Shown here: positions 1-35,156 of the stretch, one piece after another
Layout: each line of letters begins with the position of its first letter
Position numbering within the stretch: position 1 is the stretch's first letter
From: an uncultured Bacteroidales bacterium
GTDB lineage: Bacteria; Bacteroidota; Bacteroidia; Bacteroidales; UBA932
Assembly: GCA_944325505.1 (NCBI GenBank)
Contig: CALVAJ010000027.1
Location: 1-35,156 of the forward strand
Direction of reading: 5' to 3'
Length of the DNA: 35,156 bases
Program-made: the position numbers and the translations under genes
Notes under the pieces: model-generated
Told to the model about the DNA's origin: nothing
What the model saw: only the letters and a program-made list of their open reading frames with translations
Databases searched by the model: none

Positions 1-377
1 GGCTGGATGTCTTTTTCTGCGGAGATAAGATTGATGGTCACATATACTTCTGCGTGGAAGTCTTCAGGGAACAATGGTCTGAGAGCCCTGTCCACGAGTC
101 TGGCAGTAAGGATTTCGGCGTCGGATGCCTTTCCTTCACGTTTCATGAATCCGCCCGGGAACCTTCCCGCCGATGCGAATTTTTCCTTGTAGTCTACCTG
201 GAGCGGCATGAAGTCCACATCCTCTTTTGCATCTTTTGCGCATGTTACGCATGCCAGAAGCATGGTGCCTCCCATTTTGACTACTACCGAACCGTCTGCC
301 TGTTTGGCCAGTTTACCTGTTTCGATTTCTATTACCCTTCCGTCGGATAATTCGATTTTCTTGTTAATGATATTCAT
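1..377 (-). CDS. pnp: Polynucleotide phosphorylase, N-terminal part (cut by window edge)
   Basis: Polynucleotide phosphorylase is the phosphorolytic 3'-to-5' exoribonuclease of mRNA decay. Only the first 125 codons are present; the gene runs off the left edge. The reading frame was read from the minus strand starting at the ATG at 377-375 ([14 protein letters not shown]...). It shows the first RNase PH domain signature of PNPase, including [13 protein letters not shown] followed by the [11 protein letters not shown] stretch at about residues 80-105. These match the family closely (usual form GRxPGGFxKREGRPSE...RPLRPLF). It lies downstream of rpsO on the same strand, as in many bacteria, but a terminator stands between them. 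The leader just before the start contains a GGGGAGG stretch inside possible secondary structure. The product name is certain; the exact start is likely because the conserved domain begins right after it. Confidence 0.95.
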
Positions 378-382
378 GAATT

Positions 383-488
383 TTTTTTCAACCTGCCTCC
401 CCCTATGGGAGTTGATTAATATTTATTGTCTTCTTCCTTTGTACTATTCCGAAATATATATTGTGTTCCTGTGCCTGCCGCAGGTTGA
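383..488 (-). other. pnp leader with possible competing hairpins
   Basis: The minus-strand sequence before pnp holds a 9-base segment TCAACCTGC (488-480) that is exactly complementary to GCAGGTTGA (396-388), which lies directly upstream of the pnp start codon. The upstream copy can instead fold locally (CCTGC-G-GCAGG). A second small hairpin, CTCCC-ATAG-GGGAG, covers the purine-rich ribosome-binding stretch. No clean promoter was found for pnp, so it is not known whether the upstream copy is transcribed. The complementarity is seen directly; any regulatory meaning is inference. Confidence 0.3.
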
Positions 489-562
489 ATGGTTTGTTAA
501 CAGACACGTTGACCGTCCGATTTTTGCTGGGCGAGGATTTCCCTGCACAGCTTTTTAAAAAG

Positions 563-602
563 AAAGAGGCTGAATGCCGTATTCTGGCACCCTTGCCTCT
601 TT
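563..602 (-). terminator. Intrinsic terminator of rpsO
   Basis: On the minus strand an 8-bp perfect stem (AAAGAGGC / GCCTCTTT) encloses a smaller TGCC/GGCA hairpin and is followed by CTTTTT. It lies about 45 bases past the rpsO stop codon. A second small hairpin (AACCGG/CCGGTT, 634-617) sits between the stop codon and this terminator. Confidence 0.75.
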
Positions 603-646
603 CCATGCTTCCCTGAAACCGGTGACTTCCGGTTCCGGATATCCTT

Positions 647-922
647 TTATCGACGGAGACCGAGCTCCTTGACGATATTTCTGTATCTCTCGATGTCTCT
701 CTCTTTGAGGTAATCAAGGAGACGACGTCTCTGACCTACGAGCTTGAGAAGAGAACGGCGGGTTACATTGTCCTTCTTGTTCTGCTTCAGGTGCTCTGTC
801 AGATGAGCGATACGGTAGGAAAATAGAGCAACTTGACTCTCAGGAGAGCCGGTGTCCGTATTAGACTTTCCGTACTTCGCGAAAATCTCTTGCTTCTTTT
901 CAGCCTGTAAATATTCAGCCAT
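647..922 (-). CDS. rpsO: 30S ribosomal protein S15
   Basis: S15 is a primary binder of the central domain of 16S rRNA and helps assemble the 30S platform. The 91-residue product has the usual length (about 89) and the expected core: [17 protein letters not shown] near residues 22-38 and the [16 protein letters not shown] helix near 59-74, which includes the rRNA-binding region. The start ATG at 922 gives [18 protein letters not shown], a normal S15 beginning. It has its own strong promoter upstream and a terminator downstream, so it is probably a single-gene transcript. S15 represses its own translation in other bacteria through leader RNA structures that differ between phyla; the leader here has a hairpin at 961-981 that might serve, but nothing in the sequence proves it. 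Confidence 0.98.
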
Positions 923-960
923 TTTGCAAAAAGATTAATGATTAATAATGTTTCCACGCT

Positions 961-981
961 GTCTTCCCGTCACGGGCGGAC
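961..981 (-). other. Hairpin in rpsO leader
   Basis: Within the predicted rpsO leader the minus strand can fold as GTC-CCCGT-G-ACGGG-GAC, with a 2/2 internal loop between the 3-bp and 5-bp stems. It is a candidate site for S15 autoregulation by position only; the fold is short and does not match a leader I can name. Confidence 0.3.
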
Positions 982-989
982 AAGCGGGC

Positions 990-1021
990 GCAAAGATAGA
1001 CAGAAATTCCGATAAAACAAA
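990..1021 (-). promoter_or_regulatory. rpsO promoter, Bacteroidota type
   Basis: Minus strand: TTTG (1021-1018), then exactly 19 bases, then TATCTTTG (998-991). This is a full match to the TTTG-N19-TAnnTTTG consensus of the Bacteroidota primary sigma factor. It gives an untranslated leader of roughly 60-65 bases before rpsO. Confidence 0.85.
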
Positions 1022-1052
1022 CGGTTGTTTAACAAAAAATTAAATTATTGGG

Positions 1053-1060
1053 TACATTTG
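1053..1060 (+). promoter_or_regulatory. Promoter -7 box of the YgjP-like gene
   Basis: TACATTTG matches the Bacteroidota -7 consensus TAnnTTTG. No TTTG lies at the right distance upstream. The box ends only 6 bases before the likely ATG at 1067, so a transcript from it would begin at or very near the start codon. Confidence 0.55.
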
Positions 1061-1066
1061 CACCCC

Positions 1067-2080
1067 ATGAGAGAAAGAGTTTTCATCGATCCGGAAATAG
1101 GGCAGGTGCGCATAGTGAAAAGTGCGAGGAGCAGGCGCATAAGCATCAGGGTACATCCGCTCAGGGGAGTGGCGGTGAGCGTGCCGTATTTTCTGAAGTA
1201 TGATGATGGAATAAGGTTTTTCCTGCAGAAAAAGGAGTGGGTGAAGGAGGCATTGGTCCGTCAGCGGCTCAGACAGGATGTTGCGGAGAAGGCGGGAGGC
1301 GCAGTAGGGGTGTTGCGCGATGGGGTGACAGTCAGGACATTGCTGTCGGAAATCAGGTTTCATCGTACTTCCGCCGTTCCGGGTGACAGCCGCTCTGAAA
1401 TCCCGCCTGCCGTTCATGGCGGAGCCGGACGTCCGGTCCCGGATGCTGTGCCGGTGAGAACCATAACCGTGACCTCGGCCCTTGTGGAAGATGTCAGGCA
1501 GACCGGACGGCTGTTCCTTAGCCCCGACATGCCTCTTTCCTGCAAAACGGTATCATATCCTGATACGATGCCGGCTGAAGGTTCGCCGGAACTCTCATCC
1601 ATGCTTTCCGGAGTGCTGGTGAAGATACTCCGTGACGAGGCCCGCAGCCTGCTGCCGCAGAAACTGGCCTTTTTTGCCGGAAAGTACGGATTCTCATACG
1701 AAAAGGTGGTTATAAAACACAACTCCACCAACTGGGGCAGCTGTTCCACTCGGGGCAACATAAACCTTAATCTCAATCTCGTGCGCCTTCCGGAGCCTGT
1801 GTGCGATTACGTGTTGCTCCATGAATTGTCCCACCTGCGGCATCCTGACCACGGCCCCGAGTTCCATGCCCTTCTGGAACGCCTGTGTTCCGACAATATG
1901 AAACGGCTTTCTTTTCTCGTGGATTCATTGCAGGCGGCGGATGGTGCTCCCGGTCATTCTGGGATCAAGACATCGAAAGATTATTTCCACGGCCTGCTCT
2001 CTGCCATGCGCCGCAGCCGTGCGAAATTCCCTGTGCATCATGTCCTGGAACAGGAGGTGAAGAAATACCGTCTTATATAG
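1067..2080 (+). CDS. YgjP-like (DUF45/M48-type) zinc metallopeptidase-fold protein
   Basis: A member of the YgjP / DUF45 family, which has a gluzincin-like zinc site; E. coli YgjP has been reported as a UTP pyrophosphatase, so peptidase activity should not be assumed. The zinc motif is HELSHLRHPDH at about residues 252-262 (ligands likely H252, H256 and H262, with catalytic E253). Just before it stands NSTNWGSCS (219-227), the family motif normally written as xRWGSCS. The 337-residue protein is longer than the usual 230-240: a low-complexity stretch at about 100-175 separates the N-terminal part from the zinc domain, and about 65 residues follow it. The start at 1067 is preferred over an in-frame ATG at 1025 because a promoter box lies between the two. 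It is monocistronic and converges on the MATE gene across a palindromic element. Confidence 0.85.
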   Translation: MRERVFIDPEIGQVRIVKSARSRRISIRVHPLRGVAVSVPYFLKYDDGIRFFLQKKEWVKEALVRQRLRQDVAEKAGGAVGVLRDGVTVRTLLSEIRFHRTSAVPGDSRSEIPPAVHGGAGRPVPDAVPVRTITVTSALVEDVRQTGRLFLSPDMPLSCKTVSYPDTMPAEGSPELSSMLSGVLVKILRDEARSLLPQKLAFFAGKYGFSYEKVVIKHNSTNWGSCSTRGNINLNLNLVRLPEPVCDYVLLHELSHLRHPDHGPEFHALLERLCSDNMKRLSFLVDSLQAADGAPGHSGIKTSKDYFHGLLSAMRRSRAKFPVHHVLEQEVKKYRLI

Positions 2081-2081
2081 G

Positions 2082-2169
2082 GTCCCGTCCGGGCATGTGC
2101 AGGAGACATTGGCTCCCGAAAAGGGGGCCCGCTTGCGGGAAGGATCTCCGGAGTATGCCCGGACGGGAC
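2082..2169. repeat. Palindromic two-hairpin element, copy A
   Basis: A perfect 15-bp inverted repeat (GTCCCGTCCGGGCAT at 2082-2096; its complement at 2155-2169) continues inward through a mostly paired 5/5 loop into GGAGA/TCTCC. It encloses a core at 2107-2144 with two hairpins: CCC-GAAAA-GGG and CCCGC-TT-GCGGG. The core is nearly the same as that of the element at 6800-6882, whereas the outer arms share no sequence with it. The element fills the whole gap between two convergent stop codons (2080 and 2172), so it probably ends transcription in both directions, but neither side has a clear T tract. Confidence 0.75.
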
Positions 2170-2171
2170 TT

Positions 2172-3509
2172 CTATACGGCCTTGCCTTTCCAGCGGCCGC
2201 TCTTCAGATACAGCCCGCATACAACGAGCATCGCCACGGCGTAGATTACTTCAGTAAACCACGCTACCCACACCGGCGGTTTAAGCCCGTTGATGATGAG
2301 CACGCAGAAAGCGGTATAGATGACCAGCACCACGGCTTCCAGCCCGAATGCGGTGCGGGTATTCCCAGTTCCGGAAATCGCATTGAAGCAGATAAGTGCC
2401 GGCGTGGTGAAGATGTATGCGCCGCACAGCACCCACAGGGATGATACCGAACCGTCGATTATACCGGGTATGTCGGTGTATATGCCTATTACGGTCTTCG
2501 GGAATATGCAGAAAAATACCAGCAGGGGAATGACCGGCACATAAGCCAGTTTGATTACCCTCCTGACCAGCCTCATTGCCGTATCCTGATGGCCTTCCCC
2601 GATGAGGTTGCTGACCAGAGAACTGCAAGTGGAGGAAAATGCCGATGCGAATACCCACACGAATCCTGAAATGCTACGGACAACATTCGATACGGCCAGA
2701 GCCCTTTCCCCGAGGTGTTCCACGCACAGGAAGAATATGAACCAGACCGATACTGAAAGGAAGTTCTGGATCATCGTCCAGACAGAAATGGACAGGATTC
2801 CTCCGAGTTTGCTCCAGCTGAAGTCTATCCTGCGGTTGAGCCCGTATTTCTCACAGTCTGTCTTGCGTATGGTATATACAATGAAGAATATGAGCGAAAC
2901 AAGCTCTGCAAGGGTAGAACCTATCGCGGCACCGGCGATTCCCAGGGCCGGGAAGCCCAGGTGTCCGAACACCAGGATCCAGTTGAACACAACATTGGAG
3001 AGGACCATGACGATAGAGTTCAGTGTCAGGGTCTTCGTCTGGGTCGTTCCGACATAGAAGGCCCGGAACATTACCGTGACGAACGCGAATATGAACCCGA
3101 CCAGTCTCCACCGGACATAATCCATTGCCGCATCGGCTATTTCCGGGGATGATACCATCCGGTGCAATGCCCACGGGGAAATCATTTCCGACAGGGCTAT
3201 GATGACTACGGCAAGTCCCAGGAGGAAGTATACTCCATGGTAGAAGATGTTGCCCGTTTCCTTGTAGTTCCCTTCTCCGTTTCTTCTGGCGATAATGATC
3301 TGGGAGCCGAGCCCGAATCCCAGGCCGGCTACGAATATGGCCATGCAATACACTCCGGCTATGGCCGACGCCCCGAGTTCGACTTCTCCGACCCTGCCAA
3401 GAAAGGCCGTGTCTGTCATTCCGATAAGCTGTTCCATGATCAGGCTTATCAGAATCGGGTAGGCTACCTTCCAGATGTGGTGGTATGAATAGGGGAGAGT
3501 CTTTACCAT
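2172..3509 (-). CDS. MATE family multidrug/sodium antiporter
   Basis: An integral membrane exporter of the MATE (multidrug and toxic compound extrusion) family, NorM/DinF-like, expected to use a Na+ or H+ gradient to expel cationic compounds. The 445-residue protein has the usual length and about 12 hydrophobic segments arranged as two six-helix halves. Early motifs fit the family: PILISLIMEQLIGMTDTAFLG near residues 18-38 and GLGFGLGSQIIIARRNGEGN near 62-81. The start at 3509 gives MVKTLPYSYHHIWK, a typical N-terminus. It follows truB on the same strand but behind a hairpin with a T tract, so it is likely transcribed on its own. The substrate cannot be told from the sequence. Confidence 0.92.
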   Translation of the reverse strand: MVKTLPYSYHHIWKVAYPILISLIMEQLIGMTDTAFLGRVGEVELGASAIAGVYCMAIFVAGLGFGLGSQIIIARRNGEGNYKETGNIFYHGVYFLLGLAVVIIALSEMISPWALHRMVSSPEIADAAMDYVRWRLVGFIFAFVTVMFRAFYVGTTQTKTLTLNSIVMVLSNVVFNWILVFGHLGFPALGIAGAAIGSTLAELVSLIFFIVYTIRKTDCEKYGLNRRIDFSWSKLGGILSISVWTMIQNFLSVSVWFIFFLCVEHLGERALAVSNVVRSISGFVWVFASAFSSTCSSLVSNLIGEGHQDTAMRLVRRVIKLAYVPVIPLLVFFCIFPKTVIGIYTDIPGIIDGSVSSLWVLCGAYIFTTPALICFNAISGTGNTRTAFGLEAVVLVIYTAFCVLIINGLKPPVWVAWFTEVIYAVAMLVVCGLYLKSGRWKGKAV

Positions 3510-3515
3510 ATTAAG

Positions 3516-3547
3516 AAAAATCAGTATTTCGCGCCGCGAAGATACTG
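3516..3547 (-). terminator. Hairpin between truB and the MATE gene; terminator, perhaps overlapping a promoter
   Basis: Minus strand: TCAGTAT-C-TTCGC, loop GGC, GCGAA-ATACTGA, a 12-bp stem with one bulged base, followed by TTTTTC. That is a good intrinsic terminator for truB. The 5' arm also contains TATCTTCG, one base from the -7 consensus TAnnTTTG, about 30 bases before the MATE start, so the same bases may serve as the MATE promoter. Confidence 0.6.
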
Positions 3548-3589
3548 AAAAATTCTGTTATTGCTCTGGATTGGAATACGGGGATGGTT

Positions 3590-4561
3590 TCAGTCCCTCT
3601 CCTGTGACGGTATCCGGAACAGCAAGGCGGATACCGCATCCTCTACCCCGAGGCAGTCTTCTACCTTGAAGTCGCCGCTGCGGCTGCGTACAAGGGAGCA
3701 CAGATGCGCCCCGCCCTCCAGCGCTTCGCCAAGGTCCCTGGCAAACGCCCGGATGTATGTGCCCTTGCTGCATTCTATGCGTATCTCCGCTGTAGGAAGA
3801 TGCAGCCCTGAAGTATCTGCGACATTGATTCTGAGATTCTTTTCCGATGTTTCCCCATTCCGGTTGCTGTCTTGGACCGGCTTCCCTTCCGGATAGAAAT
3901 GCAGAAGTTCTATATCTGAAATCCTGATCTTCGCGGCTCTGATTACTGATTCTGCAGTGGTATCGAAAACTTTCAGGGACGCTGCTGCGGCGTCATTGCT
4001 GTCATCTACGTTGTTCCCGGTCTCTGCTCGGTCCGGTATTCCGGAGCCGTTCCCGCAGACTTGCTGCTGTTGTTTCCTGTAGAGTTTCCTCGCCAGCTCG
4101 TATGCCCTGACTCCGTCCACTGACTTTGCCGAGAAAAGCGGCGCTATCTGCTCCTGCTCTCCCAGGAATCCTTTCAGTTGTTCCCGGATCCCGTCTTCTG
4201 TGATATGTTCATAAGGGTACCGGGCGTCGATATCCTTCTCCAGATCGTAGGAAGGTGTAGTCGCACCGAAAGACACTCCTGCAATATATTCCTTGTCATG
4301 GCTTTGCAGCATTTCAGCCAGTTTTGTCGCATTTCCGATGCACACCAGCAGGACTCCTGTCGCCAGAGGATCGAGCGTTCCGGCATGTCCTACTTTCAGG
4401 TTCTTCTTGTGGAAATGCCTTATGGCGGCGAATTTGATTTTCCGTATAACGTCTGCCGATGTCCACCGGTAAGGTTTGTCCACCGGTATAATGATACCTC
4501 CCGGATAGTCTTCTATACTGTCCGAGAGGTGCATTCCTTTTCTCAGAATAACAGGCTCCAT
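3590..4561 (-). CDS. truB: tRNA pseudouridine(55) synthase TruB
   Basis: Converts U55 of the T-psi-C loop to pseudouridine in nearly all tRNAs. The catalytic motif is GHAGTLDPLATGVL at about residues 58-71, with the nucleophile Asp64. Other family features are the early PVDKPYRWTS (26-35), the conserved Tyr in DKEYIAGVSFGA, and CSKGTYIRAFARDLGE near the C-terminus. At 323 residues it is much longer than typical Bacteroidota TruB (about 230-240). The extra length comes from two polar low-complexity inserts, one after LYRKQQQQ (about residues 165-205) and one before the C-terminal strands (about 225-255). The core motifs are intact, so it should be active. The start lies 1 base after the rpiB stop, so the two genes are one operon. 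Confidence 0.95.
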   Translation of the reverse strand: MEPVILRKGMHLSDSIEDYPGGIIIPVDKPYRWTSADVIRKIKFAAIRHFHKKNLKVGHAGTLDPLATGVLLVCIGNATKLAEMLQSHDKEYIAGVSFGATTPSYDLEKDIDARYPYEHITEDGIREQLKGFLGEQEQIAPLFSAKSVDGVRAYELARKLYRKQQQQVCGNGSGIPDRAETGNNVDDSNDAAAASLKVFDTTAESVIRAAKIRISDIELLHFYPEGKPVQDSNRNGETSEKNLRINVADTSGLHLPTAEIRIECSKGTYIRAFARDLGEALEGGAHLCSLVRSRSGDFKVEDCLGVEDAVSALLFRIPSQERD

Positions 4562-4562
4562 T

Positions 4563-4994
4563 CTATTTTACCGGAATCTTGTCGATTCGTCTCTGGTGTC
4601 TGCCGCCTTCGAACTCCGTATCGAGCCAGGCATCGGTAATCCTGCACACCATGTCGAAGGATATGAAGCGCGCCGGCATTACAAGGACATTGGCATTGTT
4701 GTGCCGTTTCACCAGCTTGCCTATTTCTTCATTCCACGCGAGTCCTGCCCTGATTCCCTGGTGCTTGTTGAGCACTATCGCCATTCCGTTCCCTGTCCCG
4801 CACATCGCGATCCCCTTTTCAACCTCACCGCTCTCCACGGCCTCCGCCAACGGATGCGCCACATCCGGATAGTCCATACTCTCGGAAGAATACGTCCCGA
4901 AATCCTTTATCTGATATTTTTTCTCTTCCAGGTAGGCTATGAGTCTTTGTTTATACTCAAACCCGGCGTGGTCACAGCAAATGCCCAGTGTCAT
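4563..4994 (-). CDS. rpiB: Ribose 5-phosphate isomerase B
   Basis: Interconverts ribose 5-phosphate and ribulose 5-phosphate in the non-oxidative pentose phosphate pathway. The 143-residue length is normal. The N-terminal GICCDHAGFEYK carries the phosphate/sugar-binding Asp-His pair (D8, H9). The active-site Cys65 lies in AMCGTGNGM, and His98 in KRHNNANVL, matching the residues known from the E. coli enzyme. It is the first gene of the rpiB-truB operon, with a promoter box at 5039-5032. Confidence 0.96.
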   Translation of the reverse strand: MTLGICCDHAGFEYKQRLIAYLEEKKYQIKDFGTYSSESMDYPDVAHPLAEAVESGEVEKGIAMCGTGNGMAIVLNKHQGIRAGLAWNEEIGKLVKRHNNANVLVMPARFISFDMVCRITDAWLDTEFEGGRHQRRIDKIPVK

Positions 4995-5031
4995 ATTGAT
5001 ATGTTTTTAACGAAAATTCCGTTTGCCGCGC

Positions 5032-5062
5032 CAAAGGTACTGATTATTGCCGGAATATTAAA
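5032..5062 (-). promoter_or_regulatory. rpiB-truB promoter
   Basis: Minus strand: TTTA (5062-5059), 19 bases, TACCTTTG (5039-5032). The -7 box fits the consensus and the -33 box has three of four bases. Transcription would start about 32 bases before rpiB, just past the stop of the small membrane protein gene. Confidence 0.65.
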
Positions 5063-5297
5063 GCGGTTTCTTTCCTTCGGCCTTTCTGGCAAGGTTGACC
5101 ATGATCATGATGCCGTTGAGGATTGAAAGGATACCCAGTATGCTTAATGATGCGTAGCCCGTCAGGGCGAAGGTTTTTCCCTCCGTTGAGAAATCGGAGA
5201 AAATCCCTGTCGCAAGCATGAAGATTCCGGCCGGTATGGAAAGTATGCCGATGATGCTCCTGGTCTTGTCCTGTCTGTATATTTCCTTGAAAGTCAT
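5058..5297 (-). CDS. Small two-helix membrane protein, function unknown
   Basis: A 79-residue product starting at the ATG at 5297 (MTFKEIYRQDKTRS). An in-frame ATG at 5369 would add 24 residues, but a promoter-like TATCTTTA lies between the two, so the shorter form is preferred. It has two hydrophobic segments, at about residues 14-33 and 46-70, joined by a short polar loop (SDFSTEGKTF), and a positively charged C-terminal end (RKAEGKKPL). I do not recognise the family. It lies 63 bases before rpiB on the same strand, but rpiB has its own promoter box. Confidence 0.6.
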   Translation of the reverse strand: MTFKEIYRQDKTRSIIGILSIPAGIFMLATGIFSDFSTEGKTFALTGYASLSILGILSILNGIMIMVNLARKAEGKKPL

Positions 5298-5327
5298 GGC
5301 AGATGTGATGTGTTGAGATCTTTTGCA

Positions 5328-5335
5328 TAAAGATA
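5328..5335 (-). promoter_or_regulatory. Possible promoter of the small membrane protein
   Basis: TATCTTTA on the minus strand matches the -7 consensus except for the last base and lies 30 bases before the chosen start. No -33 box is seen. Confidence 0.35.
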
Positions 5336-5371
5336 TAGAAAAAACATTAAGAAAAAGAAAAATCTGCATCT

Positions 5372-5533
5372 ATGATGTCATGTCTTCTTGGCGTAGAATA
5401 TGATTCTGTGTACATTTACCGGAAAATCAGTCAGTATGAAACTGCATCGGAATATAAAAAACAGAAAGTAGGTGTATGGGAGCTGATAATATCAAAAACG
5501 GAAAAAGGACAGAAGTGGCTGGATGGTGAGTAA
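5372..5533 (+). CDS. Short ORF at the head of the nuclease islet, possibly a gene remnant
   Basis: A 53-codon reading frame (MMSCLLGVEYDSVYIYRK... ending KTEKGQKWLDGE). The composition looks protein-like (Tyr/Lys/Glu rich) and codon use is AT-rich like the DUF1016 gene downstream, unlike the flanking genes. I do not recognise it. It ends 11 bases before the ATG of the damaged XRE gene. It may be a complete small protein or the tail of a larger gene lost by deletion. The block 5370-5709 otherwise holds only this ORF and the XRE remnant. Confidence 0.35.
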   Translation: MMSCLLGVEYDSVYIYRKISQYETASEYKKQKVGVWELIISKTEKGQKWLDGE

Positions 5534-5544
5534 TATCGAATCAG

Positions 5545-5705
5545 ATGAAGAGAACGGCCAAATGGCTTGCTGAGGAATTAGGGAAGAATCCAACACAGTA
5601 AGCAAGTGTCGCACTGATGTGTCCCGGCCTGACCTGTACATATTAGACAAAATAGCAGCATTGCTTGACATTGGCAAGCGGGAACTTTTAACAGGAAAAG
5701 ATTGA
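5545..5705 (+). pseudogene. XRE-type helix-turn-helix regulator, frameshifted
   Basis: The first frame from the ATG at 5545 reads MKRTAKWLAEELGKNP and then stops at 5599-5601. The frame one base back continues without a break from 5592 as NTVSKCRTDVSRPDLYIL and ends DIGKRELLTGKD with a stop at 5703-5705. Joined, the two parts make one small XRE/Cro-type helix-turn-helix protein: the pattern TAKWLAEELGKNP-NTVSK...RPDLYILDKIAALLDI is typical of short Bacteroidota regulators of this kind. A single lost base near 5590-5595 (an A in CCAAC) explains it. The N-terminal helix is also short. The gene stands 4 bases before the DUF1016 gene and was probably its regulator. A sequencing error or programmed slippage cannot be excluded, but no classic slippery heptamer is seen. 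Confidence 0.65.
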
Positions 5706-5709
5706 AATC

Positions 5710-6771
5710 ATGGGAGATATTGCACAGATCCAAGAAGCGGAGTATGACGCAATTCTGCGACAGGCTGTCGCAGTTATTGACAGAACAAGAACCATGGTAG
5801 CAACAGCAGTATGCTCTGCCATAGGTACGGCTCACTGGGAAATAGGCAAATTGCTTCACGAAAGAAAAGTCGAGAGCAAACATGGAAGCGGTGTGGTCAA
5901 TCGTTTGTCCTATGACTTAAAATTGCGTTACCCCCAGATGGGTGTTTCGCCAAGGAATCTGTGGGATATAAAAAAATTCTACGAACGATTCTGTGACAGT
6001 GATCCAAAACTGCGACAATTTGTCGCAGTTTTACCATGGGGACATATACTGACATTGATGCGGAAGTTCGGTGAAGATGACAATGCCATTTTATACTATG
6101 CACAGGAAATCATTTCAAAAGGATGGAATCGCGAACTTCTATCCAGTGCCATCTCTCTGAAAATGCACATAAGAAAGAGCGATCTTTCCGATAACAATTT
6201 CGAGCAGACTCTGCCCGGCACACAGGCTATGTTTGCCAACGAAGTGTTCAGAAGCGGTTATAATCTTGGATTCCTTGGTGTCAAAGACCCGATATTGGAA
6301 ACAGCACTTGAAACTCGACTGGTAGAAAAAGTAAAACAGTTCCTTTTGGAACTTGGCAGAGGGTTCACCTACATTGGCAATCAGCATGTGCTTGAATACA
6401 ATGGAAGGCGGAGTAAGGTAGATATGCTGTTCTTTCATCGCGGATTACATTGTCTTGTAGCCTTTGACTTGAAGATAGGCGAATTCAAGCCAGAATATGC
6501 AGGTAAGATGAACTACTACCTGTCATTACTTGACCGTCTGGAGCGCAGGGAAGATGAAAACCGTTCTATCGGCATCATTTTATGTGCCGAGAAAGATCGC
6601 GTGGAAGTGGAACTGGCATTGGAAGATATGGGCAAGCCTATTGGTGTGGCGGACTATCAGTTGATTGTCCCGCAGGAAGAATTAAAAAAGATAGTAGCGG
6701 AAGAAGTTGAAGCTTTTGGAAAAGAACTTCCTTTTCGTGTTGATACTGAAGAGGATTCAAATAATAAATGA
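5710..6771 (+). CDS. DUF1016 / YhcG-type PD-(D/E)XK nuclease-like protein
   Basis: A 353-residue protein of the YhcG (DUF1016) family. The N-terminal domain has the family motifs HWEIGKLL (about 42-49), YPQMGVSPRNLWDIKKFY (74-91) and LPWGHILTLMRK (108-119). The C-terminal domain holds the PD-(D/E)XK nuclease core: Asp238 in KVDMLFF and Asp253-Leu-Lys255 in VAFDLKIGEFKPEYAGKMNYYL. Both catalytic positions are present, so it may cut nucleic acid. Family members often stand near restriction-modification or other defence genes, and their exact role is not settled. Here it sits alone with a broken XRE regulator, and its codon use is clearly more AT-rich than the genes on both sides, which suggests horizontal arrival. 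It converges on gltX across palindromic element B. Confidence 0.88.
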   Translation: MGDIAQIQEAEYDAILRQAVAVIDRTRTMVATAVCSAIGTAHWEIGKLLHERKVESKHGSGVVNRLSYDLKLRYPQMGVSPRNLWDIKKFYERFCDSDPKLRQFVAVLPWGHILTLMRKFGEDDNAILYYAQEIISKGWNRELLSSAISLKMHIRKSDLSDNNFEQTLPGTQAMFANEVFRSGYNLGFLGVKDPILETALETRLVEKVKQFLLELGRGFTYIGNQHVLEYNGRRSKVDMLFFHRGLHCLVAFDLKIGEFKPEYAGKMNYYLSLLDRLERREDENRSIGIILCAEKDRVEVELALEDMGKPIGVADYQLIVPQEELKKIVAEEVEAFGKELPFRVDTEEDSNNK

Positions 6772-6799
6772 TGACAGTATCGCGCTAATCTTAAAAGGA

Positions 6800-6882
6800 C
6801 ATCTGCCCGTTGATGAAGATCCTCCCCGCCAAGCGGGGCCCCTCCCTTTTCGGGAGCCAATGTCTTCATCAACGGGCAGATG
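6800..6882. repeat. Palindromic two-hairpin element, copy B
   Basis: Perfect 20-bp arms (6800-6819 and 6863-6882; CATCTGCCCGTTGATGAAGA on the plus strand) enclose a 43-base core. On the minus strand the core reads CATTGGCTCCCGAAAAGGGA and onward, with hairpins CTCCC-GAAAA-GGGAG and CCCCGC-TTG-GCGGGG. It equals the core of copy A apart from extra G/C bases that lengthen both hairpins symmetrically. The arms are unrelated to those of copy A. It sits between the convergent ends of the DUF1016 gene and gltX and is a likely two-way transcription barrier. Confidence 0.75.
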
Positions 6883-6904
6883 GCTTGATTCTGATATGTA
6901 AGTC

Positions 6905-8560
6905 TTACATCAGGGCTTTCCTGATGTTTTCTATACGCACTGCAAGTTCCTTCTTTCCGATAAGGGAGACGATGTCTGCGATACCCAGGCCGCTGGAAGC
7001 GCCTACGAGGGCGAGCCTCAGGCAGTTCATTACCTTGCCCATCGGCCACTCCCGGCTGCGGATGAGTTCCTCCATCGGACCCTCGATCTGCTCATGTGTG
7101 AACTCAGGGCCGGCAGGACCGTTTCCTCCGTCAAACCCCTCGATGAAATCCGCCACCTGGAACGCCAGAGTGTAATTCTCCTCCTTCCAGAACTTCGCCA
7201 CATCTTTCTCGACATAAGTCTGAGGGGAAACGAAAAGATATGATGCGATATCCCAGAAGTCAGCTACGAAAGAGGCCCTCTCTTTGATAAGCGACACGAC
7301 CTTCTGCACATAGTCATGCGTGAATATCCGGTTCTTGAAGTCCGCTCCCTGGACAGTGACTTCGGCTCCCGCCGTCAGGGCGCATTTCGGGCAGGCGACC
7401 ACCTGTATGCCGTGCTCCTCGAGCACAGGGATGAAAAGGTCAGTGAGCTCGGCATCGCTTTTTGTGCGCAGGTACTCCTTGTTGTACCATTTCGCCTTTT
7501 CAGGGTTGAACCTTGCCCCGGACTTGATGACCCTCTCGAGAGAGAAAGCCTTGATCAGTTCGTCCATGGTGAAAAGCTCCCTGTCATCCCCCGGATTCCA
7601 CCCGAGCATGGCCAGCATGTTCACGAATGCCTCAGGGAAATAGCCGTCTTCGCGGTATCCGCGTGAAACCTCGCCCTGGGCGTTGGTCCATTTGAGCGGG
7701 AATACAGGGAAGCCGAGACGGTCTCCGTCCCTCTTGCTCAGCTTGCCTTTCCCGTCCGGTTTCAGAAGCAGCGACAGGTGGGCGAATCTCGGCTGTGAAT
7801 CCTGCCAGCCGAATGCTTCATACAGGAGATAGTGCAGAGGCAGGGAAGGAAGCCATTCCTCTCCGCGTATGACCTCGGTGATTTCCATCAGGTGGTCATC
7901 CACGATATTCGCCAGATGGTATGTAGGCAGCTCGTCAGCCCTTTTCCAGAGCACCTTGTCATCAAGAGTGTCGGTATTTACCTCAATGTGTCCGCGGATA
8001 AGATCGTCCATCTTCACCACCCTGTTCTCAGGCATCCTGAACCTGATGGTCCAGTCCGTATGCGTCTCCAGAAGCGGCTTCCACTCGCTTTCCGGCATTG
8101 AAACGGAGTTGCGCAGCGACTTGCGGGTGATATGGTTGTAGATGAATGTCTCCTTGGCAGCTTCGGCTTCGGCACGCTTGGCTGCAAGCTCCTCTGCGGT
8201 GTCGAACGCGTAGTATGCATAGCCTTTTTCCACCAGTTCCTCGGCATATTTGCGATAGATGCCCCGGCGCTGGGACTGTCTGTAAGGGGCGTGTGGATGT
8301 CTCTCTGAAGGAGTCTCCACTACATTGCCTTCCGCATCCACTCCCTCGTCCGGAATGATACCGCACCAGTTGAGGGCTTCGATGATATATTTCTCCGCTC
8401 CCGGGACGAATCTCTGGGAGTCGGTATCTTCAATCCTTATGATGAAATCCCCGCCGTGCTGCTTGGCGTAGAGGTAGTTGTAAAGGGCTGTACGGACTCC
8501 ACCCATGTGGAGCGGCCCTGTCGGTGACGGGGCGAATCTTACTCTGGTCTTACGGTCCAT
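6905..8560 (-). CDS. gltX: Glutamyl-tRNA synthetase
   Basis: A class I aminoacyl-tRNA synthetase that attaches glutamate to tRNA-Glu. The HIGH-type motif is PSPTGPLHMGGVRTALYNYL at residues 11-30, and the KMSKS-type motif is KLSKR at about 273-277. IRIEDTD near 41-47 is also diagnostic. At 551 residues it is somewhat longer than the usual 480-510. The start 21 bases after the ftsZ stop makes it the last gene of the division operon. That puts a translation gene under the division promoter unless an internal promoter exists; I see no clear -7 box in the short gap. Confidence 0.97.
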   Translation of the reverse strand: MDRKTRVRFAPSPTGPLHMGGVRTALYNYLYAKQHGGDFIIRIEDTDSQRFVPGAEKYIIEALNWCGIIPDEGVDAEGNVVETPSERHPHAPYRQSQRRGIYRKYAEELVEKGYAYYAFDTAEELAAKRAEAEAAKETFIYNHITRKSLRNSVSMPESEWKPLLETHTDWTIRFRMPENRVVKMDDLIRGHIEVNTDTLDDKVLWKRADELPTYHLANIVDDHLMEITEVIRGEEWLPSLPLHYLLYEAFGWQDSQPRFAHLSLLLKPDGKGKLSKRDGDRLGFPVFPLKWTNAQGEVSRGYREDGYFPEAFVNMLAMLGWNPGDDRELFTMDELIKAFSLERVIKSGARFNPEKAKWYNKEYLRTKSDAELTDLFIPVLEEHGIQVVACPKCALTAGAEVTVQGADFKNRIFTHDYVQKVVSLIKERASFVADFWDIASYLFVSPQTYVEKDVAKFWKEENYTLAFQVADFIEGFDGGNGPAGPEFTHEQIEGPMEELIRSREWPMGKVMNCLRLALVGASSGLGIADIVSLIGKKELAVRIENIRKALM

Positions 8561-8581
8561 GTTATTTTCTGTTTTTTATTA

Positions 8582-9850
8582 TCAGTGTACTTTGTTTATG
8601 TCCTGATTGTTTCGTTTTGTTATCCTTCTTATCGACGGAGTCTCTTCCAGCTCACCGAGACTCTGCCCAGGCTGCACGTCCAGCACGGGACGGTTGTTCT
8701 CGTCGAAATTGAATGTACGTACGTTGTCGGAACTGTTGTATCCTATTTTTGCAGGACTGTCGGATTCTTCATCAAGTCCGAGTTCGAGGGCAGCGGAGGA
8801 CTGGGATTTGTCGTATATGAAGTCGCTGTCTATCATTATGATATTGCTCGGGTTTATCATTGAAGGTATATCCTTCTTGAAACCGGTGGCAATGACCGTG
8901 ATGCTCACCTTGTCCCCCCATTCGGGATCTTCTTCCCATACCAGGCCGGTCTTGAAGTTATTGGCGTTTCCAGTGTATTCGGCGATTTTCCGGTTGATTT
9001 CCTGGAGCTCGTTGACATACAGGCCTTTCTCGTTTTTTCCTCCGGTTACATTTACCAGGACATTCTTTGCGGTCTTGAGATTGTAGTCGTTGAGCAGAGG
9101 GGATTCAAGAGCGCCTTTCACGGCATCCGCAATCCTGTTTTCCCCTGTACCGGTACCGCAACCCATAAGGGCGATCCCGCTGTTGCGCATCATTGCCCTT
9201 ACATCGGCGAAATCCACATTTATGTGTCCGTACTTGTTCATTATTTCGGTGATGCTCCTTACTGCGGTTGCAAGCACCTCGTCTGCTTTCGGGAACGCTT
9301 CATGAGAAAGCATCGAACCGAAATAGTCGTAGAGCTTCTCGTTGTTGATGAGCAGCAGGCTGTCCACGTTCTTCTCGAGTTCGTTGATGCCGTCTATGGC
9401 CTTTGCGTATTTGTCAGCTCCTTCATTCTTGAAAGGTATGGTGACTACCCCGACGGTCAGGATTCCGCGGGCCTTGGCCATATTTGCGATTACAGGGGAG
9501 GCGCCTGTCCCTGTACCGCCTCCCATCCCTGCAGTGATGAAAACCATCTTGGTGTTGTTTTCCAGTATCCTGGCTATTCTTTCCTCGGATTCGATGGCCG
9601 CGTTCCTTCCTTTGGTAGGGTCGCAGCCTGCACCGAGTCCTGCGCCGAGCTGGATTTTAAGCGGTACGCTGCATTTGCTCAGGGCCTGTGCATCTGTATT
9701 GCACACTATGAAGCAGCATCCCTGGACCTTCTGGTTGTACATGTAGTTTACGGCGTTGCATCCGCCTCCGCCTACTCCTATGACTTTTATTATGGAATTT
9801 TCATCCGTCCAGTCCGTAGGGACTATCATATCGTCCAATATCTCATCCAT
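8582..9850 (-). CDS. ftsZ: Cell division protein FtsZ
   Basis: The tubulin-like GTPase that forms the Z ring at midcell. The 422-residue protein has the nucleotide-binding glycines GVGGGGCNAVNYM (26-37), the tubulin signature GGGTGTGAS (110-118) and the T7 synergy loop NVDFADV (211-217) that completes the GTPase site of the next subunit. After the globular core (to about residue 330) comes a variable linker and a C-terminal peptide, EETPSIRRI, in the place of the conserved tail that binds FtsA. A strong ribosome-binding site, AGGAGGAG, stands about 8 bases before the ATG at 9850. It follows ftsA by 14 bases. Confidence 0.98.
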   Translation of the reverse strand: MDEILDDMIVPTDWTDENSIIKVIGVGGGGCNAVNYMYNQKVQGCCFIVCNTDAQALSKCSVPLKIQLGAGLGAGCDPTKGRNAAIESEERIARILENNTKMVFITAGMGGGTGTGASPVIANMAKARGILTVGVVTIPFKNEGADKYAKAIDGINELEKNVDSLLLINNEKLYDYFGSMLSHEAFPKADEVLATAVRSITEIMNKYGHINVDFADVRAMMRNSGIALMGCGTGTGENRIADAVKGALESPLLNDYNLKTAKNVLVNVTGGKNEKGLYVNELQEINRKIAEYTGNANNFKTGLVWEEDPEWGDKVSITVIATGFKKDIPSMINPSNIIMIDSDFIYDKSQSSAALELGLDEESDSPAKIGYNSSDNVRTFNFDENNRPVLDVQPGQSLGELEETPSIRRITKRNNQDINKVH

Positions 9851-9864
9851 ATCAGCTCCTCCTG

Positions 9865-11328
9865 TCAGATTTCTTCGTCATTCATCTCTTTGTTCATGTC
9901 GTACAGAGTGCCTGTGAATTTGTCCACGGCTTTCTGTATCTTCGTTTTCCATGAGACTTTCTGCACTCTCTGTCTTTTTTGCTGCGGCTCTTTTTTCCTT
10001 GCATCGGATATGTGTCCGGTATCTTCTTCAGGGAAAAGCGTCCCGCTGCGCAGCTGTGCCTCATCCCGGCTTTCCGGCTCCTCTCCGCTGTGCTCCGTCC
10101 CGTCCTCCAGCACTACCGACGAGTCTCTTACGGAGTAGTTTTCAGGAACCGTGCAGTCATCGCAGTTGTCATGTACCGCGGCCAGTATCATTCCGATGGA
10201 TGTGACGGCTTCCGTTTCGTGTACGCCAATACATCCTCCGCTTGAAAACATGGGCCTCGGGTAGCCGGTGCGGACAGAATATCCGGACAATTCCGTAATG
10301 AAATTGCCGCAGTTGGCAAGGTTCGCCCCGCCGCCGGTCAGTACTATGCCGCTGCGCAGCCGGTCTGCAAACCCGCTTTTCTGTATCTCATACAGAATGG
10401 CTTCCATGATTTCCTGGACTCTGCAGGTTATGACCTCTGAGAGGTATTTGACCGGAAGGTCCTTATACTGTGCAGTGGCCCCTATGTTGATTCTGAGGAT
10501 CTTTTCATTCATGTTCTGCAGTTTCTCCGGCATGCAGATCCCGTGTGCCAGCTTTATGTTCTCCGCAAGGACTTCAGAAAATATCCTGCACTCGGTGTCT
10601 ATGTCATTCGTGACCGATTTCCCTCCGAACGGAATGGCGGCGTAATGTCTCATGATTCCGCCCGAGTATATGCTTACGGAAGTCACTCCGGCCCCGAAAT
10701 CTATCAGTGCCACTCCGCTCTCCATCTCGGCTGCGGTCAGCACCGCCTTGGCACTGGTATCAGGGGTGAAATATTTCCCTGCCACTCCGAGTTTCAGACT
10801 GTTGAACACCAGGTCGATGTTCTGCAGGTATCTCTTGTTGCCTATGAATATCTTGAAGTTGCCTTCTATCATGTCGCTGGCCATGCCGATTATGTCCTTT
10901 TCCACCAGCTGGAAATCCTCTGAGGTGGAGAAAGACTGGGCGACTGCACCGAAAAGCACTTCTTTCGGATCTTCCAGAGGATATTCCTGCTGGGCCATGT
11001 CCTTGAGGTAGTTTATGTCGTCCGCCGTGATGCACTCATCCGGATTCAGCTTGATGCTGCCCTGGTTGGTTTCCTGCCTTACGCTGTAGCGTGGCATGCC
11101 TACCACAGCCTGGGTGATCCTGATATCCAACTCCTTTTCAGCAGCCTCGATCGCTGGCCTCAGGGCCGAAGCCACCTGTGTCGGATTGAAGATATAGCTG
11201 TACCGGATTCCTGAAGAAGGAATCTCCTTATAGTATATTATCTGGATGTCCTCCCCATTTACCCTCGCTATGGTAAGTGCGAACCTGGAAGTCCCCAGAT
11301 CGATTGAGACAATGTGTTTTTCGTCCAT
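9865..11328 (-). CDS. ftsA: Cell division protein FtsA
   Basis: An actin-like ATPase that tethers FtsZ to the inner membrane and recruits later division proteins. It begins MDEKHIVSIDLGTSRFALTI, the phosphate-1 loop of the actin fold, and has the second phosphate loop in VALIDFGAGVTSVSIYSGG and the adenosine motif in VLTGGGANLANCG. The 1C (SHS2) subdomain lies between. The 487 residues include a long variable tail after about residue 390 that ends in a helix rich in Lys and aromatic residues (VSWKTKIQKAVDKFTGTLYD), which probably serves as the membrane-targeting helix. It is spaced 6 bases from ftsQ and 14 from ftsZ. Confidence 0.97.
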   Translation of the reverse strand: MDEKHIVSIDLGTSRFALTIARVNGEDIQIIYYKEIPSSGIRYSYIFNPTQVASALRPAIEAAEKELDIRITQAVVGMPRYSVRQETNQGSIKLNPDECITADDINYLKDMAQQEYPLEDPKEVLFGAVAQSFSTSEDFQLVEKDIIGMASDMIEGNFKIFIGNKRYLQNIDLVFNSLKLGVAGKYFTPDTSAKAVLTAAEMESGVALIDFGAGVTSVSIYSGGIMRHYAAIPFGGKSVTNDIDTECRIFSEVLAENIKLAHGICMPEKLQNMNEKILRINIGATAQYKDLPVKYLSEVITCRVQEIMEAILYEIQKSGFADRLRSGIVLTGGGANLANCGNFITELSGYSVRTGYPRPMFSSGGCIGVHETEAVTSIGMILAAVHDNCDDCTVPENYSVRDSSVVLEDGTEHSGEEPESRDEAQLRSGTLFPEEDTGHISDARKKEPQQKRQRVQKVSWKTKIQKAVDKFTGTLYDMNKEMNDEEI

Positions 11329-11334
11329 ATCAGA

Positions 11335-12117
11335 TTACTTTCTGCAGACAATCTGTCCGTCATATTTAACATTCACGGTAGAATAGTATCCCTCTCCCTT
11401 TTCCGGGACTATTCCTGTATAGTATTTCTCTATGCGGGAGAACTTGTCCTCTATTCCGTCCGGTTTCCCGAACAGGAACTTTTCCTTTCCCTGGCGCGGG
11501 ACAAGAAGCAGGTCCCCGTTGTCCTGTACCGTTATCTGTACAATGTTTTCAGCCCATACCCCGCTTTCATTCATATAGCCGACCAGGCTGATCATGTCTT
11601 TTATCCATTCCTTTTCTTCAGGGGTCCCGGCCTCCCCCTTGTATGAACCGGAGACATTGACCGGAATACTGCCGTCGATTACAGGGACATATGCCGTGTA
11701 GTTGCCTTGCAGCGGGAAGATATACCCTTCTTCGTCCGCGTAGAATCCGCCTTCATCCTTCTGGAACCTTACCGCCGGACGGCGCTGTGTCACGGATATG
11801 TTCAGAACGCCGTCCTTTGTCATATAGGCCTCGCTTTTGAATACCGCACTTTTCCCGTCTATGATGTCTTCTATTTTTACCAGGTCTATACTGTCCTGGA
11901 ATTTTCCGGCATATCCGCCTGATTCGGCATCAAGGTACCTCCTGATGTCGGCTGCAGATACGAAACTGTTTTCCAGACTGTCCTTTATGATGACGGACAG
12001 CCCTTTGCACCGGAGCCCTTTCTTTCTGGCCGCGCTCGATCCGAAAGCAGTCAGGAGGCAAAGGCCCATCAGTGCCAGAAAAGACAATGCAAGTATGTTT
12101 CTTACAACGTTTTTCAT
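11335..12117 (-). CDS. ftsQ: Cell division protein FtsQ
   Basis: A bitopic division protein linking cytoplasmic and periplasmic parts of the divisome. The 260-residue protein has a short cytoplasmic end, one membrane segment at about residues 6-27 (NILALSFLALMGLCLLTAFG), and a periplasmic part with a POTRA-like region (about 35-110) followed by the FtsQ domain with VTQRRPAVRFQ near 110-120. FtsQ diverges strongly, so the name rests mainly on topology and on its place between murC and ftsA, the standard Bacteroidota order. Its ATG overlaps the murC stop by 4 bases, which implies coupled translation. Confidence 0.9.
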   Translation of the reverse strand: MKNVVRNILALSFLALMGLCLLTAFGSSAARKKGLRCKGLSVIIKDSLENSFVSAADIRRYLDAESGGYAGKFQDSIDLVKIEDIIDGKSAVFKSEAYMTKDGVLNISVTQRRPAVRFQKDEGGFYADEEGYIFPLQGNYTAYVPVIDGSIPVNVSGSYKGEAGTPEEKEWIKDMISLVGYMNESGVWAENIVQITVQDNGDLLLVPRQGKEKFLFGKPDGIEDKFSRIEKYYTGIVPEKGEGYYSTVNVKYDGQIVCRK

Positions 12118-13469
12118 ATCCTTTTTTCAAGCAGTTCCGTTATCGGACCGGTGAACCGGTCAATATTTCCGGCTCCGAATGTGATGAGCACATCCACAGG
12201 TTCGCCCTTCAGAAAGTCCATCAGCTCCTCTTTTTTCAGCAGGACCTTTTCCGGTGTCGTGATCTTGTCGAATATTATTTCGGATGTCACTCCCGGTATG
12301 GGCTCTTCCCTTGCAGGGTATATGTCCAGAAGGATTACTTTATTCGCAGCACTGAGCGCCTGTGCGAATTCATCGGCAAAGTCCCGTGTCCTTGTATATA
12401 GATGCGGCTGGAATACGGCCGTGAGCCTGCGCCCCGGAAACATTTCGCGTATGGAGCTTATCGCGGTGGAAATTTCTTTCGGATGGTGAGCGTAGTCGTC
12501 GATGTAGGAGCATGACGGGGTGTTGAGATGGATGTCGAATCTGCGCTTTACCCCCTGGAACGAGGCCAGTGCCTCCTTGATTTTCTCCGGCTCCAGCCCC
12601 CATGTCAATGCCACTGCGGCTGCAGCTATGCCGTTTTCCACGTTCACCCATCCCGGAATTCCCATCCGGCATCCTTTGATTGAAACAGAAGGCCCGTTGA
12701 GGGTGAATGTAATGTATCCGCACCGGTCGACTGTCATGTCGGACGCATGGAAATCGGCTTCAGGACTGTCATAGGAGTACCTGAGTATTCTGGCGCCGGT
12801 GTCCTCCGGCGTGATGTCAAGTCCGAGTTTTGCTATGACTGTGCCGCTCACCTGTGCCGCGAATTCCTTGAATGCCGCCTTTACATGCTCCAGGTCGGAA
12901 TATATGTCCAGGTGGTCGGCGTCCATTGCCGTAATGACGGCGATTTCAGGGTGGAGCTGCAGGAAGGAGCGGTCGAATTCATCGGCCTCTGCAACAATCA
13001 CATTGTTCCTGCTTATAAGGAGATTTGTGCCGTAGTTCTTTGATATGCCACCCAGAAAAGCCGAACAACCCTCCCCGCATGCCTGGAAAATATGTGCAAG
13101 CAGCGTGCTGGTAGTGGTCTTCCCGTGCGTTCCAGCTACGGCCAGACATCTCTGTCCCGCGGAAATCTCTCCGAGGATACGGGAGCGCTTTACGGTCCTG
13201 TAGCCATGTCCCATGACATATACAAGTTCCCCCATGTCGTGCGGGATGGCAGGCGTATAGACTACAAGCGTGTCCTCCACGTCTTTAGGGATATAGTCCG
13301 TATTGTCCTCATAATGGATCTTTATCCCCTCATCCTCAAGTTCATGCGTCAGCTCGGACGGAGTGCGGTCATAGCCGGATACTTCATATCCTCTGGCATG
13401 GTAATACCTGGCGATCGCACTCATCCCGATGCCTCCTATTCCTATGAAATATATGTTTTTATATGTCAT
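12114..13469 (-). CDS. murC: UDP-N-acetylmuramate--L-alanine ligase
   Basis: The ATP-dependent ligase that adds L-alanine to UDP-MurNAc, the first amino acid of the peptidoglycan stem. The Rossmann-type N-terminal domain begins with IGIGGIGMSAIARYYHARGY (10-29). The ATP loop GTHGKTTT is at residues 113-120, and the substrate/ADP residues in DDYAHHPKEI (about 317-326) are typical of MurC. The 451-residue length is normal. It overlaps murG by 4 bases and ftsQ by 4 bases, so all three are tightly coupled. Confidence 0.97.
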   Translation of the reverse strand: MTYKNIYFIGIGGIGMSAIARYYHARGYEVSGYDRTPSELTHELEDEGIKIHYEDNTDYIPKDVEDTLVVYTPAIPHDMGELVYVMGHGYRTVKRSRILGEISAGQRCLAVAGTHGKTTTSTLLAHIFQACGEGCSAFLGGISKNYGTNLLISRNNVIVAEADEFDRSFLQLHPEIAVITAMDADHLDIYSDLEHVKAAFKEFAAQVSGTVIAKLGLDITPEDTGARILRYSYDSPEADFHASDMTVDRCGYITFTLNGPSVSIKGCRMGIPGWVNVENGIAAAAVALTWGLEPEKIKEALASFQGVKRRFDIHLNTPSCSYIDDYAHHPKEISTAISSIREMFPGRRLTAVFQPHLYTRTRDFADEFAQALSAANKVILLDIYPAREEPIPGVTSEIIFDKITTPEKVLLKKEELMDFLKGEPVDVLITFGAGNIDRFTGPITELLEKRI

Positions 13470-14596
13470 ACCAATTTATAGATTTCATCTACTATCGCCT
13501 TTGCCGCATCAGGCATGGCAAAGGTAGCAATATTCTTTTCAAATCCGGCTATCCTGTCATTGTCCCCGAGAAGGGCACAGGCCTCCTCCATGAGTTTTCG
13601 GGGTGCTTCCGCATCTGTCACTATCATGGCCGCGTTTTTCCGGACAAGAGACATGGCATTGTGCGTCTGGTGGTCTTCCGCGACATTAGGGGACGGTACA
13701 AAGATTACGGCCTTGTGCTCTGCGGCGAGTTCCGATACCGAGCTTGCCCCGGAACGCGACACTACGACATCTGCCGCAGCATATGCCAGGTCCATCCTGC
13801 CTATAAAATCGAAATGGTGTATATGCCTGAGCGTTTCTCCTCCGGTCCCTTTTTCCCGGGCTTCTTCCATGAATGCATCGACGGCTGGCTTGTAGTATTT
13901 CCCGCACTGCCACAGCAGCTCGATGTTCTCTCCTCCGGGACATCCTGCACTGATCCATTCCATTACCGACCTGTTGAGCGTGCCGCTTCCGAGGCTGCCG
14001 CCAACTATGAAAAGATGTTTCTTCCCGGGATCAAGGCCATAGTATTTTATTGCATCGGCTTTCATCATGGCAGTGGCCGGAACGATATCCTTCCTGATGG
14101 GATTTCCCGTCTTTACTATTTTATCGGCAGGGAAGAATTTTTCCATTCCGTCATAGGCGACGCAGATACGGTCTGCTTTCTTGCCGAGTATCTTGTTTGT
14201 CAGTCCGGCGAACCCGTTCTGTTCCTGAATCAATGCAGGTATGCCTTTGCTGCAGGCGCTCCACAGAAGAGGGGCGCTTGCATAGCCTCCCACACCTATG
14301 GCTATGTCCGGTTTGAACTCCTCGATTATTTTTCCTGCCATTCTCACGCTTTTCAGCACTTTGAACGGAAGGGCCAGGTTCGAGAGAGTGAATTTCCTCT
14401 GCAGTCCGGCTACCGGGAGCCCGACGATTTTATATCCTGCTGCGGGAACTTTCTCCATCTCCATTTTACCTTCCGCCCCGACGAACAGGATTTCATTCTC
14501 CGGATTGGCCTCCATCATCTTCCCGGCAATGGCTATGGCCGGAAATATGTGTCCTCCGGTTCCTCCGCCTGATATTATCGCACGTATCTTTTTCAT
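13466..14596 (-). CDS. murG: UDP-GlcNAc:lipid I N-acetylglucosaminyltransferase MurG
   Basis: A membrane-associated GT28 glycosyltransferase that converts lipid I to lipid II. It has the glycine loop GGGTGGHIFPA at residues 10-20, the second loop GGSLGSGTLNRSV near 195-207, and SRSGASSVSELAA (about 290-302), the UDP-GlcNAc binding motif. The 376 residues are about the usual length. It is separated from ftsW by 134 bases, which is out of line with the 0-20 base gaps elsewhere in the operon and is filled by palindromic element C. Confidence 0.97.
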   Translation of the reverse strand: MKKIRAIISGGGTGGHIFPAIAIAGKMMEANPENEILFVGAEGKMEMEKVPAAGYKIVGLPVAGLQRKFTLSNLALPFKVLKSVRMAGKIIEEFKPDIAIGVGGYASAPLLWSACSKGIPALIQEQNGFAGLTNKILGKKADRICVAYDGMEKFFPADKIVKTGNPIRKDIVPATAMMKADAIKYYGLDPGKKHLFIVGGSLGSGTLNRSVMEWISAGCPGGENIELLWQCGKYYKPAVDAFMEEAREKGTGGETLRHIHHFDFIGRMDLAYAAADVVVSRSGASSVSELAAEHKAVIFVPSPNVAEDHQTHNAMSLVRKNAAMIVTDAEAPRKLMEEACALLGDNDRIAGFEKNIATFAMPDAAKAIVDEIYKLV

Positions 14597-14654
14597 AACA
14601 TATCTGCTTTATATTCTTGTCATCCGGTCCAGGACCGGTATTTCCTGCTGCGTG

Positions 14655-14742
14655 GGAAGGGGATGGGATTACAGGAAACGTTGCGCCCGCACAGGGAGGG
14701 CCCCACGGAGTGGGAGGGTTTCCTGGAATCTTATCCCCTTCC
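14655..14742. repeat. Palindromic two-hairpin element, copy C (related build, different core)
   Basis: Arms of 25 bases (14655-14679 and 14718-14742) pair with three mismatches. The 38-base core reads on the minus strand as a CCCAC-TCC-GTGGG hairpin, then GGCCC, then a second GC-rich hairpin (CCC-TGTGC-GGG). The build and size match copies A and B and all three carry a GGGCCC-type joint, but the core sequence is not the same. The right arm runs into the ftsW stop codon (14733-14731) and its last codons. It is the only copy inside an operon. Confidence 0.55.
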
Positions 14743-16101
14743 GGATTCGAAATCGTCGAGCTCGGCGAGAGTGTCCTGTACATTTTCGTCCTGTATGCCG
14801 AGACCCTCCACCAGAGGTGCGGATTCTTCTTCCTCTTTCTTTATCTTCGCCTTGGCCATCTTGCTTATGGACAGCAGGACTCCGAATGCTATGCTGAAAG
14901 CGAAGAAGGAACTTTTTCCGTGGCTTATCATCGGGAGCGTCTGTCCGGTCAGCGGCCCCAGGTCGGCATTTATGAACATATGCATCAGCGCCTGCCCGCT
15001 TATCAGTACGGCCAGTCCGGCTACTGCCGTTTTCGCGAATTCGTTGTCGCAAGCCCTCACTATTAGCGATGCCCTTGCCAGCAGGCTGACATACAGCATT
15101 ATGACTATGATCCCGCCTATCAGTCCGTATTCTTCTATAATAAAACTGAACATGTAGTCGCTGAACATCAGTGGTACCGTGTACTTCTGGGTACTGTTGC
15201 CCGGACCTTTACCGATGATTCCGCCTTCATGTATTGCGATTTTTGCACTTGCCGGCTGTTTTATGGCATCGAGCGCTTCCTGGAACTCGACGGTACCGGG
15301 CCTGAGGCCTTTGATGTCCTGATGCTTTTCGTTCATCGTCATCCTGCTGATGGCCGTACCGAACCTTTCAAATACTTTCTTCCCTGAAACATAGTATATC
15401 CCTATACAGACGGCTACAACGGCCAGGCACAGCACTGCCGGAGCGAGAATGTCCTTTAGTTTTATCCCTCCGATCAATATGGTGATGAACATTATCCCCC
15501 CTATGAATACCGTGCTGGAGAAACTTCCGAAAAGTATACCCAGACATACGGCAAGTATCGGGAAGAAGATATAGATAAACCTTTTCCATCCTGGCCTTGA
15601 CAGGAATTCCAGGCTCTTGAATTTGGCGGACAGCCAGTTGACTGTCTTGAATGAGTCGTTCTTGTATGCATGGACGGCCCATGCAAGATACAGCACCATA
15701 GCCACTTTCGTCACTTCATACGCGTGCACCTGGACGGGGCCGAGCTGAATCGCCCTTACGGCGCCATTCACCTCTACTCCCAACGGAGTGTGCAGCAGTA
15801 TGAGAATCAGTGCGGAAATGAAAAAACCGAACTGGGAAAAAAACCTGAATATCCAGATTCTCGGAATGAAATAGCAGACCGCGATTATCGCCGTTCCTAC
15901 GGCTACCGTCGCCATCTGTCCCTTGAATATGTCCAGCCGGCTGGTTTCGGCATCGGCGAGCAGGGAGGTGGAAGAGAATATGGTTACGACAGAGAGCAGG
16001 ATGAGCATGGTGATGATTATAAGTATCACCTTGTCACCCTGGATGTTGTCAATGAAATTCCAGAACCATGACTTCCTTGCCGATGTTTTCTCTTCCGTCA
16101 T
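14731..16101 (-). CDS. ftsW: Cell division protein FtsW (SEDS peptidoglycan polymerase)
   Basis: A SEDS-family integral membrane protein that polymerises lipid II at the septum together with the PBP encoded by ftsI. The 456-residue protein has about ten membrane segments. Family motifs are the stretch LGVEVNGAVRAIQLGPVQVHAYEVTK (near 120-145; E. coli has NGA/SRWI...QPSE) and the C-terminal LTGQTLPMISHGKSSFFA, which matches the SEDS signature LPFISYGGSS except for HGKSS. The start at 16101 is chosen over an in-frame ATG at 16197 because a GGAGGG ribosome site (16114-16108) stands just before it and the longer form would overlap murD. The tail after the last helix is acidic (KKEEEESAPLVEG) and ends within palindromic element C. 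Confidence 0.93.
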   Translation of the reverse strand: MTEEKTSARKSWFWNFIDNIQGDKVILIIITMLILLSVVTIFSSTSLLADAETSRLDIFKGQMATVAVGTAIIAVCYFIPRIWIFRFFSQFGFFISALILILLHTPLGVEVNGAVRAIQLGPVQVHAYEVTKVAMVLYLAWAVHAYKNDSFKTVNWLSAKFKSLEFLSRPGWKRFIYIFFPILAVCLGILFGSFSSTVFIGGIMFITILIGGIKLKDILAPAVLCLAVVAVCIGIYYVSGKKVFERFGTAISRMTMNEKHQDIKGLRPGTVEFQEALDAIKQPASAKIAIHEGGIIGKGPGNSTQKYTVPLMFSDYMFSFIIEEYGLIGGIIVIMLYVSLLARASLIVRACDNEFAKTAVAGLAVLISGQALMHMFINADLGPLTGQTLPMISHGKSSFFAFSIAFGVLLSISKMAKAKIKKEEEESAPLVEGLGIQDENVQDTLAELDDFESGRG

Positions 16102-16118
16102 ATGTTTCCCTCCAGTCG

Positions 16119-17468
16119 TTAAAGGTTTCTTACCGCTTCCTTGAACCGACGGCCTCTGTCCTCGTAGTTCTTGAAGAGGTCGAAACTTGCGCAGCATGGT
16201 GAAAGCAGGACGACATCGCCCGGAGAGGCCAGCCTGCTGGCGGTCTTCACGGCATCCTCTGCCGACGTGACGTCATGTATTTCCGCCACGGCGTTCTTGA
16301 ACGATTCGTGGAATTTCCTGTTGTCCAGCCCCATGCATATCATGGCCTTGACTTTCTCTTTTGCAAGAGGGATGAGCGGTCCATAGTCGTTGCCCTTGTC
16401 CGTACCGCCGACTATCCATACTACCGGTCTTGTCTGGCATTCGAGTGCGTACCAGGCGGCATCTACATTTGTCGCCTTGGAGTCGTTGATATAGAGTACG
16501 TCTTTGATACTCATCACTTTTTCGAGCCTGTGTTCTACTGCCTGAAAGCTCGAAAGGCTCTTGCGGATGACCTCATTGTCTATGTCCATGACCTTAGCCG
16601 CAATGGCCGCAGCCATGGAGTTGTAGACATTGTGTTTCCCTCCCAAAGCCAGTTCCTGAAGATATATGTCGCATTCGCTTTCATGGTACTTGACCACCAT
16701 TCTTTCGTCCTTTATGAAAGCGCCCTGTTTCTCTTCATGCTTCTGTGAGAACGGGAGCATCTGTGCCTTGAGCACTATCTGGCTCAGGTGGTTTATGGTG
16801 ATTTCGTCATCGGAACAGAAAATGAAGCAGTCGTCCTTGTCCATGTTGCGCGTTATGCGGAACTTGGCCTTGACGTAGTTCTCCATGTTGTGGTCGTATC
16901 TGTCCAGATGGTCCGGAGTGATATTGGTGATGATGGCTATGTCCGCCTTGAAATCGTACATGTTGTCGAGCTGGAAACTGCTGATTTCCAGTACGTAGAT
17001 ATCATGGTGCGCTGTTGCTACCTGATAGGCGTAGCTTTTCCCGATATTGCCTCCGAGCCCGACATCGAGTCCGGCCTGCTGGAGGAGATAGTAGATAAGC
17101 GATGTAGTCGTGGTTTTTCCGTTGCTGCCGGTTATGCAGATTTTTCTGGCGGAGTCGTATCTCCCGGCAAATTCGATTTCCGATATGATATGTATCCCTT
17201 TCCCGGCGATTTTCTGCACTATCGGTGCTGAAAACGGAATCCCCGGGCTCTTGATTACTTCGTCTGCATTCAGTATCAGATCTTCGGTATGCTTCTCCTG
17301 CTCGAAAGGAATTTCCCATGTGCGCAGCATGTCGGCATAGCTGTCCCCGAGCTTCCCCTTGTCTGAAAGGAAGACATCGAATCCTTTTACCTTTGCGAGG
17401 ACGGCTGCCCCTACGCCGCTTTCACCGCCGCCGAGAACCACTATGCGTTTTGTTCCGTTATGTTCCAT
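16119..17468 (-). CDS. murD: UDP-N-acetylmuramoylalanine--D-glutamate ligase
   Basis: Adds D-glutamate to UDP-MurNAc-L-Ala, the second step of stem peptide synthesis. The N-terminal Rossmann motif is VLGGGESGVGAA (11-22) and the ATP loop is GSNGKTTTT at about 114-122. NDSKATNVDA near residue 325 is the family's Mg/ATP-linked motif. SPCCASFDLFKNYEDRGRRF near the C-terminus is diagnostic of MurD (SPxxASFDxFxxxxxRG). The 449 residues are normal. It lies 17 bases from both mraY and ftsW. Confidence 0.97.
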   Translation of the reverse strand: MEHNGTKRIVVLGGGESGVGAAVLAKVKGFDVFLSDKGKLGDSYADMLRTWEIPFEQEKHTEDLILNADEVIKSPGIPFSAPIVQKIAGKGIHIISEIEFAGRYDSARKICITGSNGKTTTTSLIYYLLQQAGLDVGLGGNIGKSYAYQVATAHHDIYVLEISSFQLDNMYDFKADIAIITNITPDHLDRYDHNMENYVKAKFRITRNMDKDDCFIFCSDDEITINHLSQIVLKAQMLPFSQKHEEKQGAFIKDERMVVKYHESECDIYLQELALGGKHNVYNSMAAAIAAKVMDIDNEVIRKSLSSFQAVEHRLEKVMSIKDVLYINDSKATNVDAAWYALECQTRPVVWIVGGTDKGNDYGPLIPLAKEKVKAMICMGLDNRKFHESFKNAVAEIHDVTSAEDAVKTASRLASPGDVVLLSPCCASFDLFKNYEDRGRRFKEAVRNL

Positions 17469-17485
17469 GATATTGAAAATGTAAT

Positions 17486-18805
17486 TTATCTTATTTTCAG
17501 AAGTGCTATAGTAAGTACTGCGAGTATTATCCCTATAATCCAGAACCTTACCACTATCTTGGCTTCAGGCAGGGCCTTGGCCGGAGAAGTGATGGCCGCC
17601 GGTATTCCCTCTTTCTGGAAATGGTGGTGCAGCGGGGTCATCTTGAACACCCTGCGACCTGTCCCGTATCTGCGTTTCGTGTATTTGAAGTAGACTCTCT
17701 GGATTATTACGGAAAGGCTTTCCACGAAGAATACTCCGCACAGTATCGGCAGCAGCAGCTCTTTCCTTATCAGGATTGCGCATACGCCTATTATTCCTCC
17801 GATAGCCAGACTTCCGGTGTCTCCCATGAAAACCTGGGCGGGGAATGCATTGTACCACAGGAACCCGACAAGCGCCCCGACAAATGCTGCCATGAACACT
17901 GCGATTTCTCCGGTCCCTGGGATGTACATTATGTTCAGGTAGTCGGCGTTTATTATGTTGCCTGAGAGCCATGCGAATATGCCCAGTACTACTCCCACTA
18001 TAGCGGAGGTGCCTGTCGCGAGTCCGTCCATACCGTCTGTGAGGTTGGTGCCGTTGGAGCATGCCGTTATCACCAGTACTATCATCAGTACGTATATTCC
18101 CCATTTACAGTACCATCCCCATTTCCCTTTGAACGGAGAGAGCCATTTGTAGTCGAATTCATGGTTCTTGACGAAAGGGATGGTAGTCTTGGTGCTTTTG
18201 ACGACATCCTGTCCTTTCCTGTCCGCCGCTGCAGGGTATTCGAGTCTGGCGGTGTTGTCTGCCGTGCCGGCTATAGCCGTTCCTGTCGAGACCACTACAC
18301 CCGAGGATTCTTCTCCGGAACGGAGTTCTTCCCTTACGACTATGTGCTCATTGAAGCATACGGTTATGCCGATTACCAGCCCCATGATTATCTGTCCGAT
18401 GAGTTTCCCTTTCTCGCTCATCCCTTCCTTGTTGTGCCTGAATACTTTTATGAAATCGTCCGCAAATCCCAGGAAGCCGAACCATATCGTGCTGACTATT
18501 AATAGAATGGTGTAGATGTTGGTCAGATCGCAGAACAGCAGCGCAGCTATCAGTATGGCCAGGATGATGATTATTCCTCCCATTGTAGGCGTGCCTTTCT
18601 TCTGCATCTGCCCTTCCAGGCCCAGGTCTCTGATTTCCTCTCCGATCTGTTTTTTCTGCAGCCACCGTATGATTCTTTTCCCGATGAATACGGCAAAAAG
18701 CAGAGATGTCACACTGGCGAATATCGCCCTGAAGGAGAGGTACTGCATCAGTCCCGCTCCGGGTATGTTGAATTCCTTAAGATAGTCGAACAGGTGGTAT
18801 AACAT
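17486..18805 (-). CDS. mraY: Phospho-MurNAc-pentapeptide transferase MraY
   Basis: An integral membrane enzyme that makes lipid I from UDP-MurNAc-pentapeptide and undecaprenyl phosphate. The catalytic motifs are all present: KKGTPTMGG (69-77), the Asp pair in GFADDFIKVFRHNKEG (about 113-128), NGTNLTDGMDGLA (about 253-265), GDTGSLA and MTPLHHHFQ. At 439 residues it is longer than the E. coli form (360). Extra residues lie between about 158 and 215, a soluble loop insert usual in Bacteroidota. A further short insert, PAAITSPAKAL, follows the HHHFQKEG motif just before EAKIVVRFW. The last hydrophobic helix is intact. Confidence 0.97.
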   Translation of the reverse strand: MLYHLFDYLKEFNIPGAGLMQYLSFRAIFASVTSLLFAVFIGKRIIRWLQKKQIGEEIRDLGLEGQMQKKGTPTMGGIIIILAILIAALLFCDLTNIYTILLIVSTIWFGFLGFADDFIKVFRHNKEGMSEKGKLIGQIIMGLVIGITVCFNEHIVVREELRSGEESSGVVVSTGTAIAGTADNTARLEYPAAADRKGQDVVKSTKTTIPFVKNHEFDYKWLSPFKGKWGWYCKWGIYVLMIVLVITACSNGTNLTDGMDGLATGTSAIVGVVLGIFAWLSGNIINADYLNIMYIPGTGEIAVFMAAFVGALVGFLWYNAFPAQVFMGDTGSLAIGGIIGVCAILIRKELLLPILCGVFFVESLSVIIQRVYFKYTKRRYGTGRRVFKMTPLHHHFQKEGIPAAITSPAKALPEAKIVVRFWIIGIILAVLTIALLKIR

Positions 18806-18816
18806 AATCTGTAATG

Positions 18817-20292
18817 CTACATTTCTTTAAATATCTCTGAAACTATTTCCTTCTCGTCGAAACGGCGTTTCTCCGTCCCTGTGATCTGGTAGGTCTCGTG
18901 ACCTTTCCCGGCAAGCAGTACCGTAGCCCCATGTCCTGCCAGCAGGATTGCCGTCCTGATGGCTTCTTCCCTGTCCTCGATGAACAGCGACCTGGCGCGG
19001 CCGCTGGTGTCCAGACCGGCTTTTATGTCTTTCATGATGTCGGACGTGCTTTCTGTCCGGCTGTTGTCGGATGTCACTATGATCCTGTCCGCAAGTCTCT
19101 GTGCTACCTGTGCCATTTCCGGCCTTTTGGTCTTGTCCCTGTCACCTCCGCAACCGAAAAGGCATATGAGCTCGCGATCCGGAGCCACATCCCTGAGCGT
19201 GGTAAGGACATTCTCCAGCGCATCGGGAGTATGCGCATAGTCTATGACTACGGAAAGGTCTTTGGGACCACGGAGTATTTCAAGCCTTCCTGGAGCCGGT
19301 GCCAGTCTGCTGATAGCCACCAGAGCTTCCTCCCTGCTGACTCCGAGGGTAACTGCGGTAGAGTAGATCGCGAGTATGTTGTATGCGTTATGCTGCCCGG
19401 TAAGCCTGGTCCAGCTCTCGGTCCCGTCGATACGGAGCTGCATCCCGTCGAAGCTTTCCTCTATGATCCTGCACGTATGGTCCGCGATGCTTTTGCATGA
19501 ATATGTTATGATTCCCGCCCTGGTATTCTGGACCATCACCATGCCGTTCCGGTCATCGATGTTGGTAATCGCATATGCATCGGAAGGAAGCATGTCGAAA
19601 AACATCTTCTTGCATCTGAGGTATTCGGCGAAGGTCTTGTGGTAGTCCAGATGGTCGTGCGTGAGGTTCGAGAATATCCCGATCCTGAATCTGAGTCCGG
19701 CCACCCTTTCCTGCTGTACCCCTATCGAACTCACTTCCATGAAGCAGTACTCGCATCCTTCTTCCACCATCTCCGCCAGAAGGGAATTTATGGTGATAGG
19801 GTCGGAGGTGGTGTTCAGTGCTTCCGTCCGTTTGTTCCCTACATAGTTGGCTATGGTGGACAGGAGTCCGCAATGGTATCCCAGATCCGTAAACAGGTGA
19901 TACAGGAGTGTGACGGTGGTAGTCTTCCCGTTAGTGCCGGTTATTCCTACCAGTGTCAGCTGCTCTGACGGGTGACCGTAGAAATTTGAGGCGATTACGG
20001 CAAGCGCATGCCTGGATGATTCCACTTTTATGAAAACCGTATCTTTCCCTCCGGCTGCCGCCTCAATGCCGGTATCCTCTTCATATACGACTGCCGCCGC
20101 TCCTTTTTCTATCGCGCTTCCGATGAAGGCATGTCCGTCGCTTGCAAACCCTTTTACGGCGATGAACATGGACCCTGCAGAGACTTTTCTCGAGTCGCTG
20201 CAGACTGATGTTATTTCCGCTTCCTGGTTTCCTGTAACGGAAACCGTTCCGCTGTCCCGTATTATATCTTTTATTTTCATATTCATTTTCAT
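18817..20292 (-). CDS. murE: UDP-MurNAc-L-alanyl-D-glutamate ligase (third residue), MurE
   Basis: Adds the third stem residue, normally meso-diaminopimelate in Bacteroidota, to UDP-MurNAc-L-Ala-D-Glu. The ATP loop GITGTNGKTTT lies at about residues 116-126. NTTSDPITINSLLAEMVEEG and EVSSIGVQQERVAG are usual family stretches. The residue that selects diaminopimelate sits in the motif DNPR of E. coli; here it reads DNSRTEST, keeping Asn and Arg but replacing Pro and the following acidic residue. The start is uncertain: ATGs at 20313, 20292, 20286 and 20280 are all in frame and the family alignment begins at about 20280. The gene follows ftsI by a short gap and precedes mraY by 11 bases. Confidence 0.95.
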   Translation of the reverse strand: MKMNMKIKDIIRDSGTVSVTGNQEAEITSVCSDSRKVSAGSMFIAVKGFASDGHAFIGSAIEKGAAAVVYEEDTGIEAAAGGKDTVFIKVESSRHALAVIASNFYGHPSEQLTLVGITGTNGKTTTVTLLYHLFTDLGYHCGLLSTIANYVGNKRTEALNTTSDPITINSLLAEMVEEGCEYCFMEVSSIGVQQERVAGLRFRIGIFSNLTHDHLDYHKTFAEYLRCKKMFFDMLPSDAYAITNIDDRNGMVMVQNTRAGIITYSCKSIADHTCRIIEESFDGMQLRIDGTESWTRLTGQHNAYNILAIYSTAVTLGVSREEALVAISRLAPAPGRLEILRGPKDLSVVIDYAHTPDALENVLTTLRDVAPDRELICLFGCGGDRDKTKRPEMAQVAQRLADRIIVTSDNSRTESTSDIMKDIKAGLDTSGRARSLFIEDREEAIRTAILLAGHGATVLLAGKGHETYQITGTEKRRFDEKEIVSEIFKEM

Positions 20293-20331
20293 TCTGTTAC
20301 GTGCCGCCGGCATATTGAACGGAAGAGCCGG

Positions 20332-22449
20332 CTATTTCAGGGTGAACCTGACCGTCCCGCCTTTTTCCAGTTCCGTACCCGGGGCAGGATGCTGGCCCGT
20401 TACATGGCCTGTCCCGGAATATTCGCACCGGTATCCGCAATTCTCTACCGAGTACAGAGCATCCTTGAGCCCCAGTCCTGTAAGGTCCGGAACCTCGCTC
20501 AGTCTGTCCAGTCCTGCTTCAATCCCGTCCCGTTTCATTTCGCGCATGTGTCCCGAAGCCTTTATTTCATCTCCCCACAGGGGATCCAGGTTATATACAT
20601 TGTCCACGATTTTTCTGAAAACAGGAGCAGCATATGCGGCTCCGTAGAAATTTGCCCTGGACAGTTTCGAGTAGACCACTACAATCGCCGAGTACCGCGG
20701 TTCATCTGCCGGAAAGAATCCCACGAAAGTAGCCTGATGCTTCTTCATCCCGTTGTCGTCCTGATATCCGATGATTTTCCTGCCGTTCCTTTCGAATTCG
20801 AAAGCGATTCTGGCCGTTCCCGTCTTTCCTGCCACCTGACATGCCGCATTTCTGAATGCATATCTTCCTGTACCTTCCGACACTACTTTTTTCAGACCCC
20901 TTGTCAGCGTGTCGGCCGTAGCCTTTGAGCATATGGACCCGTTGAGCACTGTCGGTCCGAGCCTCTTTTCCACCTTGCCGTTCTTTTCGATTGATTCTAC
21001 GAGATACGGTTTCATCAGCTTGCCGTTATTGGCGATTCCGTTGTAGAATGTCAGGATATGCAGCGGGGTTTCGCTTACGCTGTATCCTACGGCTACTGAT
21101 TCGAGGGTGGTTCCGCTCCATACCTTAGTGTCCGCCCCGGGAGAAGGGATATCCGGTGCGGCCAGGCCCGTTATATCGAAATCGAACTTTTCGTTCAGTT
21201 TGTATTCGTAGAGCTTGTCTATGAAGTGTTCAGGGCAGTTTCCGTAATACTCTTTCACGAGATATCTGAAAACATTGTTCGAGGATATCTTCAGCGCATC
21301 GGAGACGGAAATCTCGTCAGCGCCCCAATCCTTGAGATACGGGTCGTCCGGTATCTTTTCATTCTTGTGTGGCCATTTCCCTTTGAAAGTCGGGACTTTG
21401 TCTTCCAGACTGACTTTCCCTTCCTCGATGAGGGTCATCAGAGAGGCGAGCTTGAACACGGAGCCGGGTTCTCCGGCCGTTCCGATTGCATAGTTGTAGA
21501 TTTCGCGCAGGTTGCCCTCGCTGTCGCGTTTCAGGTTCGCCATTGCCCGGATGGCGCCGGTCCGGACATCCATCACTATGGCGCATCCCCCTTCCACATC
21601 TTCCACATCCTGTATCCTGTCGCGGAGAGCCTTGTCCGCTATGTCCTGGATATCGATATTGATGGTCGTCCTGATGTCCTTGCCGTCAGAGACCTTGACC
21701 ACAGTGCTGTCATAGTCCACTATCCATCCGTGGTTGTCGGTCCTGCGGAGCCACTGGCTGCCCTCCTTCCCGTGGAGAAGGTAATTGAATTTGCCTTCCA
21801 GCCCTATGAGACTGTTTCCGGATGTTATATTGTTGTTCTTTACGTACCCGATGACACGTCTGGCAAGGGGACCGTACGGATACTGGCGGGTGTCGATTTT
21901 CTCTACTATTATACCACCTTTGTATCCTCCTTCGTTAAAGAGCGGCAGACTCTTGACTTTCTGGAGAGTGCCATGGTCTATCATGGTTCCGATCCTGACA
22001 TATTGCCTGCCGTCACGTCTTCCGCGGGTAATGAGCCTGTAGTATTCGTCTGCCGTCCGGTCCTTGTAGATTCCGCTGAGTCCGGAAGCGAGCTTCCTGG
22101 CCTTTCCCAGCCACTCTTTCTCATCGGCTTCTCCCTTTTTGCCTTTGGCCAGGAAAGCGTCTTTACGGACAGTACAGTCCATGTATATCTGATACATTGG
22201 GGTGGAGGAAGCAAGGAGCCGTCCGTCCATTGCCATTATCGATCCCCTTACAGGGTCGGTAAGCTCCTTTCTTACCGGGGACGTAAGATAGCGTTCCAGC
22301 TCGGGGTCCGGCCTGTATATCCACTGTATATAGGCAATCCTGAGAATCAGGACCGCACCGAGGCACAGTGCACCGAAATGCAGGACAGAGAGTATGACTC
22401 CTGTCCTGTCCCTTTTGTTTCTGCTGTCCATGTCTCTGTCTGATGCCAT
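20332..22449 (-). CDS. ftsI: Septal penicillin-binding protein (PBP3 type) with PASTA domain
   Basis: A class B penicillin-binding protein, the transpeptidase that cross-links septal peptidoglycan and works with FtsW. The 705-residue protein has a short cytoplasmic end, a membrane anchor at about 19-41, a pedestal domain (about 60-255), and a transpeptidase domain with the catalytic Ser330 in SVFK, the SSN motif at 389-391 and KTG at 542-544. A single PASTA domain (about 645-705, VPDLTGLGLKDAL...) ends the protein; this is common in Bacteroidota FtsI and absent from E. coli. An alternative ATG at 22431 is possible. It follows ftsL by 21 bases. Confidence 0.96.
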   Translation of the reverse strand: MASDRDMDSRNKRDRTGVILSVLHFGALCLGAVLILRIAYIQWIYRPDPELERYLTSPVRKELTDPVRGSIMAMDGRLLASSTPMYQIYMDCTVRKDAFLAKGKKGEADEKEWLGKARKLASGLSGIYKDRTADEYYRLITRGRRDGRQYVRIGTMIDHGTLQKVKSLPLFNEGGYKGGIIVEKIDTRQYPYGPLARRVIGYVKNNNITSGNSLIGLEGKFNYLLHGKEGSQWLRRTDNHGWIVDYDSTVVKVSDGKDIRTTINIDIQDIADKALRDRIQDVEDVEGGCAIVMDVRTGAIRAMANLKRDSEGNLREIYNYAIGTAGEPGSVFKLASLMTLIEEGKVSLEDKVPTFKGKWPHKNEKIPDDPYLKDWGADEISVSDALKISSNNVFRYLVKEYYGNCPEHFIDKLYEYKLNEKFDFDITGLAAPDIPSPGADTKVWSGTTLESVAVGYSVSETPLHILTFYNGIANNGKLMKPYLVESIEKNGKVEKRLGPTVLNGSICSKATADTLTRGLKKVVSEGTGRYAFRNAACQVAGKTGTARIAFEFERNGRKIIGYQDDNGMKKHQATFVGFFPADEPRYSAIVVVYSKLSRANFYGAAYAAPVFRKIVDNVYNLDPLWGDEIKASGHMREMKRDGIEAGLDRLSEVPDLTGLGLKDALYSVENCGYRCEYSGTGHVTGQHPAPGTELEKGGTVRFTLK

Positions 22450-22470
22450 ATCCGATTCTGTTCCTGCCGT

Positions 22471-22812
22471 CTATTTTATCCTGTCTGCCGGTTTTTCAGG
22501 TATCGTAAGGCCGGATCCCGTTTTCTCCAGCAGGTCTTCAACGGTGCTCAGCCTGTCAAGGCTTACCAGCTCGCATGTTTTCTGTGCATGGTATATTTTC
22601 AGCTCTTCAAGCCTGGCCCTGTTCCTTTCCTGATTGAGCATTGTCTGCTCTATTTCAAGCGTCAGCCATATGTTGAGGGCGCACAGCACGAAAAAGTATA
22701 TGATATGCAGGAACCACCTGTCGAACCTCAGTCTCAGCAGGAATTCCCCCCTGAGCATTGCAGTAAAGCTGTTCCTCAGAAACTCCCATATTTTATTCAT
22801 GCCAGGTCTCAT
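22471..22812 (-). CDS. ftsL: FtsL-like division protein
   Basis: A small bitopic protein of 113 residues with one membrane helix at about 35-54 (LHIIYFFVLCALNIWLTLEI), a cytoplasmic N-terminal part rich in Arg and aromatics, and a coiled-coil-like periplasmic stretch after it (EQTMLNQERNRARLEELK...). This is the expected topology of FtsL, which binds FtsQ and activates FtsWI. The sequence is too divergent for a motif match; place between rsmH and ftsI, size and topology support the name. The ATG overlaps the rsmH stop by 4 bases. Confidence 0.85.
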   Translation of the reverse strand: MRPGMNKIWEFLRNSFTAMLRGEFLLRLRFDRWFLHIIYFFVLCALNIWLTLEIEQTMLNQERNRARLEELKIYHAQKTCELVSLDRLSTVEDLLEKTGSGLTIPEKPADRIK

Positions 22813-23714
22813 ATTTTTTCGGCTACCCTCAGTTTGGCACTGCGTGCGCGTGTATTCGATGCTATTTCTTTTTCCTGCGGTACTACGGGCTTGCGTGTTA
22901 CCGCCCTGAGCGGTGCAGATATGTTCCCGTAGAAATCCTTTTCCTGTTTACCCTCTATATTCCCGCATCTGATGAAATTCTTTACCATGCGGTCTTCAAG
23001 GGAGTGATATGTTATCACCACCAGTCTGCCTCCGCATTTCAGGGACTGCACCGCTCCTTCCAGAAATTTTTCGAGAGAACGCATTTCCTGGTTCACCTCA
23101 ATCCTCAGGGCCTGATATACTTTTGCCAGGAACTTGTGTTCCGCAAATTTCGGCAGCATTTTCTCTATCGCCTTGTCAAGTTGGGAAGTGGTGAGGATCT
23201 GTGCCTGTTCCCTGGCCTTGCAGATCATTCCTGCCAGCCGTCTGCTTCCCTCTACCTCCCCGTACAGTCTGAAAATCTTTTCCAGGTCCTCCTCCCCGTA
23301 TGTGTTTACTATGTCCGCTGCAGTCGTCTCCGCCTCCTTGTTCATCCTCATGTCCAGCGGTGCGTCATACCTGAACGAGAATCCCCGGTCCGCGGTATCG
23401 AACTGGTGGGACGATACCCCCAGGTCAGCCAGAATGCCGTCTATCCCGGTCCGGTATCCTTCGTAAAGGATGAAATTGTGTATGAATCTGAAATTGTTGT
23501 GGATAAGGGTAAGACGGGGATCATCGATCCGGTTGCCCAATGCGTCGGCATCACGGTCGAACGCCAGGACCCTTCCCTGCGGCGAGAGTCTGGACAGTAT
23601 TTCAGAAGTATGTCCGCCCCCTCCGAAAGTGGCGTCGGCATAGACTCCGGAGACGTTTCCAATGAGGGCGGTCACGCTCTCGTCAAGCAGCACTGGTATA
23701 TGGTACTCTGACAT
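22809..23714 (-). CDS. rsmH: 16S rRNA (cytosine(1402)-N4)-methyltransferase RsmH
   Basis: Methylates N4 of C1402 in the decoding centre of 16S rRNA using S-adenosylmethionine (formerly MraW). It begins MSEYHIPVLLDESV, the family's usual HxPVLL start. The SAM-binding loop is DATFGGGGHTSEIL (about 27-40); later motifs are GILADLGVSSHQFD and RGFSFRYDAPLDMRM, and VITYHSLEDRMVKNF near the C-terminus. The start at 23714 is preferred over an ATG at 23753 because a GGAGGG ribosome site (23726-23721) stands right before it and the longer form would overlap mraZ. The 301 residues are normal. Confidence 0.97.
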   Translation of the reverse strand: MSEYHIPVLLDESVTALIGNVSGVYADATFGGGGHTSEILSRLSPQGRVLAFDRDADALGNRIDDPRLTLIHNNFRFIHNFILYEGYRTGIDGILADLGVSSHQFDTADRGFSFRYDAPLDMRMNKEAETTAADIVNTYGEEDLEKIFRLYGEVEGSRRLAGMICKAREQAQILTTSQLDKAIEKMLPKFAEHKFLAKVYQALRIEVNQEMRSLEKFLEGAVQSLKCGGRLVVITYHSLEDRMVKNFIRCGNIEGKQEKDFYGNISAPLRAVTRKPVVPQEKEIASNTRARSAKLRVAEKI

Positions 23715-23725
23715 GCACGGCCCTC

Positions 23726-24181
23726 CTATCTGATGTCCGGCAATATGTCGCATGTGAGGGCAAGGAATTCCTCTCCGGAGATGGAAGAGGCTTCATATTT
23801 TTCTTTCGCCCATACTTCGATCTTATGGTCGCTTCCGCTGAAAACCACTTCCCTGACGACTCCTATCGACTCAAGGAGCTTCTTGGGAACGGACAGACGC
23901 CCGAATCTGGAATCCGGTTCTACCACTGCGCGGTTGCGCATGTATTCACGCCAGAAAGCGGCATGCTTGCGGTTGAAGAAATTCAGTTTTGCCTTCACTT
24001 CTTCCGACTGCCTTTCCCATTCCTGATAGGTGTACATCTCGAGACATTCCTCGTAGATGTCCTTCTTGATGACGAATCTCATGTCTCCATCCGGCGGCAT
24101 GAGGGCCTTGAACGCCGAAGGGAAGATTATCCTGCCCTTGTCGTCCACTTTTCCGCTGTATTCGCCGATGAATTTGACCAT
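23726..24181 (-). CDS. mraZ: Transcriptional regulator MraZ
   Basis: An AbrB-fold DNA-binding protein of 151 residues built from two MraZ (SpoVT-AbrB-like) repeats. The first holds FIGEYSGKVDDKGRIIFPSAFK (about residues 4-25) and the second DSRFGRLSVPKKLLESIG (about 90-107), each with the DxKGR/DxxGR core. In E. coli MraZ represses its own operon by binding TGGGA boxes spaced 10 bp apart. The promoter here carries TGGAA boxes with the same spacing. The start at 24181 gives MVKFIGEYSG; an upstream in-frame ATG at 24208 lies inside the promoter. It is the first gene of the dcw operon. Confidence 0.95.
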   Translation of the reverse strand: MVKFIGEYSGKVDDKGRIIFPSAFKALMPPDGDMRFVIKKDIYEECLEMYTYQEWERQSEEVKAKLNFFNRKHAAFWREYMRNRAVVEPDSRFGRLSVPKKLLESIGVVREVVFSGSDHKIEVWAKEKYEASSISGEEFLALTCDILPDIR

Positions 24182-24204
24182 ATTGCAAGTATCCGCTATC
24201 CGGC

Positions 24205-24213
24205 GCAAAATTA
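24205..24213 (-). promoter_or_regulatory. dcw operon promoter, -7 box
   Basis: TAATTTTGC on the minus strand, a full match to TAnnTTTG. The start of transcription would lie about 10-20 bases before mraZ. The -33 position (19 bases upstream) falls on one of the TGGAA boxes, with no TTTG. Confidence 0.7.
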
Positions 24214-24222
24214 GGAATTATT

Positions 24223-24257
24223 TTCCATTTTCTTCCACTCTTTTCCAAAATTTTCCA
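24223..24257 (-). promoter_or_regulatory. MraZ operator: four TGGAA boxes at 10-bp spacing
   Basis: Read on the minus strand, TGGAA occurs at 24257-24253, 24247-24243, 24237-24233 and 24227-24223, each exactly 10 bp apart and so on one face of the helix. This is the arrangement of known MraZ sites (E. coli TGGGA with 5-base gaps). The array covers the -33 region of the mraZ promoter, the place for a repressor. Confidence 0.75.
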
Positions 24258-24345
24258 CAAAGTTGTAAACAGTTGCAGTTCATGTGATTTTAGCCTGCCC
24301 TTTTAAAAAAATGCATAAAATTTCCGGAGGCCATGCAAAAAGAAT

Positions 24346-24353
24346 TAAATTTG
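24346..24353 (+). promoter_or_regulatory. Promoter -7 box of the deoxynucleoside kinase gene
   Basis: TAAATTTG fits TAnnTTTG and lies 28 bases before the start at 24382. No clear -33 box. The promoter diverges from that of mraZ. Confidence 0.6.
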
Positions 24354-24381
24354 TCTCCGTTAAAGCAAAAATTCTTCGGTC

Positions 24382-25005
24382 ATGCATATCGCCATAGCAG
24401 GTAATATCGGCAGCGGAAAGACTACTCTGACCAAGATGCTGGCTGCCCGTTATAATTGGACTCCGAGATTCGAATCGGTTGATTATAATCCATATCTGGC
24501 TGATTTCTATGAAGATATGGAACGATGGTCGTTCAACCTCCAGATTTATTTTCTGAACAGGAGATTCAAGGATGTCGTCGAGATATCGCAGCGCAAGGAT
24601 GTCGTTATTCAGGACAGGACCATCTATGAGGATGCGCGCATCTTCGCCCCCAACCTTCATGCCATGGGGCTCATGAGTACAAGGGACTTCGAGAATTACT
24701 CGGACCTTTTCGACCTGATGATGTCTCTTGTCAATCCTCCGGACCTGCTCATCTATCTCAGGTCTTCAATCCCCAATCTGATCGCCCAGATACAGAAACG
24801 CGGACGCGAGTATGAGAAAAGCATCCGCATCGATTATATTACAGGCCTTAACGAGCGCTATGAAAGCTGGATTTCATCTTACCGGCACAGGCTTCTCGTC
24901 ATTGATGTAGACAGGATCAAGTTCGAGAACAGGCCGGAGGATTTCCAGCAGATTACAGACAAGATAGACGCCGAGCTGTTCGGCCTTTTCTCCGACAGCA
25001 AGTAG
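24382..25005 (+). CDS. Deoxynucleoside kinase (deoxyadenosine/deoxyguanosine kinase type)
   Basis: A salvage enzyme that phosphorylates deoxynucleosides with ATP. The 207-residue protein begins MHIAIAGNIGSGKTTLTKML, with the Walker A loop GNIGSGKTT at 7-15. FESVDYNPYLADFYED supplies the catalytic acid region, and VVIQDRTIYEDARIF holds the DR[ST] motif that contacts the nucleoside 5'-OH and phosphate. RGREYEKSI near residue 140 is the arginine-rich lid. These fit the dNK family of Bacteroidota; which base is preferred cannot be told. It is not linked in function to the mraZ operon opposite. Confidence 0.93.
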   Translation: MHIAIAGNIGSGKTTLTKMLAARYNWTPRFESVDYNPYLADFYEDMERWSFNLQIYFLNRRFKDVVEISQRKDVVIQDRTIYEDARIFAPNLHAMGLMSTRDFENYSDLFDLMMSLVNPPDLLIYLRSSIPNLIAQIQKRGREYEKSIRIDYITGLNERYESWISSYRHRLLVIDVDRIKFENRPEDFQQITDKIDAELFGLFSDSK

Positions 25006-25017
25006 GCAGGCGGTACC

Positions 25018-25041
25018 GGTCTGGCTTCGCTTGAAATGACA
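25018..25041. repeat. Short sequence sharing ATTTCAAGCG with the 33.6-kb palindrome
   Basis: Minus strand TGTCATTTCAAGCGAAGCCA, placed directly after the deoxynucleoside kinase stop. The 10-mer ATTTCAAGCG also lies in the loop at 33585-33594. It resembles a TGTCATTTCGAGCGAAGC-type intergenic repeat that I recall from Bacteroidota genomes, in worn form. Confidence 0.25.
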
Positions 25042-25078
25042 GGCAGATTATAAATACTAATAACTAATACTATTGTTT

Positions 25079-25858
25079 ATGAAGAAGTTTTTTATGCTTA
25101 TCCTGCTTGCCTGCGTGGCGCTGGATCTTTTCGGATGGGGCCGTTTGGGTCATGATGCCATAGCCTACATCGCTGAGTGCAACCTGACTCCCAAGGCGAA
25201 GAAGATTATTTCGGAGTATCTTGACGGCAAGTCAATTGTCTATTATTCTTCCTGGATGGACGATGTGCGCAGGACTCCGGAGTACAAGTTTTCTACCAGC
25301 TGGCATGTGGCGTATGTCGACGGGCAAGGCGAGCCCTGCCTGGGGAAAAATTTCCCTGAGGGCAAATACAAAGGGGACGCCCTTCTTGAAATACTCCGTC
25401 TTACAGACAAGCTCGGGAACTACCGTGAACTGAGCGATTCTACTGTAGCTGTAGGCATAAAGATGCTTGTACATCTGGTCGGTGACATGCACTGTCCGGG
25501 CCATGTATATTATCCCGGACAGAGCAATTCTTTCAAGGTCAGATTCGGCGGACGCGAGGTCTCTTACCATTCCGTATGGGATGACGGCTTTATCGGCAGT
25601 ATACACAAATGGAGCTATATGGAATATAACCATCAGTTGGGGAATCTGGACAGAAAGGAAGCCGCGGCTATTGTGGCCGGAACCCCGGTGGACTGGGAGC
25701 GTGAGAATGCCCGTAACTGTAAGGTCATATATGACTGGGCGGCTCCGGGAGCCGTGCTCGGCGACGATTTCAAGCTTGCAGCGTGGTCTCTTGCGGATTC
25801 TCAGATCCAGAAGGCCGGATACAGGCTTGCAAGTGTGCTGAACGCTATTTTCAAATAA
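25079..25858 (+). CDS. Secreted S1/P1-type zinc nuclease
   Basis: A single-strand-specific nuclease of the S1/P1 family, which cuts RNA and DNA and removes 3' phosphates using three zinc ions. The start at 25079 gives a signal peptide (about residues 1-19), after which the mature protein would begin with Trp20. All nine zinc ligands of nuclease P1 can be placed with the right spacing: W20, H25, D61, H76, H132, D136, H142, H164 and D168. The N-terminal Trp as a ligand supports cleavage before W20. The protein (259 residues) is likely periplasmic, where it could recycle nucleic acids; the kinase gene just upstream would fit a nucleoside salvage theme, though that is inference. Confidence 0.93.
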   Translation: MKKFFMLILLACVALDLFGWGRLGHDAIAYIAECNLTPKAKKIISEYLDGKSIVYYSSWMDDVRRTPEYKFSTSWHVAYVDGQGEPCLGKNFPEGKYKGDALLEILRLTDKLGNYRELSDSTVAVGIKMLVHLVGDMHCPGHVYYPGQSNSFKVRFGGREVSYHSVWDDGFIGSIHKWSYMEYNHQLGNLDRKEAAAIVAGTPVDWERENARNCKVIYDWAAPGAVLGDDFKLAAWSLADSQIQKAGYRLASVLNAIFK

Positions 25859-25880
25859 TGCCTGAAACATTTAAAACCGC

Positions 25881-27797
25881 ATGATTATGATGACACCGAG
25901 ACTGACAATCATACAGTTCGTAGACAAGTACGTGGACAAATTCTCTTCCAATGTATTCCTTTGGGAGAAAAAAGGTAAGGAATGGACCAGAACCACTTTC
26001 CTGCAGACGCGGGAGGAAGGAAAACGCATCGGGGCCGGACTGATGGCTCTCGGACTGCAGAAAGGAGAGAAGGTTTCCCTGCTTTCCGAAGGACGCAATC
26101 TTTGGGTGACCGGAGAGCTCGGCATCCTCTATGCCGGAGCGGTCAATGTCCCTCTGTCGGTCAAGCTGGAAGAGAGTAACGACCTGGTATTCAGGATAAG
26201 GCATTCTGATTCCAAGTATGTGATGGTTTCCGCCCAGCAGCTTCCGAAGATCAGGAAAATACTTCCCGAACTTCCTTTGGTGGAGAAAGTGATTGTCCTT
26301 GATGAACTACCTGAGTATCAAGAGAAAGAGATTCCGATATCGGAAATAATGGAAATGGGGGACAGGTTCCTGTCGGAGAACGGTGAAATGTTCCGTCAGA
26401 GGTATGAGTCAGTGGGACCGGATGACTATGCGACCATCAGCTATACTTCCGGCACGACTGCCGATCCGAAAGGCATCCTCCTGACTCACAGGAACTATAC
26501 GGCCAATGTGGAGCAGGCGCAGTCTGTAATCGGCGTGACTCCGCAGGACAGGATGCTCATCATTCTGCCTCTCGACCATTGTTTCGCCCATGTCGCTGGA
26601 TTCTATACCATGATGTCATACGGAGCTTCGATAGGTACGGTTCCGGCCGGACGCACTCCGATGGAGGCTTTGAGGAACATCCCGATGAGTATCCAGGAAC
26701 TGAAGCCTACCGTAATGCTGAGCGTGCCGGCTCTCGCAAAGAATTTCAAGAAGAACATCGAGGCCGGGGTTAAGGCCAAAGGCCCTAAAGTGGAGAGGCT
26801 GTATCATACGGCTCTGAAGATGGCGATAGAGTATAATAAGGAAGGGTACAATAAGGGAGGCCTTTCCCAGGCATGGAAGAAGCCTTTGCTGGCCCTGTTT
26901 GACAAGCTGATTTTCAAGAATGTGCGCCAGGCCCTCGGAGGACAGATGAAGTTCTTTGTGGGCGGCGGTGCCCTGCTCGACATAGACCTGCAGAGGTATT
27001 ATTATGCTATCGGTATCCCTATGTATCAGGGCTACGGGCTGTCGGAGGCTACTCCTATCATTTCCGCGAATGCTCCGGCCAGGCATATCCTGGGATCGTC
27101 CGGCTGTGTCGTGAAGCCTATGGACATAAAGATCTGCGATGCTGACGGCAATGAGCTGCCTTACGGGGAAAAGGGGGAAATCGTCATCAGAGGCGAGAAC
27201 GTGATGGCCGGCTACTGGAAAAACCCGAAAGCCACGGCAGAGACAGTCGTTGACGGGTGGCTGCATACAGGTGACATGGGATATATGAGGGACAAGGACT
27301 TCCTTTATGTGGTGGGAAGATTCAAATCCCTTCTTATCAGTGCCGATGGAGAAAAATACAGTCCTGAAGGAATCGAGGAGTCTCTGGTCGAAAACTCAAA
27401 ATACATAGACCAGGTGGTGCTTCACAACAGCCAGGATCCGTACACGATAGCCCTTCTGGTGCCGAATAAGGACGCTCTCAAGGCTTATGTCAAAGAGGTG
27501 TCCCCAGGAACTGCCCCTGATTCAGATGAAGCCCGGAAAATGATGCTTGAAAAAATCCAGGATGAAGTCAATTCATACCGGAAAGGAGGAAAGAACTACG
27601 GGGCGTTCCCTGAAAGATGGCTTCCGGCTGCAGTCTGCGTGCTTCCTGAACCTTTCACCGAGCAGAACCACATGGTGAACAGCACCATGAAGATTGTCCG
27701 CGGAAAGGTGGAGCAGGCATATCAGGACCGCATGGCGTACGCCTATACACCTGAAGGCAAGAATATCGTCAATGCAATGAATCTCAGTTCGCTATAA
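25881..27797 (+). CDS. Long-chain acyl-CoA ligase (AMP-forming)
   Basis: An ANL-superfamily enzyme that activates fatty acids to acyl-AMP and then acyl-CoA. The 638-residue protein has the P-loop YTSGTTADPKG at 188-198, the aromatic/adenine motif GYGLSEATP near 385, the hinge region GWLHTGDMGYMRDKDFLYVVGR near 470-490, and a C-terminal Lys in NSTMKIVRGKV that fits the catalytic position. Length and motifs fit the FadD/long-chain group better than acetyl-CoA synthetase. Alternative ATGs at 25887 and 25890 exist. It stands 22 bases after the nuclease gene. Its stop codon TAA is followed at once, in the same frame, by the AraC-type ORF. Confidence 0.93.
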   Translation: MIMMTPRLTIIQFVDKYVDKFSSNVFLWEKKGKEWTRTTFLQTREEGKRIGAGLMALGLQKGEKVSLLSEGRNLWVTGELGILYAGAVNVPLSVKLEESNDLVFRIRHSDSKYVMVSAQQLPKIRKILPELPLVEKVIVLDELPEYQEKEIPISEIMEMGDRFLSENGEMFRQRYESVGPDDYATISYTSGTTADPKGILLTHRNYTANVEQAQSVIGVTPQDRMLIILPLDHCFAHVAGFYTMMSYGASIGTVPAGRTPMEALRNIPMSIQELKPTVMLSVPALAKNFKKNIEAGVKAKGPKVERLYHTALKMAIEYNKEGYNKGGLSQAWKKPLLALFDKLIFKNVRQALGGQMKFFVGGGALLDIDLQRYYYAIGIPMYQGYGLSEATPIISANAPARHILGSSGCVVKPMDIKICDADGNELPYGEKGEIVIRGENVMAGYWKNPKATAETVVDGWLHTGDMGYMRDKDFLYVVGRFKSLLISADGEKYSPEGIEESLVENSKYIDQVVLHNSQDPYTIALLVPNKDALKAYVKEVSPGTAPDSDEARKMMLEKIQDEVNSYRKGGKNYGAFPERWLPAAVCVLPEPFTEQNHMVNSTMKIVRGKVEQAYQDRMAYAYTPEGKNIVNAMNLSSL

Positions 27798-28601
27798 TTG
27801 TTTCACAATCCTCATACCGCTGTATCCCGGCCTTTTGTCATCAGAAGGCTGGATACGGACGGATATAAACTGAACCGGCAGATTCCGGCTTCGGCGTTCC
27901 TGACTGATAGTTTCCTTTACCTGACAGAAGGTGAGGTGCTTACAGATGTGGGGACTGAACCTTTCCTTGTGGGAGAAGGCAAATTCCTGTTTATTCCGGA
28001 AGGGATTCCGTTTTCCATAAAATATTATAACGGGAGCAAAGGCTATATGGGCGCTTTCTCCCGTTCTTTTCTCAAAAGTCCCATTCTCGGTATCCTGTAC
28101 TGCCGCACGCCGCTGCTGGTGGATATTCCGGAAGAGGAAAGCGGGTTTGTGGCGTCTCTGGCGGAGAAGCTTTTCCGCGAGCAGCAGAACGGTAACCTGT
28201 CCGGAGAATTGCTGTCGGGCACTCTGGACCTTTTCCTGAGGCAGATAGCCTCTCTTGCGGAAGACAGCCGGGGTCGTGTGCAGAATGATCTGTGCAGCAG
28301 GTTTCTCGATATGGTATTTGACAGGGATGCGGTAGTGACGGGAGTATCGGCTTATGCCGTAAAACTGGGTGTTTCCCCGAACCACCTTAACCGGGTGGTG
28401 AAGAACGGGACAGGACGCAGCGCCGGAAAGTGGATTGACATATCCAGGGTCACTCTGTCCAAACAGCTTCTCCGTCAGAGCGGTATGCCGGTAATCGACA
28501 TAGCTTCCCGCTGCGGTTTTGATGACCAGTCATATTTTTCCCGTTTTTTCAAGAAGTGCACCGGCATGACCCCTTCGGAATTCCGTTCTTCACAGGAATG
28601 A
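27798..28601 (+). CDS. AraC family transcriptional regulator
   Basis: A 267-codon ORF with a cupin-like sensor domain in the first half (EGEVLTDVG...EGKFLFIPEGIPFSIKYY) and an AraC/XylS DNA-binding domain with two helix-turn-helix motifs in the last 100 residues (VSAYAVKLGVSPNHLNRVVK and IDIASRCGFDDQSYFSRFFK, ending GMTPSEFRSSQE). The only start codon that keeps the sensor domain is the TTG at 27798, directly after the stop of the acyl-CoA ligase gene and in the same frame; the first in-frame ATG (28048) would remove about 83 residues. It is probably translated by coupling. It may control the TonB receptor gene downstream. Confidence 0.85.
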   Translation: MFHNPHTAVSRPFVIRRLDTDGYKLNRQIPASAFLTDSFLYLTEGEVLTDVGTEPFLVGEGKFLFIPEGIPFSIKYYNGSKGYMGAFSRSFLKSPILGILYCRTPLLVDIPEEESGFVASLAEKLFREQQNGNLSGELLSGTLDLFLRQIASLAEDSRGRVQNDLCSRFLDMVFDRDAVVTGVSAYAVKLGVSPNHLNRVVKNGTGRSAGKWIDISRVTLSKQLLRQSGMPVIDIASRCGFDDQSYFSRFFKKCTGMTPSEFRSSQE

Positions 28602-28614
28602 CAGGAGGATTCTG

Positions 28615-28917
28615 TCAGTCATGCTCTTGTGCCCGGATGATTTCCCAATATCCGCCTTTGTCGGGACCGGTTCTTTTGATGAGATTCCTTTCCTGGAGCT
28701 TGTTGAGGTCGCGCTGGACTGTCCTTGCGGTTGTGCGGCACATATCTGCAAGTTGTACGGCGGAGATGTTTCTGTCATTCCGTATGGCGTTTAATATGGT
28801 TTTCATCCTTGGCGGGAGTTTTTCTACGACATTTTCTACGACATTTTCTACGACATCCTTTTCCAGCATTAATGTGACTAAAGCGTAATCCCTTTCATTT
28901 CTTATGGTTACATCCAT
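28615..28917 (-). CDS. Small winged-helix protein like the C-terminus of AlbA_4/RecG-like proteins
   Basis: A 100-residue product with a VVEN repeat (residues 22-33) followed by a winged helix-turn-helix (PPRMKTILNAIRNDRNISAVQLADMCRTTARTVQRDLNKLQERNLIKRTGPDKGGYWEI). This pairing, an ENVVEN linker and a wHTH ending DKGGYW, is the usual C-terminal end of larger Bacteroidota proteins that have an AlbA_4 (divergent AAA-4) DNA-binding domain and are often called RecG-like. The large N-terminal domain is missing here, so this is either a free-standing regulator or a remnant. The frame stays open without an ATG upstream to about 29016. It converges on the AraC gene with 13 bases between stops. Confidence 0.6.
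   Translation of the reverse strand: MDVTIRNERDYALVTLMLEKDVVENVVENVVEKLPPRMKTILNAIRNDRNISAVQLADMCRTTARTVQRDLNKLQERNLIKRTGPDKGGYWEIIRAQEHD
28820..28855. repeat. Three tandem 12-bp repeats coding VVEN
   Basis: TTTTCTACGACA occurs three times without spacers (plus-strand reading). In the minus-strand gene it encodes VVEN-type units. The exact identity at DNA level suggests recent copy-number change by slippage. Confidence 0.85.
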
Positions 28918-28984
28918 TCCTGTAAGCTGTTTCCTAATGAAGGTTTTGGTTCTGGCAGGGAGCTGCCTGTCTTTGGTATAAAAA

Positions 28985-29013
28985 ATCCTAAATGCGAAAC
29001 TTTTTATCCTAAA
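28985..29013 (+). promoter_or_regulatory. Direct repeats ATCCTAAA 21 bp apart, possible AraC-type operator
   Basis: ATCCTAAA occurs at 28985-28992 and again at 29006-29013, a 21-bp step of two helical turns, as in binding sites of AraC-family activators. The downstream half-site covers the -33 position of the TonB receptor promoter, which has no TTTG of its own. An inverted TAGGA lies at 29023-29027. Confidence 0.4.
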
Positions 29014-29032
29014 ATTTCATAGTAGGAAACGG

Positions 29033-29040
29033 TAATTTTG
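29033..29040 (+). promoter_or_regulatory. TonB receptor promoter, -7 box
   Basis: TAATTTTG fits TAnnTTTG and lies 27 bases before the ATG at 29068. The expected -33 TTTG is absent, which suggests dependence on an activator. Confidence 0.6.
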
Positions 29041-29067
29041 CAGCCTTGATTTTGAAAAGGACAGAAA

Positions 29068-31455
29068 ATGCTGTTTGTTTTTATATTTTCCATGTTGCTT
29101 TCCGTTTCCGGCGGGACTACTATGCCGGGATGGGGTATTCCCGGTAACCCTGGACAGGAACGAGCTGAAGTTGAGACACCGGAATTCGTGCAGGAGACCG
29201 TGCTGTCGGATACTCTTTCCCGTTCCGTGCTTGTGACCTCCTTCAAACAGGTGCAGCCTCTGGAGAAACTGGCTTCCCCGGTGACTGTGGTATTCCTTAA
29301 GGATATGGAAAATAGAGGGTTGAAAAATCCTAAAGACTTCTCGTCCATCATACCGAATCTGCATATTCCGGATTATGGCTCGGCCATGACATCGACGATT
29401 TACCTGCGCGGATTCGGTTCCAGGATAGACAATCCGGTGATAGGTCTGTACATAGACGATGTGCCGGTTCTGAACAAGAACAGCTATGACCTGGACATGT
29501 ATGATGTCCGCAGGGCGGATTTCCTGAGCGGGCCTCAGGGAACGGTCTACGGCAGGAATGCCATGTGCGGAGTCCTGTCTCTCACCACGTTGTCTCCTAT
29601 GGCTTATCAGGGAATACGTGCAGGGGTAGAATACGGCTCCGCCAATACGGTCTCGGCCAGGGCAGGGTATTATCACAGGACCGAAAAGGGGACAGGTATC
29701 GGACTTTCCCTTAATTACCGTCATTCCGACGGGTTCTATACAAATTCATACACTGGAGAGAAATGCGATCCGTACGATGCCCTTTCCCTGCGGTTCCGGG
29801 CCGGAAGGGACTTCATCTCCGGTTTCAGTATAGAGAACATCCTGTGGGCATCCGCCCTTGACCAGGGCGGTTATCCGTACCGGCTGTACGATGACCAGAG
29901 CGGCAGCCTTGCTCCTGTCAGCTATAATGACGGAAGTTCCTACCGCAGGCTCAATATTACGGAAGCATTGAAAATGAAATACCGCACTGATGATTTTTCG
30001 TTGAGTTCCGTGACCAGCTGGCAGTTCCTCCTGGACAGGATGGATCTTGACCAGGATTTCACGCCCGCATCGATGTTTACCATGACCCAGAGGCAGAAGG
30101 AGCATGCCGTAACCCAGGAAATCATATTGAAGCCGCAAGGTTCATGGCATACGGACTGGTGGACGTGGCAGACGGGGCTTTACGGCTTCTATAAACACAA
30201 CGGCATGTCAGCTCCTGTTACCATGAAACAGGACGGGATCGACGAGCTGATCCTCGGCAACGAAGCCATCCCCGACATGGTGCGCCGCATGCTTTCGTTC
30301 AGGGAGACAGAGTTTCCCATAGAGAGCGATTTCATCATGCAGACATACGGGGCTGCCATATACCATGAGTCTTACTTCACTGCCGGACGATGGAACTTCA
30401 TAGCAGGTATCAGGCTTGATTATGAAGGGAATGCCATGCGTTACGACAGCAGGGCTACAGTCCATTACAGATTCGCTCCGATGATCCCTGATTTCAGGGA
30501 AGTGGGCACTGTATTCAAAGGCAAGACGGAAAACACCTATCTGGAGGCTCTCCCGAAAGTGTCCGTCCTGTACGATTTCGGGGATTTCGGAGGAAAAGGG
30601 GCGTTGAAACTATATGCCACTTTTTCCAAAGGCTACAAGTCCGGAGGGTTCAATACCCAGATTTTCTCGGACATCCTCCAGAATATGATGATAAACAACC
30701 TTATGTCAGATGCCATGGGAGCCCTGAATCCAGGCGGCGGGGGCATGCCTGGGGCGGGAACATCCGGGACGGACGGAAACTTTGACGGCGGCACGTCTGC
30801 CGATGACACTTCATACCTTCCGGAAACCAGCTTCAATTACGAACTCGGAGGAAATTTCAGCTTCGACCTTCCCGGTGAGAATCACCGGATTGCAGGTGCG
30901 GCGTCATTATTCTATATCGACTGCAGAAACCAGCAGATAACCGTCTTCCCGGAGGGCAAAGGCACAGGCAGGATGATGGCCAATGCGGGGCATTCGGGCA
31001 GCGCCGGTGTCGAAGCGCAGCTTTCATATAAGATAAAAGGCTTTTCCGCTTCGGCCTCCTACGGCTATACGGACGCAAGATTCATAACATACAATGACGG
31101 CCAGTCCGACTACAGCGGAAACCATATCCCGTATTCTCCTTCCAATACATTCAATCTCAGGGCCGGCTACAGATTCGGTCTTGGATCTGATATCGTCCGG
31201 GGCCTTTCCGTCTCGGCCGACCTTTCCGGAACGGGAAAGATATGGTGGGATGAGGCCAATACGCTGTCCCAGCCGTTCTATACCGTTCTGGGAGCGGACA
31301 TCCGGCTGGAATTCAAATGGTTTGACCTGTTCTTAAGAGGAGATAATCTTACGGATGCCGATTACAACGTGTTTTACTTCAAATCCGTCGGAAACTCTTT
31401 CTTCCAAAGCGGAAAGCCTGCCAGATTTACACTCGGGGTGTCTTTGGGGATATGA
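29068..31455 (+). CDS. TonB-dependent outer membrane receptor
   Basis: A 22-strand-barrel importer type protein that takes up a ligand using TonB energy. The 795-residue product has a signal peptide (about 1-20), a plug domain (about 65-180: PVTVVFLKDMENRGLKNPKDF, YLRGFGSRIDNPVIGLYIDD, SGPQGTVYGRNAMCG) and a beta-barrel that ends ARFTLGVSLGI. It lacks the carboxypeptidase-like N-terminal extension of SusC proteins and no susD gene follows, so a siderophore, metal or vitamin receptor is more likely than a glycan one. A loop rich in Met, Gly and Ser lies near residues 550-585, probably on the cell surface. The AraC regulator upstream fits the common pairing of such receptors with ligand-sensing activators. 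Confidence 0.93.
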   Translation: MLFVFIFSMLLSVSGGTTMPGWGIPGNPGQERAEVETPEFVQETVLSDTLSRSVLVTSFKQVQPLEKLASPVTVVFLKDMENRGLKNPKDFSSIIPNLHIPDYGSAMTSTIYLRGFGSRIDNPVIGLYIDDVPVLNKNSYDLDMYDVRRADFLSGPQGTVYGRNAMCGVLSLTTLSPMAYQGIRAGVEYGSANTVSARAGYYHRTEKGTGIGLSLNYRHSDGFYTNSYTGEKCDPYDALSLRFRAGRDFISGFSIENILWASALDQGGYPYRLYDDQSGSLAPVSYNDGSSYRRLNITEALKMKYRTDDFSLSSVTSWQFLLDRMDLDQDFTPASMFTMTQRQKEHAVTQEIILKPQGSWHTDWWTWQTGLYGFYKHNGMSAPVTMKQDGIDELILGNEAIPDMVRRMLSFRETEFPIESDFIMQTYGAAIYHESYFTAGRWNFIAGIRLDYEGNAMRYDSRATVHYRFAPMIPDFREVGTVFKGKTENTYLEALPKVSVLYDFGDFGGKGALKLYATFSKGYKSGGFNTQIFSDILQNMMINNLMSDAMGALNPGGGGMPGAGTSGTDGNFDGGTSADDTSYLPETSFNYELGGNFSFDLPGENHRIAGAASLFYIDCRNQQITVFPEGKGTGRMMANAGHSGSAGVEAQLSYKIKGFSASASYGYTDARFITYNDGQSDYSGNHIPYSPSNTFNLRAGYRFGLGSDIVRGLSVSADLSGTGKIWWDEANTLSQPFYTVLGADIRLEFKWFDLFLRGDNLTDADYNVFYFKSVGNSFFQSGKPARFTLGVSLGI

Positions 31456-31473
31456 TAAAATGCCGTATCTTTG
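31443..31473 (+). promoter_or_regulatory. Promoter of the DUF1680 lipoprotein gene
   Basis: TTTG (31443-31446), 19 bases, TATCTTTG (31466-31473), a full match to the Bacteroidota consensus. The -33 box lies inside the last codons of the TonB receptor gene, so the lipoprotein gene is transcribed on its own. Confidence 0.85.
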
Positions 31474-31498
31474 TTTATAAAGACATAAATACAATATC

Positions 31499-33550
31499 AT
31501 GAATGTAAAGAATCTGATAATTCTATTGTCCTGCTCCGCGCTTCCTGTGCTCAATGCATGTACAGGCCGGACCGGCCAGGGAACGGTGACAGTAGTGGAC
31601 AGACCCGATGTCTCACAGACGAATGTGAACTATGTGTCTAACAGGGCTCCGCTCCTGTCTCTTAATTTCATCAAACTGCCGGTAGGAGACGTACAGCCGG
31701 AAGGATGGGTCAGAAAGTATCTCGAACTGCAGAGGGACGGGCTTACCGGACACCTCGGCGAGATAAGCGCCTGGCTTGAGAAAGAAGACAATGCCTGGCT
31801 TTCCGACGGAGGCGACCACGGGTGGGAGGAAGTGCCGTACTGGCTTAAAGGCTACGGTAACCTTGCCTATATACTGGACGATCCTGCCATGGTGGCTGAA
31901 ACTAAATCCTGGATAGAAGGCGCTCTGGCTTCGGTCCGTCCTGACGGTTATTTCGGTCCTGTAAACATACGCAACGGCAAGCGTGAACTCTGGGCGCAGA
32001 TGATCATGCTGTGGTGCCTTCAGTCATATTATGAATATTCGGCAGACGAAAGGGTCATTGATCTGATGACAGGCTATTTCAAATGGCAGCTTGCTGTCGC
32101 TGACGAGGATTTCCTCGAGGACTACTGGGAGAACAGCAGGGGAGGGGACAATCTTCTGAGCGTATACTGGCTGTACAACAGGACGGGAGACAGTTTCCTT
32201 CTCGAACTTGCGGAAAAGATACACAGGAATACGGCGGACTGGACACGCTCCACTTCCCTGCCGAACTGGCACAATGTCAATATCGCCCAGTGCTTCCGGG
32301 AACCGGCCGAATATTATATGCTGACAGGCGATTCCACAATGCTCCACGCTTCGTACAACGTGCATGATCTTATACGTCGCACTTTCGGACAGGTGCCTGG
32401 AGGCATGTTCGGCGCCGATGAGAACGCGCGGCTCGGATATATAGATCCCCGTCAAGGAGTAGAGACCTGCGGTATGGTGGAGCAGATGGCTTCCGATGAG
32501 ATAATGCTCAGAATGACAGGAGACCCTTTCTGGGCGGAGCATTGCGAGGAGGTGGCTTTCAATACCTATCCGGCTGCCGTCATGCCTGATTTCAAGGCTC
32601 TCAGGTATATTACTTCCCCGAATCATGTAGTCAGCGATTCCGAAAACCATCACCCGGGTATCGACAACGCGGGCCCGTTCCTTTCCATGAACCCGTTCAG
32701 CAGCCGCTGCTGTCAGCATAACCATGCTTTCGGATGGCCGTATTTTGCCGAGCATCTTGTCCTTGCGACTCCGGACAACGGAGTGGCAGCCGTTATGTAT
32801 TCGGCCTGCCGGGCAACGGTGAAAGTGGCTGACGGAAAAGAAATCGAACTTCATGAGGATACGCATTACCCTTTCGATGAGACCGTAAAATTCACTGTGA
32901 GGACTGATGCTGAAGTGTCTTTCCCAATGTACTTCCGTATCCCTTCATGGACATCGGGCGCAGTGGTGACATTGAACGGAAGGCATGCGGGGAAGGCGGT
33001 GCCGGGGAAATATGTAAAGATAGACCGTACATGGAAAGACGGCGACAAGGTTACCTTGAAATTCCCTATGTCTCTGAGCATGAGGACCTGGCGGGTGAAC
33101 AAGAACAGCGTAAGCCTGGATTACGGCCCGCTGACCCTGTCTCTGAAAATCGATGAGAAGTATGTGCGGAAGAACAGTGCCGAGACTGCCATCTGGGATT
33201 CCGAGTGGCAGAAGGATGCAGACCCTTCCGAATGGCCTACTACGGAGATTTATCCGGACAGCCCGTGGAACTATGCCCTTGTACTGTCCGGTTCGGGAGA
33301 CCCTCTTTCAGGAATAGAGCCTGTCTTCAAGGAGTGGCCTGAGGATGATTTTCCTTTTACTCTGGAGAGCGTGCCTCTTGAATTCCGTGCTACCGGCCGC
33401 AGGATCCCGTCCTGGACTCTGGATGAGACCGGGCTTTGTGCCGTGTTGCCTGACGAAGGGGTGGAGACCGGCAGTGACGAGCCTGTTACCCTTGTCCCTA
33501 TGGGGGCGGCCAGACTCAGGATTTCCGCCTTCCCGAATGTAACTGAATAA
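31499..33550 (+). CDS. DUF1680 / GH127-like glycoside hydrolase, lipoprotein
   Basis: A 683-residue protein of the DUF1680 (GH127-type) family, whose founding member is a beta-L-arabinofuranosidase. The signal peptide ends in the lipobox LNAC with Cys21, so it is a lipoprotein. An (alpha/alpha)6 barrel forms most of the first 430 residues, with beta-rich domains after it. The zinc/catalytic residues of the family are visible: Glu322 and Cys324 in VETCGMVEQM, and Cys404-Cys405 in SSRCCQHNHAFGWP (in Bifidobacterium HypBA1 the matching cysteine is the nucleophile). Other family lines with different sugars exist, so arabinose specificity is not certain. It has its own promoter and is not part of a SusCD locus. 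Confidence 0.9.
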   Translation: MNVKNLIILLSCSALPVLNACTGRTGQGTVTVVDRPDVSQTNVNYVSNRAPLLSLNFIKLPVGDVQPEGWVRKYLELQRDGLTGHLGEISAWLEKEDNAWLSDGGDHGWEEVPYWLKGYGNLAYILDDPAMVAETKSWIEGALASVRPDGYFGPVNIRNGKRELWAQMIMLWCLQSYYEYSADERVIDLMTGYFKWQLAVADEDFLEDYWENSRGGDNLLSVYWLYNRTGDSFLLELAEKIHRNTADWTRSTSLPNWHNVNIAQCFREPAEYYMLTGDSTMLHASYNVHDLIRRTFGQVPGGMFGADENARLGYIDPRQGVETCGMVEQMASDEIMLRMTGDPFWAEHCEEVAFNTYPAAVMPDFKALRYITSPNHVVSDSENHHPGIDNAGPFLSMNPFSSRCCQHNHAFGWPYFAEHLVLATPDNGVAAVMYSACRATVKVADGKEIELHEDTHYPFDETVKFTVRTDAEVSFPMYFRIPSWTSGAVVTLNGRHAGKAVPGKYVKIDRTWKDGDKVTLKFPMSLSMRTWRVNKNSVSLDYGPLTLSLKIDEKYVRKNSAETAIWDSEWQKDADPSEWPTTEIYPDSPWNYALVLSGSGDPLSGIEPVFKEWPEDDFPFTLESVPLEFRATGRRIPSWTLDETGLCAVLPDEGVETGSDEPVTLVPMGAARLRISAFPNVTE

Positions 33551-33559
33551 TGAATGACA

Positions 33560-33630
33560 ATATAGGGGCGACTCAAAAGGAGGAATTTCAAGCGTAACGA
33601 AGAAAGTACCCTTTTGAGTCGCCTCTGTAT
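33560..33630. repeat. Long inverted repeat between convergent genes
   Basis: A perfect 14-bp stem (GGCGACTCAAAAGG at 33567-33580; complement at 33610-33623) that extends to about 21 bp with two G-T pairs. The 29-base loop contains ATTTCAAGCGTAACGAAG. It lies between the stops of the DUF1680 gene and metK and is a likely two-way barrier to transcription, though it has no long T tract. Confidence 0.65.
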
Positions 33631-33637
33631 ATCTTGT

Positions 33638-34978
33638 TTAGCAGGACAGCCCGAATTCTTTTCTGATCATTTCTACCGAGTCGAGCAGTTCCCATCCGAA
33701 AAACTGCACGTATTCCTGGGACTTCCTGCCGTGGCGGCAGATTTCCACGTAGTCCTGATACGGCTTGCGTCCTACGTGCCCGTATGCTGCAGTAGGTTCG
33801 TAGATAGGTTTTTTCAACTGGAATTTCTCGATGATCTTTGCCGGTCGCAGGTCGAACATCTTTCCGATATGTTCTGCTATCTCCGCATCACCCAGCCGCT
33901 TGCCGTTCCCGTCGCAGGCTGCGGTCCCGTATGTATTCACGAAGATGCTGACAGGCTGCGCCACTCCAATCGCATAGGCCAGCTGGACAAGCATTTCCCG
34001 GGCCACACCGGCTGCGACCATGTTTTTGGCAATGTACCTTGCGGCATAGGCTGCGGAACGGTCTACCTTCGAAGGGTCTTTCCCGGAGAAGGCCCCGCCT
34101 CCGTGCGCTCCTTTGCCGCCGTAAGTGTCTACGATGATTTTCCGTCCTGTGAGTCCTGTGTCCCCGTGCGGGCCGCCGATAACGAATTTCCCGGTAGGGT
34201 TCACATGCAGGATATAGTCATCCTTGAAAAGTGCCGCCGTTTCCGGATGCAGTTCTTCTATCAGCATCGGTATCAGTATGTTCTGCACATCTTTCCGGAT
34301 CTTTGCCTGCATGGCGGCGTCCACCCTGTCCTGTCCGTACTGGTCGCAGGCTTCCCTGTATGTCATGTGTCCGAGTTCCTCTGCCACGAATTCATCGTGC
34401 TGTGTCGAAATGACTATGGTATGCACCTTGACCGGCTTTCCTGTATCCCCGTCGTATTCTATGGTGAACTGCGACTTGGAGTCCGGACGCAGATAAGGCA
34501 TCAGTTCGGGCATTTCCTTGCGGATGCGGGCAAGTATCTGCAGGGCCTTGTGTGAAAGCGCCAGCGGCAGAGGCATATATTCGTCCGTATCGCAGCATGC
34601 GTATCCGAACATCATTCCCTGGTCTCCGGCTCCCTGCTCTTCCGGGTCTGCAACGTCCACTCCCCGGTTGATATCCTGGCTCTGCTCGTGCAGGGCGGAG
34701 AGCACCCCGCAGGAACTGCCGTCGAACATATAGTCGGCCTTGTTGTACCCTATCCTGTTGATGACCCTTCTCGCGACGCTCTGTATGTCCACATACGCAT
34801 CTTCCGAGCGGACTTCCCCGCCTACTACCACCAGGCCTGTGCTGCAGAATGTCTCGCATGCGACTTTCGCCTCCGGGTCCTGCCTTAGGAATTCGTCAAG
34901 GATTGCATCCGAAATCTGGTCGGCCACCTTGTCTGGATGACCTTCCGATACTGATTCTGAAGTAAATAGATAATTCAT
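33638..34978 (-). CDS. metK: S-adenosylmethionine synthetase
   Basis: Makes S-adenosylmethionine from methionine and ATP. The 446-residue protein begins [22 protein letters not shown], with the ATP-binding GHPDK at 13-17. [12 protein letters not shown] (about 116-127) is the first family signature, and [19 protein letters not shown] (about 307-325) the second, with the flexible-loop and phosphate-binding Lys and Asp residues present. The start at 34978 is chosen over an in-frame ATG at 35032 because the longer form would begin inside the leader terminator. It is slightly longer than the usual 385-430. Expression is probably controlled by the pseudoknot and terminator in the leader. Confidence 0.97.
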
Positions 34979-34990
34979 AATATATAAAGT

Positions 34991-35018
34991 AAAAAAGCCG
35001 TCAGCGGAAAGCTGCGGC
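34991..35018 (-). terminator. Intrinsic terminator in the metK leader
   Basis: Minus strand: GCCGCAGC, loop TTTCC, GCTG-A-CGGC (8-bp stem with one bulged A), then TTTTTT. It lies only 13 bases before the metK ATG and after the promoter, so it can only make sense as a regulated attenuator for metK. Confidence 0.75.
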
Positions 35019-35077
35019 CTGCACGAACACAAATATTGATTTTTATCGCCGGCATTACAGCCGACAGGTATGTCAAC

Positions 35078-35126
35078 ATTTTTAGCATTTTTTCAAGTGG
35101 TTGCAAGCAGCCAAATCTTTCCACCT
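35078..35126 (-). ncRNA. SAM-II-like riboswitch aptamer upstream of metK
   Basis: The minus-strand leader can form an H-type pseudoknot. Stem 1 is AGGTGG (35126-35121) with CCACTT (35100-35095). Stem 2 pairs TTTGGC (35115-35110) in the loop with GCTAAA (35086-35081) downstream. The unpaired parts also follow the SAM-II pattern as I recall it: GATTT...C...TTGCAA before the 3' half of stem 1, and GA-n-AAATG...GCTAAAAA after it. The position before metK and the terminator that follows both support S-adenosylmethionine sensing. No computed covariance score is available, so the class is likely but not proven. Confidence 0.65.
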
Positions 35127-35140
35127 TTATTTTCGAAGCG

Positions 35141-35148
35141 CAAAGATA
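35141..35148 (-). promoter_or_regulatory. metK promoter, -7 box
   Basis: TATCTTTG on the minus strand fits the consensus. Transcription would begin just before the pseudoknot. The -33 box would lie beyond the right end of the window. Confidence 0.7.
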
Positions 35149-35156
35149 TGTAAAAT

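Follow-up and report, generated by a model that had tools for sequence, protein, structure and literature searches.

Palindromes with a conserved branched tip and locus-specific arms at gene ends of an uncultured Bacteroidales genus, read as candidate bidirectional terminators

Two palindromes in a contig of an uncultured Bacteroidales bacterium raise the question of what kind of element keeps its core from copy to copy inside arms that differ between loci. The window analysed here is the whole stretch of 35,156 nt (GCA_944325505.1, contig CALVAJ010000027.1, 1-35,156), and this assembly is referred to below as the own genome. Copies A and B have in common CATTGGCTCCCGAAAAGGG and the next hairpin, through GGATC. 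This core of ~40 nt lies inside arms that are unrelated between the copies and complementary within each, as the preliminary description had observed, and its placement of copy A in the exact gap between two convergent stop codons agrees with the ORFs (Table 1). The arms of copy A are 25 nt each with a complementarity of 84%, and those of copy B are 20 nt and 100% complementary. At up to three mismatches, the 19-mer CATTGGCTCCCGAAAAGGG occurs twice in the window, compared to 0.01 occurrences expected from shuffles. The top three inverted repeats of the window are copy A, copy B, and a third copy of a diverged subfamily, type II, the right arm of which overlaps the stop and the final three codons of the FtsW-like gene. 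A further inverted repeat, type X, belongs to a different family. Its core is AGGAATTTCAAGCGTAACGAAGAAAGTAC, and a longer relative with other arms was recognised by eye in the congener G091 (L395), at a junction that holds a type I element in the own genome and in G076. L050, a relative, lacks the segment ~5133-6878, which comprises copy B and the YhcG/DUF1016 gene; there, gltX adjoins the region upstream of the segment.

Table 1. Elements and neighbouring genes in the window
Feature	Position	Strand	Details
Copy A, whole palindromic element	2081..2171	+	fills the space separating two convergent stop codons
Copy A left arm, locus-specific	2082..2106	+	from inverted-repeat detection
Copy A conserved core	2107..2144	+	hairpin 1 CTCCC-GAAAA-GGGGG 2113-2127; hairpin 2 CCCGC-TT-GCGGG 2128-2139
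Copy A right arm	2145..2169	+	pairs with left arm
Copy A flanking ORF	1025-2080	+	YgjP-like; convergent
Copy A flanking ORF	2172-3509	-	MatE; convergent
Copy B, whole element	6800..6882	-	arms 6800-6819 / 6863-6882
Copy B core	6820-6862	-	hairpin 1 6842-6856; hairpin 2 6824-6838
Copy B neighbour	5710-6771	+	YhcG/DUF1016 gene
Copy B neighbour	6905-8560	-	glutamyl/glutaminyl-tRNA synthetase family gene, termed gltX
Third copy (type II, diverged subfamily)	14655..14742	+	arms 14655-14679 / 14718-14742; core 14680-14717
Third-copy neighbour	14731-16197	-	FtsW/RodA-family gene
Third-copy neighbour	13466-14596	-	MurG-like gene
Type X inverted repeat (different family)	33560..33630	.	29-nt loop; directly after the stop of ORF 31499-33550

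The proposed search with a covariance model found many further copies, both in the own genome and in its relatives, so that the refuting outcome of no other copies named in the preliminary description did not occur. The model, R1, draws on 46 of the 73 distinct cores, spans 61 positions with 15 pairs, and gave 18 matches at E ≤ 1 in the own genome, comprising five strong copies (60-77 bits), eight type II copies (28-35 bits; one inside the window, match 14670-14727), and five weaker matches. The type II core is a second core type, with GTTGC, a hairpin with the loop GCACA, another hairpin, and GGGAGG in succession. Among the five weaker matches, the near-identical L195-L197 (22.6 bits) look like coding sequence and were left out of the counts. 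Among 121 congeneric genomes, 44 match R1 at E ≤ 0.001, with search filters that lose some weak matches, and at the order level two of 295 genomes match at E ≤ 1e-5, namely the own genome and G344, which belongs to another genus of the same family. Matches were obtained in G344 and in each of four genomes reached via other loci, at 2 to 8 copies per genome. An exact-pattern scan of GTDB contigs yielded at least 117 stretches, mostly from Bacteroidales or Cryptobacteroides MAGs. Since the search pattern fixed the 5' half of the core, the conservation of this half in the contig-scan set is partly by construction; the 3' half lies outside the pattern and is likewise conserved, in model rows that were, however, chosen by a looser pattern including the GGRAGG end. 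Four hits, in Prevotellaceae (L090), Niastella (L110), Acidobacteria (L131), and Clostridia (L150), do not extend to the remainder of the core and appear to be chance matches. No Rfam family reached its gathering threshold in window positions 1-10000 or at the element in nine loci; copy B overlapped mir-934 at 25.5 bits (E 0.19, cut-off 80). Our literature search, confined to open-licence papers, found no published description of the element.

Cores of a similar plan, recognised by eye as further types, sit in other arms in G099 (type III), G128 (type IV), and, as a single case, G076. The three type IV copies of G128 (L316, L317, L318) have similar cores that include a third hairpin with a GAA loop; their arms are perfect but differ from copy to copy (29, 32, and 28 bp). 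Most of the type III copies fetched from G099 (L202-L218) have arms and flanks in common, apparently within a longer repeated segment, and L200, L201, and L219 have other arms than these. Among the remaining loci, L062, L100, and L111 are long variants that contain a larger structure instead of hairpin 2, with TCGTGARC or TTGTGAAC and GYGARCAGC arranged around a further stem of locus-specific sequence; L069 and L113 are shortened forms.

The predicted structure is a long stem that ends in two short hairpins. Folding z-scores are -5.7 for copy A and -6.5 for copy B. The three-way junction proposed in the preliminary description is clean in the RNA fold of copy B, whereas in the minimum free energy (MFE) fold of copy A hairpin 2 is paired differently and the centroid structure omits it. 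Across the type I copies, both hairpins are present in the MFE fold of 112/124 with RNA parameters and 109/124 with DNA parameters, and the plus strand folds more stably in 100/124 (RNA) and 115/124 (DNA). Each arm pairs far better with its own partner than with the arms of other copies (median -53 vs. -18.8 kcal/mol), and own-arm pairing beats the best 5% of the control in 120 of the 124 copies. The covariation score is 0.374, compared to 0.119 in shuffled and at most 0.080 in slid alignments, and seven of the 15 pairs show two-sided change (inner stem 5/5, hairpin 2 2/5, hairpin 1 0/5). The number of pair types shows no excess (18 vs. 18.2 in shuffles), and the outermost pair of hairpin 1 is broken in 13 of the 46 cores. 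Columns 30, 34, and 50 change together, reading G,A,G in 30/46 cores and A,G,A in 11/46, a pattern that could partly reflect two lineages. The core of copy A is 4 nt shorter than that of its ortholog L050, in the unpaired strand linking both hairpins; core differences are thus not all paired, which corrects the earlier claim that both sides of each hairpin change together.

The two hairpins differ in their loops. Hairpin 1 has the GNRNA-like pentaloop GAAAA in 117/126 copies, and hairpin 2 (n = 126) closes with a GNA triloop in 66 copies, CNNG in 17, GNYA in nine, GNRA in three, and other loops in 31. GNA, GNNA, and CNNG are stable DNA loops, and the loop types of hairpin 2 at most lean towards DNA as the folded form. 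In the excerpts of PMC8794818, GNRA and CUUG are described as stable in DNA as well as RNA.

The genomic position of the copies is as expected of terminators. Of the 124 copies, 13 lie inside a called ORF (27 with the first of two ORF callers, 13 with the second) and 18 lack resolved neighbours, leaving 93, of which 65 are convergent, 25 tandem, and three divergent; in the background, 100 of 550 adjacent gene pairs are convergent, element junctions included. Once similar-armed copies are merged, which reduces the 124 to 99, the 77 resolved ones comprise 54 convergent, 20 tandem, and three divergent. In convergent copies, the core lies at a median of 45 and 41 nt from the stop codons, and T and A frequencies are highest 25-29 nt from the core. 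A T-tract on the right is found in 44 of the 65 convergent copies, an A-tract on the left in 43, and both in 33, against 14 and 15 in the reverse controls; the corresponding values for the 54 collapsed convergent copies are 38, 36, and 28, against 11 and 12. In the 25 tandem copies, the tracts are weak, and the core is oriented along transcription in 10 and opposite to it in 15, with some of these copies orthologous to one another. The convergent positions and the tracts on either side favour the two-way terminator class that the preliminary description had listed among its readings, suggesting that the copies work like a bidirectional terminator. Judged by the 25 commonest of 159 Pfam families of 137 neighbours, the neighbours are ordinary genes: none of these families has more than four members, IF-2 and EF-P lead with four each, and no transposase is among them. 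Ten proteins scanned for a gene linked to the clusters L323 and L324 comprised seven of ordinary families and three without a family. One copy in G415 (L428:1032-1563) follows a tmRNA gene (Rfam match 1032-1433) at a distance of ~70 nt.

How far the arms are shared differs between lineages. Within 30 nt of the core, arm identity between copies is 0.48-0.61 in the own genome, G128, G091, and JAFURF, compared to a null of 0.47, whereas it is 0.83-0.90 in G135, where five copies at four loci have arms alike to ~30 nt and nothing in common beyond. No target duplication was noticed by eye in the G135 flanks. In G415, an HGW-Bacteroidetes-5 genome, six scored copies are 84% alike beside the core and less so outward (0.52-0.84 within 30 nt), SUYO is intermediate (n = 3, 0.62-0.76), and the two copies of G344 have arms that are similar by eye. 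Arms are thus unrelated in most genomes tested, as first described, but not in G135 and G415, where the arms in common make the element an ordinary dispersed palindromic repeat; the second refuting outcome named at first, copies with similar arms, thus applies to these two genomes but not to most of those tested. Forty-eight copy pairs have a neighbour gene in common, some being two copies of one locus, and in many cross-species pairs at the same neighbour gene arm similarity is no higher than chance. Beside IF-2, the element is found in five species with mostly unrelated arms; the arms of L032 and L133, for example, score 0.42 (null median 0.45), though the last 300 nt of the adjoining IF-2 genes are 91% identical. 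This divergence is fast for drift and could reflect arm replacement. These comparisons indicate that in certain lineages arms and core have spread together as a unit, and that arms in the own genus have mostly diverged or been replaced.

To follow single sites, the junctions of own-genome copies were compared with those of G091, G076, and G101; gltX is 98% identical to its own-genome counterpart in G091 and 96% in G076, placing G076 outside the pair of own genome and G091. Type II cores are inverted at five of eight orthologous sites (L187, L188, L191, L192, and L193) and lie the same way round at L189, L190, and L194, with the L191/L288 and L194/L391 orientations read by eye. None of the three type I orthologs of own copies in these genomes is inverted. 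Elsewhere, the type I pair L048/L145 is inverted within matching arms, and the core beside IF-2 has one orientation in two species and the other in three. Among 277 arm pairs scored (12 pairwise ortholog comparisons at nine loci), 251 are unchanged and 26 changed, of which nine changed on both sides and still pair, seven changed on one side and still pair, and 10 are broken. The L192 site has GACGCC, GACATC, and GACTTC in three species, facing GGCGTC, GATGTC, and GAAGTC on the other arm. The earlier suggestion that the outer stem need only pair is supported by such compensating changes and by the unrelated arms beside the same gene, but the broken pairs limit it; this reading and that of a two-way terminator class are compatible. 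Larger changes are also found: the L165 junction has a type I element in the own genome and G076 and another element in G091, and the arms at the L193 junction are different in the own genome. These differences between sister species indicate that replacement of elements or arms does occur. G091 lacks one hairpin (L392), and the own genome lacks another (L409).

Sites without a core bear on where the core came from. It has been proposed that the core is a small mobile element that enters the loops of existing terminator hairpins without arms, so that the arms would be host terminators, and two orthologous sites in G076 with core-free simple hairpins fit this proposal. At the 3' end of gltX, the outer arm GGACATC-GCCC is in common with copy B, and at ftsW|murG the flanks and arms are kept. 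Given the outside position of G076, a gain of the core in the own genome and G091 would be the shorter history at both sites, and core-free terminators can have long perfect stems here, such as 20 bp at the own L405 junction. However, the ftsW|murG hairpin retains CAGGAAA, which matches the inner stem of the element itself, as a deletion would leave it, and thus reads as a loss. At the copy A site, the element is absent in G091 and has dwindled to a small hairpin in G076, but L050 keeps the core and left arm with most of the right arm missing. As L050 (82-85% identity around this junction) is as distant as G076 and farther than G091, the absence in G091 is a loss. The copies of clear recent ancestry in G135 and G415 have their arms in common too. 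We rate entry into terminator loops as unlikely. We give hardly more weight to the element being a mobile palindromic repeat of the MITE or REP kind, non-autonomous and moving together with its arms, for which terminators are harmless insertion spots. The shared arms in G135, G415, and G344, the clustering of copies and their position near contig ends, and the 77 of 121 congeneric genomes without a match would all suit such a repeat. Sites lacking the core, compared with the clean empty sites that such a repeat would leave, resemble deletions or replaced terminators. Against it, copies persist at the same genes across several species, and a passive insert would not need two-sided tracts. Y1 transposases (PF01797) occur in 32 of the 44 genomes with the element and 57 of the 77 others, in counts made by eye that include many weak matches and assume the same 121 genomes, and of 30 stretches around RAYT-like genes, one contained a strong copy; it belongs to the own genome and lies at a distance of 2.3 kb. 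Mobilisation by RAYT (Y1) was rejected given this lack of co-occurrence; in six stretches searched, the palindromes close to two RAYT-like genes did not resemble the element. In L338 (own genome) and L339 (G026), Y1-transposase-like genes have imperfect palindromes of another sequence nearby.

The orientation of the core weighs on two further readings. A functional RNA that acts in one orientation within the 3' untranslated region, such as a stability or processing element, would agree with the strong RNA fold, the covariation, the GNRNA-like pentaloop, and the greater stability of the plus strand; it is nevertheless improbable, as tandem cores point both ways, cores are inverted between orthologs, and the GNNA tetraloops of hairpin 2 are more often GNYA than GNRA, unlike the usual RNA preference. 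The frequent inversions between relatives, including L048/L145 with its matching arms, would be expected if the core were a DNA switch actively inverted by a recombinase. Known recombinase-driven DNA switches use conserved repeats, whereas the arms here vary from site to site, no switched promoter or gene came to notice, and passive template switching yields the same outcome, which makes such a switch very improbable indeed.

Resting on fold, position, tracts, covariation, inversion, and arm turnover, all of which are established by computation, the account that we favour, with somewhat better than even confidence, is that template switching at hairpins rewrites the arms of bidirectional terminators and selection holds their tip. 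Each copy would be a bidirectional intrinsic terminator, mostly flanked by convergent genes, with an outer stem of ~20-30 bp whose arms occupy much of the space between the stop codons and tracts that would yield U runs on both strands. At its apex, the conserved ~43-nt core would form two short hairpins in a three-way junction. The arms would mainly be constrained to pair, and during replication, hairpin-templated copying may rewrite one arm from the other or turn the tip round; template switching of this kind would produce both the locus-specific yet complementary arms and the inverted cores. The core sequence, including unpaired bases, may be kept because a putative trans-acting factor probably recognises the folded tip. 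New copies may occasionally arise by arms and core spreading as one unit, as the arms in common within G135 and G415 suggest, and many copies in the own genus would be old and inherited along with gene ends. Counting against this account, tracts on both sides are clear in only 33 of the 65 convergent copies and weak in tandem ones, and the need for a putative binding factor to explain core conservation is a burden on it. The broken arm pairs, the missing excess of pair types, the lack of two-sided change in hairpin 1, the rapid divergence of the L032 and L133 arms, and the replacements at the L165 and L193 junctions likewise speak against it.

Known systems resemble the element in part. In the excerpts of PMC1852404, the uptake-sequence terminators of Neisseria and Pasteurellaceae are likewise hairpins between convergent genes, with an A-tract before and a T-tract after and a repeat built into many terminators. 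There, the conserved repeat is the stem, whereas the present element has a mostly unique stem and a conserved, branched tip; moreover, a genome generally has 1,000 or more uptake sites, compared to ~13 copies of the element in the own genome. REP and BIME sequences, as far as the excerpted PMC3733652 and PMC12306157 describe them, are also short dispersed intergenic palindromes that are sometimes clustered, but the present element lacks the association with RAYT, and its ends vary while its inside is conserved. REP elements have a GTAG or CGTC tetranucleotide at one end; in a crude look without a control, GTAG or CTAC occurred anywhere in the outer arms of 22/99 copies. The stem-loop repeats NEMIS and ERIC (PMC1590033, in excerpt) are matched by G135 and G415, where arms and core form one dispersed repeat of ~100 bp or more, whereas the arms of different copies have little or nothing in common within several own-genus genomes. 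Closest to the proposed mechanism are the template-switch hairpins of PMC8794818, the excerpts of which describe template switching that produces perfect stems and inverted loops. The likeness lies in perfect stems, multi-base compensating changes, and loops inverted by single events; in these excerpts, however, loop inversions are rare and mostly concern 4-nt loops, and what template switching contributes to the upkeep of short stems is less clear, while the tip that is inverted at several sites of the present element is structured and ~40 nt long.

A broader, tentative, and on balance doubtful reading is that the branched tips form a family in which several types of sequence take up a single shape, with a pentaloop hairpin beside a small hairpin with a GNA-type loop, and which serves as a docking site for a putative factor where housekeeping genes end. 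Folded as DNA or RNA, the tip would act either way round, and the host would keep it while template switching rewrites the stem. If this were true, the sites would be natural recorders of hairpin-templated mutation and tip inversion. The pattern of conservation runs opposite to that of an ordinary repeat and is directly legible, the stem being nearly free as long as it pairs and the tip not. The origin of perfect hairpins by template switching has been treated with microRNA and rRNA genes (PMC8794818, in excerpt). If the account is right, the orthologous copies in a few species would offer a natural data set on how perfect hairpins arise and change in bacteria, through arm-to-arm copying and tip inversion, and the copies would point to a putative partner of terminator tips in this uncultured gut genus.
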